Assembly: GCA_001724995.1 (NCBI GenBank)
Contig: MEFD01000018.1
Coordinates: 62,001 to 126,000 of the forward strand
DNA length: 64,000 nucleotides
Source: Rubrivivax sp. SCN 71-131
GTDB taxonomy: Bacteria > Pseudomonadota > Gammaproteobacteria > Burkholderiales > Burkholderiaceae_C
Direction: 5' to 3'
Shown: one piece after another, positions 1 through 64,000 of the stretch
Layout: every line of letters begins with the position of its first letter
Numbering within the stretch: position 1 is the stretch's first letter
Notes under the pieces: generated by a model
Told to the model about the DNA's origin: nothing
What the model saw: only the letters and a program-made list of their open reading frames with translations
Database searches by the model: none
Translations under genes and position numbers: made by a program

Positions 1-81
1 GGCGAAGTCGACCTGCTGCAGCTCGATCTCCTGCTTGCCCAGCGGTGAGCGCAATTGCGTCAAGGGGGTGAGTTGCGTCAT
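1..81 (-). CDS. Partial hypothetical protein, N-terminus only
   Basis: Reading leftwards from an ATG at 81, 27 codons stay open to the window edge (start MTQLTPLTQLRSPLGKQEIE). The frame is divergent from dsrA, so the 235-base gap between them would hold both promoters. I see no strong Shine-Dalgarno sequence. The short polar N-terminus is not diagnostic of any family. The call rests only on an open frame, a plausible start and the divergent layout; it could be noise. Confidence 0.4.
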   Translation of the reverse strand, partial: MTQLTPLTQLRSPLGKQEIELQQVDFA

Positions 82-130
82 GTCACGCCGTGTCCAGGCC
101 GGCATTGAGCGTGAGCGCCCTGGCGCCGTC

Positions 131-216
131 CATACCCGGTACGGGTGAGCGTTGATAACCCATTCGGGTAGTGGCGTGCCACCCCTTCCGGTCTATCGTG
201 ACTAGCCACCCGGGTG
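131..216. promoter_or_regulatory. dsr upstream region with three ACCC/GGGT palindromes
   Basis: The 235-base gap between the divergent partial gene and dsrA has three short dyads with the same half-sites: ACCCG-GTA-CGGGT at 134-146, ACCC-ATTC-GGGT at 158-169 and CACCCGGGTG at 207-216. Recurring arms in one promoter region suggest operator sites for a dimeric regulator. NarL-type regulators bind TACC-type inverted heptamers, and a NarL-type gene lies at 14022-14687, but a match to that consensus is only partial. No convincing -35/-10 pair was found, so the promoter itself is not placed. Confidence 0.4.
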
Positions 217-316
217 ATGGCGTCGTCGTCGCCCCGCAGCCAGCATTCGAACCCTGACGACGCGGCCGGCACCCGACGCGGTGCGGCAGCCGCCCAGCCA
301 CCAGGAGACTCACGGC

Positions 317-1630
317 ATGGCCAAGAAACCGTACGACACGCCGAATCTCGACCAGCTCGAGGCCGGCCCCTGGCCGAGCTTCGTCACCGGCCTCAAGCGC
401 CTGGCACAGGACAAGGACTACGTCGTCGACCTGCTGGGCACGCTCGAGACCAGCTACCGCACCAAGAAGGGCTACTGGAAGGGCGGCACGGTGGGCGTGT
501 TCGGCTACGGCGGCGGCGTCATCCCGCGCTTCACCGAACTGAAGCACGAGGACGGCACGCCGGTCTACCCCGATGCCGCCGAATTCCACACCCTGCGCGT
601 GCAGCCGCCCCCGGGCATGCACTACACGACCGACGTGCTGCGCAAGATGTGCGACATCTGGGAGCGTCACGGCTCGGGGCTGATCGCCTTTCACGGCCAG
701 AGCGGAGACATCATGTTCCAGGGCGCCAGGACCGACAAGGTGCAGGCCGCCTTCGACGAGATCAACGAGCTCGGCTTCGACCTCGGCGGTGCCGGCCCCG
801 CGGTGCGCACCAGCATGAGCTGCGTCGGTGCCGCGCGCTGCGAGCAGAGCTGCTTCGACGAGGGGCGCGCGCATCGGCAGGTGATCAACACCTTCACCGA
901 CGACATCCACCGCCCGGCGCTGCCCTACAAGTTCAAGTTCAAGTTCAGCGGCTGCGCCAACGACTGCATGAACTCCATCCAGCGCGCCGACATGGCCGTC
1001 ATCGGCACCTGGCGCGACAACATGCGCAGCGACGAGGCGCTGGCGCGCCGGTGGTTCGAGCGGCACGGCATGAACGAGCTGGTGAACGACGTCGTCACGC
1101 GCTGCCCGACCAAGGCCATCCTGCTGAAGGAAGTGAAGGATCTGCGCGGCGACGGCCACCTCACCACCGTGAAGGTCAGCGACACGCACGCCCTGGAGAT
1201 CGACAACAAGGACTGCGTGCGCTGCATGCACTGCATCAACGTGATGACGGGTGCGCTCGCGCACGGCACCGACACCGGCGCCACCATCCTCATCGGCGGC
1301 AAGCGCACGCTCAAGATCGGCGACCTGATGGGCACCGTGGTCGTGCCCTTCCTGCCGCTGAAGACCGACGCGGACTACGAGGCGCTGGTCGACCTCGGGC
1401 GCAGGGTGATCGACTTCTTCGCCGAGAACGCGCTCGAGCACGAGCGCACCGGCGAGATGATCGAGCGCATCGGCCTCGTCAACTTCCTCGAGGGCGTGGG
1501 CCTCGAAGTCGACCCGCACATGGTGTCCAGCCCGCGCACCAACCCCTACGTGCGCACCGACGGCTGGGACGAGGAAGTCGCCAAGCTCGAGGCCAGGAAG
1601 CTGGCCGCCACGCAGGCCGGCACGGCCTGA
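317..1630 (+). CDS. dsrA: Dissimilatory (reverse-type) sulfite reductase alpha subunit
   Basis: Alpha subunit of cytoplasmic siroheme sulfite reductase DsrAB, here expected to run oxidatively, turning DsrC-bound sulfur into sulfite-level sulfur. The protein has 437 residues, normal for the family. The siroheme-[4Fe-4S] cysteines are C169, C175, C213 and C217 (Cx5C then Cx3C). The inserted ferredoxin domain uses C263, C300, C303 and C306. The start at 317 follows AGGAGA at 303-308; an upstream in-frame ATG at 281 has no such site. It heads a collinear operon reaching cobA. The presence of dsrEFH and dsrL with it marks the oxidative pathway. Confidence 0.97.
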   Translation: MAKKPYDTPNLDQLEAGPWPSFVTGLKRLAQDKDYVVDLLGTLETSYRTKKGYWKGGTVGVFGYGGGVIPRFTELKHEDGTPVYPDAAEFHTLRVQPPPGMHYTTDVLRKMCDIWERHGSGLIAFHGQSGDIMFQGARTDKVQAAFDEINELGFDLGGAGPAVRTSMSCVGAARCEQSCFDEGRAHRQVINTFTDDIHRPALPYKFKFKFSGCANDCMNSIQRADMAVIGTWRDNMRSDEALARRWFERHGMNELVNDVVTRCPTKAILLKEVKDLRGDGHLTTVKVSDTHALEIDNKDCVRCMHCINVMTGALAHGTDTGATILIGGKRTLKIGDLMGTVVVPFLPLKTDADYEALVDLGRRVIDFFAENALEHERTGEMIERIGLVNFLEGVGLEVDPHMVSSPRTNPYVRTDGWDEEVAKLEARKLAATQAGTA

Positions 1631-1650
1631 ACGACGCGAAGGACGCAGCC

Positions 1651-2718
1651 ATGGCCCAACGCACCCCGATCGAGAGCGGCGCACCGGACAACAAGCCGTT
1701 CCTGCACCCGACGCTGCTGAAGAACTACGGCAACTGGAGATACCACGATCGACCGCGCCCGGGTGTGCTGCACCATGTCGCGCACGGCGGCGACGAGGTC
1801 TGGACCGTGCGCGCGGGCACGCAGCGGCAGATGGACGTGCACACCGTGCGCCGGCTGTGCGACATCGCCGACACCTACGCCGACGGGCACGTGCGCTTCA
1901 CCATCCGCAGCAACATCGAGTTCATGGTCGCCGACCAGGCCAAGGTGGCGCCGCTGGTCGAGGCGCTCACGCGCGGCGGCTTTCCGGTCGGCGGCACCGG
2001 CAACTCGGTGTCGGCGATCTCGCATACCCAGGGCTGGCTGCACTGCGACATCCCCGGCACCGACGCCTCCGGCGCGGTGAAGGCGCTGATGGACGAGCTG
2101 CACGTGGAGTTCGTGCGCGAGGAGATGCCCAACCGCGTGCACCTTTCGACCAGCTGCTGCGAGATCAACTGCGGCGGCCAGGCCGACATCGCCATCGTCA
2201 TCCAGCACACCAAGCCGCCGAAGATCAACCACGACCTGGTGGCCAACGTGTGCGAGCGCCCGGCGGTGGTCGCGCGCTGCCCGGTGGCGGCGATCCGGCC
2301 GGCACTCGTCAACGGCAAGCCCAGCCTCGAGGTCGACGAGACCAAGTGCATCTGCTGCGGCGCCTGCTACCCGCCCTGCCCGCCGATGCAGATCAACGAC
2401 CCCGAGCATTCCAAGCTGGCGATCTGGGTCGGCGGCAAGAACTCCAACGCCCGCGCCAAGCCCACCTTCATGAAGATGGTGGCCAGCGGCCTGCCCAACA
2501 ACCCGCCGCGCTGGCCCGAGGTGAGCGCGATCGTGAAGAAGATCCTCTACACCTACAAGGAGGACGCGCGCTCCTGGGAGCGGCTGTCCGACTGGGTCGA
2601 GCGCATCGGCTGGCCGCGCTTCTTCGAGAAGTGCGACCTGCCCTTCACCAAGTACCTGATCGACGACTGGCGCGGCTCGCGCGCCAACCTCAACGCGTCG
2701 ACGCACATCCGCTTCTAG
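1651..2718 (+). CDS. dsrB: Dissimilatory (reverse-type) sulfite reductase beta subunit
   Basis: Beta subunit carrying the catalytically competent siroheme in DsrAB. It has 355 residues. Cysteines C132, C169, C170 and C174 match the siroheme-cluster ligands of the family, and a ferredoxin domain follows with C210 and C233/C236/C239 in a CxxCxxC run (C243 is an extra cysteine). It starts 20 bases after the dsrA stop with AAGGA just upstream, so dsrA and dsrB are clearly co-transcribed. The reading frame is intact, with no sign of decay. Confidence 0.97.
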   Translation: MAQRTPIESGAPDNKPFLHPTLLKNYGNWRYHDRPRPGVLHHVAHGGDEVWTVRAGTQRQMDVHTVRRLCDIADTYADGHVRFTIRSNIEFMVADQAKVAPLVEALTRGGFPVGGTGNSVSAISHTQGWLHCDIPGTDASGAVKALMDELHVEFVREEMPNRVHLSTSCCEINCGGQADIAIVIQHTKPPKINHDLVANVCERPAVVARCPVAAIRPALVNGKPSLEVDETKCICCGACYPPCPPMQINDPEHSKLAIWVGGKNSNARAKPTFMKMVASGLPNNPPRWPEVSAIVKKILYTYKEDARSWERLSDWVERIGWPRFFEKCDLPFTKYLIDDWRGSRANLNASTHIRF

Positions 2719-2724
2719 AACGCG

Positions 2725-3084
2725 ATGAAGCTCGCCCTGCTCGTCAGCGAAGGCCCGTACACCCATCAGGCCGGTGACACTGCCTACCAGTTCGCGGCCG
2801 CGGCGATCGCCAAGGGCCACGAGGTGATGCGCGTGTTCTTCTATCACGACGGCGTCTACAACGCGACGCGCCTGACCGAGCCGCCGCAGGACGACCGCCA
2901 CATCGTCAACCGCTGGTCGAAGCTGAACGAAGAGCACGGCGTCGACCTCGTGGTGTGCGTGGCCGCCGCGCTGCGCCGCGGCATCAAGGACGAGGTGCTG
3001 GCGCCGGGATTTCGCATCAGCGGCCTCGGGCAGCTCATCGACGCCGGCATCAAGGCCGAGCGCACCGTGACCTTCGGAGGCTGA
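2725..3084 (+). CDS. dsrE: Sulfurtransferase DsrE
   Basis: Subunit of the cytoplasmic DsrE2F2H2 sulfurtransferase that carries persulfide sulfur to DsrC. The 119-residue protein has the DsrE/TusD fold signature, and its cysteine falls at position 78 (DLVVCVAAA), the persulfide-bearing position known in Allochromatium vinosum DsrE. It starts only 6 bases after dsrB. The stop overlaps the first copy of a 9-base sequence, GGAGGCTGA, that recurs just before dsrF on the far side of an inserted-looking repeat. Confidence 0.95.
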   Translation: MKLALLVSEGPYTHQAGDTAYQFAAAAIAKGHEVMRVFFYHDGVYNATRLTEPPQDDRHIVNRWSKLNEEHGVDLVVCVAAALRRGIKDEVLAPGFRISGLGQLIDAGIKAERTVTFGG

Positions 3085-3166
3085 ATTGACGGCCCCCACA
3101 CTCACATTCGTTCGTTGCCCCCCGAGGGGGCGCAGCCTCCCTTGGGGCGGCCCGGCGGGAGGCTGA
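3085..3166. repeat. GC-rich double-hairpin repeat between dsrE and dsrF
   Basis: The dsrE-dsrF junction has an 83-base spacer, while most other gaps in the operon are under 50. It contains two perfect inverted repeats: GCCCCC/GGGGGC with a CGA loop at 3117-3131, and GCCTCCC/GGGAGGC at 3135-3163. From memory this resembles an interspersed extragenic repeat common in Comamonadaceae and Rubrivivax-like genomes. GGAGGCTGA occurs at 3076-3084 and again at 3158-3166, so the element looks inserted between two copies of a 9-base sequence. The 3' arm of the second hairpin is the ribosome-binding site of dsrF. Confidence 0.75.
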
Positions 3167-3167
3167 C

Positions 3168-3530
3168 ATGACGCAGAAGAAGTTCATGTTCGTCAACCGC
3201 AAGCCGCCCTATGGCACGATCTACGCGCTGGAGAGCCTGGAGGTCGTGCTCATCGCCGCCACCTTCGACCAGGACGTGAGCCTGGTCTTCGTCGACGACG
3301 GCGTGTGGGAGCTCGTCAAGGGCCAGGACACGCAGGGCATCGGCATCAAGAACCACAGCAAGACCTACCGCGCGCTCGAGGGCTACGACGTCGAGAAGCT
3401 CTACGTCGAGAAGGAATCGCTGCAGGCCCGCGGCCTGACCGAAGACGACCTGCTGGTCGACGTGCAGGTCCTCTGCAGCGCCGAGATGGCTGCGCTGATG
3501 GCCACGCAGGACGTGGTGCTGAGCTTTTGA
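3168..3530 (+). CDS. dsrF: Sulfurtransferase-complex subunit DsrF
   Basis: A 120-residue DsrF/TusC-family subunit of the DsrEFH persulfide-transfer complex. It has the family opening with FVNRKPPYGT and a cysteine late in the chain (QVLCSAEM). In DsrEFH the main sulfur carrier is DsrE, with DsrF structural. The start at 3168 is preceded by GGGAGG at 3157-3162, which is the 3' arm of the upstream repeat hairpin. Its translation could therefore depend on hairpin melting or on coupling from dsrE, which is unusual for this operon. Confidence 0.94.
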   Translation: MTQKKFMFVNRKPPYGTIYALESLEVVLIAATFDQDVSLVFVDDGVWELVKGQDTQGIGIKNHSKTYRALEGYDVEKLYVEKESLQARGLTEDDLLVDVQVLCSAEMAALMATQDVVLSF

Positions 3531-3541
3531 GGACGGGGCCC

Positions 3542-3841
3542 ATGCTGCACATCGTCAACCAGTCCCACACCGGGCGCGACGCCTTGTCGAGCTGCCTGCG
3601 CCTGGCCGGCGACGGCCACGCGCTGCTGCTGATCGAGGACGGCGTGCTGGCGGCAACGGCGGCCGCGGCCGCGGCCTCCGGCATCGCTGCCGCCCTGAAA
3701 CGGCTGAAGGTCTACGTGCTGCAGGGCGACGTCGCCGCGCGCGGGTGCGCCGCCCGCATGGCCGAAGGCGTGACCCTGCTCGACTACGGCGGCTTCGTCG
3801 ACCTCGTCGTCGAGCACCCGAGCAACCAGTCCTGGCTCTGA
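3542..3841 (+). CDS. dsrH: Sulfurtransferase-complex subunit DsrH
   Basis: A 99-residue DsrH/TusB-family subunit completing DsrEFH. It opens with MLHIVNQSHTG and carries a cysteine at about residue 18 (SSCLRLAG), the conserved position in DsrH. Residues around 38-50 form an alanine-rich stretch that makes it more GC-biased than its neighbours. It sits 11 bases after dsrF and 26 bases before dsrC, the usual dsrEFHC order of sulfur oxidisers. Confidence 0.92.
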   Translation: MLHIVNQSHTGRDALSSCLRLAGDGHALLLIEDGVLAATAAAAAASGIAAALKRLKVYVLQGDVAARGCAARMAEGVTLLDYGGFVDLVVEHPSNQSWL

Positions 3842-3867
3842 AGAGCCCACCCAAGGAGGCGAGCACC

Positions 3868-4200
3868 ATGCCCATCGAAATCAACGGCAACTCCATCGAG
3901 ACCGACGAGGAGGGCTACCTCGTCAACCTGGCCGACTGGAGCGAGGACATCGCCCACGAGATCGCCAAGTCCGAGAACCTGGAGATGACGCCCAACCACT
4001 GGGAGGTCGTCAACTTCCTGCGCGCGTACTACGACGAATACCAGATCGCGCCCGCGGTGCGCGTGCTGACCAAGGCCATCGGCAAGCAGCTCGGCGAGGA
4101 CAAGGGCAACAGCAAGTACCTCTACGAACTCTTCCCCTACGGCCCGGCCAAGCAGGCGTGCAAGATCGCCGGCCTGCCCAAGCCCACCGGTTGCGTGTAA
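3868..4200 (+). CDS. dsrC: Sulfur carrier protein DsrC (canonical)
   Basis: Small cytoplasmic carrier that receives persulfide from DsrEFH and presents a DsrC trisulfide to DsrAB and DsrMKJOP. It has 110 residues with both redox cysteines in the flexible C-terminal arm: C98 (QACKIAG) and the penultimate C109 (TGCV), 11 residues apart. It is the only one of three DsrC-family proteins in this window with the catalytic pair. A strong AAGGAGG at 3853-3859 precedes the ATG and fits high expression. Confidence 0.97.
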   Translation: MPIEINGNSIETDEEGYLVNLADWSEDIAHEIAKSENLEMTPNHWEVVNFLRAYYDEYQIAPAVRVLTKAIGKQLGEDKGNSKYLYELFPYGPAKQACKIAGLPKPTGCV

Positions 4201-4245
4201 GCGCATCCGGCACGACTTCCGGCTTGCGCAACACCGGCGACGACC

Positions 4246-4974
4246 ATGTCGGCGCTCGCGATCGGCTACGCCTTGCTCTTCTACGCCGCCGCGGCCATCT
4301 TCGTGGTCGGGCTGGCGCTGAAGATCCGCGTCTACTGGCGCACGCCCGCGCCGCTGAAGATCCCCACCACGCCGGCGCCGACCACCGCAACCGGCGTGGC
4401 CTTGCGCCTGACGCGCGAGGTGGTCTTCTTCGAGAGCCTGTTCAAGTCCAGCAAGTGGACCTGGGTCTTCGGCTGGCTGTTCCATGCCGCGCTGCTGCTG
4501 GTGCTGCTGCGCCATGTGCGCTATTTCCAGCAGCCGGTGTGGACGCCGATCGTCGCCGTGCAGTTTGTCGGCACCTACGCCGGCTTCGCGATGGTGGCCG
4601 GGCTGGCCGGCCTGTGGGCGCGGCGCTTCCTGGTCGACCGCGTGCGCTGGATCTCCACGCCGTCGGACCACCTGCACCTGGCGCTGCTGCTGGCGATCGC
4701 GCTGTCGGGCCTGACGCTGCGCTTCGTCGCGCACACCGACATCGTCGCCGTCAAGACCTTCATGCTCGGGCTCATGCGCCTGGACATCCAGCCGCTGCCG
4801 GCCGATCCGCTGCTGCTGCTGCACCTGGCGCTGGTGGCGCTGCTGATGATCGTCTTCCCGATCAGCAAGCTGATGCACGCGCCGGGGCTGCTCTTCAGCC
4901 CGACGCGCCACCAGATCGACAACCCGCGCGACGAACGCCACCAGGCCGCCTGGGCGGCTGCGCTCGAGCGCTGA
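4246..4974 (+). CDS. dsrM: DsrM, membrane cytochrome b subunit of DsrMKJOP
   Basis: NarI-like diheme cytochrome b that passes electrons between the quinone pool and DsrK. The 242-residue protein has about five hydrophobic segments (roughly 4-27, 72-92, 101-124, 142-162 and 188-208). Histidines at H80, H90, H142 or H144, H193 and H211 are candidate heme ligands. It sits 45 bases after dsrC and 11 before dsrK, in the usual dsrMK order. Confidence 0.92.
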   Translation: MSALAIGYALLFYAAAAIFVVGLALKIRVYWRTPAPLKIPTTPAPTTATGVALRLTREVVFFESLFKSSKWTWVFGWLFHAALLLVLLRHVRYFQQPVWTPIVAVQFVGTYAGFAMVAGLAGLWARRFLVDRVRWISTPSDHLHLALLLAIALSGLTLRFVAHTDIVAVKTFMLGLMRLDIQPLPADPLLLLHLALVALLMIVFPISKLMHAPGLLFSPTRHQIDNPRDERHQAAWAAALER

Positions 4975-4985
4975 GGGCCGCTGCG

Positions 4986-6518
4986 ATGGCCACCGCCAAG
5001 TTCGAGACGCCGGCGCTCCTGCCCGACGCGGTGATCCCGCCGCTGGCCGAAGGGGCGATGGCGCACAGCAAGCCCTTCGTGGCCTCGCCCGCGATCCAGC
5101 AGAACATCGGCTTTCCGGGCGAACTGAGCGCGGGCTGGGAGCAGCGCGCGCTCGACAAGATGGGCGAGCTGCTGGGCAAGTACCGCAGCTTGCGCGTCTA
5201 CATGGACGCCTGCGTGCACTGCGGCGCCTGCAGCGACAAGTGCCACTACTTCCTGGGCACCGGCGACCCGAAGAACATGCCGGTGGCGCGCCAGGAGCTG
5301 ATGCGCGGCGTCTACCGGCGTCATTTCACCTTCGCCGGCAGGCACTTCCCGAAGCTGGTGGGCGCGAAGGACCTGAGCCGGGAACTGCTGGATGAGTGGT
5401 ACAGCTACTACCACCAGTGCTCCGAATGCCGGCGCTGCAGCGTCTTCTGCCCCTACGGCATCGACACCGCCGAGGTGACGATGGCCGCGCGCGAGATCAT
5501 GGACGCGGTCGGCGTGGGCCAGAAGTACAGCAACGAGATCATCGCCAAGGTGCACAAGGTCGGCAACAACCTGGGCCTGCCCGGCCCGGCGCTGCTCGAC
5601 ACGCTGCAAGGCCTGGAAGAGGACGTCAAGGACGACACCGGCGTCGACGTGCGCTATCCGCTGGACGTCAAGGGCGCCGAGGTGCTGCTCATCACGCCCA
5701 GCGCCGACTTCTTCGCCGAGCCGCATGTCGAGAGCCTGATCGGCTACGGCAAGGTGTTCCACGCCGCGGGCGTCAGCTGGACGCTTTCGGCCAAGGCCAG
5801 CGAGGCCGGCAACTTCGGCATGTTCATCGGCAACTACGAGCAGCTGCGCAAGATCGCGCTGCGCATCCGCGAGGCGGCGCTGGAGCTCGGCGTCAAGCGC
5901 ATCGTGGTCGGCGAATGCGGCCACGCCTGGCGCGTCGCCTACAGCTTCTGGAACACGCTGGTGGGCATCGGCGCCGGCGCCAAGGATCCGTTCGCGATCG
6001 AGTTGCAGAACCAGCTCGACCCCCGCTTCAAGCAGCCGATGCACATCTGCGAGCTGACGCACGAGCTCATCACCCGCGGTGCGCTGCAGTTCGACAAGGA
6101 GAAGAACGACCACCGCATCGTCACCTTCCACGACTCGTGCAACGTCGCGCGTGCCTCGCGCATGGGCGACGTGCCCGGCGGCCAGTTCACGATCCCGCGC
6201 GACATCATCCGCGCCGTCGCCAACCGGTTCCACGACATGGCGCCGGGCACCACGCACGAGGCCACGTTCTGCTGCGGCGGTGGCGGCGGCCTGCTCACCG
6301 ACGACCTGCTGGAGCTGCGGGTGAAGGGCGCACTGCCGCGCATGCAGGCGCTGAAGACCGTCGCCGAGCAGCATGGCGTCAACTTCATGGCCACCATCTG
6401 CGCCATCTGCAAGGCCCAGTTCTCGAAGGTGCTGCCCTACTACGGCTTCGACATGGGCATGGTCGGCGGCGTGCACCAGCTCGTCAGCACCGCCATCCGC
6501 CTGGGCGCGGCGCGCTGA
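4986..6518 (+). CDS. dsrK: DsrK, HdrD-like iron-sulfur catalytic subunit
   Basis: Cytoplasm-facing subunit of DsrMKJOP, related to heterodisulfide reductase HdrD, thought to act on DsrC. It has 510 residues. Two ferredoxin-type cluster motifs lie near the N-terminus: C76-C79-C82-C86 (CVHCGACSDKC) and a second near residues 145-155 (CSECRRCSVFC). Toward the C-terminus HDSCNVAR, FCCGGGGG and CAIC supply the catalytic CCG-type cluster site. It starts 11 bases after dsrM. Confidence 0.95.
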   Translation: MATAKFETPALLPDAVIPPLAEGAMAHSKPFVASPAIQQNIGFPGELSAGWEQRALDKMGELLGKYRSLRVYMDACVHCGACSDKCHYFLGTGDPKNMPVARQELMRGVYRRHFTFAGRHFPKLVGAKDLSRELLDEWYSYYHQCSECRRCSVFCPYGIDTAEVTMAAREIMDAVGVGQKYSNEIIAKVHKVGNNLGLPGPALLDTLQGLEEDVKDDTGVDVRYPLDVKGAEVLLITPSADFFAEPHVESLIGYGKVFHAAGVSWTLSAKASEAGNFGMFIGNYEQLRKIALRIREAALELGVKRIVVGECGHAWRVAYSFWNTLVGIGAGAKDPFAIELQNQLDPRFKQPMHICELTHELITRGALQFDKEKNDHRIVTFHDSCNVARASRMGDVPGGQFTIPRDIIRAVANRFHDMAPGTTHEATFCCGGGGGLLTDDLLELRVKGALPRMQALKTVAEQHGVNFMATICAICKAQFSKVLPYYGFDMGMVGGVHQLVSTAIRLGAAR

Positions 6519-6590
6519 ACGCCGCACCGGGCAGCCAACCGGGCACAGGCCACCCGTCGTCCACGCACCCCACTCCTGAGGAGCCGCGCC

Positions 6591-8552
6591 ATGTCCCAAC
6601 CCACGGCCCAGATCCAACCGCTGACCTTCCGCCGCTTCCGGGACGGCGACCACGAGATCCGTCGCTGGCAGGAGCAGATCTTCGACGCCGACCACTCGCA
6701 CAAGTGCCCGACCTACATCCAGAGCACGCCGCCCTGCCAGAGTTCGTGCCCCTCGGGTGAGGACATCCGCGGCTACCTGAACATCGTGCGCGGCATCGAG
6801 AAGCCGCCCGCGGGCATGAAGTGGCAGGAATACGCCTGGCGCCGCCTGACCGAGGCCAACCCGCTGCCCGCGGTGATGGGGCGCGTGTGCCCGGCGCCCT
6901 GCGAATCGGGCTGCAACCGCAATCAGGTCGACGACTTCGTCGGCATCAACTCGGTCGAGCATTTCCTCGGCGAATGGGCCAACGCCAACGGCCTGGCCTT
7001 TCCCGCGCCCGAGACGCAGAGCGGCAGGACCGTGGCCGTGATCGGCGGCGGCCCGGCCGGGCTGTCGGCAGCCTACCAGCTGGCACGCAAGGGCCACGCG
7101 GTGACGATCTTCGACGAGCGCCCCGAACTCGGCGGCATGATGCGCTACGGCATCCCGGGCTTTCGCACGCCGCGCGCGGTGCTCGACGCCGAGATCCAGC
7201 GCATTCTCGACCTCGGCATCGGCGTGCGCTGCGGCACGCGCATCGGCACCGACATCACGCTCGAGCAGATCGAGGCCGAGTTCGACGCCGTCTTCCTGGG
7301 GCTGGGCGCGCAGAGCGGGCGCGCACTGGCGGTGGAGGGCGGGCAGGCGCCCAACGTCGTCACCGCCACCGCCTTCCTGAAGGCCTTCAACGACGGCCGG
7401 CTGCAGCACGTGGGCGCGCGCGTGGTCGTGGTCGGCGGTGGCGACACCTCGGTCGACGTCGCCACCGTGGCGCGGCGCCTGGGCCAGATCGACCAGGCGC
7501 ACGAGTCCGACCGCCCCGAGAACGCCATCGCCGCCGGCAGCGGCTTTGCCGCCCACGACGCCGCGCTGCTGTCGCGCCGCCGCGGCGCCGAGGTCACGCT
7601 GACCAGCGTCTTCGCCATCGACAAGATGCAGGCCAGCAAGCACGAGGTCGAGCATGCGCTGGCCGAGGGCATCGCCATCCGCGGCGGCCTGGCGCCGGTG
7701 GCGGTGCGGCGCGGCGCCGACGGCCGCGCCACCGCGCTGCGCGTCATCCGCTGCGAAGCGAAGATCGTCGGCGGCAAGCTCGATATCAAGCCCATCGCCG
7801 GCTCCGAGGAGGACATCGAAGCCGACCTCATCGTTTCGGCCATCGGCCAGGCGGTGGACTTCACCGGGCTCGAGGTGCTCGACAACGGCAAGGGCGCGGT
7901 CAGCGCCGACCGCAACTACCAGGTCGCGGGCCGGCCGGGCATGTTCTGCGGCGGCGACGTCATCCGTCCGCACCTGCTGACCACGGCGATCGGCCATGGT
8001 GCCATCGCCGCCGAGGGCATCGACCGCCACCTGCGTGGCGAGCCCCAGGAAAAGCGCCCCAAGGTCGACGTGCACCGCTTCGACCTGATGCGCAAGATGG
8101 TCGAGAAGGGGCTGCCGCTGACCGCCATCGACGAGCCGCTGCGCGGCACCGACCGCTCCAGCGGCGCGGTGCACAACTTCGACGACCGCAGCGATCGCCA
8201 CGTCATCTCGCACAGGGAGCTCTTCCTCGGCCACTTCCCGCATGTGCCGCGCAACCCGCGCCAGGTGCTGATGCTCGATGGCGCGCAGGCGCTGAACAAC
8301 TTCGAGGAGCGGCTGGTGCCGCTGCTCGAGGCGCAGGCGCAGGCCGAGAGCCGCCGCTGCATGAGCTGCGGGCTTTGCTTCGAGTGCGACAACTGCGTCG
8401 TCTACTGCCCGCAGAAGGCGGTCTTCAAGGTCAAGAAGAGCCAGGCCACGACGGGCCGCTATGTCGACACCGACTACGCCAGGTGCATCGGCTGTCACAT
8501 CTGCAAGGATGTCTGCCCCACCGGCTACATCCAGATGGGCCTTGGGGAGTAG
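6591..8552 (+). CDS. dsrL: DsrL, NAD(P)H:acceptor iron-sulfur flavoprotein
   Basis: GltD-like flavoprotein that accepts electrons from DsrAB and reduces NAD(P)+ during sulfur oxidation. It has 653 residues. An N-terminal cysteine-rich domain (CPTYIQ, CQSSCPSG, CPAPCESGCNRN) is followed by an FAD site (VIGGGPAGLSAA, near residue 148) and an NAD(P) site (VVVVGGGDTSVD, near residue 280). The C-terminal ferredoxin domain holds two [4Fe-4S] motifs (CMSCGLCFECDNC with CP, and CIGCHICKDVCP). A TGAGGAG site at 6577-6583 supports the start. Its presence is a marker of oxidative Dsr systems, though not absolute. Confidence 0.95.
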   Translation: MSQPTAQIQPLTFRRFRDGDHEIRRWQEQIFDADHSHKCPTYIQSTPPCQSSCPSGEDIRGYLNIVRGIEKPPAGMKWQEYAWRRLTEANPLPAVMGRVCPAPCESGCNRNQVDDFVGINSVEHFLGEWANANGLAFPAPETQSGRTVAVIGGGPAGLSAAYQLARKGHAVTIFDERPELGGMMRYGIPGFRTPRAVLDAEIQRILDLGIGVRCGTRIGTDITLEQIEAEFDAVFLGLGAQSGRALAVEGGQAPNVVTATAFLKAFNDGRLQHVGARVVVVGGGDTSVDVATVARRLGQIDQAHESDRPENAIAAGSGFAAHDAALLSRRRGAEVTLTSVFAIDKMQASKHEVEHALAEGIAIRGGLAPVAVRRGADGRATALRVIRCEAKIVGGKLDIKPIAGSEEDIEADLIVSAIGQAVDFTGLEVLDNGKGAVSADRNYQVAGRPGMFCGGDVIRPHLLTTAIGHGAIAAEGIDRHLRGEPQEKRPKVDVHRFDLMRKMVEKGLPLTAIDEPLRGTDRSSGAVHNFDDRSDRHVISHRELFLGHFPHVPRNPRQVLMLDGAQALNNFEERLVPLLEAQAQAESRRCMSCGLCFECDNCVVYCPQKAVFKVKKSQATTGRYVDTDYARCIGCHICKDVCPTGYIQMGLGE

Positions 8553-8557
8553 GACCC

Positions 8558-8935
8558 ATGCTGCGGGGGCTCGCCGGTGCTCTGCTCGCGCTGCTGGTGC
8601 TGCCAGGCGTCGGCGTGCTCGCGGCCGAAGCCGCGGGCCGCACGCCCAGGCCGGCGATCGAGCCGGCGCAGGCGCTCACGCAGTGCATCGCGCCGGCCGA
8701 GGTCATGCGGCGCGAGCACCCGGCGATGCTCGCGCATCAGCGCGACGACACGGTGCGCGGCGGCGTGCGCGGCGCCAAGGCCAGCCTGCGCGGCTGCATC
8801 GACTGCCATGCCGGTGCCGCCACGCACAGCGTGGCCGCGTCGCCGAAGGACTTCTGCGTGAGCTGCCACGCCTTCGCAGCGGTGAAGATCGACTGCTTCG
8901 AGTGCCACACCGGCACCAGGGAGGGCGTGCGGTGA
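8558..8935 (+). CDS. dsrJ: DsrJ, periplasmic triheme cytochrome c
   Basis: A 125-residue triheme cytochrome c of DsrMKJOP, anchored or exported by an N-terminal hydrophobic segment (residues 4-24). Heme-attachment motifs are C80IDCH84, C100VSCH104 and C113FECH117. A lone cysteine, C43, matches the unusual His/Cys heme ligand reported for DsrJ. The ATG lies 5 bases after dsrL. The stop overlaps the GTG start of dsrO, so the two are translationally coupled. Confidence 0.94.
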   Translation: MLRGLAGALLALLVLPGVGVLAAEAAGRTPRPAIEPAQALTQCIAPAEVMRREHPAMLAHQRDDTVRGGVRGAKASLRGCIDCHAGAATHSVAASPKDFCVSCHAFAAVKIDCFECHTGTREGVR

Positions 8936-9684
8936 GCGACTCGCCCAAGCGCGCGGACGGCGGCCGCCGCGCCTGGCTGGGCGCCGCGGCGGCCGGCGTG
9001 GCCGGCGTCGTGCTGGCGCCCGGCGTGCGGCTGATCGAGGTTGCCCGCGCTGCCCCGGCCAAGACCGCCGGTGCCGACCCGGCGGTGCGCTGGGGCCTGC
9101 TGATCGACACCACGAAATGCGCCCCGGGCTGCGAGGACTGCGTCCGCGCCTGCCATGCCGAGAACGGCCTCGCCCCGCCCACGCGCCCGACCGACGCGCG
9201 CTGGATGCGCAAGGTCGAGATCAAGGAGATGAAGACCGGCCGCCAGGCCTCGGTGCCGGTGATGTGCCAGCACTGTGCCGAGCCGCCCTGCGTCGACGTC
9301 TGCCCCACGGGCGCCTCGTTCAAGCGCGCCGACGGCATCGTGCTCGTCGACCGCCACCGCTGCATCGGCTGCCGCTACTGCATGATGGCCTGCCCGTACA
9401 AGGCGCGCAGCTTCGTGCACGAGCCGCTGGCCGGCCAGAAGCCCGAGGTGCCGCGCGGCAAGGGCTGCGTCGAGGGCTGCACGCTGTGCGTGCACCGCCT
9501 CGACCGCGGCCAGGCCCTCACCGCCTGTGCCGAGGCCTGCACCAGGGCCGGCCACGGCGCCATCCTCTTCGGCGACCTCAACGACCCGGCCAGCGAGATC
9601 GCGCGCCGCGTGCGCGAGCTCCAGTCGACGCAGCTGCGCGCCGACCTGAAGCTGGACCCGGGCGTGCGCTACCACGGGATCTGA
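8932..9684 (+). CDS. dsrO: DsrO, periplasmic ferredoxin-type subunit
   Basis: Tat-exported iron-sulfur protein (250 residues) that links DsrJ and DsrP. The N-terminus has a twin-arginine signal (GGRRAWLGAAA, near residues 10-20) with a hydrophobic run. Four [4Fe-4S] binding regions follow in DmsB/NrfC style: CAPGCEDCVRACH, CQHCAEPPCVDVCP, CIGCRYCMMACP and CVEGCTLC with a later C pair. I chose the GTG at 8932 because it overlaps the dsrJ stop (GTGA) and keeps the whole Tat signal. Confidence 0.93.
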   Translation: MSDSPKRADGGRRAWLGAAAAGVAGVVLAPGVRLIEVARAAPAKTAGADPAVRWGLLIDTTKCAPGCEDCVRACHAENGLAPPTRPTDARWMRKVEIKEMKTGRQASVPVMCQHCAEPPCVDVCPTGASFKRADGIVLVDRHRCIGCRYCMMACPYKARSFVHEPLAGQKPEVPRGKGCVEGCTLCVHRLDRGQALTACAEACTRAGHGAILFGDLNDPASEIARRVRELQSTQLRADLKLDPGVRYHGI

Positions 9685-9687
9685 GCC

Positions 9688-10860
9688 ATGAAGACGATCG
9701 CCGCGACCCGCAACTTCTGGCTGCTCGTGGCCGTGGGCGGCCTCGTCACCGCCGTCGGCCTGGGTGCTGCGCACCAGATGGAGCTGCACGGCCACGTCAT
9801 CACCGGCATGGACAACAGCATCGTCTGGGGCCTGCCGCACGTGTTCGCCATCTTCATGATCGTCGCCGCCTCGGGCGTGCTCAACGTGGCCTCGATCGGC
9901 TCGGTCTTCGGCCAGCCGGCCTACAAGCCTCGCGCGCCGCTGTCCGGGCTGCTGTGCCTGGCGCTGCTGGCTGGCGGGCTGATGGTGCTGATGCTCGACC
10001 TCGGCCGCCCCGAGCGCGTGATCGTCGCCGCTACGCACTACAACCTGAAGTCCGTCTTCGCCTGGAACGTGCTGCTCTATTCGGGCATGGCGGCCGTGGT
10101 CGTGGTCTACCTGTGGACGATGTTCGAGCGCCGCTACAAGGCCTGGTCGAGGCCGGCAGGCATGGCGGTGCTGCTGTGGCGCTTCGTGCTGACCACCGGC
10201 ACGGGCCTGATCTTCGGCTTCCTGGTCGCGCGCCAGGCCTACCAGTCGGCGCTGCTGGCGCCGCTGTTCATCGTCATGTCCTTCGCCTGGGGGTTGGCGG
10301 TCTTCCTGGTCGTGCAGGCGGCGATGTACCGCTGGAACGACCGCCGCCTGCCGCCCGAGCTGCAGCACCGGCTGGCGCGGCTGCTGGGGATCTTCATCGC
10401 CGCGTCGCTGTACCTGGTGGCGGTCTACCACCTCACCAACCTGTATTTCGAGCGCCAGGCCGGCTTCGAGGCCTTCATCCTGCGCGACGGCGGCGTCTTC
10501 CCGCTGCTGTTCTGGGGCGGCTACGTGCTGCTGGGCTCGGTGCTGCCGATGGCGCTGCTGTTGCACCCGCGCCCGCCGGGCGAAGCGGCGGTGCTCGCCG
10601 CCGCGCTACTGGTGGTGGCGGGCGCCTTTGCCTGGCTGTTCGTCTTCATCGTCGGCGGCCAGGCGTATCCGCTGGACATCTTTCCCGGCCACGTGGCGAG
10701 CAGCGCTTTCGGCGACGGCCAGGTGGCCACGTACCGGCCGACGGCGCCCGAGTGGCTGCTGGGCCTGGGCGGCCTGGGTGCGGCCTTCCTGCTGACCACC
10801 ATCGGTGTGCGCGTGCTCGACTTCATGCCGCAGGACGACCTGCCGACGGCCCGGCCCTGA
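9688..10860 (+). CDS. dsrP: DsrP, NrfD-like membrane subunit
   Basis: Polytopic quinone-interacting membrane protein of the NrfD/PsrC family, 390 residues with about ten hydrophobic segments along its length. It pairs with DsrO and DsrJ on the periplasmic side. It begins 3 bases after dsrO and ends 5 bases before dsrN. The conserved NrfD features visible are the charged loop LDLGRPERV (near residue 105) and the membrane-embedded arginines that follow. Confidence 0.93.
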   Translation: MKTIAATRNFWLLVAVGGLVTAVGLGAAHQMELHGHVITGMDNSIVWGLPHVFAIFMIVAASGVLNVASIGSVFGQPAYKPRAPLSGLLCLALLAGGLMVLMLDLGRPERVIVAATHYNLKSVFAWNVLLYSGMAAVVVVYLWTMFERRYKAWSRPAGMAVLLWRFVLTTGTGLIFGFLVARQAYQSALLAPLFIVMSFAWGLAVFLVVQAAMYRWNDRRLPPELQHRLARLLGIFIAASLYLVAVYHLTNLYFERQAGFEAFILRDGGVFPLLFWGGYVLLGSVLPMALLLHPRPPGEAAVLAAALLVVAGAFAWLFVFIVGGQAYPLDIFPGHVASSAFGDGQVATYRPTAPEWLLGLGGLGAAFLLTTIGVRVLDFMPQDDLPTARP

Positions 10861-10865
10861 CCGCC

Positions 10866-12281
10866 ATGCAGCGCCTGCTCGTCTCGGCCGCGCACAAGTC
10901 CTCGGGCAAGACCATGGTCGCGGTCGGCCTGGCGGCGGCGCTGCGCGCGCGCGGCCTGGCGCTGCAGCCGTTCAAGAAGGGGCCGGACTACATCGACCCG
11001 CTGTGGCTGGCACGCGCCGCCGGCCGCCCTTGCTTCAACCTCGATCCGCACCTGCAGTCGCCGCAGGCACTGGACCGCAGCTTCGACGCCGCGCTGGCGG
11101 GCGCCGACGTGGCGCTGGTGGAGGGCAACAAGGGCCTGCACGACGGAATGGCGCTCGACGGTCGCGACAGCAACGCGGCGCTGGCCCGGCAGCTCGGGCT
11201 GCCGGTGCTGCTGGTGCTGGATGCGCGCGGCATGACGCGCGGCATCGCGCCGCTGATCCTTGGCCAGCAGGCCTTCGATCCGGCGCTGCGCATCGGCGGC
11301 GTCATCCTCAACCGCGTCGGCGGGGCCCGCCACGAGGCCAAGCTGCGTGCGGCCATCGAGTGCTACACGGCGCTGCCGGTGCTCGGCGCGCTGGCCGATG
11401 ACCCGGCGCTGGCGCTGGCCGAGCGCCACCTCGGTCTGCCGACCTGCGCCGAGGTCGCCGACGCCGACGCGCGCGTGCAGGCCCTGGGCCGCGCCGTGGC
11501 CGCCCAGGTGGACCTGGCGCGCGTGCTGGAGCTCGCCGCCGGTGCGGGGGCGTGGTCGGCGCCCGCCACGGTGGCGTCTGCGCCGATGCCGGAAGGCCCG
11601 CGGCTGCGCATCGGCATCGCGCGCGACCGCGCCTTCGGCTTCTACTACCCCGACGACCTCGCCGCGCTACAGGCCGCGGGGGCCGAGCTGGTGTTCATCG
11701 ACACCCTGCACGATGCGCGGCTGCCGGTGCTGGACGGCCTGTTCATCGGCGGCGGCTTTCCCGAGACGGCGATGGCCGCGCTCGAGGCGAACGCGGCGCT
11801 GCGCCAGGCGCTGCGCCAGGCCATCGAGGGCGGGCTGCCGACCTACGCCGAATGCGGCGGGTTGATGTACCTCTCGCGCAGCATTCGCTGGCAGGGCCGG
11901 TGCGCCGAGATGGTGGGCGTGATCCCCGGCGACGCGGTGATGCAGCCGCGCGCGGTGGGTCGCGGCTACGTGCGGCTGCAGGCCACCGGGGCCTTGCCCT
12001 GGCCCGTCCTGCGCGCGGGCGAGGGGCAGGGCGGCGGGATCGTGCGCGGTCACGAGTTCCACCACTCCAGCCTGGAGAACCTGCCGCCGGGGCTGCGCTT
12101 TGCCTGGCAGGTGCAGCGCGGCCACGGCATCGACGGCCGCCACGACGGCCTGCTGCTGCACAACCTGGTGGCGTCGTACAGCCACCTGCGCAGCGGCGCC
12201 GGCTCCGACTGGGGGCCCCGCTTCATGGCGCATGTGCGCCGCTGCCGCCAGCGCTGCGGGGCCGCCGCGCTGGCGGCCTGA
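10866..12281 (+). CDS. dsrN: DsrN, siroheme (cobyrinate-type) a,c-diamide synthase
   Basis: Glutamine-dependent amidotransferase of the CbiA/CobB family that amidates siroheme to siroamide for DsrAB. It has 471 residues. The N-terminal ATP-binding domain has a P-loop (AAHKSSGKTMVAVG), and the C-terminal glutaminase domain has the nucleophile in YAECGGLMYL. The operon position, 5 bases after dsrP, makes the siroheme role more likely than cobalamin synthesis. I start at the ATG at 10866; a much longer open frame upstream only shadows dsrO and dsrP. Confidence 0.93.
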   Translation: MQRLLVSAAHKSSGKTMVAVGLAAALRARGLALQPFKKGPDYIDPLWLARAAGRPCFNLDPHLQSPQALDRSFDAALAGADVALVEGNKGLHDGMALDGRDSNAALARQLGLPVLLVLDARGMTRGIAPLILGQQAFDPALRIGGVILNRVGGARHEAKLRAAIECYTALPVLGALADDPALALAERHLGLPTCAEVADADARVQALGRAVAAQVDLARVLELAAGAGAWSAPATVASAPMPEGPRLRIGIARDRAFGFYYPDDLAALQAAGAELVFIDTLHDARLPVLDGLFIGGGFPETAMAALEANAALRQALRQAIEGGLPTYAECGGLMYLSRSIRWQGRCAEMVGVIPGDAVMQPRAVGRGYVRLQATGALPWPVLRAGEGQGGGIVRGHEFHHSSLENLPPGLRFAWQVQRGHGIDGRHDGLLLHNLVASYSHLRSGAGSDWGPRFMAHVRRCRQRCGAAALAA

Positions 12282-12312
12282 TCGATCAACAGGATGCGAA
12301 GGAGGACGCCAG

Positions 12313-12669
12313 GTGCAGACCCCGAACGCCCGCCACGCCGTCATCGTCGACGGCCGCGCCGTGCCCACCGACAGCGAGGGCTATCTGCTCGACCTGGGCG
12401 ACTGGTCCGAAGGCTTCGCCCTCGCGCTGGCGCAGCGCGAGGGCCTGGTGCTGACGCCGGCGCACTGGGAGGTGATCCACTTCCTGCGCGAGTTCTGGCA
12501 CCAGCACCGCGTGCAGCCTCAGGTGCGCGTGATGATCCGCCACTTCAGCGCGCGCTGGGGTGCCGAGCGCGGCAGCAATCACCACCTGCACGAGATGTTC
12601 CCGGTCGGCGGCCCGCAGAAGCAGGGCAACCGCCTGGCCGGGCTGCTGCGCACCAAGGGCGAACACTGA
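12313..12669 (+). CDS. DsrC-like protein without cysteines (RspA-like)
   Basis: A second DsrC-family protein, 118 residues, starting at GTG 12313 behind AAGGAGG (12299-12305). It keeps the fold signature ([37 protein letters not shown]), but the C-terminal arm reads KQGNRLAG and ends TKGEH. The two catalytic cysteines of DsrC are replaced by N106 and E117, and the protein contains no cysteine at all. Such proteins have been named RspA and proposed to be regulatory. It lies between dsrN and cobA inside the dsr operon, so a role tied to Dsr is likely; a carrier role is not. Confidence 0.88.
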
Positions 12670-12683
12670 AGGAGCCGCCGAGC

Positions 12684-13499
12684 ATGAATGCCGTCGTCGA
12701 TTGGCCGGGTGCCACCGTCGCCGCGGGCGGGCGCTGCGGCCATGTCCACCTGGTGGGTGCCGGTCCCGGCGACCCGGAGCTGCTGACGCTGCGCGCGGCA
12801 CGCCTGCTGGCGCAGGCCGAGGTCGTCGTCTACGACCACCTCGTCGGCCCCGGGGTGCTGGAGCTGGCGCACGCCGGCGCGCAGCGCATCTGCGTGGGCA
12901 AGCGCATGCGCCAGCACAGCCTGCCGCAGGACGGCATCAACGCACTGCTGGTGCGGTTGGCGCGCCAGGGGCGGCGGGTGGTGCGGCTCAAGGGCGGCGA
13001 CCCCTTCGTCTTCGGCCGCGGGGGCGAGGAGCTGCAGGCGCTGGCCGCCGCCGGCGTGCCTTTCGAGGTCGTTCCGGGCGTCACCGCCGGCTGCGGCGTG
13101 GGCGCCTATGCGGGCATTCCGCTCACGCACCGCGACCACGCGCAGAGCTGCGTCTTCGTCACCGGCCACCTCAAGGACGACAGCTGCGACCTCGACTGGG
13201 CGGCGCTGGCGCGCCCGCGGCAGACGGTGGTCATCTACATGGGCCTGACGGCGCTGTCCGAGATCTGCCGTCAGCTGGTGGCGCACGGCCTGCCCCCCGA
13301 CTGGCCGGCGGCGGTGGTGGCGCAGGGCACGCTGCCCGGCCAGCGCGTGGTGGTCGCCACGCTGGCCACGCTGGCCGCTGCGGTGGCGCGCGAAGACCTG
13401 CGCGCGCCCACGCTGGCCATCGTCGGTGAGGTGGTGCGGCTGCGCGAGCAGCTCGCCCTGCCCGAGCACCTGCCGCAGGCGCTGCCGCTGCGGGCCTGA
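12684..13499 (+). CDS. cobA: Uroporphyrinogen-III C-methyltransferase (SUMT)
   Basis: SAM-dependent enzyme that makes precorrin-2 from uroporphyrinogen III, the first committed step to siroheme for DsrAB. It has 271 residues with the SUMT signatures [32 protein letters not shown] and VPGVTAG. The N-terminal dehydrogenase/ferrochelatase part of full CysG is missing, so those steps must be encoded elsewhere. It starts 14 bases after the rspA-like gene with AAGGAG nearby and ends the dsr operon. A strong hairpin follows at 13516-13540. Confidence 0.93.
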
Positions 13500-13515
13500 G
13501 CGCGGCGCGGGCGGT

Positions 13516-13540
13516 CGCGGGCGGGCGCGTCCCGCCCGCG
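13516..13540 (+). terminator. Terminator-like hairpin at the end of the dsr operon
   Basis: A perfect 10-base-pair stem, CGCGGGCGGG and CCCGCCCGCG, with a 5-base loop, lies 16 bases after the cobA stop and 37 bases before the next ATG. No T-run follows, so it is not a classic intrinsic terminator; it may slow polymerase or protect the 3' end of the long dsr transcript. Confidence 0.55.
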
Positions 13541-13577
13541 CAGGCACAATCCGGGGCCGTTCCGCCAGGCCTGCCCC

Positions 13578-14021
13578 ATGAACCCCGTAGACGAGCGCTC
13601 AGCCGCGCCAGCCGATGCCGCACTTGAAATCAGCCTGGCCACTTCGCTGGAGCTGTGCCGGCTGGAGCTGGCGACGATCGTCGACATTCGCCAGGCCTTC
13701 GAGATCGAGCTCAAGGGCGCCATCCCGGGCACGGTGCACATCCCGCTGTTCGAGGTCAAGCAGATGCTGGGCCACCCGCTGACCGAGGACGAGCAGGACA
13801 TCCTCGACGCCGGCCGGCCGACGCCGATGGACGTGCAGGGCTTCTTCACCACCCTCAACCGGCTGCATCACACGCACGATCACATCGTGCTCATCGTCTG
13901 CAACAGCGGCCGCCGCAGCTTGTATGCCGCACGGCTGCTGCGCGACCTGGGCTACCCCAAGGCCTTGTCGGTGGCTGGCGGCTTCCAGGCCTGGAAGAAG
14001 CTGCAGGCGCCGCCGCCCTGA
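13578..14021 (+). CDS. Rhodanese-domain protein
   Basis: A 147-residue single-domain rhodanese. The active-site loop CNSGRRS (cysteine near residue 110) is intact, so it should form a cysteine persulfide. Extra sequence between the N-terminal strand and the active site (residues 45-95) makes it longer than a minimal rhodanese. It lies after the dsr hairpin on the same strand and may feed sulfane sulfur to DsrEFH or TusA; this is inferred from location only. Its stop abuts the stop of the convergent response regulator (TGATCA at 14019-14024). Confidence 0.85.
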   Translation: MNPVDERSAAPADAALEISLATSLELCRLELATIVDIRQAFEIELKGAIPGTVHIPLFEVKQMLGHPLTEDEQDILDAGRPTPMDVQGFFTTLNRLHHTHDHIVLIVCNSGRRSLYAARLLRDLGYPKALSVAGGFQAWKKLQAPPP

Positions 14022-14687
14022 TCAGCCGCCGCGGTCGGCGTCGATGCGCGCCTCGACCGCGAACACGGCGGCCTCCACGCGCGAGCTCAGGCTGAGTTTG
14101 CCGAGAATGTGGCGGACATGCAGCTTGACGGTGTCGTGGCTGATGTCGAGCGCGCGGGCGATGGTCTTGTTGCTCTCGCCGCGCGCCAGATGCTCGAGGA
14201 TCTGGCGCTCGCGTTCGGTCAGCGAGGCCAGCGCGCCGCGCCGGGCGTCGGGGGAGCCGTCACCGCCCTGCAACTGCCCGGCGAGCTTGGCGGTCATCGC
14301 CGGCGCGACCACGAGCTTGCCGCGCACGGCGCTGTCGATCGCGGCGATCACGTCCTCGGGCTCCATGTCCTTGAGCAGGTAGCCGCGCACGCCGGCGCGC
14401 AGCGCGGCGGCAAGGTCGGCCCCGGAATCGCTCATCGTCAGGATCACCACCGGCGTGTCCAGACCCTCGGCACGGATGCGTTGCAGCAGCGTCAGGCCGT
14501 CGATGGCCGGCATGCGCAGGTCGAGCACCAGCAGGTCGGGGCGCTGCTCGCGCAGCACGGCGATCACCTCGTCAGGGTCGGCGAGCGCAGCCAGCACGTC
14601 CATGCCGCCGCGCTGGCGCAGCAGATCGGTCAGCCCGGTGCGGCACAGCGAGTGGTCGTCGACGAGGACCAGGCGCGGTGCGGTCAC
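14022..14687 (-). CDS. NarL/FixJ-family response regulator
   Basis: Two-component response regulator (221 residues). The receiver domain shows DDH near the N-terminus, the phospho-acceptor aspartate in LLVLDLRMP and the late lysine in YLLKDME. A LuxR-type helix-turn-helix follows (LTERERQILEHLARGESNKTIA, split here at ERQIL). I start at GTG 14687, which has GGAGGG just upstream and overlaps the stop of the kinase gene (GTGA), so kinase and regulator are coupled. It sits between dsr and sat-apr, so sulfur genes are plausible targets. Confidence 0.92.
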   Translation of the reverse strand: MTAPRLVLVDDHSLCRTGLTDLLRQRGGMDVLAALADPDEVIAVLREQRPDLLVLDLRMPAIDGLTLLQRIRAEGLDTPVVILTMSDSGADLAAALRAGVRGYLLKDMEPEDVIAAIDSAVRGKLVVAPAMTAKLAGQLQGGDGSPDARRGALASLTERERQILEHLARGESNKTIARALDISHDTVKLHVRHILGKLSLSSRVEAAVFAVEARIDADRGG

Positions 14688-15904
14688 GACGGCCCTCCGG
14701 CGCCTGCGGGCGGCGCTGCCGCCGGCAGCGGCACGCGCAGGCACACGCGGGTGCCGCCGCCTGCGCGCGGCCCGACGTCGAGCGTGGCGCCGAGCCAGCG
14801 CGCGCGCTCATGCATGATCTCCAGCCCGTAGTGCGTGTCGCTGTCGCCGGCGAGCGTCGGTGACAGGCCGCTGCCGTCGTCTTCGACGCACACGTCGAGC
14901 ACGTCACCGTCGCGCTCGATGTGCAGCCAGGCGTGGCGTGCGCCGGCGTGGCGCGCGATGTTGGCCAGCGCCTCCTGGACCACGCGGTAGACCTGTTCCT
15001 CCTGCGCCGGCGCCAGCGACAGCCCGGCCAGCGCGTGGACGACGTCGAGCGGCGGGCCGCCGCGCGCGCGGAAGGCCTCGGCGCTGGCGGCCAGCGCGTG
15101 TGCCAGACCCAGCGGATGCATCGGCGCACGCATGTGCGTGAGCAGCGCGCGCAGGTTGGCGTGGGCGCCGCGCACCGCGTCGCGCACGTCGTCGAAGTAG
15201 CGTTCGGCCGATGCCTGGTCGCAGCCGCGGATCGCATCCTGCAGCAGCGGCAGCCGCATCTTCACGTAGGCCAGCGACTGCCCGATCGAATCGTGCACGT
15301 CGGCGGCGATCGCCTGGCGTTCGCTGGCGAGCGCGACACGCAGGTTCTCGCGTTCCAGCCGCGCGTTGTCCAGCGCCAGCCCGAGCAGCGCGCCCACCGA
15401 CTCGAGCAGCGCCAGCACCTGCGCCGAGGGCTCGAACAGGTCCGCGTAAAAGAGGTTGTAGATGCCGAGCAGGCGCCCCCGGTGCACCAGCGGCACCGCG
15501 AGGATGCGCCGGCAGCCGCTGCCGAAGTAGGCGTCCGCGCTGCGCCGTGCGCAGACACTGAGGTCGTGCCCCCACGCGGGCTGACCCGCCTGCAGCGCGA
15601 CGCCGCAGGGGCCGCAGTCGCCATCCACCGTGCGCTCGGCCTCGAGCACCGACGCCGGCAGCCCCTGGCTGGCCACCAGGTGCATGCGCTGGCCGGCATC
15701 CTCGAGCACGCGCACCGCGCCGGCGGTGGCGCCGGCCAGGTTCAGCAGCGGCTGCAGGAAGCGGGCGAGCAACTCGTGCAGGTCGTTGCCCGACGCCAGG
15801 CCCGCCGTGATCTCGGCCAGCAGCCCCGTCGGCGTCCCGACGGTCGCCGCCGCCGCTGCCGGCACGGCGCTCGGGGTCGATGGGGACAGCTCGATGACGG
15901 ACAT
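14684..15904 (-). CDS. Soluble GAF-domain histidine kinase, NarX/NreB-like
   Basis: Sensor kinase of 406 residues with no membrane segment. Residues about 30-180 form a GAF domain, followed by a HisKA_3 dimerisation domain with phospho-acceptor H204 (DVHDSIGQSLAYVKMRL) and a C-terminal ATPase domain (N-box QEALANIARHA, then DDGSG and YGLEIM). The GAF domain holds C97, C100, C118 and C131, a spacing that could bind an Fe-S cluster or sense redox or sulfane sulfur; that is inference. It reads into the NarL-type regulator by a 4-base overlap. Confidence 0.9.
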   Translation of the reverse strand: MSVIELSPSTPSAVPAAAAATVGTPTGLLAEITAGLASGNDLHELLARFLQPLLNLAGATAGAVRVLEDAGQRMHLVASQGLPASVLEAERTVDGDCGPCGVALQAGQPAWGHDLSVCARRSADAYFGSGCRRILAVPLVHRGRLLGIYNLFYADLFEPSAQVLALLESVGALLGLALDNARLERENLRVALASERQAIAADVHDSIGQSLAYVKMRLPLLQDAIRGCDQASAERYFDDVRDAVRGAHANLRALLTHMRAPMHPLGLAHALAASAEAFRARGGPPLDVVHALAGLSLAPAQEEQVYRVVQEALANIARHAGARHAWLHIERDGDVLDVCVEDDGSGLSPTLAGDSDTHYGLEIMHERARWLGATLDVGPRAGGGTRVCLRVPLPAAAPPAGAGGPS

Positions 15905-16095
15905 CTGGGTCGATGCGATGACGGCGCGCGGGCGCCGATGCCGGACATGGATGAGCCGGAAGCCGACGCGCGTGCCGCGCGCGGCCCCCTTACCGGCTGC
16001 ATTGTGCACTCCCTGACGTAGAAGGACCGTGCAAGGGCCGCCGTGATGGCCGGATCGGCGCGCGGACCGCAGCCCGCGGGGAAGGGGCCGCGCCT

Positions 16096-17079
16096 TCATC
16101 CGGGCTGCTTGCGCTGGCGCGCGGGCAGCAGCAGTTTGCCGCGGGGCGCCTGGCGCGCCTGGCGCAATTGGCTGCAGTGGTGGATGAACTCGGCGGTGTG
16201 GCGGCCGATGTGCTTGTCGCGGTGCAGCACCATCGACAGCCGCCGCGTCGCCCGCGGCAGGTTCGTCTGCAGCTCGGCCAGCGTTCCCTGCACCAGCTCG
16301 CGCGCCACGACCTCGCGCGCCAGACAGCCCAGCGCCGCGCCCGCGGCCACGAGGCGCTTGATCGCCTCGGGGCTGCTGAGCTCGAACTCGACGTTCAGTG
16401 CGCCGACCCGCTCGAGCAACCACGCTTCCGCCGCCTCGCGCGTGCCCGATCCGGGCTCGCGCAGCGCCCAGTTGGCGGCGCGCAGCTCGCGCAGGCCCGC
16501 CGGTCGGCCGACCAGCGGATGACCGGCCGCGGCGAACACCACCAGCTCGTCGGTCAGCCAGGGGCGTGCGACGAGCCGCGGGTGCGTCTGCGTGCCTTCG
16601 ATGAAGCCGACGTCGGCGTCGAAGCGCGCCACCGCCTCGACCACCTCGCGCGTGTTGCCGATCATCAACCGCACCGGCTGCGCCGGGTTGGCCTGGTTCC
16701 AGCGCGCCAGCAGCTCCGGCAGCAGGTACTCGCCGATGGTCAGGCTGGCCGCCAGGTGCAGCGGCGCGGGCCGCTGCGGCGACAGCAGCCGTTCGAGTTC
16801 GATCGCCCGGTCCAGCAGCGCCGCGGCCTTGGGCAGCAACGCGCGGCCGTTCTCGTTGAGCCGCAGGCGCCGCCCGACGCGGTCGAACAGCTGCGCGCCG
16901 AGCGCGCCCTCGAGTTCGGCCAGCGCCGCGCTGGCCGCCGATTGCGAGCGGGCCACCCGGTCGGCCGCGGCCCGGGTGGAGCCGGCGCGTGCGGTGGCGA
17001 CGAAGACCTCGAGCTGGCGCAGGCTCAGCCGCAGCCGCGGCGCCAGCGGGTTCTCGCCTTGATCGTGTTTTTCGATCAT
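16096..17079 (-). CDS. LysR-family regulator, CysL/YeiE/CbbR-like
   Basis: A 327-residue LysR-type regulator. The winged helix-turn-helix lies near residues 14-75 (LSLRQLEVFVATARAGSTRA, then SQSAASAALAELE). The effector domain has REPGSGTREAAEAWL, a motif shared by CysL, YeiE and CbbR regulators. The ATG at 17079 was chosen because it begins just before the HTH and has AGGT upstream; a longer frame exists to 17205. It is transcribed divergently from sat, the classic layout for a LysR gene and its target. Confidence 0.9.
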   Translation of the reverse strand: MIEKHDQGENPLAPRLRLSLRQLEVFVATARAGSTRAAADRVARSQSAASAALAELEGALGAQLFDRVGRRLRLNENGRALLPKAAALLDRAIELERLLSPQRPAPLHLAASLTIGEYLLPELLARWNQANPAQPVRLMIGNTREVVEAVARFDADVGFIEGTQTHPRLVARPWLTDELVVFAAAGHPLVGRPAGLRELRAANWALREPGSGTREAAEAWLLERVGALNVEFELSSPEAIKRLVAAGAALGCLAREVVARELVQGTLAELQTNLPRATRRLSMVLHRDKHIGRHTAEFIHHCSQLRQARQAPRGKLLLPARQRKQPG

Positions 17080-17163
17080 CGTGACCTGTATTGTCCGTTT
17101 TTCCTCGCGGCTGTGCTTGCCTACGATCGACCTCGTCGTCGCGGGTACGCGCGGCCCTGGCCG

Positions 17164-17190
17164 GCGAGCGCCCGCGATCAGGGCGCTCGC
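17164..17190. promoter_or_regulatory. Perfect inverted repeat in the lysR-sat intergenic region
   Basis: GCGAGCGCCC and GGGCGCTCGC form a perfect 10-base inverted repeat with a 7-base spacer in the 176-base divergent region, 66 bases before the sat ATG. It could be an operator for the divergent LysR regulator, or an RNA hairpin in the sat leader if transcription starts upstream. GC-rich sequence raises the chance rate of such repeats. Confidence 0.45.
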
Positions 17191-17255
17191 GATCTCGATC
17201 GACATCCGGCAGGACGCGCAGGCGGCCTGCAGCCGCTGAGGAGGGCTCCACCGCC

Positions 17256-18428
17256 ATGACCCGTCTCGTCGACCCGCACGGCAGCGACTGCCTGCGCCCG
17301 CTTCTGCTCCAAGGGCAGGCGCTCGACGAGGAGCGTCGGCGCGCGTCGACGCTGCCCGGCCTGCGCGTGAGCTCGCGCGAGCGTGGCGACATCCTGATGC
17401 TGGGCATGGGCGGCTTCACGCCGCTCGAGGGCTTCATGACGAGCGCCGACTGGCGGGGCGTGTGCGACGACATGCGCCTGGCCAGCGGGCTGTTCTGGCC
17501 GATCCCGATCACGCTGTCGGCCGATGCGGCCGCGGCGGCCGCGATCCGCCCCGGCCAGGAGGTCGCGCTGCTCGACCCGGACGACGGCGCGCCGCTGGCG
17601 ACGATGCGCGTCGAGGAGATCTACGGCATCGACAAGGCGCGCGAATGCGCGGCCGTGTTCGGCACCACCGACGCCGCGCATCCGGGCGTGAAGATGGTGA
17701 TCGAGCAGGGCGGGCTCAACCTCGCCGGGTCGCTGAAGGTGCTGTCGCAGGGAGGCTTCCCCGAGAAGTACGGCGCGCTGTACATGACGCCCGAGCAGAC
17801 GCGCGCGCTGTTTCACGCGCGCGGCTGGTCGCGCGTGGCCGCGTTCCAGACGCGCAACCCGATGCACCGCTCGCACGAGTACCTGGCCAAGATCGCGATC
17901 GAGGTCTGCGACGGCCTGCTCGTGCACTCGCTGCTCGGCGCGCTCAAGCCCGGCGACATCCCGGCCGAGGTGCGCACGCGCGCGATCGCGACGCTGGCGG
18001 AGCACTACTTCGTGCCCTCGACGATCGTGCAGGCCGGCTACCCGCTCGACATGCGCTATGCCGGCCCGCGCGAGGCGCTGCTGCACGCGCTGTTCCGGCA
18101 GAACTACGGCTGCTCGCACCTGGTCGTCGGGCGCGACCACGCCGGCGTCGGCAGCTACTACGGGCCGTTCGACGCGCACCGCATCTTCGACCAGATCCCC
18201 GCCGACGCGCTGCAGACGCGGCCGCTGAAGATCGACGTCTCGTTCTGGTGCTACCGCTGCGGCGGCATGGCCTCGGCACGCACCTGCCCGCACGGCGATG
18301 GCGACCGGCTGCAGGTGAGCGGCACGCAGTTGCGCCAGTGGCTCGGCGAGGGCCACGACGTGCCCGCGGAATTCAGCCGCCCCGAGGTGCTGCAGGTCCT
18401 GCGCGCCTACTACGCCGCAGCCGGCTGA
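17256..18428 (+). CDS. sat: Dissimilatory sulfate adenylyltransferase (ATP sulfurylase)
   Basis: Runs in the energy-conserving direction here: APS plus pyrophosphate gives ATP and sulfate. It has 390 residues, the size of the single-domain dissimilatory enzyme without an APS kinase domain. Active-site motifs are [11 protein letters not shown] and GRDHAGVG. A zinc-type C-x2-C, near YRCGG, and a downstream ARTCPHG are visible. GAGGAGGG at 17238-17245 supports the start. It is followed by aprB and aprA. Confidence 0.96.
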
Positions 18429-18496
18429 AGCCCGCCGGCACGCCCCCCGACCCCCGATCCCCGACCCCATCACCCCCGCGACCCAGGAGACCCACG

Positions 18497-18970
18497 ATGC
18501 CCACCTACGTACGGACCGACAAGTGCGACGGCTGCAAGGGCCAGGACAAGACGGCCTGCATGTACATCTGCCCGCACGACCTGATGAAGCTCGACAAGGA
18601 CGGCTCCGAGACCGGGCACCCGATGCGCGCCTTCAACCAGGAACCCGAGCAGTGCTGGGAGTGCTACTCCTGCGTCAAGATCTGCCCGCAGAACGCGATC
18701 GAGGTGCGCCACTACGCCGACATCGTGCCGCTGGGCGGCTCGGTGCAGCCGCTGCGCGGTTCCGACTCGATCATGTGGACGATCAAGTTCCGCAACGGCA
18801 CCCTGAAGCGCTTCAAGTTCCCCACGCGCACGACGGAAGAGGGATCGATCCAGCCCTACGCCGGCAAGACGATGCCCAGGCTCGCCGACATCGACAAGCC
18901 CGGCTACTTCACGCCCAGCGGCGGCTACCGCGCCGGCCGCGACGGCGAACTGCTGCGCGTGAAGAAGTAA
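18497..18970 (+). CDS. aprB: Adenylylsulfate reductase beta subunit
   Basis: Iron-sulfur subunit (157 residues) of APS reductase, which oxidises sulfite plus AMP to APS. Two [4Fe-4S] motifs lie in the N-terminal half: CDGCKGQDKTACMYICP and CWECYSCVKICP. The C-terminal tail that wraps around AprA is present. It begins 68 bases after sat with AGGAG upstream, and lies 34 bases before aprA. The order sat-aprB-aprA is common in sulfur-oxidising Beta- and Gammaproteobacteria. Confidence 0.96.
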   Translation: MPTYVRTDKCDGCKGQDKTACMYICPHDLMKLDKDGSETGHPMRAFNQEPEQCWECYSCVKICPQNAIEVRHYADIVPLGGSVQPLRGSDSIMWTIKFRNGTLKRFKFPTRTTEEGSIQPYAGKTMPRLADIDKPGYFTPSGGYRAGRDGELLRVKK

Positions 18971-19004
18971 GCCGCACCGATCCACGAACCGCGAGACCGA
19001 CGAA

Positions 19005-21029
19005 ATGGCAACGTTCGAGAACCCCGAAGTCGTCCGGGAAGAGCTGGACATCCTGCTCATCGGAGGCGGCATGGCCTGCTGCGGCGCCGCCTTCGAGATG
19101 ATGCGCTGGGCCGAGGCCGTGAAGGCCGAGACCGGCCAGGAGCTGAAGATCAAGCTGGTCGACAAGGCCGCGATGGACCGCAGCGGTGCGGTGGCGCAGG
19201 GCCTGTCGGCGATCAACACCTACATCGGCTCCGAGCAGGATCCGGCCGACTACGCGCGCATGGTCAGCAATGACCTGATGGGCATCACGCGCGACGACCT
19301 CGCCTACGACCTCGGGCGCCATGTCGACGAGTCGGTGCACCTGTTCGAGGAATGGGGCCTGCCGATCTGGAAGACCGACGACGATGGCGTACGCCACGAC
19401 GGTGCCGAGTCGCAGAAGGAGGGCCTGCCCGCGCTCAAGGACGGCGGCAAGCCGGTGCGCTCGGGCAAGTGGCAGATCATGATCAACGGCGAGTCCTACA
19501 AGTGGATCGTCGCCGAGGCCGCGAAGAAGGCGCTGGGCCTGGACCGCATCCAGGAGCGCGTGTTCATCGTCAAGCTCGTCAACGACAAGAACGATCCGTC
19601 GCGCATCGCCGGCGCGGTCGGCTTCTCGGTGCGCGAGAACAGGATCTACGTCTACAAGGCCAAGGCCGTGCTGCTGGCCGCCGGCGGCTGCGTCAACCTG
19701 TTCCGCCCGCGCTCGGTGGGCGAGGGCACCGGCCGTGCGTGGTACCCGGTGTGGAACGCCGGCAGCACCTACTCGATGGCTGCCGAGGCCGGCGCCGAGC
19801 TGACGATGATGGAGAACCGCTTCGTGCCGGCGCGCTTCAAGGACGGCTACGGGCCGGTGGGGGCGTGGTTCCTGCTCTTCAAGGCCAAGGCCATCAACGC
19901 CTACGGCGAGGACTACATGGTCAAGAACAAGGAGCTGCTCGACCAGTACCCGCCCTACGGCCAGGCGGCGGTGCCGGCCTCGTGCCTGCGCAATCACCTG
20001 ATGCTCAAGGAGATGAAGGAAGGCCGCGGGCCGATCTACATGGACACCGTGACCGCGCTGGCGGCGCTGCGCGAGTCGCTGTCGCCCAAGGAGGTCAAGC
20101 ACCTCGAGGCCGAGGCCTGGGAGGACTTCCTCGACATGTGCATCGGCCAGTGCGGCATCTGGGTCGGCGAGAACATCGAGCCCGAGAAGAAGATGAGCGA
20201 GCTGATGCCCACCGAGCCCTACCTGCTGGGCTCGCACTCGGGCTGCTGCGGCATCTGGGTCTCGGGCCCGACCGACCTGGGCGCGCCGACGGCCGACGAG
20301 GGCGAGCTCGACGGCGTGCCCGCGCACCTGCCGCGCGGCTGGAGCTGGGGCTACCGTTCGATGACCACGGTCAAGGGCCTGTTCACCGCGGGCGACGGCG
20401 TCGGCGCCTCGGGCCACAAGTTCAGCTCGGGCTCGCACGCCGAAGGCCGCATCGCGGCCAAGGCGATGCTCAGGTTCGCGCTCGACCACAAGGACTGGCA
20501 GCCCGAGCTGGACACCGACGCGGCCACGCTGGCCGAGGAGATCTACAAGCCGGTGCGCACCTACCTGCAGCACAAGGACTACACCACCGCGATCGACGTC
20601 AACCCGCACTACATCACGCCCAAGATGCTGCAGTTCCGGCTGCAGAAGATCATGGACGAGTACGTTGCCGGCGTGGCCACCTACTACAACACCAACGACG
20701 TCATGCTGAAGGTGGCCGAGGAGAAGCTCGAGATGCTCAAGGAGGACGCGGGCAAGATGCGCGCCAAGGACCTGCACGAGCTGCTGCGCGCCTGGGAGAA
20801 CTACCACCGCATCCTCACCGCCGAGGCGCACATGAAGCACATCCAGTTCCGCGAGGAGTCGCGCTATCCGGGCTTCTACTACCGCACCGACAAGAACTTC
20901 GTCGACGAGGAGAACTGGCACGTCTTCGTCAACTCCACGTACGACAAGACGACGCGCAAGTGGACGTGCTTCAAGCGCCGCCACGTCGACCTGGTGGACA
21001 AGAGCAAGCTGTTCAAGAAGGCCGCCTGA
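19005..21029 (+). CDS. aprA: Adenylylsulfate reductase alpha subunit
   Basis: Catalytic FAD subunit of APS reductase, 674 residues. It has an N-terminal dinucleotide fold (LLIGGGMACCGAAFE), the fumarate-reductase-type core, and the conserved stretch HSGCCGIWVSGPTD near residue 410. Electrons from the flavin pass through AprB to a membrane or quinone partner. In this window the candidate partner is the Qmo/Hdr set at 24832-29973, because no aprM-type membrane gene adjoins aprBA. A strong hairpin follows the stop. Confidence 0.97.
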   Translation: MATFENPEVVREELDILLIGGGMACCGAAFEMMRWAEAVKAETGQELKIKLVDKAAMDRSGAVAQGLSAINTYIGSEQDPADYARMVSNDLMGITRDDLAYDLGRHVDESVHLFEEWGLPIWKTDDDGVRHDGAESQKEGLPALKDGGKPVRSGKWQIMINGESYKWIVAEAAKKALGLDRIQERVFIVKLVNDKNDPSRIAGAVGFSVRENRIYVYKAKAVLLAAGGCVNLFRPRSVGEGTGRAWYPVWNAGSTYSMAAEAGAELTMMENRFVPARFKDGYGPVGAWFLLFKAKAINAYGEDYMVKNKELLDQYPPYGQAAVPASCLRNHLMLKEMKEGRGPIYMDTVTALAALRESLSPKEVKHLEAEAWEDFLDMCIGQCGIWVGENIEPEKKMSELMPTEPYLLGSHSGCCGIWVSGPTDLGAPTADEGELDGVPAHLPRGWSWGYRSMTTVKGLFTAGDGVGASGHKFSSGSHAEGRIAAKAMLRFALDHKDWQPELDTDAATLAEEIYKPVRTYLQHKDYTTAIDVNPHYITPKMLQFRLQKIMDEYVAGVATYYNTNDVMLKVAEEKLEMLKEDAGKMRAKDLHELLRAWENYHRILTAEAHMKHIQFREESRYPGFYYRTDKNFVDEENWHVFVNSTYDKTTRKWTCFKRRHVDLVDKSKLFKKAA

Positions 21030-21041
21030 GCGGTCGGGCAT

Positions 21042-21067
21042 CCGGGTGCGGTCGCGTCCGCACCCGG
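21042..21067 (+). terminator. Terminator-like hairpin after aprA
   Basis: CCGGGTGCGG and CCGCACCCGG form a perfect 10-base-pair stem with a 6-base loop, beginning 13 bases after the aprA stop. There is only a weak T content after it. It probably marks the end of sat-aprBA. Confidence 0.6.
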
Positions 21068-21156
21068 TGTAGATTCGCGAGGCGCACGCCGGCCAGGCGG
21101 CCGGGCGGCGCCCCCTTGTCCTTGCCGCTTGCGTCGCTGGCGACGCCGTCCCTGCC

Positions 21157-22059
21157 ATGAGCGACCCGCGCGCCGACTCCGCCCCGTTCCCGCAAAGCCC
21201 GGTCGTTCCCGCCACGCTCGAGGGCTTGGCGCCGCTCACCTTCCGCTGCCGCAAGGGCATCGCGTGCTGGAACGCCTGCTGCAGCAATATCGACATCGCG
21301 CTCACGCCGGTGGACATCGTGCGTCTGAAGCAGCACCTGGGCCTGGCGTCGTGGGACTTCCTGAAGGATTACACCGTCCCCTACGAGATGGAGAAGGACG
21401 GCCTCGCCGGCGTCAAGCTGCGTCCCGTGGACGGCGGCAGCGCCTGCCGCTTCATGACGGCCGAGGGCTGCAGCGTCTACGACGACCGCCCCACCGCCTG
21501 CCGCTACTACCCGGTGGCGCTGCTGGCGATGCGCAAGCAGGACGAGGCCTTCGATCGCCAGTACTACGCGATCGTGCGCGAGGCGCATTGCCTGGGCCAC
21601 GCCGAGCCCCGCACGCAGACGATCGACGCGTACCGCGCCGAGCAGGGGGTCGTCGCGTACGACGAGGCGGCGCGCGGCTGGCGCCAGCTGATCCTGAAGA
21701 AGAAGAGCTCCGGCCCGACGATCGGCAAGCCGAGCAAGCGCAGCCTCGAGCTGTTCTTCATGACCTGCTACGACGTCGACCGCTTTCGCGCCTTCGTCGC
21801 CAGCGAGGCGTTCGCCGGCGTGTTCGACCTGCCGGACGAGGAGCTGCGCGCGGCGCTGGTCGACGACCTCGCGCTGCTGCAGTTCGGATTCCGCTTCCTG
21901 CGCCAGGTGCTGTTCGGCGAGACGACGATCGCGCTGCGCAGCGACAGCGTCGAGCAGCGGCGTGCGCGCATGGCCGAGCAGCGTGCGCGCGTCGAGCGCG
22001 AGGCTGCCGAGCGACTGGCGCGCGATGACGACGAGGGCGGCGCCTTTGTCGACCTCTGA
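21157..22059 (+). CDS. YkgJ-family cysteine-cluster protein
   Basis: A 300-residue protein of the YkgJ/UPF0153 metal-cluster family. The N-terminal half carries the cysteine set CRKGIACWNACC, CRFMTAEGCSVYDDRPTACRYYP and HCLGH, expected to bind zinc or an Fe-S cluster. The C-terminal part is helical and arginine-rich. Function is not known for the family. It starts 128 bases after aprA and overlaps the next gene by 35 bases. Confidence 0.82.
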   Translation: MSDPRADSAPFPQSPVVPATLEGLAPLTFRCRKGIACWNACCSNIDIALTPVDIVRLKQHLGLASWDFLKDYTVPYEMEKDGLAGVKLRPVDGGSACRFMTAEGCSVYDDRPTACRYYPVALLAMRKQDEAFDRQYYAIVREAHCLGHAEPRTQTIDAYRAEQGVVAYDEAARGWRQLILKKKSSGPTIGKPSKRSLELFFMTCYDVDRFRAFVASEAFAGVFDLPDEELRAALVDDLALLQFGFRFLRQVLFGETTIALRSDSVEQRRARMAEQRARVEREAAERLARDDDEGGAFVDL

Positions 22060-22429
22060 CGGCGACGCCGCCTGCCTCCTCGACGTGACCGCCTTGCAGG
22101 CGGCGCTGGCGCGTTTCGCCGCCGAGCGCGACTGGGAGCGCTTTCACTCGCCGAAGAACCTCGCCATGGCACTGGCCGCCGAGGTGGGCGAACTGCTCGA
22201 GCTGTTCCAGTGGCAGACCGAGGCGGCGTCGTCCGAACTGGCGCGCACGCCGGGCAGCGCGCGCGCGGTGCGCGACGAGCTGGCCGACGTGCTGCTCTAC
22301 CTGGTGCGGCTGGCCGACGTGCTGGGCGTCGACCTGGACGAGGCCTGCCGCACCAAGATCGCCGCCAACGCCCGGAAGTACCCGGTCGAGCGCGCGCGCG
22401 GCCGCGCCGACAAGTACGACGCGATCTGA
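22025..22429 (+). CDS. MazG-like nucleotide pyrophosphohydrolase
   Basis: A 134-residue all-alpha NTP pyrophosphatase of the MazG/RS21-C6 type. The metal-binding helices are visible as LAAEVGELLELFQW (near residue 50) and DELADVLLYLVRLADVLG (near residue 88). It likely clears aberrant nucleotides. The start at 22025 lies inside the end of the YkgJ-family gene, so the two are coupled. No direct link to sulfur metabolism is visible. Confidence 0.85.
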   Translation: MTTRAAPLSTSDGDAACLLDVTALQAALARFAAERDWERFHSPKNLAMALAAEVGELLELFQWQTEAASSELARTPGSARAVRDELADVLLYLVRLADVLGVDLDEACRTKIAANARKYPVERARGRADKYDAI

Positions 22430-22447
22430 CCGCCTCCTAATCGCCCG

Positions 22448-22837
22448 TCACACCTGCCGCCACGGCAGGCCGTGCTTGCGCCAGCCGCCGAGCGTGCCGC
22501 GATGGTGCTCGGCGTCGAGCGCGCCCTCGAAGCCCTCGAGCACGTTGCTGACTTGGGTGAAGCCGTTCTTCTCCAGCTCGAGCCCGGCGTCGACCGAGCG
22601 CTTGCCGCTGCGGCAGAGCAGGATGATCGGGCGGTCCTTGCGGCCGGCCATGCGCAGCACCTCGTCGGTGAAGTGCGGATTGGGCTCGAAGTCGGGCCCC
22701 TGGTTCCACTCGATGTTGATGGCGTCCAGGGGGTGCCCGACGTAATAGAACTCGACCTCGGTGCGGCAGTCGATCAGCAGCGTGTTCGGACTGCCGGCGA
22801 CGATCTCGTAGGCCTGTTTCGGGTGCAGGTGTTCCAT
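22448..22837 (-). CDS. Rhodanese-domain sulfurtransferase
   Basis: A 129-residue single rhodanese domain with the active-site loop CRSGKRS (cysteine near residue 75) and the usual LIDCRTEVEF opening strand. A longer frame runs to 22939, but I start at the ATG at 22837 because it opens the domain directly. It is divergent from a DsrC-family gene at 23076 and convergent with mazG. Either the persulfide form or the neighbour pairing could link it to sulfur transfer; that is inferred. Confidence 0.86.
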   Translation of the reverse strand: MEHLHPKQAYEIVAGSPNTLLIDCRTEVEFYYVGHPLDAINIEWNQGPDFEPNPHFTDEVLRMAGRKDRPIILLCRSGKRSVDAGLELEKNGFTQVSNVLEGFEGALDAEHHRGTLGGWRKHGLPWRQV

Positions 22838-22925
22838 GATGCTCGCGTTCGAGAGGACGCCGGGCCGCCCCTGGCGGCACGTTGCGTGCGCCGCGAATTC
22901 TCGCCGCCGACGCGGGCACGGCAAC

Positions 22926-22994
22926 GACCGATTGGTCATATCGATATTCCGGCGTGGTTCCTGCGCTCCTTATCACCCGCGGCGATGAGCTCAT
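22926..22994. promoter_or_regulatory. Palindromes between the rhodanese and DsrC-like genes
   Basis: The 238-base divergent region has an AT-rich island with GACC-GATT-GGTC at 22926-22937, directly followed by ATATCGATAT at 22938-22947, and further on ATGAGCTCAT at 22985-22994. These are the most AT-rich bases nearby and suit a bidirectional promoter with operator sites. No regulator can be assigned from sequence. Confidence 0.4.
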
Positions 22995-23075
22995 GAGAAA
23001 TCACCATTTCCGCTCCCGGACTTGCCGCGCCACCATCTGCGCCTTCGCACACGCCGACCCACCGGAGATGCCGTC

Positions 23076-23423
23076 ATGATCGTCGAAGCCGCCACCGCCC
23101 GCCCCGCCGCCCCCGGCGTCGCGCCGATCGCGTTCGACGACTCCGGATTCCTCGCCGATCCGCGTGCCTGGACGCCCGCGCTGGCAGAGCGGCTCGCGCT
23201 GATCGACGGCATGAGCGGCCTGGGCGCCACGCACTGGGAGATCATCGATCAAGTGCGCGAGCGCTGGTTCAGGCTTGGCGCGCTGCCGGTGATGCGTCTG
23301 GTGTGCCGCGCGGTGCAGGTCGATCCGCATGCCGCGCACCGCCTGTTCCGCAGCTGCCGCAGCCTGTGGCGCATCGCCGGGCTGCCGGATCCCGGCGAGG
23401 AGGCGCGGGCCTACATGAACTGA
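23076..23423 (+). CDS. DsrC/TusE-family protein lacking both catalytic cysteines
   Basis: A third DsrC-family protein, 115 residues. The fold signature is present (FDDSGFLADPRAW, THWEIIDQVRERW, and RIAGLPDP near the end). Aligning RIAGLPDP with the KIAGLPKP of DsrC puts W98 where DsrC has its first redox cysteine. The tail continues GEEARAYMN with no terminal cysteine. Cysteines C77 and C94 exist but at other positions. It is therefore neither DsrC nor TusE in the usual sense. The ATG at 23076 has GGAG upstream. Divergent rhodanese and convergent FccB-like neighbours suggest a sulfur-linked, perhaps regulatory, role. Confidence 0.82.
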   Translation: MIVEAATARPAAPGVAPIAFDDSGFLADPRAWTPALAERLALIDGMSGLGATHWEIIDQVRERWFRLGALPVMRLVCRAVQVDPHAAHRLFRSCRSLWRIAGLPDPGEEARAYMN

Positions 23424-23513
23424 TCCTGGAAGCGACAGCGAGGACGCAGGCGCGACCTCGGGCAAGCCGGGCGCGCGCCGATCCGGCCGCGATGTCGTGG
23501 CCGTGCGGATCCG

Positions 23514-24779
23514 CTATCCGAGCATCGCGTGCCAGATGCTGTTGCCCCAGTCGATGGCGCCCTTGCTCGACGTGGCGTTGGCGGTCTGATCGACCTCGTA
23601 CCTGATCTTCGGCGGATCGCCGACGGCGACGCTGGCATTGACGTTGATCATGATGGCCAGCGAAGTGGAGACCTTGCCCCAGCAGATCGCCGCCGGCAGC
23701 GTGACCTCGTCGCCCAAGTCGGCTTCCCTGTACTTGCCGTCGACGGTGGCGAGGATCTGCGCGCCGACCTGCTGGCCGGTGCCGAAGGCGATGTGGCCGC
23801 TCTTGGGCAACGGCGAACCCTGGGAGTCGCCGATGATGAAGACGTTCTTGTCCGCCTTGCTCTGGAAGGTGGGCAACTCGATGGTCGCGAAACGCTCGCC
23901 GAGACCGGCCTTGCGGATCAGCCCGGGCGCGCGCATCGGCGGGATGATGTTGGCGTGGTTGAAGGCGATGTCGCCCTTGCTGGTGGACAGCACCTTCCGG
24001 CCGGCATCGATCGACTTCGGATCGGCTTCGGTGATGTATTCAATCTGACTGCCGTACATCTCGCGCATCGCCGTCTCCATCGGCCTGGCCATCGGCGGCG
24101 GCATCGGATGCTTGTTGGCGTCGACGACGATGATCTTGCCCTTCGTTGCCTTCTCCTTCATGCGCTGGGCGATCAGGCAGGCGCGCTCGTAGGGTGCCGG
24201 AGGGCAGCGATAGGGCGGCTTCGGCACGGAGATGATGAAGTTGCCGCCCTGCTCCAGGAAAGCGGCCACCTGGCGCTGCACCGCCGACTGCTCGAAGGCG
24301 CGGAAACCGACGGGGAACTGCTCGCGCGCCGCCGCCAGGCCCGGCAGCGCTTCCTCCATGTACTCCAGGCCGGTGGCCAGCACGAGGAAGTCATAGGGGA
24401 TGCTTTGCGTCGCGGTCTTCACCGTGCGCCCGGCGCGATCGATGTCGACGACGCGGTCCTTCACCGGGCGCACGCCGAGCGCGTCGACGGCGCCGTAGCT
24501 GCGCTGGAAGTTGCTGGCCGGAGCGTATCCGGCGATGTATAGGACGCTGAGCGGACACGACATGAAGCCGTCGTTGGGTTCGATCAGCGTGATGTCGACC
24601 TTGCCGCCGGCGGCCAGCGTGCGCACCGCGCCGAGGCCGCCCCAGCCGCCCCCCACCACCACCACGCGCGGCCGCGGGCTGGTGGCCACCTGGCTGGCGC
24701 AGCCCACGACGGAAACCGCGGTGGCGGCCGCCGTGCCCTTCAGCAAGGTGCGTCGCTTGAGAGAGCTGATCACTTTCAT
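23514..24779 (-). CDS. FccB/SoxF-like sulfide dehydrogenase flavoprotein, Tat lipoprotein
   Basis: Flavocytochrome c sulfide dehydrogenase flavoprotein-type subunit, 421 residues, expected to oxidise sulfide in the periplasm. The N-terminus has a twin-arginine motif (KRRTLLKG) and a lipobox-like VVGC at C27. The FAD fold is VVVGGGWGGLG. Redox cysteines are C192 and C201 (CPPAPYERAC) with C366 (AICWGK), as in FccB. No cytochrome subunit gene (FccA or SoxE) lies next to it. AGGAGG precedes the ATG at 24779. It ends an operon behind hdrB, 52 bases downstream of it. Sulfide:quinone reductase is less likely because of the Tat signal and the CPPAPYERAC motif. Confidence 0.88.
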   Translation of the reverse strand: MKVISSLKRRTLLKGTAAATAVSVVGCASQVATSPRPRVVVVGGGWGGLGAVRTLAAGGKVDITLIEPNDGFMSCPLSVLYIAGYAPASNFQRSYGAVDALGVRPVKDRVVDIDRAGRTVKTATQSIPYDFLVLATGLEYMEEALPGLAAAREQFPVGFRAFEQSAVQRQVAAFLEQGGNFIISVPKPPYRCPPAPYERACLIAQRMKEKATKGKIIVVDANKHPMPPPMARPMETAMREMYGSQIEYITEADPKSIDAGRKVLSTSKGDIAFNHANIIPPMRAPGLIRKAGLGERFATIELPTFQSKADKNVFIIGDSQGSPLPKSGHIAFGTGQQVGAQILATVDGKYREADLGDEVTLPAAICWGKVSTSLAIMINVNASVAVGDPPKIRYEVDQTANATSSKGAIDWGNSIWHAMLG

Positions 24780-24831
24780 GTGTCTTGCCCTCCTGGTTTG
24801 ACGAAACGCTCCGGCGGCGCGGCCCTGGCGC

Positions 24832-25734
24832 CTATCTCTTCTGCGCCAGCTCCTGCAGCCGGGTCGGTGCAATGACGTGGCCGTCGAGCCCGGCTTCCTC
24901 GGGCGTGCCGCCGTAGGCCACCGTCATCAGCTGGCTGTAGTAGGTCACGGGCATGTTGAGCTTCGTGCCCTGCTTGCGGTTGATCTCGCCCTGATAGACC
25001 TCGACGTTGGTCTGGCACAGCGGGCAGGGCGTGACGATCATGTCGGCGCCGTGGTCGTAGGCGGACTCGACGATGTCGCGGATCTGCTTCTGGCTCTTGT
25101 CGGGCTCGCTGAAGGCGAGCGCGCCGCCGCAGCAGGTGACCTTGTGCTCGTAGTCCTTCACCGGCTCGGCGCCCAGGGTCTCGACCAGGCGGTCGAGGTA
25201 CATCGGATTCTCGAAGCTCTCGCCGGCGATGCCGAAGGGCCGGTTGGTCTGGCAGCCGACGTAGCCGGCGAACTTCAGGCCCTCGAGCGGCTTCTTCACC
25301 GGCCGGCCCAACTCCTCGTAGCCGAAGTCCTCGATCAGTACCTCGACCATGTGCTTGACCGGGGCCTGGCCCTTGTACTCGAGCCCGGCGGCCTTCAGCG
25401 CCTGGTTGGCGCGGGCCATGAACTCGCGGTCGCGGTCGAGCCTTTCCTTGCTCTCGCGCGCATTGAGCCAGCAGGCCGCGCAGGTGGCCACCACGTCCTT
25501 CCCCGGCAGGTGCTTCTCGGCCAGCGCGAAGTTGCGCGCGTTCAGCGTATGGCGCTTGAGCTCGCTGGCGCCGGTGTAGCTGATCGAGGCGCCGCAGCAG
25601 TTCCAGTCGGGAATCTCGGTGAGCTGGATGTCCAGTGTCCTGCACATCGAGTTCGTCGAGGTCAGGTAGTTGGCCGCCGAGGCCTTGAGCTGCGAGCTGC
25701 AGCCCGGGTAGAACGCATATTCCTTCCTGGCCAT
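24832..25734 (-). CDS. hdrB: HdrB-like heterodisulfide reductase subunit
   Basis: A 300-residue protein with two complete CCG domains. The first has PGCSSQL, NCCGAS and CAAC, the second VGCQTN, TCCGGA and CPLC. These bind the noncubane [4Fe-4S] clusters of heterodisulfide reductase-type active sites. It follows hdrC by 31 bases in the qmoA-qmoB-hdrC-hdrB operon. In some Gram-positive sulfate reducers hdrCB stands in for qmoC behind qmoAB; the same arrangement is seen here. It lacks membrane segments. Confidence 0.92.
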   Translation of the reverse strand: MARKEYAFYPGCSSQLKASAANYLTSTNSMCRTLDIQLTEIPDWNCCGASISYTGASELKRHTLNARNFALAEKHLPGKDVVATCAACWLNARESKERLDRDREFMARANQALKAAGLEYKGQAPVKHMVEVLIEDFGYEELGRPVKKPLEGLKFAGYVGCQTNRPFGIAGESFENPMYLDRLVETLGAEPVKDYEHKVTCCGGALAFSEPDKSQKQIRDIVESAYDHGADMIVTPCPLCQTNVEVYQGEINRKQGTKLNMPVTYYSQLMTVAYGGTPEEAGLDGHVIAPTRLQELAQKR

Positions 25735-25765
25735 TTCGCTGTGTGTCTCCTGCTGGTGTCGTGCG

Positions 25766-26422
25766 CTAGCGCGGCCCCGACGTGGCGGATGCGGCGGCCG
25801 CGGCCGCGGCGCGGTCCTGGCGTTCGATCTCGTCGACGGCGTCGAGCATCGCGGCCAGCCCGCGCGAGTCCTTGACCTTGTGGCCCCCCAACAGCTCCAG
25901 GGGATCGAGCCGGCCGGCCTTGAGCAGCGCCAGGCCGACGTGGCGCATCTCCCAGCCCTTCTTCAACCCGGCGACGAAGCCGTCCTTGAAGTACAGCCCG
26001 AGCGTGAGCTTCAACTCGTTGACGCGGCCGGTGCGGCGGAAGTTGTTCCAGAAGCGCAGCGAGAAATCGCGCGTGGGCTGCAGCTTCGGTGCCAGGCCCA
26101 GGCGGTGCGAGTACTGCGCCAGCCCGTGCATGATCGTCGTGATCGGCAGCTTGCGCGGGCAACGCACGACGCAGTTGTAGCAGCTGGTGCACATCCACAT
26201 CGCGTCGGAGCGCAGCACGTCCTCGCGCCGGCCGGCGCGGATCATCATGAAGATCTTCTGCGGCGAGTGCTCCCAGTGCGCGCCGAGCGGGCACGAGCCC
26301 GCGCACACGCCGCACTGCATGCACATCTTCACCATGGCGCCGCCCTCGACCTCGCGCTCGACTTCGCGCAGGAAGTCGGGTCGGTAGGGCGCAGCACTCA
26401 CGTTCGGGGTCGGGGAGTCCAT
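25766..26422 (-). CDS. hdrC: HdrC-like iron-sulfur subunit
   Basis: A 218-residue electron-transfer protein with two [4Fe-4S] motifs, CMQCGVCAGSCP and CTSCYNCVVRCP, in the first 90 residues. QmoC is an HdrC-like domain fused to a cytochrome b membrane domain; here no membrane domain follows. The alanine-rich C-terminus ends the protein. It starts 10 bases after qmoB, so it is part of that operon. Confidence 0.92.
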   Translation of the reverse strand: MDSPTPNVSAAPYRPDFLREVEREVEGGAMVKMCMQCGVCAGSCPLGAHWEHSPQKIFMMIRAGRREDVLRSDAMWMCTSCYNCVVRCPRKLPITTIMHGLAQYSHRLGLAPKLQPTRDFSLRFWNNFRRTGRVNELKLTLGLYFKDGFVAGLKKGWEMRHVGLALLKAGRLDPLELLGGHKVKDSRGLAAMLDAVDEIERQDRAAAAAAASATSGPR

Positions 26423-26432
26423 CGCGGCATCC

Positions 26433-28685
26433 TCAGGCGAAACCCTTCATCGGGCTCATGCCGATGGCGGCGATCTGCGCCACGTAGTCGTCGATCAGCC
26501 GCGGCAGCCGCTCGATGTCGGTGATCGCCACCTCGTGGCTGACCACGCGCTCGGTCTCCAGGCCGAGCTGCTGCAGCGTGTCGCCGATCTTGCTCATGCG
26601 GTAGTGCGCCATCTCGGAGCCCTTGACGAAGTGGCACTGGTAGTCGTCGCCCTTCTGGCAGCCGAGCAGCATGACGCCGTCCCAGCCGCCGTTGAGCGCG
26701 TCGGTGATCCAGATCGTGTTCACCGAGCCGAGGCAGCGCACCGGGATCACGCGCACGAAGGCCGACACCGTGCGCCGCTGCAGCGCCGCCATGTCCAGCG
26801 CCGGGTAGGCGTCGTTCTCGCAGGCAAGGATCAGGATGCGCGGCTTGCCGCTGTCCTCGTCGGGCATGTCGACGGCCTTGATCTGCGCGCCCACGCTGTC
26901 GACCGAGTAGTTCTCGAACGAGATCACGCGCACCGGGCAGGCGCCCATGCAGGTGCCGCAGCGGCGGCAGCGGCTCTCGTTGAAGAGCGGGAAGCGCTTC
27001 TCGTCCTCGTCGATGGCGCCGAACGGGCATTCGACCGTGCAGCGCTTGCACTGCGTGCAGCCCTCGAGGCGCACGATCGGGTAGCTCAGGTCGCCGCTGC
27101 GCGGATGCGCGGCGCGGCCGAGCGCCGCGTTCTCGACCGCCTGGATCGCCTTCATCGCCGCGCCCGTGGCGTCCTCCACCGCCTGCGCGATGTCCATCGG
27201 GCGGCGCGTCGGGCCGGCGGCGTAGATGCCGGTGCGCCGCGTCTCATAGGGAAAGCAGATGAAGTGCGAGTCGGCGAAGCCGTGCTTGAGCTGGGGCAGA
27301 TCGGGCCCCTGGCGGTACGCGAGGTTCAGCACCGACGCCTTGGCCAGCGCGCCCTTGTGCCCGGCCGCGGCGGCGTCGCCGCTCTCGGCGGCAGTGACCG
27401 CGGCGTCCCACTGCTCGAGGTCGACGCCGGCGTTGGCCACCTGGCCGGTGGCGAGCACGACGAGGTCGGCGTCGGCCACCGCGTCCTCGTCGAGGATCAG
27501 GTCGCGCAGGCGCACGCGCACGCCGTCGCCCGCCGCTTCGACCGCCTGCGCCACGCCCTTGGTGAAGGTCACGCCCTTGTGCTGCGCGCTGCGGTAGAAG
27601 TCCTCGGCCATGCCGGGCGTGCGCAGGTCGGTGTAGAGCACCATCGCGCTGGCTTGTGCGTCGGCATCCTTCAGGTACATGGCCTGCTTGATGCTGGTGC
27701 CGCAGCAGTGGCCCGAGCAGTAGGGCAGATGCTTGCCGCTCGTGTCGCGCTGCCCGGCGCACTGCACGAAGACCACGCTCTTCACCGGCCGGCCGTCGCT
27801 GCGCCGGATCGGGGCGCCGCCCGCGGCGCGCGCCAGCGCCTCGAAGCCGGCCTGGTCGATCACGTGCGCATGCACGCCGCCGCCCAACTCGGGCAGCCTG
27901 GCGATGTCGTAGGCGGCAAAGCCGCTGGCCTGCACGATGGCGCCGCAGAGCGCCTCGCTGGCGCTGCCGTCGGCACGCTCGATGCGCACCTGGAAGCGCC
28001 CCGGCGCGCCGGCGGTGCGCGCCACGCGCGCGCCCAGCATCAGCTCGATGCGCGGGTGCGTGCCGGCGCGCTCGATCAAGGCGTCGATGCCGGTGTCCAC
28101 CGGCTCGCCATAGGGCTCGCGCGAGGGCGTGCGCTTCCACAGCCTGGCCGTCCAGCCGCCGAGCGCGGCCTCGCGCTCGACGAGCAGCACGTCGTAGCCG
28201 GCGTCGGCGGCCTCGAGCGCCGCGGTCAGGCCGCTCACGCCGCCGCCGACGACGAGGATGCGGCGCGCGTCGCCGCGGTTGGGGTTGCCGGCCGGCACCT
28301 TGAGCTTCTTCAGCTCGGCGCAGGCCATGCGCACGTAGTCGTCGGCCATCTCCTGGCGCACCTCGTCGTGCGCCTCGCCTTCGGCCACCATCCACAGCAC
28401 GCCCTCGCGCAGGTTGGCGCGCGCCAGCGCCCGCTCGGGGAAGTGGAAGGCCTCGGTCTTCATGCGGCGCGAGCAGGCCGCGAGCATGAGGTGCGTGACC
28501 GCTTCCTCGCCCTCGAGGTCGGCGCGGATCGCGGCCACGCCCTCGTCGCTGCACAGGAACGGGTGCTCGCGCACCAGCGCCATCTTGCCCTCGCGCCGGG
28601 CCACCTTGGCCAGCTGCGCAACGTCGAGCCGCTCGCCGATGCCGCAGCCGGTGCAGATGTAGGCGGCGGTCCTGATGTCAGCCAT
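26433..28685 (-). CDS. qmoB: QmoB-like HdrA/MvhD flavoprotein
   Basis: A 750-residue subunit of the quinone-interacting oxidoreductase that pairs with APS reductase. It has an FAD fold (VVGGGVSGLTAAL near residue 146), the HdrA signature VQCAGQRDT with CSGHCC, two [4Fe-4S] motifs (CTQCKRCTVECP and CRRCGTCMGACP), and a C-terminal MvhD/FlpD-like domain (LACENDAYPA, VRCLGSVN, LLGCQKGDD). An extra N-terminal segment carries ICTGCG. Its ATG overlaps the qmoA stop by 8 bases. Confidence 0.92.
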   Translation of the reverse strand: MADIRTAAYICTGCGIGERLDVAQLAKVARREGKMALVREHPFLCSDEGVAAIRADLEGEEAVTHLMLAACSRRMKTEAFHFPERALARANLREGVLWMVAEGEAHDEVRQEMADDYVRMACAELKKLKVPAGNPNRGDARRILVVGGGVSGLTAALEAADAGYDVLLVEREAALGGWTARLWKRTPSREPYGEPVDTGIDALIERAGTHPRIELMLGARVARTAGAPGRFQVRIERADGSASEALCGAIVQASGFAAYDIARLPELGGGVHAHVIDQAGFEALARAAGGAPIRRSDGRPVKSVVFVQCAGQRDTSGKHLPYCSGHCCGTSIKQAMYLKDADAQASAMVLYTDLRTPGMAEDFYRSAQHKGVTFTKGVAQAVEAAGDGVRVRLRDLILDEDAVADADLVVLATGQVANAGVDLEQWDAAVTAAESGDAAAAGHKGALAKASVLNLAYRQGPDLPQLKHGFADSHFICFPYETRRTGIYAAGPTRRPMDIAQAVEDATGAAMKAIQAVENAALGRAAHPRSGDLSYPIVRLEGCTQCKRCTVECPFGAIDEDEKRFPLFNESRCRRCGTCMGACPVRVISFENYSVDSVGAQIKAVDMPDEDSGKPRILILACENDAYPALDMAALQRRTVSAFVRVIPVRCLGSVNTIWITDALNGGWDGVMLLGCQKGDDYQCHFVKGSEMAHYRMSKIGDTLQQLGLETERVVSHEVAITDIERLPRLIDDYVAQIAAIGMSPMKGFA

Positions 28686-29973
28686 GCGAAGCCTCGGCGC
28701 GTGCGTTGCGGTGGATGACCTGGATGCCGCGCAGCGCCGCCGCGGTGGCGCTCTGCACCGCGCGGTTCACGTCCAGCGGCGCGGCGGCGGCGCCGGCGGC
28801 GATCTGGCCGCCGCTCGTGCTGCCCTCGAGGAAGCCGCTCGAATCGCGCACGATCTCCTCTGGCAGCTGCAGGCCCTCGGTCTCGGGCTGCATGCCGATC
28901 GCCAGCACGACCAGGTCGTGCGCGTTGGTGTAGCGGTGGTAGCCCTCGGTGTCGACGCCGTGCAGCACCGGGTTGGCGCTCGCCGCGTCCTGCGCGATGC
29001 GCGCGACCTTGCTCTTGATGAAGGTGACCAAGGGGTCGGCGTGCACGCGGGCGCTGAAGTCCTCCAGCCGGTCGATGGCGCGGATGTCGATGTAGTAGAC
29101 GGTCGACCTCGCATCGCCCTCGGGATAGGCCGCGCGCACGTACTGCGTCTGCTTCAGCGTGGCCATGCAGCAGATGCGCGAGCAGTGGCGCAGGTGGTTC
29201 TCGTCGCGCGAGCCCGCGCACTGGATGAAGGCGATGTTGCGCGCCGGCTGGCCGTCGCTCGGGCGCAGCAGGCGCCCGCCGGTGGGGCCGGCAGGGTCGG
29301 CCAGGCGCTCGAACTCGACGCTGGTGATGACGTTCTTGAAGCGCCCGTAGCCGTAGGGCTGGATGCGCGCGGCGTCGTAGGGCCGCCAGCCGGTGGCCCA
29401 GATCACGCTGCCGGCGGCGAGCTCGAGCGTGCGCTCGGGCATGTCGAGGTCGATGGCGCCCACCGGACAGGCCGCGCGCGCCTGCTCGGCCTCGGGCGTG
29501 CCGATGATCGAAGGGTCCAGCACGTAGCGCTGCGGGTGCGCCAGGCCGTGCGGCAGGTACGCCGCCGGCATCTGGTCGAGGCCGTAGTTGTAGGGGTTGG
29601 GGATGCGCGCCGTCACCGCGCGCGCGCACTCGCCGCAGGCGGTGCAGCGCTCCGTGACGTAGCGCGGGCGCTGGCGCACGCTGACCCGGTAGTCGCCGGC
29701 ACGGCCCTGCACCGCGGTCACCTCGGCCATCGTCAGCACGCGCACCCGGCGGTTGGCGCGCAGCCGGCGCAGGTTGACTTCCAGCCCGCATGTCGGGTGG
29801 CACATCTTCGGGAAGTAGCGGTACAGCCGCGCCGTGCGCCCGCCGAGCGCGGGTTCGCGCTCGATCAGGATCACCTCGCGGCCGGCCTCGGCGGCCTCCA
29901 GCGCCGCGGTCATGCCGCTGATGCCCCCGCCCACCACCAGCAGCGTCGGGTTGCCGGCCACCGTGTCCATCAT
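28678..29973 (-). CDS. qmoA: QmoA-like HdrA flavoprotein
   Basis: A 431-residue HdrA-type flavoprotein. It has an N-terminal FAD motif (VVGGGISGMTAAL), a cysteine cluster near residues 58-62 (CHPTC), another around 107 (CTACGEC) and the HdrA signature VQCAGSRDE with CSRICC. Together with QmoB it is expected to move AprBA electrons to a quinone or thiol/disulfide acceptor. It lies 25 bases after the phosphodiesterase gene and overlaps qmoB. The ATG at 29973 or 29970 could serve equally. Confidence 0.92.
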   Translation of the reverse strand: MMDTVAGNPTLLVVGGGISGMTAALEAAEAGREVILIEREPALGGRTARLYRYFPKMCHPTCGLEVNLRRLRANRRVRVLTMAEVTAVQGRAGDYRVSVRQRPRYVTERCTACGECARAVTARIPNPYNYGLDQMPAAYLPHGLAHPQRYVLDPSIIGTPEAEQARAACPVGAIDLDMPERTLELAAGSVIWATGWRPYDAARIQPYGYGRFKNVITSVEFERLADPAGPTGGRLLRPSDGQPARNIAFIQCAGSRDENHLRHCSRICCMATLKQTQYVRAAYPEGDARSTVYYIDIRAIDRLEDFSARVHADPLVTFIKSKVARIAQDAASANPVLHGVDTEGYHRYTNAHDLVVLAIGMQPETEGLQLPEEIVRDSSGFLEGSTSGGQIAAGAAAAPLDVNRAVQSATAAALRGIQVIHRNARAEASHG

Positions 29974-29998
29974 CGCGCGGCCCTCCGCCCGGTTGGCG

Positions 29999-30526
29999 CT
30001 ACAGGGTGTGGATCTCGAAGCTCATGCGCTCGAGATCGCCGAGGATCCAGGTCGCCGGGGCGCCCCCGATGCCGGCCACGGTGCCGGGGTTGACGAGCCA
30101 TGTGCGCTCTCCTCGGATGTTGGGTTGCTGCGTCATCGCGGCGGCGTGCGAATGGCCGCAGCACACGAGGTCGTATTCACCGGTGCACGCCATGCCGTGC
30201 GCCTGGTGCGGAAAGTGGGTGACGTAGATGCGCCGGCCGGCCAGTACGAGTTCGACCTCGGCGCCGTGGTAATGCAGCCGGCCTGCCGACGCCGCGGCCA
30301 GGCGCGCCAGCGCCAGCGGGTCGCCCAGGTTGTTGCCGTGCACGACGTGCGCCGTCAGCGCCAGCGCCTCGAGCGGGCGCAGGGTGTTGGTGCCGATCAC
30401 GTCGCCGCAGTGGATCAGCGCCGTCGCGCCGGCGCGCGCAGCCGCCTGCGCCGCCGCGCGCAGCGGATCGGCGCGGTCGTGGCTGTCGGAGGCGATGCAG
30501 ATCTTCAATGGGACTCGAACCGGCAT
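29999..30526 (-). CDS. Metallophosphoesterase, MJ0936/YfcE family
   Basis: A 175-residue metal-dependent phosphodiesterase. The family motifs are intact: SDSHDR, HCGDVIG, HGNNLGD, THFPH and CGHSHA. Family members cleave artificial cyclic or diester substrates; the cellular substrate is unknown. It is the first gene of the qmoAB-hdrCB-fccB operon, 25 bases before qmoA. The start is uncertain: ATG 30526 gives the length used here, while an in-frame TTG nine codons... further in would also open just before the KICIASDSH strand. Confidence 0.8.
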   Translation of the reverse strand: MPVRVPLKICIASDSHDRADPLRAAAQAAARAGATALIHCGDVIGTNTLRPLEALALTAHVVHGNNLGDPLALARLAAASAGRLHYHGAEVELVLAGRRIYVTHFPHQAHGMACTGEYDLVCCGHSHAAAMTQQPNIRGERTWLVNPGTVAGIGGAPATWILGDLERMSFEIHTL

Positions 30527-30700
30527 GGGCGCAGCGCGAAAAGGCAGCGTGCGCGACCGCGCGCATGGGATCACAGACACGCGCGGCGGCGAATAGCCCT
30601 CATGGGTAGGCCGCACTACGCCATCGAGGGAGTACCGGCCGCGAGTCCGGTTTGCGCCTAATGACAACCTGCCGGGCGGTGCAGCGTGGCGCTGGGCCGC

Positions 30701-30714
30701 GTGCGATTTCGCAC
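30701..30714. promoter_or_regulatory. GTGCGA-TT-TCGCAC palindrome upstream of soeA
   Basis: A perfect 14-base inverted repeat lies 50 bases before the soeA ATG in the 238-base region between soeA and the divergent phosphodiesterase/qmo operon. ATGGGTA at 30602-30608 (TACCCAT on the other strand) is another possible site. Both are candidates for control of the divergent operons; no regulator can be assigned. Confidence 0.35.
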
Positions 30715-30764
30715 CCGCCGCATGCCGCCTGCCGCCGGCGACCGAGGACACCCGACACCGAGCC

Positions 30765-33710
30765 ATGGCGCACGCACCGCTGCACGATCCGATCGCCGAT
30801 CCCGGCGCGCAGGCGGGCTGCGAGATCCGCACGACCACCTGCTACATGTGCGCCTGCCGCTGCGGCATCCGCGTGCACCTGCGTGGCGGCGAGGTGCGCT
30901 ACATCGAAGGCAAGCCCGAGCACCCGCTGAACCAGGGCGTCATCTGCGCCAAGGGCAGCTCGGGCATCATGAAGCAGTATTCGCCGGCGCGGCTGACGCA
31001 GCCGCTGCGGCGCAAGGCCGGGGCCGCGCGCGGAGACAACGCCTTCGAGCCCATCTCCTGGGACGAGGTGCTGGCGCTGCTGGAGCAGCGGCTGCGCCGG
31101 TTGCGCGCCACCGACCCCAAGCAGTTCGCGTTGTTCACCGGGCGCGACCAGATGCAGGCGCTCACCGGCCTGTTCGCGCGCCAGTTCGGCACGCCCAACT
31201 ATGCCGCCCACGGCGGCTTGTGCTCGGTCAACATGGCCGCCGGCATGATCTACACGATCGGCGGCAGCTTCTGGGAGTTCGGCGGCCCGGACCTCGAGCG
31301 CGCGCGGCTGTTCGTGATGATCGGCACCGCGGAGGACCACCACTCCAACCCGATGAAGATCGCGCTGAGCAGGTTCAAGCGCCAGGGCGGGCGCTTCATC
31401 GCCATCAACCCGGTGCGCAGCGGCTATGCCGCCATCGCCGACGAATGGGTGCCGATCAGGCCCGGCACCGACGGTGCGCTGCTGCTGGCCATCGTGCACG
31501 AGATACTCGCGCGCGGCCTCTACGACCGCGAGTTCCTCGTCCGCTACACCAACGCCGGCCAGTTGGTGAATCAGGACGAGGCCAGCGACGACTTCGGTCT
31601 CATGCTGCGCAACCCCGCGGGCGACGTCGGCAACCCCCTGCGGCCGCACAATTTCTTCTGGTGGGACCGCCACTCGGGGCTGCCGGTGGCCGACCATGCC
31701 GAGGGCGCCGACCCGGCGCTGCTGGGCCGCTTCACGATGCCCGAGGGACCGCTGGCGGGCACGCCGGCGGCGCCCGCCTTCCAGCTGCTGCAGGAGCGCG
31801 TCAAGCCCTACACGCCGCAGTGGGCCAGCGGCATCACCGGCATCCCGGCGGACACCATCCGCCGCCTGGCGCACGAGATGGGCATCACGGCGCGCGACCA
31901 GAAGATCGAGCTGCCCATCGCCTGGACCGACAGCTGGGGCCGCCAGCACGATTCGGTCACCGGCAACCCGGTGGCCTTTCACGCGATGCGCGGCCTCGCC
32001 GCGCACAGCAACGGCTTTCACACCGTGCGCACGCTGGCCATCCTGATGAGCCTGCTGGGCACCATCGACCGCCCCGGCGGCTTTCGCCACAAGGCGCCGT
32101 ACCCGCGCGCGGTGCCGCCCAATGCGCGCCCGCCCAGGGGGCCGGACGACGTCCGGCCCGACACGCCGCTGAACGGCGCGCCGCTGGGCTGGCCCGAGGG
32201 CCCGGAGGACCTCTTCGTCGACGCCCAGGGCGAGCCGGTGCGCATCGACAAGGGCTTCAGCTGGGAGCACCCGCTGTCGGCGCACGGGCTGATGCACAGC
32301 GTCATCACCAACGCCTGGCGCGGCGACCCCTACCCGATCGACACGCTGCTCATCTTCATGGCCAACATGGCCTGGAACTCGACGATGAACACGTCCGAGG
32401 TCCGCCGCTTGCTCGAGGACCGGCATGTCGGCGGCGACAGGGACGGCGAGTACAAGATCCCCTTCCTCGTGGTGTGCGACGCCTTCCAGAGCGAGATGAC
32501 GGCGTTTGCCGACCTCATCCTGCCCGACACCACGTACCTCGAGCGCCACGACTGCATGTCCCTCCTGGACCGGCCGATCTCGGAGTTCGACGGGCCGGTG
32601 GACTCGGTACGCATTCCGGTGCTGGCGCCCACCGGCCAGTGCCGGCCGTTCCAGGAGGTGCTGGTCGAGCTGGCCTCGCGGCTGCAGTTCCCGGCGTTCA
32701 CGAACCCCGACGGCAGCCGCAAGTTCCGCGACTACCCCGACTTCGTCGTCAACTTCGAGACCGCGCCCGGCTCGGGCATCGGCTTCCTGGCCGGCTGGCG
32801 CGGCAAGGGCGGCGAGAAGTCGATGCGCGGCGAGCCCAATCCGCGGCAGTGGGAGATGTATGCGCAGAACCAGTGCTTCTTCCAGCACCGGCTGGCGCCC
32901 CAGCACCAGTACATGCGCAACTGGAACGACGGCTACATGCGCTGGGCGCAGGCGGCGGGCCTGCGCCGCGACCACGACCCCATCGTCATCCACCTGTACA
33001 GCGAATTCCTGCAGCGTTTCCGGCTGGCGGCGCAGGGGCGCCACAAGGGCCGGCAGCCACCCGAGCGGCTGCGCGCGCGCGTGCAGACCTACTTCGACCC
33101 GCTGCCGTTCTGGTACGCGCCGCTGGAGGAGCAGGCCACCGACACCGCGCGCTACCCGCTCAACGCGGTGACGCAGCGGCCGATGGCGATGTACCACTCC
33201 TGGGACTCGCAGAACGCCTGGCTGCGCCAGATCCACACCTACAACTTCCTCATGGTCAATACCCGCACGGCGCAGGCCGCCGGCATCGCCGACGGCGCCT
33301 GGATGTGGGTCGAGTCGCCCTGGGGGCGGGTGCGCTGCCTGTGCCGCCACAGCGAGGCCGTGGAGCCCGGCACCGTCTGGACCTGGAACGCCATCGGCAA
33401 GGCCGCCGGCGCCTGGAACCTCGGCCCCGAGGCCAACGAATCGCGCCTGGGCTTCCTGCTCAACCACCTGATCCGGGAGGAGCTGCCGGGCCCCGGCGGC
33501 ACGACGCTCTCCAACAGCGACCCCATCACCGGACAGGCGGCGTGGTACGACGTGCGCGTGCGCATCGAGCCCGCGCTGCCGGGCGAGCCCGCCCGGAGCT
33601 GGCCGCAGACCGACGCGCCGATGACTCCCGTGCCCGGCATGGCCAGGGCGCCGCGGCGCCGCGGCTGGATGGCCGGCCTCGGCGCGGGCAGGCGGGGGCG
33701 CGCGGCGTGA
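30765..33710 (+). CDS. soeA: SoeA, molybdopterin subunit of cytoplasmic sulfite dehydrogenase
   Basis: Complex iron-sulfur molybdoenzyme catalytic subunit, 981 residues. The N-terminal [4Fe-4S] site is CYMCACRC, with a fourth cysteine in GVICAKG. The protein has no Tat or Sec signal, consistent with the cytoplasm-facing sulfite dehydrogenase SoeABC and against exported Psr/Phs enzymes. It is expected to oxidise sulfite directly to sulfate and pass electrons to quinone. The C-terminus is arginine-rich. The stop overlaps the GTG start of soeB. Confidence 0.9.
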   Translation: MAHAPLHDPIADPGAQAGCEIRTTTCYMCACRCGIRVHLRGGEVRYIEGKPEHPLNQGVICAKGSSGIMKQYSPARLTQPLRRKAGAARGDNAFEPISWDEVLALLEQRLRRLRATDPKQFALFTGRDQMQALTGLFARQFGTPNYAAHGGLCSVNMAAGMIYTIGGSFWEFGGPDLERARLFVMIGTAEDHHSNPMKIALSRFKRQGGRFIAINPVRSGYAAIADEWVPIRPGTDGALLLAIVHEILARGLYDREFLVRYTNAGQLVNQDEASDDFGLMLRNPAGDVGNPLRPHNFFWWDRHSGLPVADHAEGADPALLGRFTMPEGPLAGTPAAPAFQLLQERVKPYTPQWASGITGIPADTIRRLAHEMGITARDQKIELPIAWTDSWGRQHDSVTGNPVAFHAMRGLAAHSNGFHTVRTLAILMSLLGTIDRPGGFRHKAPYPRAVPPNARPPRGPDDVRPDTPLNGAPLGWPEGPEDLFVDAQGEPVRIDKGFSWEHPLSAHGLMHSVITNAWRGDPYPIDTLLIFMANMAWNSTMNTSEVRRLLEDRHVGGDRDGEYKIPFLVVCDAFQSEMTAFADLILPDTTYLERHDCMSLLDRPISEFDGPVDSVRIPVLAPTGQCRPFQEVLVELASRLQFPAFTNPDGSRKFRDYPDFVVNFETAPGSGIGFLAGWRGKGGEKSMRGEPNPRQWEMYAQNQCFFQHRLAPQHQYMRNWNDGYMRWAQAAGLRRDHDPIVIHLYSEFLQRFRLAAQGRHKGRQPPERLRARVQTYFDPLPFWYAPLEEQATDTARYPLNAVTQRPMAMYHSWDSQNAWLRQIHTYNFLMVNTRTAQAAGIADGAWMWVESPWGRVRCLCRHSEAVEPGTVWTWNAIGKAAGAWNLGPEANESRLGFLLNHLIREELPGPGGTTLSNSDPITGQAAWYDVRVRIEPALPGEPARSWPQTDAPMTPVPGMARAPRRRGWMAGLGAGRRGRAA

Positions 33711-34435
33711 CCCAGCTCGCCCTGGTCATCGACCTCAACGTCTGCGTCGGATGCCACGCCTGCGTGACCAGCTGCAAGCAGTGGAACACCTCGGGCGCGG
33801 CGGGGCCGCTGTTCGACGACGAGCCCTACGGTGCCGATCCGAGCGGCACCTTCTTCAACCGCGTGCAGACGTTCGAGGTCGGCGCGTTCCCGCACACGCA
33901 GACGGTGCACTTCCCCAAGAGCTGCCTGCACTGCGAGGACCCGCCCTGCGTGCCCGTGTGCCCCACCGGCGCCAGCTACAAGCGCGCCGAGGACGGCATC
34001 GTGCTCGTCGACTACGACAAGTGCATCGGCTGCAAGTACTGCAGCTGGGCCTGCCCCTACGGCGCGCGCGAGCTCGACGGGGAACGCAAGGTGATGGCCA
34101 AGTGCACGCTGTGCGTGGACCGCATCACCGACCTGCGGCTGCCGCCGGCCGAGCGCAAGCCGTCCTGCGTGCTGGCCTGCCCCGCGCAGGCGCGCCTGTT
34201 CGGCGACGTGCACGACCCCGACTCGGCGGTCTCGGTGGCCATCCGCGAGCACGGCGGCTATACGCTGATGCCCGAGTGGAACACGCGCCCGTCCAACCAT
34301 TACCTGCCACGCCGGCGCACCGGGGCGACCCTGCACGCCGAGGACCTGGTGCGCGTGGACAATCCACTCAAGCTTGACGGCCAGCAGCCCGAGCCGCCGG
34401 TGCAGGGCGCCGGGCGCGAGGACTTCGCGACATGA
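33707..34435 (+). CDS. soeB: SoeB, iron-sulfur subunit of sulfite dehydrogenase
   Basis: DmsB-type electron-transfer protein of 242 residues with four [4Fe-4S] cluster regions: CVGCHACVTSCK, CLHCEDPPCVPVCP, CIGCKYCSWACP and CTLC with a later CVLACP. It lacks a signal peptide and so stays cytoplasmic with SoeA. The GTG at 33707 overlaps the soeA stop (GTGA), and its own stop overlaps the soeC ATG (ATGA), so the three are tightly coupled. Confidence 0.93.
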   Translation: MTQLALVIDLNVCVGCHACVTSCKQWNTSGAAGPLFDDEPYGADPSGTFFNRVQTFEVGAFPHTQTVHFPKSCLHCEDPPCVPVCPTGASYKRAEDGIVLVDYDKCIGCKYCSWACPYGARELDGERKVMAKCTLCVDRITDLRLPPAERKPSCVLACPAQARLFGDVHDPDSAVSVAIREHGGYTLMPEWNTRPSNHYLPRRRTGATLHAEDLVRVDNPLKLDGQQPEPPVQGAGREDFAT

Positions 34436-35349
34436 ACCCGGCCTTCTCCGTCATCTTCCTCACCACGCTGATCGGCGCCGGGCAGGGGCTGTTCCTGGCG
34501 CTGTTCGCCGCCGAGCTGGCGGGCTTGGCCGAACACGACTTCCTGCTCGCGGCCGGCACGGTCTCGCTGGCGCTCACGGCGCTTGGCCTGCTGGCCTCCT
34601 TCTTCCACCTCGGGCGGCCCGGGCGCGCCTGGCGCGCGGCGGCGATGTGGCGTAGTTCGTGGCTGTCGCGCGAGGTCATCGTGCTGCCGCTGTTCATGGT
34701 CGGCGTCTTCTTCTGGACCCTCGGCCATGCCCTGGGCGCCCGCCTGCTGCTCGTGGGCGTGCTCACCACGCTGGCGTGCGTGGCGCTTTTCGTCTGCACG
34801 GCGATGATCTACGCCTCGCTGCGCTTCCTGCAGGAATGGGCCAGCGCCTACACGCTGCTCAACTACACGCTGCTGGGCCTGGCCTCGGGCGGCACGCTGG
34901 CCACGGCGCTGGCCGCCTTCGGCGCGCCGCGGTGGGTGCCTGGCTTCGGCGCCGCGGCGCTGGGCTTCACGCTCGCCGGCGCCATCAGCCGCGTCCTGTC
35001 GCTGCGGCGCAATGCGCGCCTCGAGCCCTTGTCGACGCCGCAGACGGCCATCGGCGTGCGCCATCCGCGCGTGGTGCAGCGCTCGATGGGCTTCATGGGC
35101 GGCTCGTTCAACACGCGCGAGTTCTTCCACGGCTGTGCGCCCGGCGCGCTGCGGCAGATCAAGTGGGGCTTTCTCCTCGGCGCCTTCGCGCTTCCGCTGG
35201 CGCTGCTCGCCGCGGGGCTGGCGGCCGGCTCGGCGCCGCTGCTGGCGCTGGCCTTCGCGGTGCAGTTCCTGGGCCTGCTGGCCGAGCGCTGGTTCTTCTT
35301 CGCGCAGGCCAACCACCCGCAGAACCTCTACTACCAGGCGGTGAGCTGA
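34432..35349 (+). CDS. soeC: SoeC, DmsC-type membrane anchor
   Basis: Polytopic membrane subunit of 305 residues with about eight hydrophobic segments, homologous to DmsC-type anchors. It would hold SoeAB on the cytoplasmic face and reduce quinone. Features include the charged loop HLGRPGRAWRA near residue 65 and the C-terminal ERWFFFAQANHPQN. It overlaps soeB by 4 bases and the next gene by one base (TGATG). Confidence 0.9.
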   Translation: MNPAFSVIFLTTLIGAGQGLFLALFAAELAGLAEHDFLLAAGTVSLALTALGLLASFFHLGRPGRAWRAAAMWRSSWLSREVIVLPLFMVGVFFWTLGHALGARLLLVGVLTTLACVALFVCTAMIYASLRFLQEWASAYTLLNYTLLGLASGGTLATALAAFGAPRWVPGFGAAALGFTLAGAISRVLSLRRNARLEPLSTPQTAIGVRHPRVVQRSMGFMGGSFNTREFFHGCAPGALRQIKWGFLLGAFALPLALLAAGLAAGSAPLLALAFAVQFLGLLAERWFFFAQANHPQNLYYQAVS

Positions 35350-36284
35350 TGCGCGGCTGGCATGCCCCGGGCATCGCGCTGCTGCTGGCCGCGGCCGCCG
35401 GCAGCGCGCAGGCCGCGGCTGCTGCCGGCGCATCGCCCACGCCGTGGTGGGTGTGGCCGCTGGCCTTGTTCCTGGCCTGCTTCGTGATGGGCATCGTGGC
35501 CGTGCCCGCGGGCATCGGCGGCGGCACGCTGTTCGTGCCCATCGTCGGCAGTTTCTTCCCCTTTCACCTCGACTTCGTGCGCGGCGCCGGGCTGCTGGTG
35601 GCGCTGGCCAGCGCCCTGTCGGCGGGGCCGGTGCTGCTGCGCGGCGGCCTGGCCAGCCTGCGGCTGGCGGTGCCGCTGGCGCTGCTGGCCTCGGCCTCGT
35701 CGATCGGCGGCGCGCTGCTCGGGCTGGCGATGCCGGCGCAGCAGGTGCAGATCCTGCTCGGCGTGCTGGTGCTGGGCATCGTGGTGCTGATGGTGCTGTC
35801 GAAGAAGAGCGAGTTTCCGCAGGTCGGGCGCCCCGACGCGCTGGCGCAGGCGCTGGCCCTGCAGGGCGTCTTCCACGACCGCGCCTCGGGCCGCAGCGTG
35901 CAATGGCAGGTGCATCGAACGCTCCCGGGGCTGCTGCTGTTCCTGGGCATCGGCGTGCTCGCCGGGATGTTCGGCATCGGCGCCGGCTGGGCCAACGTGC
36001 CGGTGCTCAACCTGCTGATGGGCGCGCCGCTGAAGATTGCCGCCGGCACCTCGGGGCTGGTGCTGTCGCTGGTCGATTCGTCGGCGGCCTGGGTCTACAT
36101 CAACCAGGGTGCCGTGCTGCCGATGATCGCCGTGCCCTCGGTGGTGGGCATGATGCTGGGCGCGCGTATCGGCGCGCGGCTGCTGGACGTGCTCGCGGGC
36201 GCGGTGATCCGTCGCCTGGTGATCGCGGTGCTGCTCTTCGCCGGCGTGCGCGCGCTGCTTAAGGGGCTGGGGGTGTGGCCGTGA
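35349..36284 (+). CDS. TauE/SafE-family sulfite or organosulfur exporter
   Basis: Membrane protein of 311 residues with an N-terminal hydrophobic signal-like segment and about eight further helices, arranged in two repeats (for example GGTLFVPIVGSFFP near residue 58 and ANVPVLNLLMG near residue 218). TauE/SafE proteins move sulfite, sulfoacetate or related anions. Here it overlaps soeC, so export of sulfite or sulfate tied to SoeABC is the likely job. The cargo is inferred from context. Confidence 0.87.
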   Translation: MRGWHAPGIALLLAAAAGSAQAAAAAGASPTPWWVWPLALFLACFVMGIVAVPAGIGGGTLFVPIVGSFFPFHLDFVRGAGLLVALASALSAGPVLLRGGLASLRLAVPLALLASASSIGGALLGLAMPAQQVQILLGVLVLGIVVLMVLSKKSEFPQVGRPDALAQALALQGVFHDRASGRSVQWQVHRTLPGLLLFLGIGVLAGMFGIGAGWANVPVLNLLMGAPLKIAAGTSGLVLSLVDSSAAWVYINQGAVLPMIAVPSVVGMMLGARIGARLLDVLAGAVIRRLVIAVLLFAGVRALLKGLGVWP

Positions 36285-36706
36285 ACGCTGCCGGCGAGGG
36301 CCCCGCGCCGCAGAGTGCCGAGCAGCTGCGCTACGCACGGCTGCTGGACTGGGGGGCGCGCGCCGGCCTGCTCGTGCTGTTGATCAGCTTCGCGGCCTAC
36401 GCCAGCGGGCTGCTCGAGGCGCATGTTCCGCTGTCCCGGCTGCCCGAGCTCTGGGGACACCCGGTGGGCCGCTACCTGGAGCTCACCGGCGCGCCCACCG
36501 GCTGGGACTGGCTGGCGCTGCTGCACAAGGGCGACGTCGCCGGCCTGCTGGGCATCGCCCTGCTGGCCGGGTGTTCGCTGCCGTGCCTGCTGGCGCTGGT
36601 GCCGCTGTATCTGCGCCGTGGCGATCGCCACTACGCCGCGCTGTGCGTGGCCCAGGTGCTGGTGGTGCTGCTGGCGGCCTCGGGCTGGCTCGCCGGAGGG
36701 CACTGA
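36281..36706 (+). CDS. Small three-helix membrane protein (DUF1634-like)
   Basis: A 141-residue protein with three hydrophobic segments (around residues 28-46, 89-112 and 118-137). DUF1634 proteins are small membrane proteins often found beside TauE/SafE genes, and the position fits that, but I cannot confirm the family. I place the start at GTG 36281, which overlaps the exporter stop as GTGA; an in-frame GTG at 36275 would add two residues. Probably an accessory of the transporter. Confidence 0.65.
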   Translation: MNAAGEGPAPQSAEQLRYARLLDWGARAGLLVLLISFAAYASGLLEAHVPLSRLPELWGHPVGRYLELTGAPTGWDWLALLHKGDVAGLLGIALLAGCSLPCLLALVPLYLRRGDRHYAALCVAQVLVVLLAASGWLAGGH

Positions 36707-36715
36707 ACCTGGCGC

Positions 36716-36731
36716 GGCCCGGCCACGGGCC
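36716..36731 (+). terminator. Short hairpin between the soe operon and fadL-like gene
   Basis: GGCCCG and CGGGCC form a 6-base-pair stem with a GCCA loop, 9 bases after the small membrane protein. No T-run follows. It may attenuate read-through; it is weak evidence. Confidence 0.3.
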
Positions 36732-36772
36732 ATCAGATTCCCGTGTTTCGAGATCCGCCACAGGAGGCGACG

Positions 36773-38107
36773 ATGACGACGACGAGAACCTGTCTGCGAC
36801 CCACGGCCCTGGCAGCGCTGGCCGCGCTGTGTGCCGCCGTGACGGCACCGGCCCGGGCCACCAACGGCATGAACATGGAGGGCTACGGACCGGTGTCGAC
36901 CGGCATGGGCGGCGCCAGCCAGGCCATCGACCACGGCACGGCGGCGATGGCGCAGAACCCGGCAACGCTGGGCCTGATGGCCGCCGGCAGCGCACGCCTG
37001 GACCTCGCCCTCGGCCGCCTCGGGCCGAAGGTGAGCAGCAGCGTGCCGGGGATGCCCGGCGCCGACTCCAGCGGCACTGCCTACTACATGCCCGCCCTCG
37101 GCTACGTGCGCCGCCAGGGGGCGCTGAGCTGGGGCCTGGGCGTGTTCGCGCAAGGCGGCATGGGCACCGACTACGACGCCGACAGCTTCCTGGCCATGGG
37201 CTCGGGGCAGCCGGTGCGCTCGGAGCTGGGCGTCGGCCGGCTGCTGCTGCCGCTGGCCTGGCAGGCCACGCCCGAACTGAGCCTGGGCGGCTCGCTCGAT
37301 TTCGTCTGGGCCACGCTGGACATGCGCATGGCGGCCAGCGGCGCGCAGCTCGGCGGCCTGGTCACGGGCGCCAGCGGCAACCTGGGCATGGCGCTGCCGG
37401 CGTTGGCGAGCGCGCCGTGGGCGCGCATCGACTTCTCCAATAGCAGCGACTTCAGCGGCGCCGCGCGCGCCACCGGCTGGGCGGCCAAGCTCGGCGCCGT
37501 CTGGCGCGCCACGCCGGAGCTCACGCTGGGGGCCTCCTACCAGTCCGAGACCTCGCTGGGCGACATGAAGACCTCCGCGGCGGGGGCGTCGATGAGCGCC
37601 GCGGGCGGCTTCGCCGACAGCGGCCGCCTGACGGTGGTCGACTTCCAGTGGCCGGCCACCGCGGCGCTGGGCCTGGCGTGGCAGCGCGGGCCGGTGCTGC
37701 TGGCGGCCGACGTGAAGCGCATCGAGTGGTCGGGCGTGATGAAGGACTTCCGCATGCGCTACGACAGCGGTGGCATGGGCGGCTCGGTGAGCTTCGTGCT
37801 GCCGCAGAACTGGAAGAACCAGACCGTCCTCAACCTCGGCGCGGCCCTGGCCGTGAGCCCCGCGCTGACGCTGCGCGCAGGCTACAACCACGCCGGCAAT
37901 CCCATCCCCGACGCCGACGTGCACCCGCTGTTCCCGGCGACCGTGAAGACGCACTACACGCTGGGCCTGGGCTGGCAGCCGTCGGGCGCGGGCGAGTTCA
38001 ACGTCGCGTTGACGATCACCCCCAAGGCCACCGTCACCAACGGCCAGGGGGTGCAGGTCACGCACCGTCAGACCAACCTGCAGCTGATGTACTCGCTGCG
38101 GTTCTGA
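36773..38107 (+). CDS. FadL/OmpP1-family outer-membrane porin
   Basis: A 444-residue outer-membrane protein. It has a signal peptide (residues 1-29, ending ARA before TNGMNMEGYG), the FadL-type N-terminal hatch, alternating beta strands and a C-terminal phenylalanine (MYSLRF). FadL proteins move hydrophobic molecules into the periplasm. AGGAGG at 36762-36767 supports the ATG at 36773. It follows soeABC and the TauE-type gene, so hydrophobic sulfur or acyl compounds are possible substrates, but context is the only hint. Its stop abuts that of the next gene. Confidence 0.87.
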   Translation: MTTTRTCLRPTALAALAALCAAVTAPARATNGMNMEGYGPVSTGMGGASQAIDHGTAAMAQNPATLGLMAAGSARLDLALGRLGPKVSSSVPGMPGADSSGTAYYMPALGYVRRQGALSWGLGVFAQGGMGTDYDADSFLAMGSGQPVRSELGVGRLLLPLAWQATPELSLGGSLDFVWATLDMRMAASGAQLGGLVTGASGNLGMALPALASAPWARIDFSNSSDFSGAARATGWAAKLGAVWRATPELTLGASYQSETSLGDMKTSAAGASMSAAGGFADSGRLTVVDFQWPATAALGLAWQRGPVLLAADVKRIEWSGVMKDFRMRYDSGGMGGSVSFVLPQNWKNQTVLNLGAALAVSPALTLRAGYNHAGNPIPDADVHPLFPATVKTHYTLGLGWQPSGAGEFNVALTITPKATVTNGQGVQVTHRQTNLQLMYSLRF

Positions 38108-39343
<1,236 letters not shown>

Positions 39344-39360
39344 CGTCGCCTCGGGGGTTC

Positions 39361-40911
39361 TCAGGCCTGCGCCCGGCGCATCGGTGCGGGTTCGATGCGC
39401 AGCAACTCGCGGTACTTGGCGACCGTGCGCCGCGCGACCTGGATGCCCTGCTCCTCGAGCATCGCGGAGAGCCGGCTGTCGGAGAGCGGCCGGCTGCGAT
39501 CCTCGGCGTCGACGAGCTGGCGGATGAGTGCGCGCACGGCCGTGCTGCTGGCGTTGCCGCCGGTTTCGGTATGCAGGCTCGAGCCGAAGAAGTACTTGAG
39601 CTCGTAGGTCCCCATCGGCGTGCTCATGTACTTGGCGGTGGTGACGCGCGAGATCGTGCTCTCGTGCAGGCTCAGCTCCTCGGCGATCTCGCGCAGCACC
39701 AGCGGCTTCATGGCGATCGCGCCGTGGGTGAAGAAGCTCTTCTGGCGCTCGACGATGGCCTGCGAGACGCGCAGGATGGTGTCGAAACGCTGCTGGATGT
39801 TGCGCACGAACCAGCGTGCCTCCTGCAGCCGCGCCGAGAGGTCCGGGGCGCTGCCGCGCTGGCCGCGCAGCGCCCTGGCGTAGAGGTCGTTGACGCGCAG
39901 GCGCGGCATGACGTCGGGGTTGAGCACGGTCTTCAAGCCGCCGCGCGTGCGCTGCACGAGCACGTCGGGGACGACGACCTGCCCCTCGACGTCGGCGAAG
40001 GGGCGACCGGGCTTGGGCTCGCAGGCGGTGATCATTGCCTGCGCCGCGCGCAACTGCTCCTCGCTGCCGCCGGTGAGGACGGCCAGGCGGCGCAGGTCGC
40101 GCCGCGCCAGGTGCTCGAGGTGCTTCTCGCAGATGGCGATGGCCAACCGCCGTTCGGGGCTCTTCGCATGGCGCTCGCGCAACTGCAGCACCAGGCATTC
40201 GGAGAGGCTGCGCGCGCCGACGCCGGTGGGCTCGAGGTTGTGCAGCCAGCGCAGCGCGCAGCGCAGCCGCTCGTCCAGCGCCTCGCGCGCCTGCGCGTCG
40301 GCCTGGCCCAGCAGTTCGGACAGGCGCGCGGCGATCTCGTCCAGCGGATCGGCGAGGTAGCCGTCGGCGTCCAGCGATTCGATCAGCGCCTCGAGCGCGA
40401 GCCGGTCTTCGGGCGCGAGCCGCATGCCGACGGTCTGGGCGCGCAAGTGGTCCTGCAGGCTCGTGCCGGCGGCGCGGCGGTCCTGCGGATCGCCTTCCTC
40501 CTCGCCTGCCGCGGCGCTCGCGCCCGCCGCGCGTGCCGAAGGCGTTTCGCCGATGCCGTCGAAGTCGTCGCCTTCGGTGCCGTTCTCCCAGTCCTCGTGC
40601 GCCGTGGTGCCGAAGTCGCCTGCGCTGACCTCGGCGAGCGCCGCCTCGTCGCCTGCGCCGCCTTCCTCGGCCTCGCGATCGTCGCCCTTGTCGCGCGAGG
40701 AGGCGCGGTCGTCGGCCAGGCGCCGATCCAGCGGCGTCTCGAAGGGGCTGGCCGCGTCCTCCTCCAGGTCGAGGAAGGGGTTCTGGTCGAGCATCTGCCC
40801 GACCTCCTGGTGCAGCTCCAGCGTCGAGAGCTGCAGCAGGCGGATCGACTGCTGCAGCTGCGGCGTCAGCGCCAGGTGCTGCGAGAGCCGGACCTGAAGC
40901 GAGGGCTTCAT
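39361..40911 (-). CDS. rpoN: RNA polymerase sigma-54 factor
   Basis: Sigma-54 of 516 residues. Region I is glutamine-rich (LTPQLQQSIRLLQLS), region II is acidic (about residues 50-150), and the C-terminal helix-turn-helix and RpoN box (ARRTVAKYRE) are present. It directs transcription of nitrogen, motility and other genes through -24/-12 promoters. The ATG at 40911 opens just after the lptB stop region, in the usual lptA-lptB-rpoN order. Length is slightly above the E. coli protein. Confidence 0.96.
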   Translation of the reverse strand: MKPSLQVRLSQHLALTPQLQQSIRLLQLSTLELHQEVGQMLDQNPFLDLEEDAASPFETPLDRRLADDRASSRDKGDDREAEEGGAGDEAALAEVSAGDFGTTAHEDWENGTEGDDFDGIGETPSARAAGASAAAGEEEGDPQDRRAAGTSLQDHLRAQTVGMRLAPEDRLALEALIESLDADGYLADPLDEIAARLSELLGQADAQAREALDERLRCALRWLHNLEPTGVGARSLSECLVLQLRERHAKSPERRLAIAICEKHLEHLARRDLRRLAVLTGGSEEQLRAAQAMITACEPKPGRPFADVEGQVVVPDVLVQRTRGGLKTVLNPDVMPRLRVNDLYARALRGQRGSAPDLSARLQEARWFVRNIQQRFDTILRVSQAIVERQKSFFTHGAIAMKPLVLREIAEELSLHESTISRVTTAKYMSTPMGTYELKYFFGSSLHTETGGNASSTAVRALIRQLVDAEDRSRPLSDSRLSAMLEEQGIQVARRTVAKYRELLRIEPAPMRRAQA

Positions 40912-40912
40912 G

Positions 40913-41686
40913 TCACATCCGGAAGTGCTCGCCGAGGTAGACCTTGCGCACCTCGGCGTTGGCGACGATCTCGGTGGGCGTGCCTTCGGCCAGCACGCGG
41001 CCCTCGCTGATGATGTAGGCGCGGTCGCAGATGCCAAGCGTCTCGCGCACGTTGTGGTCGGTGATGAGCACGCCGATGCCGCGCTGGCGCAGGAAGCCGA
41101 TGATGCGCTGGATCTCGATCACGGCGATCGGATCGACTCCGGCGAAGGGCTCGTCGAGCAGGATGAAGCGCGGCTGCGTCGCCAGCGCGCGCGCGATCTC
41201 GACGCGGCGCCGCTCGCCGCCGGAGAGCGCGGGCGCGGGCGAGTCGCGCAGCTTCTCGATGCCGAGGTCGGCGAGCAGTTGCTCCAACCGTTCGTTGATG
41301 CGGTTCGCCGGCAAGGGTCGGCCATCGGCTGCGAACTGCAGTTCGAGCATGGCGCGGATGTTCTCCTCCACCGTCAGCTTGCGGAAGATCGACGCCTCCT
41401 GCGGCAGGTAGGACAGCCCCAGGCGCGAGCGGCGGTGGATCGGCAGGCCCTGGATCGGCGTGCCGTCGATGCGGATCTCGCCGTCGTCGGCGCGCACGAG
41501 GCCGACCACCATGTAAAAGGTCGTCGTCTTTCCGGCGCCGTTGGGGCCGAGCAGGCCGACGACCTCGCCCGCGCCCACCGCCAGATGCACGTCGTGCACG
41601 ACGCGGCGCGCGCCGTAGGACTTGGCCAGGCGCTCGGCCTCCAGGCGGCTTGCCGCCGCCGGTGCAGAGGGCGCGGCCGCGGCCAT
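40913..41686 (-). CDS. lptB: LPS export ATPase LptB
   Basis: Cytoplasmic ATPase of the LptB2FG lipopolysaccharide exporter, 257 residues. Walker A is [11 protein letters not shown], the signature is [15 protein letters not shown], Walker B is FILLDEP, and the H-loop is TDHNVRET. The ATG at 41686 overlaps the lptA stop (TGATG). The order lptA-lptB-rpoN is conserved in Proteobacteria. Confidence 0.96.
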
Positions 41687-42309
41687 CAACGTGCCGGGCG
41701 CGAGGCCGCCTGGTCCGTGCTGCGCGGGGCGAGCACGGCGCGCACGCGGGCGTCGGCGCCGGCGCCGATGCTGCTGCCCCCTTGGGCGCTGAACATCTCC
41801 GCGGCGTGGTTCCAGGTGATCTGCGCGCCGGTGATTTCGTCCAGCGTGCGGCTGCCCCCGGTGCGGCGCACGAGCGCGTTGCCGATGAAACGCAGCACCT
41901 CGGCCTTGCCGTCGAACTCGACGCGTAGCGCCTGGCCCTCGACGTACTCGTCGACGCCGTCGCGCTTCTGGCGGTAGCTGACGGGCGCCGCAGCACTGCC
42001 CCAGGCCGTGGCCTGGTAGTAGCCGTCGGGCGTCTGGCGGATCTCGACGCGCTCAGCCTTGATGAGCATCGTCCCCTGCGTGATGACGACGTGGCCCTCG
42101 AAGCGGCTGACCTGGTTCAGCAGGTCGGCGCTGCCCGAGCGGTCGGCCTGGATCTCCATCGGCAGGCGGCTGTCGGCCTTCTCGGCGCGCGCCGCGGGGC
42201 TCGCCAGCACGCAGGCGAGCAGCAGCGCCGCCAGCGGGCCGAGGCGGCTGGCGGACCGAGTTCCGGGGATCGCAGGGTGGCGCATGTGCGGCATGAAACT
42301 TGCAGACAT
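41686..42309 (-). CDS. lptA: LPS transport periplasmic protein LptA
   Basis: Periplasmic bridge protein of lipopolysaccharide transport, 207 residues, with an N-terminal signal peptide (hydrophobic run [11 protein letters not shown], cleavage after ARA) and the OstA-like fold ([23 protein letters not shown]). Alternative starts at ATG 42294 and 42285 are possible. An imperfect inverted repeat, GAAACTTGCA/TGCAGGTTTC, at 42295-42325 spans the first start. The lptC gene that usually precedes it is absent; dsbA lies upstream instead. Confidence 0.88.
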
Positions 42310-42394
42310 TCTAGTTGCAGGTTTCCGCCGCGGGGCGCGAAAAGCGGTAATTTGCGCGGCCTTGCCGCGCCCGTCGCATTCGCTGCCTGCGGGC

Positions 42395-43039
42395 TCAGCC
42401 CTTGCGCGCGAACTGGATCAGGTAGTCTGCCACCTGCAAGGCCCGCTCGTGGCTGCCGGTGAGCGAGGCAGACGTGAAATATCGACCGGCAATGCCCAGC
42501 AGCGGCACGCCGTCGACCTTGTAGGCGTCCGAGAGCTGGCGCGCCCTGGCTGCCTTGGTGTTGACCTGGAACGAGCGGTAGGCGTCGAGGAACTTCGCCT
42601 TGTCGGCGCCGGCTGCAGTGGCGATCGAAACGGCGTCGTTGTCGCTGATCAGCCGCTGGCCCTGGGTGTGGATGGCGGCAAAGATTTTGCGGTGCGCCGT
42701 CTCCAGCGCGCCGATCTCTTCCAGCGCATAGAACAGCTTTTGCCCCACCTGGTGGCGCGCCGTGAAGCCCACCGGCACACGGCGGAAGGCGACGTCGGCG
42801 CCCAGGCGCCTGGACCAGGCGTCTAGCAGCGGCTCGAAGACGTTGCAGTGCGGGCATTCGTACCAGAAGAACTCGCTGACATCGATCTTGCCCGGGGGCG
42901 GCAGCAAGGCCGCGGGCAGCGGCTGGGCCAGCTTGACGTACTGGCTGCCCTCGGCCGGTGCCTGCGCGCGGGCCGTGCCGCTTGCCGCCAGGGCAAGGCC
43001 GACGCCGGCCAGTTGGATCGAGAAGTCGCGGCGCTTCAT
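42395..43039 (-). CDS. dsbA: Thiol:disulfide interchange protein DsbA
   Basis: Periplasmic disulfide oxidase, 214 residues, with a signal peptide and thioredoxin fold. The active site is CPHC (FFWYECPHCNVF near residue 62), with the cis-proline in VDGVPLLGIAG. AAAGGA precedes the ATG at 43039. Electron flow to DsbB and folding of exported cysteine proteins is its usual role; cytochromes of the dsr system would be possible clients, but that is general. Confidence 0.92.
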   Translation of the reverse strand: MKRRDFSIQLAGVGLALAASGTARAQAPAEGSQYVKLAQPLPAALLPPPGKIDVSEFFWYECPHCNVFEPLLDAWSRRLGADVAFRRVPVGFTARHQVGQKLFYALEEIGALETAHRKIFAAIHTQGQRLISDNDAVSIATAAGADKAKFLDAYRSFQVNTKAARARQLSDAYKVDGVPLLGIAGRYFTSASLTGSHERALQVADYLIQFARKG

Positions 43040-43142
43040 GAGAGTCCTTTCGGGGTCTGGGTCGTGAAAGACGTCAGTGGATTCGGCGGCCCGGGGCGGA
43101 GTTCCACGGGGCGCGCTGCCGCGCGGGCCCGCCGTCGCGCCC

Positions 43143-43766
43143 TCACGGACGCTGCTCCGCGCGCACGAGTTGCGACTCGATGCTCGAGGCCAGCAGCCGG
43201 CTCTGCAGCCCTTCGGCCTCGCTGCGCGTCGGGTAGGGGCCCATGCGCACGCGGTAGACGACGCGGCCGTGCTGATCGCGTTCGCTGATGCGTGCGCCAT
43301 GGCCGAGCATGGCCAGCCTGGCCCTCTGCTGCTCGGCTTCCTCGATGCGCGAGTAGGCGCCGGCCTGCACGAAAAAGACGATGCCTGCCGGGATCTGCGG
43401 CCCTGGCGTCTGCGCGCCGGAGAGGATGGTCGCCGGGTCAAGGCCCGCGGCGCCGCTGCCGGCGCTGGCCGGCGCCGCCGTCGCCAGCGCGGCGCCAGCC
43501 GACGATGCGGCCGAGGCGGCGGCGCTTGCGGCCTGCGCCACGCGCGGGGGCTTGCCCGCCAGCGGCGCGTTCGGATCCCAGTTGCGGTTGCGCTGCTGCT
43601 CGGCCTGGTCCTGCTCGGCGGTGCGCTGCGGCACCTTGTCGATGAAGGGCACCGGCACCTTGGTGATGTAGAGCGCCACGCCCAGGGCCAGCGCCAGGCC
43701 CAGCAGCAGCCCGAACACCAGCCCGAGCACGAAGCCGCCGTGCTGCGGCTGCCTGGCGCGCGTCAT
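43143..43766 (-). CDS. SPOR-domain cell-division protein, FtsN-like
   Basis: A 207-residue bitopic membrane protein. A transmembrane helix near residues 12-36 is followed by an alanine-rich periplasmic linker and a C-terminal SPOR domain (residues about 125-205, opening [15 protein letters not shown]). SPOR domains bind denuded septal peptidoglycan. The argS stop overlaps its start by 4 bases. The order argS-SPOR-dsbA is typical of Burkholderiales. Confidence 0.88.
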
Positions 43767-45511
43767 GCGCCGGCCTCCGCGGCGGCGGCCACCCGCTGCA
43801 GGGACTGCGGCGCGCTCACCCCGAGCACGGCAAGCCCCGCCCGCAGCACGGAGCGCGTGGCCGCCAGCAGCGCCATGCGCGCGCGCGTGAGCGCCTCATC
43901 CTCGCCGAGGAAGCGCTCGGCCGCGTACCACGCGTGCAGTGCCGCGGCGAGGTCGCGCAGGTAGAAGGCGACGTCGTGCGGCGCCAGGTCCGTGGTTGCG
44001 CGCGTGAGCATGTCCGGGTAGTCGGCCAGGCGCAGCAGCAGTGCCTGTTCGCTGGGCGCCACAAGCCGCGCGAGGTCGGCACCGGCCAGCGTCGCGGCCG
44101 AGGCGTCGCCACCCTTGTCGGCGTACTGCGCCAGCACCGAGCAGATGCGCGCATGCGCGTACTGCACGTAGAAGACCGGGTTCTCGTCGCTCTGCGCCAG
44201 CGCCAGGTCGACGTCGAAGACGAACTCGGTGTCGGCCTTGCGGCTGATGAGGAAGAAGCGCACCGCGTCGCGGCTGGTCCACTCGACCAGGTCGCGCAGC
44301 GTCACGTAGCTGCCGGCGCGCTTGGAGATCTTCACCTCCTGGCCGCCGCGCATCACCGTCACCATCTTGTGCAGCACGTAGTCCGGGAAACCCTTCGGGA
44401 TGCCCAGGTCGAGCGCCTGCAGCCCGGCGCGCACGCGCGCGATGGTGCCGTGGTGATCGCTTCCCTGGACGTTGATGACCTTCGTGAAGCCGCGCTCGAA
44501 CTTGTCGACGTGGTAGGCGACGTCCGGGACGAAGTAGGTGTAGGGCGAGCCCGCCGCGGCGTCGCTGCCCGCGGGCAGCGACTTGCGCATGACGCGGTCC
44601 TTGTCGTCGCCGAAGTCGGTGCTGCGCAGCCACAGCGCGCCGTCCTGCTCGTAGGTGTGGCCGCTGTGCACCAGGCGGTCCACGGTGGCCTGCACGCGGC
44701 CGCTGGTGTAGAGGCTGGATTCGAGGTAGTAGCGGTCGAAGCGCAGGCCGAAGGCCTGCAGGTCCAGGTCCTGCTCGTGGCGCAGGTAGGCGACGGCGAA
44801 CTGGCGGATGTCGTCGAGGTCGTCGGCATCGCCGCTGGCGGTGAAGGCGCGATCGTCGGCCTTCACCGTGCTGCGGCGGCGATAGTCGCCGGCGATGTCC
44901 TGGATGTAGTCGCCGTTGTAGGCCGACTCGGGCCAGCCCTCGTCGCCCGGCGCCAGGCCGCGCAGGCGGCACTGCGTCGACTGCGCCAGCGTGGCGATCT
45001 GCACGCCCGCGTCGTTGTAATAGAACTCGCGGTGCACCTGCCAGCCCTGGCTTGCGAGCAGGTTGCACAGCGCGTCGCCGAGGGCCGCCTGGCGCGCGTG
45101 GCCGACGTGCAGCGGCCCGGTCGGGTTGGCGGAGACGAACTCGACCATCACGCGCTGGCCGCTGGCCGGGCGCTGGCCGAAGGCCGCACCCGCTGCCAGC
45201 ACCTCGGCGACGATGCGCTGCCGTGCCGCGGGGGTCAGGCGCAGGTTGACGAAGCCCGGGCCGGCGATCTCGAGCGCCGTCACCCAGCGCTGCACGACCG
45301 GGTCGGCGCGCAGCGCATCGACCAGGGCCTGGGCGATCTCGCGCGGGTTCTTCTTCAGGCTGCGCGCCAGCGGCATCGCCGCGGTGATCGCCAGGTCGCC
45401 GTGCGCGGCCTGCTTGGGCGACTCGAACGCCGCCACCGGCGGCGCGTCGGGGGCCAGTCCTGCCAGCGCGCGCGACAGCGCCTGCAGCAGTTCCTGCTTG
45501 GCTTGGATCAT
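43763..45511 (-). CDS. argS: Arginyl-tRNA synthetase
   Basis: Class I aminoacyl-tRNA synthetase, 582 residues. An N-terminal Add1-like domain is followed by the HIGH-type motif ([15 protein letters not shown]) and the C-terminal DALR anticodon-binding domain. The HHGT stretch near residue 325 and the KMSK-equivalent KISKRAG near residue 375 are visible. Housekeeping role: charging tRNA-Arg. Confidence 0.96.
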
Positions 45512-45713
45512 CGCAAGATTCTACGGTTGGGGCCTGCGGCCGCTGCCGGCGGCCGTGGGCGTGTAACGCCGTCGCTGTGCCCGCGGCTGACCGGGGTGCG
45601 GGCGCAGGCAAGCGGGAATGCGCCACGATCGCCCCCTTGTTCCGGCCATCACGGCCCCGCCGCGCTGGGGGATGATGCAGGCGCTGGACGTGCCCCACGG
45701 CCCAGCGTCCGCC

Positions 45714-47072
45714 ATGACCACGCCGGTTCCCGTCTTCTCCCCTCCAGCCGCGACCGCCGAGCTGCCGCCGCAGGTCGGCAAGTACCGGGTGCTCGCCCGG
45801 CTGGGCGAGGGCGCCACGAGCGAGGTCTTCCTCGCCCGCGACGCCTTTCGCGGCGGCAACGTGGCGATCAAGCGGGTGCGCCTGGGCCTCCTGCCCGATT
45901 CGCGCGAATCGCACTTTCAGCGCCGCTTCTTCGCTGCCGAGGCGGCGCTGGTCGGACAGTTGAACCACCCGAACGTGGTGCAGATCCTGGACGCCGTCGC
46001 CGACGACGAGGCGCCCTACCTGGTGATGGAGTACGTCGACGGCGTGACGCTGCGGCGCTTCTGCCGCGCCGATGCGCTGCTGCCGCTGGACCAGATCGTC
46101 GAAGTCGGCTTCAAGTGCGCCATGGCGCTGGGCTACGTCTACCGCCAGGGCGTGATCCACCGCGACGTCAAGCCCGCCAACCTGCTGGCGGTGATGGACG
46201 GCGACCAGGTCGTCGACGTCAAGATCACCGATTTCGGCAGCGCGTTCAACCAGGCTTCGGAGGCGACGCAGGTCTACCGCGTGGGGTCGCTGGCCTACAT
46301 GTCGCCCGAGCAACTCGACGGCGATACCCTGGACTGCCGCGCCGACATCTATTCGCTGGCCGCGGTGCTCTACCACCTGATCGCGGGCCGACCGCCCTTC
46401 GACGCCACGCGGCAGGCGGCGATCATGCATCAGATCTACAACCAGGACGCCGTGTCGCTGCGCACGCTGCGCGAAGGTGTCTCGCAGCGCCTGGACGAGC
46501 TGATCCTGCAGGCGCTGGCCAAGGACCGCGAGCGCCGCCCGCCCGACTGGGAGCAGTTCGCTGCGGCGCTGGCGGCGCTGGTCACCGACCGCGAGGTGCC
46601 GCGCGCCTCGCTGCAGCACGTGCTCGATTCCGAGCGCTTCAACCTGCTGCGCTCGCTCGAATTCTTCCTGGGCTTCGGTGACGTCGAGCTGTGGGAGGTC
46701 GTGCACCGCGCGCGCTGGCAGCGCCTGCCCTACGGCCACGCGATCTACCGCAAGGGGCAGGAGGGCGACGACTTCCACATCCTCGCCGCGGGCGGCGTCG
46801 ACGTCTACCGCGACGGCGAGCGCGTGGCACGCCTGGGGATGGGGGATTCGGTCGGCGAGATGGCCTACCTCGCGCCCAACCCGGAGCTGCGCGTGCACGC
46901 CGCCGACGTGCTCGTGTGCGAGGCGGCGACGACGATCTCCTTCACGCCGCAGACGCTGGCCCAGCTCTCGATCAGCACGCGCCACCTCTTCGACACGGCG
47001 TTCATCCAGGTGCTGGTACGCCGCCTGCACGCCGCGCACGAGGCGCTGATGCATCCGCGGCGCATCCTGTAG
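45714..47072 (+). CDS. Ser/Thr protein kinase fused to a cyclic-nucleotide-binding domain
   Basis: A 452-residue protein joining a Hanks-type kinase domain (residues about 25-280) to a cNMP-binding-type domain (about 340-430). Kinase motifs are intact: LGEGATSEVF, VAIKRV, HRDVKPANLL, DFGSAF and SPEQ. The second domain has the GDSVGEMAYLAP phosphate-binding-cassette region. No membrane segment is seen. Upstream in-frame ATGs at 45618, 45672 and 45675 could give a longer N-terminus. The ligand and substrates are unknown. It is divergent from argS. Confidence 0.87.
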   Translation: MTTPVPVFSPPAATAELPPQVGKYRVLARLGEGATSEVFLARDAFRGGNVAIKRVRLGLLPDSRESHFQRRFFAAEAALVGQLNHPNVVQILDAVADDEAPYLVMEYVDGVTLRRFCRADALLPLDQIVEVGFKCAMALGYVYRQGVIHRDVKPANLLAVMDGDQVVDVKITDFGSAFNQASEATQVYRVGSLAYMSPEQLDGDTLDCRADIYSLAAVLYHLIAGRPPFDATRQAAIMHQIYNQDAVSLRTLREGVSQRLDELILQALAKDRERRPPDWEQFAAALAALVTDREVPRASLQHVLDSERFNLLRSLEFFLGFGDVELWEVVHRARWQRLPYGHAIYRKGQEGDDFHILAAGGVDVYRDGERVARLGMGDSVGEMAYLAPNPELRVHAADVLVCEAATTISFTPQTLAQLSISTRHLFDTAFIQVLVRRLHAAHEALMHPRRIL

Positions 47073-47097
47073 CCGCCGGCGCGCAGGCCCGGGCCCT

Positions 47098-48006
47098 TCA
47101 GGCCGATGCCCAGTAGGCCGGGTCGCCGAAGCTCTGCTTGACGAAGTCGATCCACAGCCGCACGCGCAGCGGCAGGTGCTTGCGCTGCGCGAAGACGGCG
47201 TAGATGCCGCTGGGCGGGGCGGCGAACTCGTCGAGCACGACGACGAGGCGACCATCGTTCACCTCGCGTTCCACTTCCCAGGCGCTGCGCCAGGCGATGC
47301 CCATGCCGGCCGAGCACCACTCGTACAGCACCTGGCCGTCGCTGCAGTCCAGGCGCCCGCGCGGGCGCAGGTGCATGAGGGCACCGTCGACCACGAAGGC
47401 CCAGCCGCGCGTCTGGCTGGCCTCGGAGGACAGCGCCAGGCACTCGTGCCGCACCAGGTCCGCCGGCAGGCGCGGGACCCCGGCGCGCTGCAGGTAGGCC
47501 GGGGCGGCGACGCAGAGGCGGCGGTTGTCGGCCAGGCGCACGCTGACGAGGCTCGAGTCGCCGAGGTCGCCGACACGGATGGCGCAGTCGTAGCCCTCGT
47601 GCACGATGTCGACGACGCGGTCCGAGAGGTTGAGCGAGACGCTCACGTCCGGATGCAGGCCGATGAAGCGCGGCACCAGCGGCGCGACGTGACGGCGGCC
47701 GAAGCCCGCCGGCGCGGTGATGCGCAGGTGCCCGCTGGCCTTGACGCCGCCGGCGCCGACGCTGGCCTCGGCATTGGCGAGGTCGGCGAGCAGGCGCTGG
47801 CAGTCCTCGAGGAAGGCGCTGCCCTCATGCGTCAGCGACAGGCGTCGGGTGGTGCGGATGAGCAGCTTCACGCCCAGGCGCCTCTCCAGCGCGTCGATGC
47901 GTCGGCCGATCACCGCGGGGGCGACGCCCTCGGCGCGCGCCGCGGCGGTGAGGCTGCCGCGCGCGGCCACGGCGACCAGCGTCTCGATCTGCTTGAGCCG
48001 ATCCAT
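47098..48006 (-). CDS. LysR-family regulator divergent from glcB
   Basis: A 302-residue LysR regulator. The HTH lies at residues about 3-60 (MDRLKQIETLVAVAARGSLT, then GRRIDALERRLG) and the effector domain is of the DsdC/CrgA-like type (HLRITAPAGFGRRHVAPLVP). It is divergent from malate synthase across a 115-base AT-richer region, so glcB is a likely target. Confidence 0.88.
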   Translation of the reverse strand: MDRLKQIETLVAVAARGSLTAAARAEGVAPAVIGRRIDALERRLGVKLLIRTTRRLSLTHEGSAFLEDCQRLLADLANAEASVGAGGVKASGHLRITAPAGFGRRHVAPLVPRFIGLHPDVSVSLNLSDRVVDIVHEGYDCAIRVGDLGDSSLVSVRLADNRRLCVAAPAYLQRAGVPRLPADLVRHECLALSSEASQTRGWAFVVDGALMHLRPRGRLDCSDGQVLYEWCSAGMGIAWRSAWEVEREVNDGRLVVVLDEFAAPPSGIYAVFAQRKHLPLRVRLWIDFVKQSFGDPAYWASA

Positions 48007-48121
48007 GAGCTGTGACTATGCATCAAACGATCATGAATCCATGAAGTTCGGTGTCATTAATGCCCGCTGATGGTTGGAATACAGTGCGGGCTTGAGCCTA
48101 GCCGAACCAGGAGGAACGACC
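48007..48121. promoter_or_regulatory. lysR-glcB divergent promoter region
   Basis: A 115-base divergent region, noticeably AT-richer near 48019-48062, with ATG-rich imperfect dyads such as ATCATGAATCCATGA around 48030-48044. AGGAGG near 48108-48113 is the glcB ribosome-binding site. LysR binding is likely but the T-N11-A box is not certain. Confidence 0.4.
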
Positions 48122-50317
48122 ATGACCGAACGCACCACCGTCCATGGCCTGCAAGTGGACACCCGCCTGCACCGCTTCATCGAACAGCAGGTGCTGCCGG
48201 GCACCGGCATCGAGGCCGCGGCCTTCTGGGCCGGCTTCGACGCCCTCGTCGCCGACCTCGCGCCGAAGAACGCCGCGCTGCTGGCCGAGCGCGATCGCCT
48301 GCAGTCCGAGATCGACGCCTGGCACAAGGCCAACCCGGGGCCGATCCGCGGGATGAAGAAGTACAAGGCCTTCCTGCAGAAGATCGGCTACCTCGTCCCG
48401 GTGCCCGAGAAGGTGCGCGCGACCGCGAAGAACGTCGACGCCGAGCTCGCGCTGCAGGCCGGGCCGCAGCTCGTCGTGCCGATCACCAACGCGCGCTACG
48501 CGCTCAACGCCGCCAACGCGCGCTGGGGCAGCCTCTACGACGCGCTCTACGGCACCGACGCGTTGCCCGAGACCGACGGCGCGACGAAGACGGGTCCGAA
48601 CGGCGAGGGCTACAACCCCGTGCGCGGCGCCAAGGTGATCGGGTACGCGCGCCACGTGCTCGATCGCTGCGCACCGCTGAAGGGAGGCTCGCACCTCGAC
48701 GCCACCGCCTATCGCGTCGTCGACGGCGCGCTCGCCGTGACGCTTTCCAGCGGCAGGACGGTGGGCCTGAGGGTGCCCGCGCAGTTCGTCGGCTACCAGG
48801 GCGAGAAGGGCGCGCCCTCGTCGGTGCTGCTCGGCCATCATGGGCTGCACCTGGACCTGCGCATCGACGCCGCGCACCCGATCGGCAAGACCGATCCCGC
48901 GGGCGTGGCCGACCTGGTGGTCGAGGCCGCGCTGTCCACCATCCTCGACCTCGAGGACTCGGTGGCCGTCGTCGACGCCGAGGACAAGGTGCTGGCCTAC
49001 GGCAACTGGCTCGGCATCCTGCAGGGCACGCTGACCGAGACCTTCGAGAAGGGCGGGCGCACGATGACACGCGGGCTCAACCCCGATCGCGTCTACACCA
49101 GCCCGCGCGGCGCGGAGGTACGGCTGCACGGCCGCAGCCTGCTCTTCGTGCGCAACGTCGGGCACCTGATGACCAACCCCGCGATCCTCTGGGGCGCGGA
49201 CGGCCGCGAGATCCCCGAGGGGATCATGGACGCGGTGATCACGACGACGATCGCGCTGCACGACCTGAAGAAGAGCGCGGGCCTGCGCAACAGCCGCCGC
49301 GGCAGCGTCTACATCGTCAAGCCCAAGATGCACGGGCCGGCGGAAGTGGCGTTTGCCGCCGAGCTCTTCACGCGCGTGGAGAAGATGCTCGGCCTGCCCA
49401 AGGCCACGGTCAAGCTCGGCATCATGGACGAGGAGCGGCGCACCAGCCTCAACCTGAAGGCCTGCATCGCCGCCGCCGCCGACCGCGTGGCCTTCATCAA
49501 CACCGGTTTCCTCGACCGCACCGGCGACGAGATGCACACGGCGATGCACGCCGGCCCGATGCGCCGCAAGGGCGACATGAAGACGAGCGAGTGGATCCAG
49601 GCCTACGAGCGCAGCAACGTGCTCGTCGGGCTCGAGTGCGGCCTGCGCGGCAAGGCGCAGATCGGCAAGGGCATGTGGGCCATGCCCGACCTGATGGCCG
49701 CGATGCTGCAGCAGAAGATCGGCCACCCGCAGGCCGGTGCCAACACTGCCTGGGTGCCGAGCCCGACCGCCGCGACGCTGCACGCGCTGCACTACCACCA
49801 GGTCGACGTCTTCAAGGTGCAGAAGTCGCTCGAGAAGACCGACGTCGATGCCGTGCGCGAGGACATCCTGCACGGCCTGCTCACCGTGCCGGTGGTGAAG
49901 ACGCCGAAGTGGAGCGATGCAGAGCGCCAGCAGGAACTCGACAACAACGCGCAGGGCATCCTCGGCTACGTCGTGCGCTGGGTCGACCAGGGCGTGGGCT
50001 GCTCCAAGGTGCCCGACATCCACGACGTCGGCCTGATGGAGGACCGCGCGACCCTGCGCATCAGCAGCCAGCACATGGCCAACTGGCTGCTGCACGGCGT
50101 CGTCACCCGGGCGCAGGTGAAGAGCACCCTGAAGCGCATGGCCAAGGTCGTCGACAAGCAGAACGCCGGCGACCCGGCCTACAAGCCGATGGCGCCCGCC
50201 TACGACGGCGCCGCCTTCCAGGCCGCGAGCGATCTCGTCTTCAAGGGCCTCGTGCAACCCAGCGGCTACACCGAGCCGATCCTGCATGCCTCGCGGCTGA
50301 AGGTGAAGGCGGCTTAA
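48122..50317 (+). CDS. glcB: Malate synthase G
   Basis: Glyoxylate-cycle enzyme condensing glyoxylate and acetyl-CoA to malate. It has 731 residues, close to the 723 of E. coli GlcB, with the monomeric G-type architecture. Visible signatures include [10 protein letters not shown] near residue 278 (catalytic Mg-binding region) and [21 protein letters not shown] near 500, split as [21 protein letters not shown] precedes the ATG. Its stop overlaps that of the convergent fadH by 4 bases. Confidence 0.95.
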
Positions 50318-52341
50318 CCGCCGATCCGCTCGGCCAAGCGCGCCGCCTGGTCGATCGCACGCACGGCGTCCAGTTCCGCCGCGCGTTCGGCGCCGCCGAT
50401 GAGGTGCACGCTCATGCCGCGCGCCACCAGCGCGTCGTGCAGTGCGCGGTCCTCGACCTGACCCGCGCAGACGATGACGTGGTCGACGGCCAGGCACTGC
50501 CGCTGGCCGTCGGCATCGACGAGGTGCAGGCCCTCGTCGTCGATCGCCTCGTAGCGCACGCCCGCGGGCATCTGCAATTGCGCCTGGCGCAGCAGCGCCT
50601 TCAGGATCCAGCCGGTCGTGCGGCCAAGCGTCTTGCCCGGTGTTCCGGGCTTGCGCTGCAGCAGGTGCACTTCGCGCCAGGGTGTGCGTGAAGCCGCGGG
50701 CGCGAGTCCTCCAGCACCCTGCAGCGCGGCGTCGACGCCCCAGGTGCGGCGAAAGCGCTCGACCTCGGTCGAATCGAGCGCGTCGCCGAGCAGGAAGAGC
50801 GCGACGTCGAAGCCGATGCCGCCGGCGCCGATGATCGCCACGCGCTGGCCCACCGCGGCGCCGCGCGCGAGCACGTCCTCGTAGCCGAGCACCTTGGGGT
50901 GCGTGATGCCCGGGATCTCGGGGCGGCGCGGCACGGCGCCGGTGGCGAGCACGACTTCGTCGAAGCCGCCTGCGGCGAGTTCCTCGGCGTCGACACGCCG
51001 GCCCAGGTGCACTTCGACCCCCAGGCGCTGCAGCATCGTGCGGTGATAGCGCAGGGTTTCGTTGAACTCGCTCTTGCCGGGAATGCGTCGTGCCATCTCG
51101 AGCTGGCCGCCGAGCTGCGTCTGCGCCTCGAACAGCGTGACGCGGTGGCCGCGCTCGGCGGCGTTGACGGCAAAGGCCATGCCGGCTGGCCCGCCGCCGA
51201 CGACGGCGAGCTTCAGCGTGCGCGCCGCGCGGCTGTCGCTGAAATCGATCTCGCGCCCGGCGCGCGGGTTGACGAGGCAGCTCGCCGCGCGCTCGCTGAA
51301 GATCGCGTCGAGGCAGGCCTGGTTGCAGGCGATGCAGGTGTTGATCTCGTCGCTGCGCTGCAGCCGCAGCTTGCGCGCGAAGTCGGGGTCGGCGAGCAGC
51401 GGCCGCGCCATCGAGACGAGGTCGGCCGCGCCGCTCTGCAGGATCGCTTCGGCGACCTCGGGCGTGTTGATGCGGTTGGACGCCATCACCGGGATCGCGA
51501 CCGACTGCTTCACGTGACGCACCGCGTCGATCCAGGCCGCGCGCGGCACCGCGGCGGCGATCGTCGGCACCAGCGACTCGTGCCAGCCGATGCCGGTGTT
51601 GATGAGGTCGGCGCCCGCCGCCTCGATGCCGCGCGCAAGTGTGGCCGTCTCCTCGGGCGTCATGCCGCCGGGCATGAGGTCGATCGCCGAGATGCGGTAG
51701 ATGAGCAGGAAGCCCGGGCCGACCGCCGCGCGCACCGCGCGCACGATCTCGAGCGGAAAGCGCAGTCGCGCCTCGAGCGAGCCGCCGTACTCGTCCTCGC
51801 GCCGGTTGGTGACGCCCGATGTGAACTCGTTGATCAGGTAGCCCTCCGAACCCATGACCTCGACGCCGACGTAGCCGGCTTTCTTGGCCAGCGCGGCGGT
51901 GTGCGCGTGGCTGCGGATCGTCGAACGCACCTCGTCGAGGGTGAGCACGCGCGGCTCGAAGCTGTTGATGCGCGCGCGGCCGGCCGAGGGTGCGACGCAG
52001 CCGGGAACGCGCGCATAGCGCCCGGCGTGCAGGATCTGCAGCGCGATGCGCCCGCCGGCCTGCGCGACGGCGTCGACGATGGCGCGGTGGGCGGCGACCT
52101 GCTCTTCGCGATCGAGCACCGGCGCGGCCTCGTCCATCGCGCCTTCGGGCACGGGCGCATGGCCGCCGCTCAGCAGCAGGCCGGTCTCGCCGCGCGCACG
52201 CGCGGCGTAGAAGGCGGCCAGGCGTTCGTGCGGGCGATCGAGCGATTCCAGGCGCGTGTGCATCGCGCCCATGACGATGCGGTTGGGCAGGGCAAGGCTG
52301 CCGACGAGGAGCGGCGAGAGCAGGTGTTCGAAGGCGGGCAT
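50314..52341 (-). CDS. fadH: NADPH-dependent 2,4-dienoyl-CoA reductase
   Basis: Old-yellow-enzyme-type FMN/FAD/[4Fe-4S] flavoprotein of 675 residues used for unsaturated fatty acid beta-oxidation. It has an N-terminal TIM-barrel OYE domain, the [4Fe-4S] motif [10 protein letters not shown] with a later C (residues about 335-350), an FAD fold ([12 protein letters not shown]) and an NAD(P) fold ([10 protein letters not shown]). The catalytic tyrosine/histidine region HAGRY is seen. I start at ATG 52341, since [10 protein letters not shown] fits the domain opening. Confidence 0.93.
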
Positions 52342-52440
52342 GGTCGGCTCGGATGGCGATCGCACGCATGCTGGCGGCAGCGGCGCAGGCGGTCAAGGCC
52401 AGCGTGGGCGTTCTGGGGCGCTGCCTAGAATCGTGCCGCC

Positions 52441-53688
52441 ATGTCCGAGCCTGCTGCCGCGCCTTCGTTGCCCCGCGCCTGTGACGTCGCCGTCGTCGGC
52501 GCCGGCCCCGCGGGGAGCGCCGCGGCCTGGCAGCTCGCGCGGCGCGGCCTGGACGTCGTGCTGGTCGACCAGCACGTCTTCCCGCGCGACAAGGTCTGCG
52601 GCGACGGCCTGATTCCCGACGCGCTCGCGGCGCTGGCGCGCATGGGCGTGCTCGACGAGGTGATGGGGCAGGCGCAGCGCGCGGCCTTCGTGCGCTGCAC
52701 CGGGCCGCGCGGACGCCACGTCGACGTGCCCGGGCGCCTCGCGGTGCTGCCGCGGCGGCAGCTCGACGCCATCCTCGTGCGTGCGGCCGAACGCGCGGGC
52801 GCGCGGCCGTGGATGCCGGCGCGCTTTGAAGCGCCGCTGGTCGATGCGGACGAGCGCGTCGTCGGCGTGCGTCTGCGCGCGGGTGGCGCGGTGCACGATC
52901 TCGCCTCACGCTGGGTCGTGCTCGCCACCGGTGCGCTGCCGCAGGCGCTCATCGCCTCGGGCCTGTGCGAGCGCCGCACGCCCAGCGGCATCGCGCTGCG
53001 CGGCTACGTCAGGAGCGAGGCCATGGTCGGGCGCATCACCGGGCTCGAGATCTTCTGGCATCCGCGCCTGGCCGGCGGCTACGGCTGGATCTTCCCTGCG
53101 CCCGATGCCTGCTTCAACATCGGCGCGGGCCTCACCGGCACCCACGCGGTCGAGCGCGGCGACGGCGGCTTTCGCATGCAGGACGTGAACCTGAAGCGCC
53201 TCTTCGAGGCCTTCTGCGAGGTCTACGCGCCGGCGCGCGAGCTGATGGCCCGCGGCACGCTGCAAGGCGAAGGGAAAGGGGAATGGAAGGGTGCGCCGCT
53301 GCGCTGCTCGCTGTCGGGCGCGCGCTGGTCGCGCCCGGGCATGCTGGCGGTCGGCGAGGCCGCGGGCAGCACCTACGCCTTCACCGGCGAGGGCATCGGC
53401 AAGGCGCTCGAGACCGGCCTGCTCGCCGGCGAGGCGATCGTGCTGCAGGCCACGGACGAGGCCGTGCGCGCTCGCTACGAAGCCGCGCTGCACGCGCTGC
53501 GGCCGCGCTTTCGGCTCTACGAGCAGGCCGCGCACGTCAACCACCGGCCCTGGCTGACCGACCTGGTGATCTGGCGCGCGCGGCGCAGCCCCCGCATCCT
53601 GCGGCGCATGAGCGGCGTGCTGGAAGAGACGCAGAACCCGGGGCGGCTGCTGTCCTGGCGCGGCCTCACCAAGCTGATGTTCGAGTAG
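52441..53688 (+). CDS. Geranylgeranyl-reductase-like FAD oxidoreductase
   Basis: A 415-residue FAD-dependent enzyme of the geranylgeranyl reductase family. It has an N-terminal dinucleotide fold (VAVVGAGPAGSAAAWQLARR), the DKVCGDGL motif shared with family members and a late FAD motif (GEAAGSTYAFTGEGIGKALE). ChlP/BchP members reduce bacteriochlorophyll or quinone side chains, but no pigment gene lies in this window. Substrate uncertain: isoprenoid quinone or another lipid is possible. Divergent from fadH. Confidence 0.82.
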   Translation: MSEPAAAPSLPRACDVAVVGAGPAGSAAAWQLARRGLDVVLVDQHVFPRDKVCGDGLIPDALAALARMGVLDEVMGQAQRAAFVRCTGPRGRHVDVPGRLAVLPRRQLDAILVRAAERAGARPWMPARFEAPLVDADERVVGVRLRAGGAVHDLASRWVVLATGALPQALIASGLCERRTPSGIALRGYVRSEAMVGRITGLEIFWHPRLAGGYGWIFPAPDACFNIGAGLTGTHAVERGDGGFRMQDVNLKRLFEAFCEVYAPARELMARGTLQGEGKGEWKGAPLRCSLSGARWSRPGMLAVGEAAGSTYAFTGEGIGKALETGLLAGEAIVLQATDEAVRARYEAALHALRPRFRLYEQAAHVNHRPWLTDLVIWRARRSPRILRRMSGVLEETQNPGRLLSWRGLTKLMFE

Positions 53689-53707
53689 GGCGGCGAGAGG
53701 GCCTGCC

Positions 53708-54472
53708 ATGTGCCAGCTTCTGGGCATGAACGCCAACACGCCGACCGACGTGATGTTCAGCTTCGCGGGCCTCGCCCGCCGCGCCGACGAGCACAAGGAC
53801 GGCTTCGGCATCGCCTTCTTCGAGGGCCGCGGCCTGCGCCACTTCATCGACTGCCGCTCGGCGCGCAGCTCGCCGGTGGCCGATCTCGTCAAGCGCTGGC
53901 CGATCCGCAGCGAGGTCGTCGTCGCGCACATCCGCAAGGCCACGCAGGGCCGCGTGGCGCTGCAGAACACGCACCCCTTCGTGCGCGAGCTCTGGGGGCG
54001 CTACTGGGTGTGCGCGCACAACGGCAACCTCGAGGGCTTCGCGCCGCGGCTGCACGCGGCCTTCCGCCCCGTCGGCGACACCGACAGCGAGCGCGCCTTC
54101 TGCTGGCTGATGCAGGAGCTGGCGAAGGCGCATGCCGGCGTGCCCACGGTGGACGAGCTCAGCCGCACGCTGCGCGAGCTGCTGCCGGCGATCGCGCGCC
54201 ACGGCAGCTTCAACCTCCTGCTCTCCAACGGCCAGGCGCTGTGGGCCTTCGCGACGACGAAGCTGTACTCGCTGCAGCGCCGCCATCCCTTCGGTGCGGC
54301 GACGCTGGCCGACGAGGACCTGAGCGTGGACTTCGCGGCGCTCACGCGCCCGAGCGACCGCGTGGCCATCGTCGCCACCGAGCCGCTGACCACCGGCGAG
54401 GACTGGGACCCCTTCGCCCCCGGCGAGCTGCGTGTCTTCGAGCATGGCGTGCAGCGGGCGCAGCCGGAGTGA
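53708..54472 (+). CDS. Class II glutamine amidotransferase, YafJ-like
   Basis: A 254-residue Ntn-type glutaminase domain. The Met-Cys start (MCQLLGMN) leaves the catalytic cysteine at the N-terminus after Met removal. The NGNLEG and HIRKAT motifs typical of the YafJ group are present. It stands alone without a synthase domain, so the product is not known. It begins 19 bases after the reductase-like gene. Confidence 0.88.
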   Translation: MCQLLGMNANTPTDVMFSFAGLARRADEHKDGFGIAFFEGRGLRHFIDCRSARSSPVADLVKRWPIRSEVVVAHIRKATQGRVALQNTHPFVRELWGRYWVCAHNGNLEGFAPRLHAAFRPVGDTDSERAFCWLMQELAKAHAGVPTVDELSRTLRELLPAIARHGSFNLLLSNGQALWAFATTKLYSLQRRHPFGAATLADEDLSVDFAALTRPSDRVAIVATEPLTTGEDWDPFAPGELRVFEHGVQRAQPE

Positions 54473-54559
54473 CCCCCGCAGGCAGGCGTCCGCGCCCCGA
54501 AGGCGCACGGGGCTGGCCGCACAATCGATGCCCTTGCTCTTACCCGTCGCCGTCCTTGC

Positions 54560-56254
54560 ATGACTGCCGCCATCCCGGTTCCCCGCTTCGACCACTTCTA
54601 CCGCTACGACGAGCTCACGCGCCTGCTGCAGGACTACGCCGCCGCGCTGCCGGGGCTGGTGCAGCTCGAGGCCATCGGGCGCAGCCACGAAGGCCGCGAC
54701 ATCTGGCTGGTGACCCTCACCAACAGCGTCACCGGCCCGGCCGAGGACAAGCCGGCGCTGTGGATCGACGGCAACATCCACGCCGCCGAGGTGACGGCGA
54801 CGACTGCCTGCCTGTACTTCCTGCACCAGCTCGCCAGCGGCGCCGACGACCCCAGGCTGCGCCACCTGCTGGACACGCGCACCGTCTACATCTGCCCGCG
54901 CCTGAACCCCGACGGCGCGGAGCTGGCGCTGGCCGATCGGCCGCGGCACATCCGCTCGGGCACGCGGCCCTATCCCTACGACGAGCCGCACGTCGAGGGC
55001 CTGACGATGGAGGACGTCGACGGCGACGGCCGCATGCTCTTCATGCGCGTGCCCGATCCGCACGGCCCCTTCAAGAAGCACGGGCAGGACCCGCGGCTGA
55101 TGGTGCCGCGCGAGCCCGGCGAATTCGGCGGCAGCTATTACCGCGTCATGCCCGAGGGCCTGATCAAGAACTGGGACGGCCTGCAGATCACCGTCAACAA
55201 GGACCGCGAGGGGCTGGACTTCAACCGCAACTTCCCCGGCTTCTGGCGCCAGGAGTTCGAGCAGGCGGGCGCCGGTCCCTACCCGACCAGCGAACCCGAG
55301 GTGCGGGCGATGGTCGACTTCGTCGTCAAGCACCCCAACATCGGTGCCGCGGTGAGCTTTCACACGCACAGCGGCGTCATCCTGCGGCCGATGTGCGGGG
55401 AGAGCGACGAGCAGATGATCCCCGAGGACTTGTGGATGTACAAGCGCCTGTCGGAGATCGGCGCGCAGCTCACCGGCTACCCGGCGGTGAGCATCTACCA
55501 CGACTTCCGCTACCATCCCAAGGAGATCGTCGGCGGCGCGCAGGACTGGATCTACGAGCACCTGGGCGCGCTGTTCTGGACGGTGGAGATCTGGTCGCCC
55601 AACAAGGAGGCCGGCATCGAGGGCTACAAGTGGACCGAATGGTTCCGCGAGCACCCGGTGGAGCACGACCTCAAGCTGCTGAAGTGGAGCGACGAGCAGT
55701 GCGAGGGCCGCGCGCACGTCGACTGGTATCCCTTTCGCCACCCGCAGCTGGGCATGATCGAGCTCGGCGGCTGGGACCGCATGAACTTCTGGCGCAACCC
55801 GCCGCCGCAGCTGCGCGAGCGCGAGGCGGCGCGCTTCCCCGGCTGGCTGACGCAGCTGGCGCTCACGCTGCCGCGGCTGGAGGTGCTGCGCACCGAGGTG
55901 CGCTCGCTCGGCGCCGACACCTGGCGCGTGCGCTTCGCGGTCGCCAACGCCGGCTACCTGCCGAGCCACGTCAGCAAGCGCGCCATCGAGCGCAAGACGG
56001 TACGCGGCACGATCTTCGAGATTCACCTGCCGCCGGGCGTGGCGCTGCTCTCGGGCAAGGAGCGCGAGCAGGGGCCGCACCTGGAAGGCCACGCGCCCAA
56101 GACCTCGCTGCAGGCCTTCCTGCCGCACCGCGAGATCACCGCCGACCGCGCCGTCGTCGAGTGGATCGTGCACGGCGCGCGCGGCACGGCGATCGCCCTC
56201 ACCGCCAGCGCCGACCGCGCCGGCACGGTGCGCGCGCAGGTCACGCTCGATTGA
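54560..56254 (+). CDS. M14-family zinc carboxypeptidase
   Basis: A 564-residue metallopeptidase. The zinc site is visible as GNIHAAE (His and Glu ligands near residues 74-77) with a later histidine in SFHTHSG, and the catalytic glutamate likely in TVEIW. No signal peptide is seen, so it seems cytoplasmic, unlike many exported M14 enzymes. The C-terminal 150 residues form an extra domain found in some Proteobacterial M14 proteins. Substrate unknown. Confidence 0.87.
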   Translation: MTAAIPVPRFDHFYRYDELTRLLQDYAAALPGLVQLEAIGRSHEGRDIWLVTLTNSVTGPAEDKPALWIDGNIHAAEVTATTACLYFLHQLASGADDPRLRHLLDTRTVYICPRLNPDGAELALADRPRHIRSGTRPYPYDEPHVEGLTMEDVDGDGRMLFMRVPDPHGPFKKHGQDPRLMVPREPGEFGGSYYRVMPEGLIKNWDGLQITVNKDREGLDFNRNFPGFWRQEFEQAGAGPYPTSEPEVRAMVDFVVKHPNIGAAVSFHTHSGVILRPMCGESDEQMIPEDLWMYKRLSEIGAQLTGYPAVSIYHDFRYHPKEIVGGAQDWIYEHLGALFWTVEIWSPNKEAGIEGYKWTEWFREHPVEHDLKLLKWSDEQCEGRAHVDWYPFRHPQLGMIELGGWDRMNFWRNPPPQLREREAARFPGWLTQLALTLPRLEVLRTEVRSLGADTWRVRFAVANAGYLPSHVSKRAIERKTVRGTIFEIHLPPGVALLSGKEREQGPHLEGHAPKTSLQAFLPHREITADRAVVEWIVHGARGTAIALTASADRAGTVRAQVTLD

Positions 56255-56261
56255 GGATGCG

Positions 56262-56729
56262 ATGAGCGCGCGCGCCCCGCTGCAGCCGCTGCCGCAACCG
56301 CGCGACGTGCTCGACTCGGAGCTGCTGGCGCTGCTGGCGGTGAACGCCCGCGCCAGCACCGCCGATCTTGCGCGGGCGCTGAAGGTGGCGCGCACCACGG
56401 TGGTGGCGCGGCTCGCGCGCCTCGAGCGCGAGGGCATCGTCGCCGGCTACACCGTGCGCCTGCGCCAGGACCTGACGCAGCAGGGCCTGTCCGCCTTCGT
56501 CGGCATCACCGTGCAGCCGCGCGCCGGCGCCGACGTCGTCACGCTGCTGCAGCGCATCCCCGAGGTGCGCCAGCTCGACTCGGTGAGCGGGCAGTTCGAC
56601 TACGTGGCCCTGCTGCGCGCCGATTCGGCCGAGCGCCTGGACGCGCTGCTCGACCGCATCCGCGCCCTCGACGGCGTGGTGCAGACGACGACCTCGGTCG
56701 TGCTCTCGCGGCGCATCGAGCGGGGGTGA
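56262..56729 (+). CDS. Lrp/AsnC-family transcriptional regulator
   Basis: A 155-residue regulator with an N-terminal helix-turn-helix (LLALLAVNARASTADLARAL, then VARLARLEREGIV) and a C-terminal RAM ligand domain (FVGITVQPRAGADV). It starts 7 bases after the carboxypeptidase, so the two may form an operon, and amino acids from peptides could be its effector. That link is inferred. Confidence 0.92.
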   Translation: MSARAPLQPLPQPRDVLDSELLALLAVNARASTADLARALKVARTTVVARLARLEREGIVAGYTVRLRQDLTQQGLSAFVGITVQPRAGADVVTLLQRIPEVRQLDSVSGQFDYVALLRADSAERLDALLDRIRALDGVVQTTTSVVLSRRIERG

Positions 56730-56781
56730 GATCGTGCGGCCGGGATGAGCACCGCCGCATGCGCCCAACGGCGCGAGCACG

Positions 56782-57891
56782 TCAGTCCGGATGTCCGGGC
56801 GCTCGCGCAGCCTCGGTTGGCGGCGGCGAATAGCTTGCCGGCCTGCCCTCGTCGATCCAGGCCTCGAGCAGCCGGTACGCCACGGCCAGCACCACCGGCC
56901 CGGCGAAGATGCCGATGAGTCCGAAGGCGAGCAGGCCACCGATGACGCCCGCGAAGATGAGCACCAGCGGCAGGTCGGCGCCGACGCGGATGAGCAGTGG
57001 CCGCAGCACGTTGTCCATCAGCGTCACCACCACCGAGCAGGCGAGCAGGAACAGGCCCCAGCCCGGCTTGCCGCTGTAGAACAGCCAGATCGTCGCCGGC
57101 ACCATCACCGGCAGCGCGCCGAGCTGGGCGATGCACAGCACCAGCGCCAGCGCCGTCAGCAGTCCGGCGTACGGGATGCCGGCGATCATCAAGGCCGTTC
57201 CGGCGAACGCCGACTGCACCAGGGCCGTGAGGCCCACGCCCAGCGCGACGCCGCGGATCGCCGCCGCGGCCAGCGTCACCGTGGAGCTGCCGGCCTCGCC
57301 CGCCAGCCGCCGCGCGAAGCGGCGCACCAGGTCGGCGGCGCCCTCGCCGCAGCCGTAGAGGATGCCCGCGATGAGCACGGTGAGGAGGAACTGCACGAGC
57401 AGCATGCCGACGCCGCCGAGTTCGGTCAGCAGCCAGCGCGCAGCGGTGCCGGCGTAGGGGGTGAGCTGCTGCAGCCAGGTCCCCAGGCCCGCGGCCACCG
57501 CCTGCTCCCACAGCCGGCCGAGCCAGGAGCCGACCAGGGGCACGCCCAGCAGCCACGGCGGCGCCTCGCTCGGCGGGCGGTAGGCGGCGGCCGCCCGTGT
57601 CCACCCCAGCAGTTCGTCGGCGTTCTCGACAATGGTGGAGATCGCCACCACCAGCGGCACCACCAGCAGCAACAGCAGCAGCAGCGTCATCGTGCCGGCG
57701 GCGATCCAGCGCCGACCGCCGGCCAGACGCTGCAGCCGCAGCATCAGCGGCCAGCTGGCGACGACGACCATCGTCGCCCATACCGTGGGCCCGAGGAAGG
57801 GGCGCAGCACCCAAAGCGTTGCCCCCACCAGCAGCGTCAGCGCCAGGACGGCGAAGGTGACGCGGGTGAGGTCGTTGGGGTCGCGGATCAT
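56782..57891 (-). CDS. AI-2E-family membrane transporter, YdiK-like
   Basis: A 369-residue polytopic membrane protein of the AI-2E (UPF0118) family with about seven hydrophobic segments. The late signature PLLIRVGADLPLVLIFAGVI fits that family. Members export various small molecules, not only autoinducer-2. The ATG at 57891 starts just before MIRDPNDLTR; an upstream ATG at 57942 is less likely. Confidence 0.87.
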   Translation of the reverse strand: MIRDPNDLTRVTFAVLALTLLVGATLWVLRPFLGPTVWATMVVVASWPLMLRLQRLAGGRRWIAAGTMTLLLLLLLVVPLVVAISTIVENADELLGWTRAAAAYRPPSEAPPWLLGVPLVGSWLGRLWEQAVAAGLGTWLQQLTPYAGTAARWLLTELGGVGMLLVQFLLTVLIAGILYGCGEGAADLVRRFARRLAGEAGSSTVTLAAAAIRGVALGVGLTALVQSAFAGTALMIAGIPYAGLLTALALVLCIAQLGALPVMVPATIWLFYSGKPGWGLFLLACSVVVTLMDNVLRPLLIRVGADLPLVLIFAGVIGGLLAFGLIGIFAGPVVLAVAYRLLEAWIDEGRPASYSPPPTEAARAPGHPD

Positions 57892-57982
57892 CGTCGGCGC
57901 AGCCTTCGCAGGGCCGGGGCAGGCCCGGGGGCCGCCAAGCATACGCGGGCGCGCCCCGCGCGGCGCTGGCTATCATGCGCCG

Positions 57983-58879
57983 ATGCCTACCAGCCTCGAA
58001 GGCCGCCTCGTCGTCGCCATCAGCTCGCGCGCGCTGTTCGACTTCGAGGAGGAGAACCGCGTCTTCGAAGCCGGCGACGACCGCGCCTACATGCAGCTGC
58101 AGCTGCAGCGGCTGGAGCAGCCGGCGCGCCCCGGCGTGGCCTTCTCGCTCGTCAACAAGCTGCTGGCCTTCAACGACGGCGACGCCACGCGGGTGGAGGT
58201 GGTGATGCTGTCGCGCAACGATCCCGCCTCCGGCCTGCGCGTGTTCCGTTCCTGCCGGCACTTCGCGCTGCCGATCGAGCGCGGCGTCTTCACGCGCGGC
58301 GCCAGCCCCTGGCGCTACCTGCGGCCGCTGCGTGCGCAGCTCTTCCTCTCGGCCAACGCGTCCGACGTGCGTGCGGCGCTGCAGTGCGGCGTGCCGGCGG
58401 CGCGCGTCTACCCGCACAGCGCGCGCGCCACCGACGCCCATCCGGACGAGGTGCGCATCGCCTTCGACGGCGACGCCGTGCTCTTCGGCGACGAGGCCGA
58501 GCGCGTCTACCAGCGCGAGGGCCTGAGTGCGTTCCAGCACCATGAGCAGGAGCGCCGCGCGACGCCGCTGCCGCCGGGCCCCTTCAAGCCGCTGCTGGCG
58601 GCGCTGCACGACATGCAGCAGGCGCCGCAGGCCGGCATGCGCATCCGCACCGCGCTCGTCACCGCGCGCAGCGCACCGGCGCACGAGCGCGCGATGCGCA
58701 CGCTGATGGACTGGCGCATCGAGGTCGACGAGGCGATGTTCCTCGGCGGCCTGCCCAAGGGCGAGTTCCTGCGCGAGTTCGAGCCCGATTTCTTCTTCGA
58801 CGACCAGACCGGTCACGTCGAGCAGGCGGCCGCGCATGTGCCCGCCGGTCACGTGCTCTCGGGCGTATGCCAGGAATGA
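57983..58879 (+). CDS. 5'-nucleotidase (NT5C1-type)
   Basis: A 298-residue protein of the bacterial cytosolic 5'-nucleotidase family. It opens LVVAISSRALFDFEEENRVF, carries nucleotide-binding stretches (FSLVNKLLAFNDGD, MLSRNDPASG) and late GLPKGEFLREFEPDFFFDDQ, which would hold the metal-binding aspartates. Expected to dephosphorylate nucleoside monophosphates. Divergent from the AI-2E-type gene. Confidence 0.85.
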   Translation: MPTSLEGRLVVAISSRALFDFEEENRVFEAGDDRAYMQLQLQRLEQPARPGVAFSLVNKLLAFNDGDATRVEVVMLSRNDPASGLRVFRSCRHFALPIERGVFTRGASPWRYLRPLRAQLFLSANASDVRAALQCGVPAARVYPHSARATDAHPDEVRIAFDGDAVLFGDEAERVYQREGLSAFQHHEQERRATPLPPGPFKPLLAALHDMQQAPQAGMRIRTALVTARSAPAHERAMRTLMDWRIEVDEAMFLGGLPKGEFLREFEPDFFFDDQTGHVEQAAAHVPAGHVLSGVCQE

Positions 58880-59001
58880 TGCCGCGGCGACGGGCGCGTG
58901 GTGTGGCGCGCGCTGATCGCGGTGCCCTTGCGCGCCCGGCTACGGGGCGCCGATGAACAGGTAGGCGTTGGTGAGGCCGGAGAAGGAGTGCGCCACCCTG
59001 C

Positions 59002-60045
59002 TCAGCAGCGCAGCGCCGCTGCGGCGGAGTCGCGGATGCCCTGCAGCACGGCGTCGTCCAGGCCGACGTTGTTGTGCTCGAGCACGCGCTCGGCGCGGTA
59101 GCTCGAGCGCACCAGCGGCCCCGCCACCGCCTCGACGAAGCCCTTGGCCAGCGCCATCTCGCGATAGCGCAGGAATTCGTCCGGCGTCACGAAGCGCTGC
59201 ACCGGCAGGTGGTTGCGCGTGGGCCGCAGGTACTGGCCCATGGTCACCACGTCGACGGCGGCCTCGCGCATGTCGTCCAGCGCCCCGTCGATCTCGGCGT
59301 CGGTCTCGCCCAGGCCAAGCATCAGGCTGGTCTTGGTCACCGTCTGCGGCGCGTGGCGCTTGGCGAAGGCGAGCACCGAAAGCGTCTGCTCGTAGCCCGC
59401 GCGCGCGTCGCGCACCGGGTGCGTGAGGCGTCGCACGGTCTCGAGGTTCTGCGCATAGGTCGCCAGGCCCGCGTCCAGCACCTGCGCCACCAGGTCGTGC
59501 CTGCCCTGGAAGTCCGGCGTCAGCGCCTCGACGGCCGTCTGCGGCGTACGCGCGTGGATCGCGCGGATGCAGGCGGCGTAGTGCCCGGCGCCGAAGTCGG
59601 GGAGGTCGTCGCGGTCGACCGAGGTCAGCACGACGTAGCGCAGGCCCATCAGCGCGACGGCGTCGGCGACCTTCGCGGGCTCGGCGGCGTCGAGCCAGCC
59701 CTTGGGGTTGCCGGTGTTGACAGAGCAGAACTTGCACGCGCGCGTGCACACCGAGCCCATCAGCATCAGCGTGGCGGTGCCGCGGCCCCAGCACTCGGCG
59801 ATGTTCGGGCACTTGGATTCGGCGCACACCGTGGCGAGCTGGTGCGAGCGCACGATCTCCATCACCTCCTGGTACTTGGCGCCGCTGGGCACGCGCACGC
59901 GCAGCCAGGCGGGCTTGCCGGAGACGTCGGGCACGTCGCTGAGCGCGCTCGGCCTGATGCCGTCCATCACCGCGCGCTGGCCCTGCGGCGTGGTGAACTT
60001 GGTGCCCGAGGCCGGGCGTGCGCGGGGGAGGATGGGGTCGTTCAT
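59002..60045 (-). CDS. lipA: Lipoyl synthase
   Basis: Radical SAM enzyme inserting two sulfurs into octanoyl groups to make lipoyl cofactors. It has 347 residues. The auxiliary-cluster motif is [12 protein letters not shown] (Cx4Cx5C), the radical-SAM motif CTRACKFC (Cx3Cx2C), and the auxiliary serine motif VRSSY near the C-terminus is intact. It looks like the canonical enzyme. The ATG at 60045 was chosen because upstream residues are low-complexity. lipB is not beside it. Confidence 0.95.
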
Positions 60046-60187
60046 GCGCGTGCGGGCCGGGGCAGCCCGGCCTGGGCGGGCGCACCATGCGCGCCGCAGG
60101 GCCGCCATCGTAGCGCTGCTGCCCTGCCGCGGGCTGACGGCCGCGCATGCCCCTGCCGGCGGTGCACTGGCCGCAGCGCCGGGGACT

Positions 60188-61183
60188 TCAGTGCGTGAAG
60201 CCGATCGGGTTGCGGCGCGCGTTCGCGTCGGGCAGGTCGCGCAGTTCCAGGGCGCCGCGGCCGTCCAGGCGCGCGTTGCCGAAGGCCGTCATCCAGGCGC
60301 GGCGCATCTCGCGCGGCGCGAGCTGGGCGCAGCGTGCGAGCACGGCGTCGGCCGGCTGCGGGTCGAAGCCGCGGCCCCAGTCGTGCTGCGCGCGGATCTT
60401 GCCGTAGAGGCGCAGCGCGATCGCGCGCGCGGCGTCGCGGTCCGGCGCCTGCACCTCGAACACGTTCATGCGGTTGAGGATGGGCTCGGGGATGGCGCGC
60501 TCGTCGTTGGCGGTGGCGATCCAGATCACCTGGCTGGCGTCGATCGCCACCTCGGCGAACTCGTCGATGAAGGCCTCGGCGGTGTCGTGCTCGAGCAGGC
60601 TGTAGAGCGCGCCCAGCGGGTCGTAGGCATGCTCGCCGCGGGCCTTGTCGATCTCGTCGACGACCATCACCGGGTTGGCGTACTGGCCGTCGACCAGCGT
60701 CTCGAAGACCTTGCCCGGGCGCGCGCCCTTCCACTGCGAGGACGCGCCGCTGAGCACCCAGCCGGCGGTGAGGCTGCTCATCGAGACGAAGCCCATGCCC
60801 GTGCCCAGCAACTCGGCGAGCTCGCGCGCGAAGTGCGTCTTGCCGATGCCCGGCGGCCCGAGCAGCAGCATGGGCGTGATCTCGAGCGGGTCGGCGCTGT
60901 GCTGGCACAGCGCGAGCTGCCGCCGCAGTTCGTCCAGCACCTCGGCGAAGTTGGGCAGTTCCTCGTACAGGTGCCCCATCGCCGGCAGCCCCGAGGGCTT
61001 GACCTGGAAGCGCTCGGCGCCCTTCTCCAGCATGCGTTCGTAGGTCGCGCGCAGGGATTCGTGCTCGCGTTGCGGCAGCTTGTCGAGGCGCTGCTCGACG
61101 TCGCCGACGCGGTAGACGCTGCGCATGCTGGCGATCGGCAGCCGGCCGTGCGCCAGGGGGACCCGATCGTTGCCGCTGCTCAT
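60188..61183 (-). CDS. AAA-family ATPase, Lon-like core
   Basis: A 331-residue AAA+ ATPase. Walker A is [13 protein letters not shown], Walker B is VMVVDEIDK, and sensor residues lie in WIATANDE. The layout recalls the ATPase core of Lon, but no protease domain is present. ATG 61183 starts [10 protein letters not shown]. It may assist assembly of another complex. Nothing in the neighbourhood fixes its role. Confidence 0.82.
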
Positions 61184-61315
61184 GCCGACTCCTTCGGTCT
61201 CTGCAAGGACATTCAAGCACCAGCCTGCCACAGATGCAGCCCGGAACAACACCCGGGACGCCCCTCAATCCGGGACGTTGTGCGCTCGATCACCGGTCCC
61301 GGCACCCAGGAGACC

Positions 61316-62533
61316 CTACTTCACCCAGGTATTGAGCTGGATGATCGGCAGCAGCACGGCCAGCACGATGAGCATCACGACGGCGCCCATGACGACGATG
61401 AGCAGCGGCTCGAGGATGGTGGCCAGCGCCAGCGCGCGGCGCTGCACCTCGGCCGAGAGCTGGCTGGCGCCGCGCTGCAGCATCAGCGGCAGCTGGCCGG
61501 TCTGCTCGCCCAGGCGCGCGAACATGGCGAGCAGCCCGGGGAAGCGCTTCTTGCCGGCCAGCGCGCTGGCCAGCGGCGCGCCTTCGCGCACGAGCGTCAG
61601 CGCCTCCAACGCGTCGGCGCGCATGGCGCGGTTGGCGAGCGTCTCGGCGGCCGCCTGCAGCGCCTTGAGGATGGGCACGCCGGCGCCCGCGAGCATCGCC
61701 AGCGTGCTGCCGAAGCGCGCTGCGTTGTAGCCGCGCGCCAGGCGGCCGACGAGCGGCAGGCGCAGCATGAAGGCGTCGCTGCGCCGGCGGAAGGCTTCGC
61801 CGCGGCGCGCCAGCAGCAGCAGCGCGACGCCGGCCGCCAGCAGCGCCGCCAGCGCCCATCCCCACGTCCGCACGAAGCCGCTCAGGCCCAGCATGACGAC
61901 CGTGAGCAGCGGCAGCGCGCGCTTGGAGCTGGTGAAGACGGTCGCCACCTGCGGCACGACGTAGGTGACGAGGAAGGTGACGATGACGAGCGCGATCAGC
62001 GACACGATGGCCGGGTAGAGCATGGCGCCCAGCAGCCGCGCGCGCAGCGCCTGGCGCTCCTCGAGGTCGTCGGCCAGGCGCTCGAGCACGGCGCCGAGCG
62101 CGCCGCTCTGCTCGCCGGCGGCGACCACCGCGCGGTAGACCTCGTCGAACTCGCGCGGCGCGGTGGCCAGGGCGCGCGCGAAGGGGCTGCCGGCGTTGAC
62201 CTCGCTCTTCAGGTGCGAGAGCAGCTCGCGCTGGCGCTCGTCCTCGCTCTCCTCGGCGAGCGCGGCCAGGGCGCGCTCCAGCGGCAGGCCCGCGCCGACG
62301 AGCCCGGCGAGCTGGCGTGTCCAGACGGTGAGGCCGGCGCCGCCGAAGACGCGGCGCGCGAGGCGCAGCCCGCCGCCGCTGCCCGCGGCCGACTGCGCCA
62401 GCGGCGTGACGGACAGCGGAACGAGCGCCAGCGCGCGCAGCTGCGCGCGTGCGGCCTTGGCGCTGTCGGCCTCGACCGTGCCCCGGGCGGCCTTGCCGTC
62501 GGCGTCCAGCGCGTCGTAGCGGTAGGCCGGCAT
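61316..62533 (-). CDS. gspF: Type II secretion system inner-membrane protein GspF
   Basis: A 405-residue inner-membrane platform protein. Three hydrophobic segments (about 170-195, 220-245 and 372-398) separate two GspF domains. It follows gspE on the same strand with 8 bases of overlap and partners it in the type II secretion apparatus. The common C-terminal LLPIIQLNTWVK supports the call. Confidence 0.93.
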   Translation of the reverse strand: MPAYRYDALDADGKAARGTVEADSAKAARAQLRALALVPLSVTPLAQSAAGSGGGLRLARRVFGGAGLTVWTRQLAGLVGAGLPLERALAALAEESEDERQRELLSHLKSEVNAGSPFARALATAPREFDEVYRAVVAAGEQSGALGAVLERLADDLEERQALRARLLGAMLYPAIVSLIALVIVTFLVTYVVPQVATVFTSSKRALPLLTVVMLGLSGFVRTWGWALAALLAAGVALLLLARRGEAFRRRSDAFMLRLPLVGRLARGYNAARFGSTLAMLAGAGVPILKALQAAAETLANRAMRADALEALTLVREGAPLASALAGKKRFPGLLAMFARLGEQTGQLPLMLQRGASQLSAEVQRRALALATILEPLLIVVMGAVVMLIVLAVLLPIIQLNTWVK

Positions 62534-62539
62534 GCGGCC

Positions 62540-63958
62540 TCAATCCCGCGTCACGCGGATGACCTCCTCCGGCGAGGTCGTGCCGTCGCGCAGCAGGCGC
62601 TGCCCGTCCTCGCGCATCGGGCGCATGCCCGCGGCGTGCGCAGCGGCGACCAGCTCCTGCTCGCTGCCGCGGCCGTGGATGAGCGCGCGCAGCGCGTCGT
62701 CGACGACCATCAGCTCGTACACGCCGGTGCGGCCCTTGTAGCCGGTGTGGCTGCAGGCCGCGCAGCCCACGGCGTGCCAGAGGCCGTCGCCGCCCTGGCG
62801 GCGGCAGTCGGGGCAGAGCTTGCGCACCAGGCGCTGCGCCAGCACGCCCAGCAGGCTGCTGGAGAGCAGGAAGGGCTCGACCCCCATGTCGACGAGGCGC
62901 GTGACCGAACTCGGCGCGTCGTTGGTGTGCACGGTGGCCAGCACGAGGTGGCCGGTGAGGCTGGCCTGGATGGCGATCTGCGCCGTCTCGTGGTCGCGGA
63001 TCTCGCCGATCATGATGACGTCCGGGTCCTGGCGCAGGATGGCGCGCAGCGCCTTGGCGAAGGTGAGTTCGATCTTCGCGTTGACCTGCGTCTGGCCGAT
63101 GCCCGGCAGCTCGTACTCGATCGGGTCCTCGACCGTGAGCACGTTGGTGGTCGCGGTGTCGATGCGCGAGAGGCTGGCGTAGAGCGTCGTCGTCTTGCCG
63201 CTGCCGGTGGGGCCGGTGACGAGCACGATGCCGTGCGGCTGCTGGATCAGGCGCGCGAACGCCGCGAGCACGTCGCCGCTCATGCCGAGGGCGGGCAGCG
63301 TCAGGCGCGATTCGGTCTTGTCGAGCAGGCGCAGCACGGCGCGCTCGCCGTGCGCGCTGGGCAGGGTGGAGACGCGCACGTCGATGGCGCGCGCACCGAT
63401 GCGCAGCGCGATGCGGCCGTCCTGCGGCAGCCGCTTCTCGGCGATGTCGAGCTCGGCCATGATCTTCAGCCGACTGATCAGCGCGGCGTGCAGCGCCTTG
63501 TTGGGCTGCACGACCTCGCGCAGCGTGCCGTCGACGCGAAAGCGCACCGAGCTCGCGCGCTCGTAGGGCTCGATGTGGATGTCGCTCGCGCCATCCTTGG
63601 CCGCCTGCGTCAGCAGCGCGTTGAGCATGCGGATGATGGGCGCGTCGTCGGCGGCTTCCAGCAGGTCGGCCACCGCCGGCAGGTCCTGCATCAGGCGCGA
63701 GAGATCGACGCCGGACTCGACCTCGCCGATCACCGCCGCGGCGCTGCCGCCGCCGCCGGCGTAGGCCGCGGCGATGCGCTCGGCGAGCGTCACCGCCGTC
63801 TCGAACTCGTGCCGGCTCGGGTCGTGCACGCGGCCGACTTCGGCCAGCGCCGCATCCGGCGTCGTCTCGGCGGCCCAGAGCACGCGCTCGTGGCCGTCGT
63901 CCTCCAGCAGCAGCGTGTTCGCCTTGGCGAAGGCGTAGGGCAGCGGGTGGCGCGGCAT
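62540..63958 (-). CDS. gspE: Type II secretion system ATPase GspE
   Basis: Hexameric secretion ATPase, 472 residues. Walker A is VTGPTGSGKTTTLYAS, Asp-box DVIMIGEIRD, His-box LVLATVHTND, and the C-terminal tetracysteine zinc site is CPDC with CAAC. The N-terminal domain is somewhat short compared with E. coli GspE. It powers type II secretion; gspF follows. Confidence 0.94.
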   Translation of the reverse strand: MPRHPLPYAFAKANTLLLEDDGHERVLWAAETTPDAALAEVGRVHDPSRHEFETAVTLAERIAAAYAGGGGSAAAVIGEVESGVDLSRLMQDLPAVADLLEAADDAPIIRMLNALLTQAAKDGASDIHIEPYERASSVRFRVDGTLREVVQPNKALHAALISRLKIMAELDIAEKRLPQDGRIALRIGARAIDVRVSTLPSAHGERAVLRLLDKTESRLTLPALGMSGDVLAAFARLIQQPHGIVLVTGPTGSGKTTTLYASLSRIDTATTNVLTVEDPIEYELPGIGQTQVNAKIELTFAKALRAILRQDPDVIMIGEIRDHETAQIAIQASLTGHLVLATVHTNDAPSSVTRLVDMGVEPFLLSSSLLGVLAQRLVRKLCPDCRRQGGDGLWHAVGCAACSHTGYKGRTGVYELMVVDDALRALIHGRGSEQELVAAAHAAGMRPMREDGQRLLRDGTTSPEEVIRVTRD

Positions 63959-63968
63959 CGGGCGGCGT

Positions 63969-64000
63969 TCAGGGGCTGTCCGGCCGCGAAGCCGGGCGCG
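63969..64000 (-). CDS. Partial C-terminus, possibly GspD
   Basis: Reading into the window from the right edge, nine codons end at a TGA at 63971-63969 (RPASRPDSP), 10 bases before gspE. In type II secretion operons gspD often precedes gspE, so this could be its tail. The fragment is too short to confirm. Confidence 0.3.
   Translation of the reverse strand, partial: RPASRPDSP

Follow-up and report, generated by a model that had tools for sequence, protein, structure and literature searches.

The operon qmoA-qmoB-hdrC-hdrB of Rubrivivax sp. SCN 71-131 most probably (we put the probability near 0.8) encodes a QmoAB-HdrCB (HdrAACB) complex like those known from sulfur oxidizers, which would act as the electron outlet of a lineage-II (Qmo-docking) APS reductase. 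The operon was identified in a stretch of 64,000 nucleotides (contig MEFD01000018.1, positions 62,001 to 126,000), referred to here as the window. In the proposed path, AprBA would convert sulfite and AMP to APS, and AprB would hand the electrons on to QmoAB with its flavins and clusters. From there they would move to HdrC, with its two cubane clusters, and arrive at the pair of noncubane clusters in HdrB, while Sat would finish the formation of sulfate. HdrCB would occupy the place of QmoC or AprM of other lineages. We infer from the gene set that the four proteins form one complex and that electrons flow through them in this way. The window operon is an ordinary member of a known and widespread arrangement, and its layout is not new.

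The four genes span positions 24832-29973 of the minus strand and are intact, with one terminal stop per frame; the qmoA and qmoB frames share 8 bases, and the other two junctions are gaps of 10 and 31 bases (Table 1). The original prediction was right in its coordinates and reading frames and in its gene naming, qmoAB followed by hdrCB. HdrB was also correctly described as having two complete CCG domains, as seen from two Pfam CCG stretches and a full set of ten ligand cysteines (12/46/47/85/88 and 161/201/202/237/240). HdrC contains eight cysteines and matches to 4Fe-4S dicluster models, and the C-terminus of QmoB is an FlpD (MvhD) domain. The prediction that membrane segments are lacking was borne out for all four proteins by a Kyte-Doolittle scan, in which no 19-residue segment reached a mean of 1.6, a value at which the controls AprM and SoeC gave 33 and 63 such segments, respectively. 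No convincing amphipathic membrane helix was found in the operon proteins, and HdrB shows a plain HdrB fold in which an extra membrane element is absent. Across the sampled family, the eight cysteines of HdrC are kept in 45 of 45 sequences and the ten ligands of HdrB in 45-46 of 46. The conserved cysteines of HdrC, HdrB, and QmoB would fit a disulfide site as well as simple electron transfer.

Table 1. Positions in the window of the operon, the APS reductase genes, and neighboring sulfur-oxidation genes
Feature	Position	Strand	Description
dsrC	3868..4200	+	PF04358; both redox cysteines, C-terminus ...QACKIAGLPKPTGCV; candidate disulfide partner
sat	17256..18428	+	ATP sulfurylase, start inferred; named from its reading; homologues beside aprBA in other loci
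aprB	18500..18970	+	APS reductase beta subunit; TIGR02060 over cut-off; KGQDK loop of Qmo-linked lineage
aprA	19005..21029	+	APS reductase alpha subunit; TIGR02061 915 bits, cut-off 641.75
hdrB	24832..25734	-	300 aa, two complete CCG domains, no transmembrane segment
hdrC	25766..26422	-	Soluble two-[4Fe-4S] protein, 218 aa; C-terminal half MFR SdhB-like
qmoB	26433..28685	-	HdrA-like flavoprotein, 750 aa; 4Fe-4S sites; FlpD/MvhD domain at the C-terminus; PF02662 residues 617-742, E 9.1e-37; HdrA2 361 bits
qmoA	28678..29973	-	HdrA-like flavoprotein, 431 aa; NCBIfam HdrA2 (NF040770) 337 bits; PDB HdrA chain 5odc_A E 8.8e-71
soeABC-like	30765..35349 (30765-33710, 33740-34435, 34432-35349)	+	Molybdopterin, Fer4_11, and DmsC domains; divergent from qmoA

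The window starts, on the plus strand, with reverse-dsr genes followed by sat-aprBA. The reverse-dsr genes comprise dsrA (over cut-off), two DsrE-family genes, dsrC, a dsrL-like gene, and a gene for an NrfD protein (by domain), and a TusE/DsrC-family gene (12346-12654, plus strand) lies past this cluster. Meyer and Kuever suggest that a KGXD/EK/R loop of AprB may dock Qmo, and the same 2008 paper names QmoAB(-HdrBC) as the probable partner of AprBA of lineage II (PMC2211403). The loop reads KGQDK in the AprB of the window and is absent from 30 of 30 lineage-I AprB, and by this loop criterion (PMC2211403) the window AprBA is of the Qmo-docking type. The gene order of the AprM-linked lineage I, with aprM upstream of aprBA, is not found here; 29 of 30 lineage-I loci carry aprM, and the sole locus without it (L031) is a shorter one. 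A CxxCxxCC (PF03692) protein is encoded after aprA (21157-22059, plus strand), with a homologue in 11 of the 14 fetched loci that show aprA. Lineage-II AprBA was also identified in four genomes with no match to QmoB or HdrB, namely G311 (locus L121), G055 (L120), G093 (L118), and G214 (L119). AprM is present in G311 (one contig) and G055 and absent from G093 and G214, and of the four AprB only that of L119 has an altered Qmo-docking loop, those of L118, L120, and L121 having it intact.

The genome is a 3.92 Mb draft in 43 contigs and is 98.2% complete. A search with the qmoC model revealed no QmoC over the cut-off in this draft; the cut-off of 300 bits is without a positive control, as the sequences compared contained no Gram-positive or canonical QmoABC. 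The only matches were the hdrC of the operon (50 bits, profile positions 4-83 of 360) and one weak CCG protein (19.8 bits). AprM, defined from seven lineage-I loci, likewise had no match in the draft. The search for a separate qmoC or aprM, which had been proposed as a way to refute the original prediction, thus found neither, and the claim that the AprBA route differs from the textbook one gains support: electrons could not pass via QmoC and cytochrome b, unless the gene lies in the missing part of the genome. CCG proteins of this genome are HdrB, the window stretch taken for dsrK, and three others. A conserved membrane gene after hdrB was not found, and no gene recurs behind hdrB in more than three of 36 loci, with a substrate-binding protein encoded there in L087, L088, and L116. 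In the window, hdrB is immediately followed by a gene for an FccB-like flavoprotein (23514-24779, minus strand; possible TAT signal), which does not occupy this place in the other listed loci.

Members of the sampled Gammaproteobacteria commonly encode the qmoAB-hdrCB arrangement. Among 40 fetched loci with this HdrB (L078-L117), 38 have the full order qmoA-qmoB-hdrC-hdrB; L090 is cut off by a contig end ahead of qmoA, and L107 has hdrB apart. The full order was likewise found in 67 of 80 loci from a scan of named genomes; of the other 13, 12 begin too near a locus end for the order to be seen and one (L199, from the same genome as L107 judging by the place of aprA) has hdrB apart. A gene order this fixed is far beyond chance. 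In the class sample of 369 genomes, aprA exceeded the cut-off in 103, and 80 of these were searched for HdrB, QmoC, and AprM, leaving out 23 lineage-I-only genomes. An HdrB match at 1e-10 was present in 55 of the 80; the match in G167 is only 33% identical, and the other 54 are of this type. QmoC over the cut-off was found in none. AprM was identified in 26, six of which also have this HdrB. Six further genomes (G259, G093, G214, G208, G215, and G183) have neither this HdrB nor AprM, with an HdrC-like match still present in G208 and G183. Two other sampled genomes of the window's own family (G107 and G224) encode neither this HdrB nor aprA, so the trait is patchy in that family. In locus L105 (genome G350), a second partial HdrB (63-64%) is located downstream of the operon at 11894-12193.

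In a scan that took a single genome for each species, relatives of this HdrB are encoded in at least 560 places. All names among the best 80 of these are proteobacterial and include Thiobacillus, Gallionella, Sulfurisoma, Thiohalocapsa, Sedimenticola, Thiodiazotropha, and Thioploca. Fifty of 79 named genomes were taken in, and aprA was detected in 40 of them; one of the ten misses (G401) shows aprA beside the operon in L201. A reading of the layout as a Gram-positive trait unusual for a sulfur oxidizer is not supported, given its frequency in the sampled Gammaproteobacteria, the 2008 proposal for lineage-II AprBA, and its explicit description for sulfur oxidizers in 2014, 2019, and 2023.

Published descriptions of Beta- and Gammaproteobacteria, namely strain Hiromi 1, Thiobacillus denitrificans, and Thiobacter aerophilum, report the same qmoAB and hdrBC with aprBA in a separate cluster, and we found no difference in kind between these sets and that of the window (PMC4136832, PMC11596669, PMC6397845). 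The 2014 account of strain Hiromi 1 describes qmoAB-hdrBC without AprM or QmoC, mentions the same set in some Chlorobi and in Thiobacillus denitrificans, and calls its function "not clear" (PMC4136832). QmoAB-HdrBC is also described for Thiobacter (PMC11596669), and AprM and HdrAACB/QmoABHdrCB were among the proteins compared across 82 strains in 2019 (PMC6397845). According to a 2023 study, other sulfur oxidizers have QmoAB-HdrBC or AprM, and membrane coupling is thought not possible in sulfate reducers without QmoC (PMC10504309). Gram-positive sulfate reducers such as Desulfotomaculum ruminis and Acididesulfobacillus acetoxydans are described as having QmoAB and HdrBC, with QmoC lacking in D. 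ruminis (PMC3569383, PMC8982180); different from the window set, theirs works towards APS reduction. QmoABC of sulfate reducers and Chlorobi shares QmoA, QmoB, and an HdrC-like iron-sulfur domain with the window set, whereas the cytochrome b part of QmoC is absent from the window and HdrC has no transmembrane segment. The window HdrB has the HdrB fold, two CCG cluster sites, and ligands in common with methanogen HdrABC and with the sHdr set hdrCBAhyphdrCB. Methanogen HdrABC, however, contains a single HdrA where the window has two HdrA-like genes, and the sHdr set differs in gene order and HdrB clade.

It is very improbable that hdrCB derives from a separate catabolic hdr set, or that the operon is a relic unlinked to AprBA. 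An HdrB tree was built from 52 rows, including 43 from qmoAB loci, five hdr-set rows from the sampled class (HdrC-HdrB next to an HdrA-like protein, probably sHdr), and methanogen rows among the rest. A branch (99/97) separates all 43 HdrB of qmoAB loci from the five hdr-set HdrB, in a tree with long branches at L133, L134, and L135 and a long branch joining the methanogen rows, which makes the placing of the outgroup unsure. The phylogeny proposed earlier as a test of a separate catabolic origin therefore sets this HdrB apart from the sampled hdr-set HdrB. The window HdrB itself has a long branch, with 69% identity to the best sampled genome and 87% to the best other listed protein. The four genes co-vary and their frames are intact: distances of QmoA, QmoB, HdrC, and HdrB correlate with r of 0.68-0.77 over 43 loci, and none of 500 permutations was as high for any pair. 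This HdrB (at least 54% identity, two partial rows included) occurs in 59 of the 369 class genomes, 57 of which also have aprA (three as fragments or below the cut-off). A looser link to AprBA would be consistent with the placing of the operon and aprBA on opposite strands, about 3.8 kb apart in the window, and with the two carriers without aprA, G134 and G270. As evidence for independence from AprBA, G134 is weakened by unusual substitutions in its HdrB, which may be a relic. In the G134 genome (98% complete; L135 and L166), qmoAB-hdrCB is retained along with dsrEFH-like genes and a dsrC with two cysteines, but neither aprA nor dsrA has a match; the same HdrB sequence recurs in L169, an Ectothiorhodospiraceae MAG.

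The original prediction held that a soluble HdrCB implies a cytosolic acceptor. Solubility need not have this meaning, because the methylmenaquinol:fumarate reductase (MFR) of Wolinella has an HdrB-related anchor, SdhE, without a predicted transmembrane domain (PMC2680327), and HdrC resembles the SdhB of this quinol enzyme. The MFR SdhB model matched 66 of 66 HdrC at E 1e-8 or better; in the HdrC for which the matched range is known, it covers the C-terminal half of the protein (residues 71-197 in the window and similar in L079, L096, L098, and L099). Among control HdrC of other hdr sets, L129 and L126 had no match to this model at 1e-3, and the short HdrABC-type L134 reached 2.3e-4. An HdrC from a cyanobacterium, encoded next to an HdrB, scored 46.7 bits with the SdhB model, and the L129 HdrC was matched by two other SdhB-type models with 33 and 29 bits, indicating that such a likeness also occurs outside Qmo operons. 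The likeness is also partial, at 49 bits against a curated cut-off of 600 for SdhB and 178 against 500 for SdhE. Both SdhE of the 8-methylmenaquinol:fumarate reductase, or E-type succinate:quinone oxidoreductase (SdhABE), and the window HdrB are ten-cysteine proteins without predicted transmembrane helices, whereas the flavoprotein partner in the window is QmoAB. HdrB alone was rejected as evidence for a quinone role, since its scores to the SdhE and HdrB models are nearly tied. These tied scores speak against a quinone module, as do the plain fold of HdrB and its lack of an extra membrane element or a convincing amphipathic helix. The top Foldseek matches (VIA-align) of either model included no solved MFR or Qmo chain, which excludes nothing, and a comparison of Qmo HdrCB with SdhB/SdhE was not met in the open-licence literature searched.

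This comparison yields two concrete endings for the AprBA electrons, a quinone module like SdhB/SdhE of MFR or DsrC, and with at least 560 relatives the last step concerns many sulfur oxidizers. We favor, by a narrow margin over DsrC, the ending in which HdrCB reaches the quinone pool directly as a heme-free peripheral module like SdhB/SdhE; the stricter proposal, that HdrCB of sulfur oxidizers is such a module by homology to the C-terminal half of SdhB and to SdhE of MFR, is rather doubtful. If HdrCB were a quinone module, electrons from AprBA would still reach quinone, without cytochrome b or its charge translocation, and inferring a cytosolic acceptor from solubility would be wrong for many proteobacterial sulfur oxidizers.

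HdrB could possibly instead reduce a cytosolic disulfide, likeliest oxidized DsrC, after which DsrMKJOP would pass electrons to quinone; the conduit would be the same and the last step different. Genes of dsr are near-universal in these genomes (dsrA in 52 of 54 carriers), so their co-occurrence says little about DsrC as a partner and was rejected as proof of it. In G067 and G270, the end of dsrB lies near a contig end, and the missing dsrA may therefore be an assembly gap. Nor are the HdrB cysteines decisive, as the ten-cysteine motif also occurs in the SdhE of the Wolinella quinol enzyme (PMC2680327). The DsrC ending is further disfavored by G186 (81% complete), in which none of the four DsrC homologues (of seven) whose ends were read has both cysteines, and by the changes at otherwise conserved sites of the G134 HdrB. 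Near the qmo operon, the window also encodes a DsrC/TusE-family protein (23076-23423, plus strand) below the curated cut-off and without the two redox cysteines, which adjoins a rhodanese gene (22448-22939).

Confurcation or bifurcation through the MvhD-like tail of QmoB, which would join AprBA electrons with a low-potential carrier, appears improbable. Both QmoA and QmoB are HdrA-like flavoproteins, the four cysteines of the tail are kept in 43-45 of 45 sampled sequences, and other authors have proposed that Qmo or Hdr may bifurcate electrons (PMC4949241, PMC8269255). However, the tail is found throughout the sampled family and is no marker of the window genome, so that its earlier reading as a sign of confurcation loses its force. 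The potential of the sulfite/APS couple is about -60 mV. Its electrons would run downhill to ubiquinone, and coupling is thus not needed.

On the far side of qmoA, the window contains a TauE exporter gene and the divergent soeABC-like genes, for which domains and setting suggest the name Soe. These genes likely represent a parallel route of sulfite oxidation, and together with the AprBA/Qmo set they would probably provide the organism with two cytoplasmic sulfite oxidation routes. Similar soeABC-like genes are present near the operon in five of the 40 loci L078-L117 (L088, L095, L104, L108, and L110) and in seven of the 80 loci of the named-genome scan.
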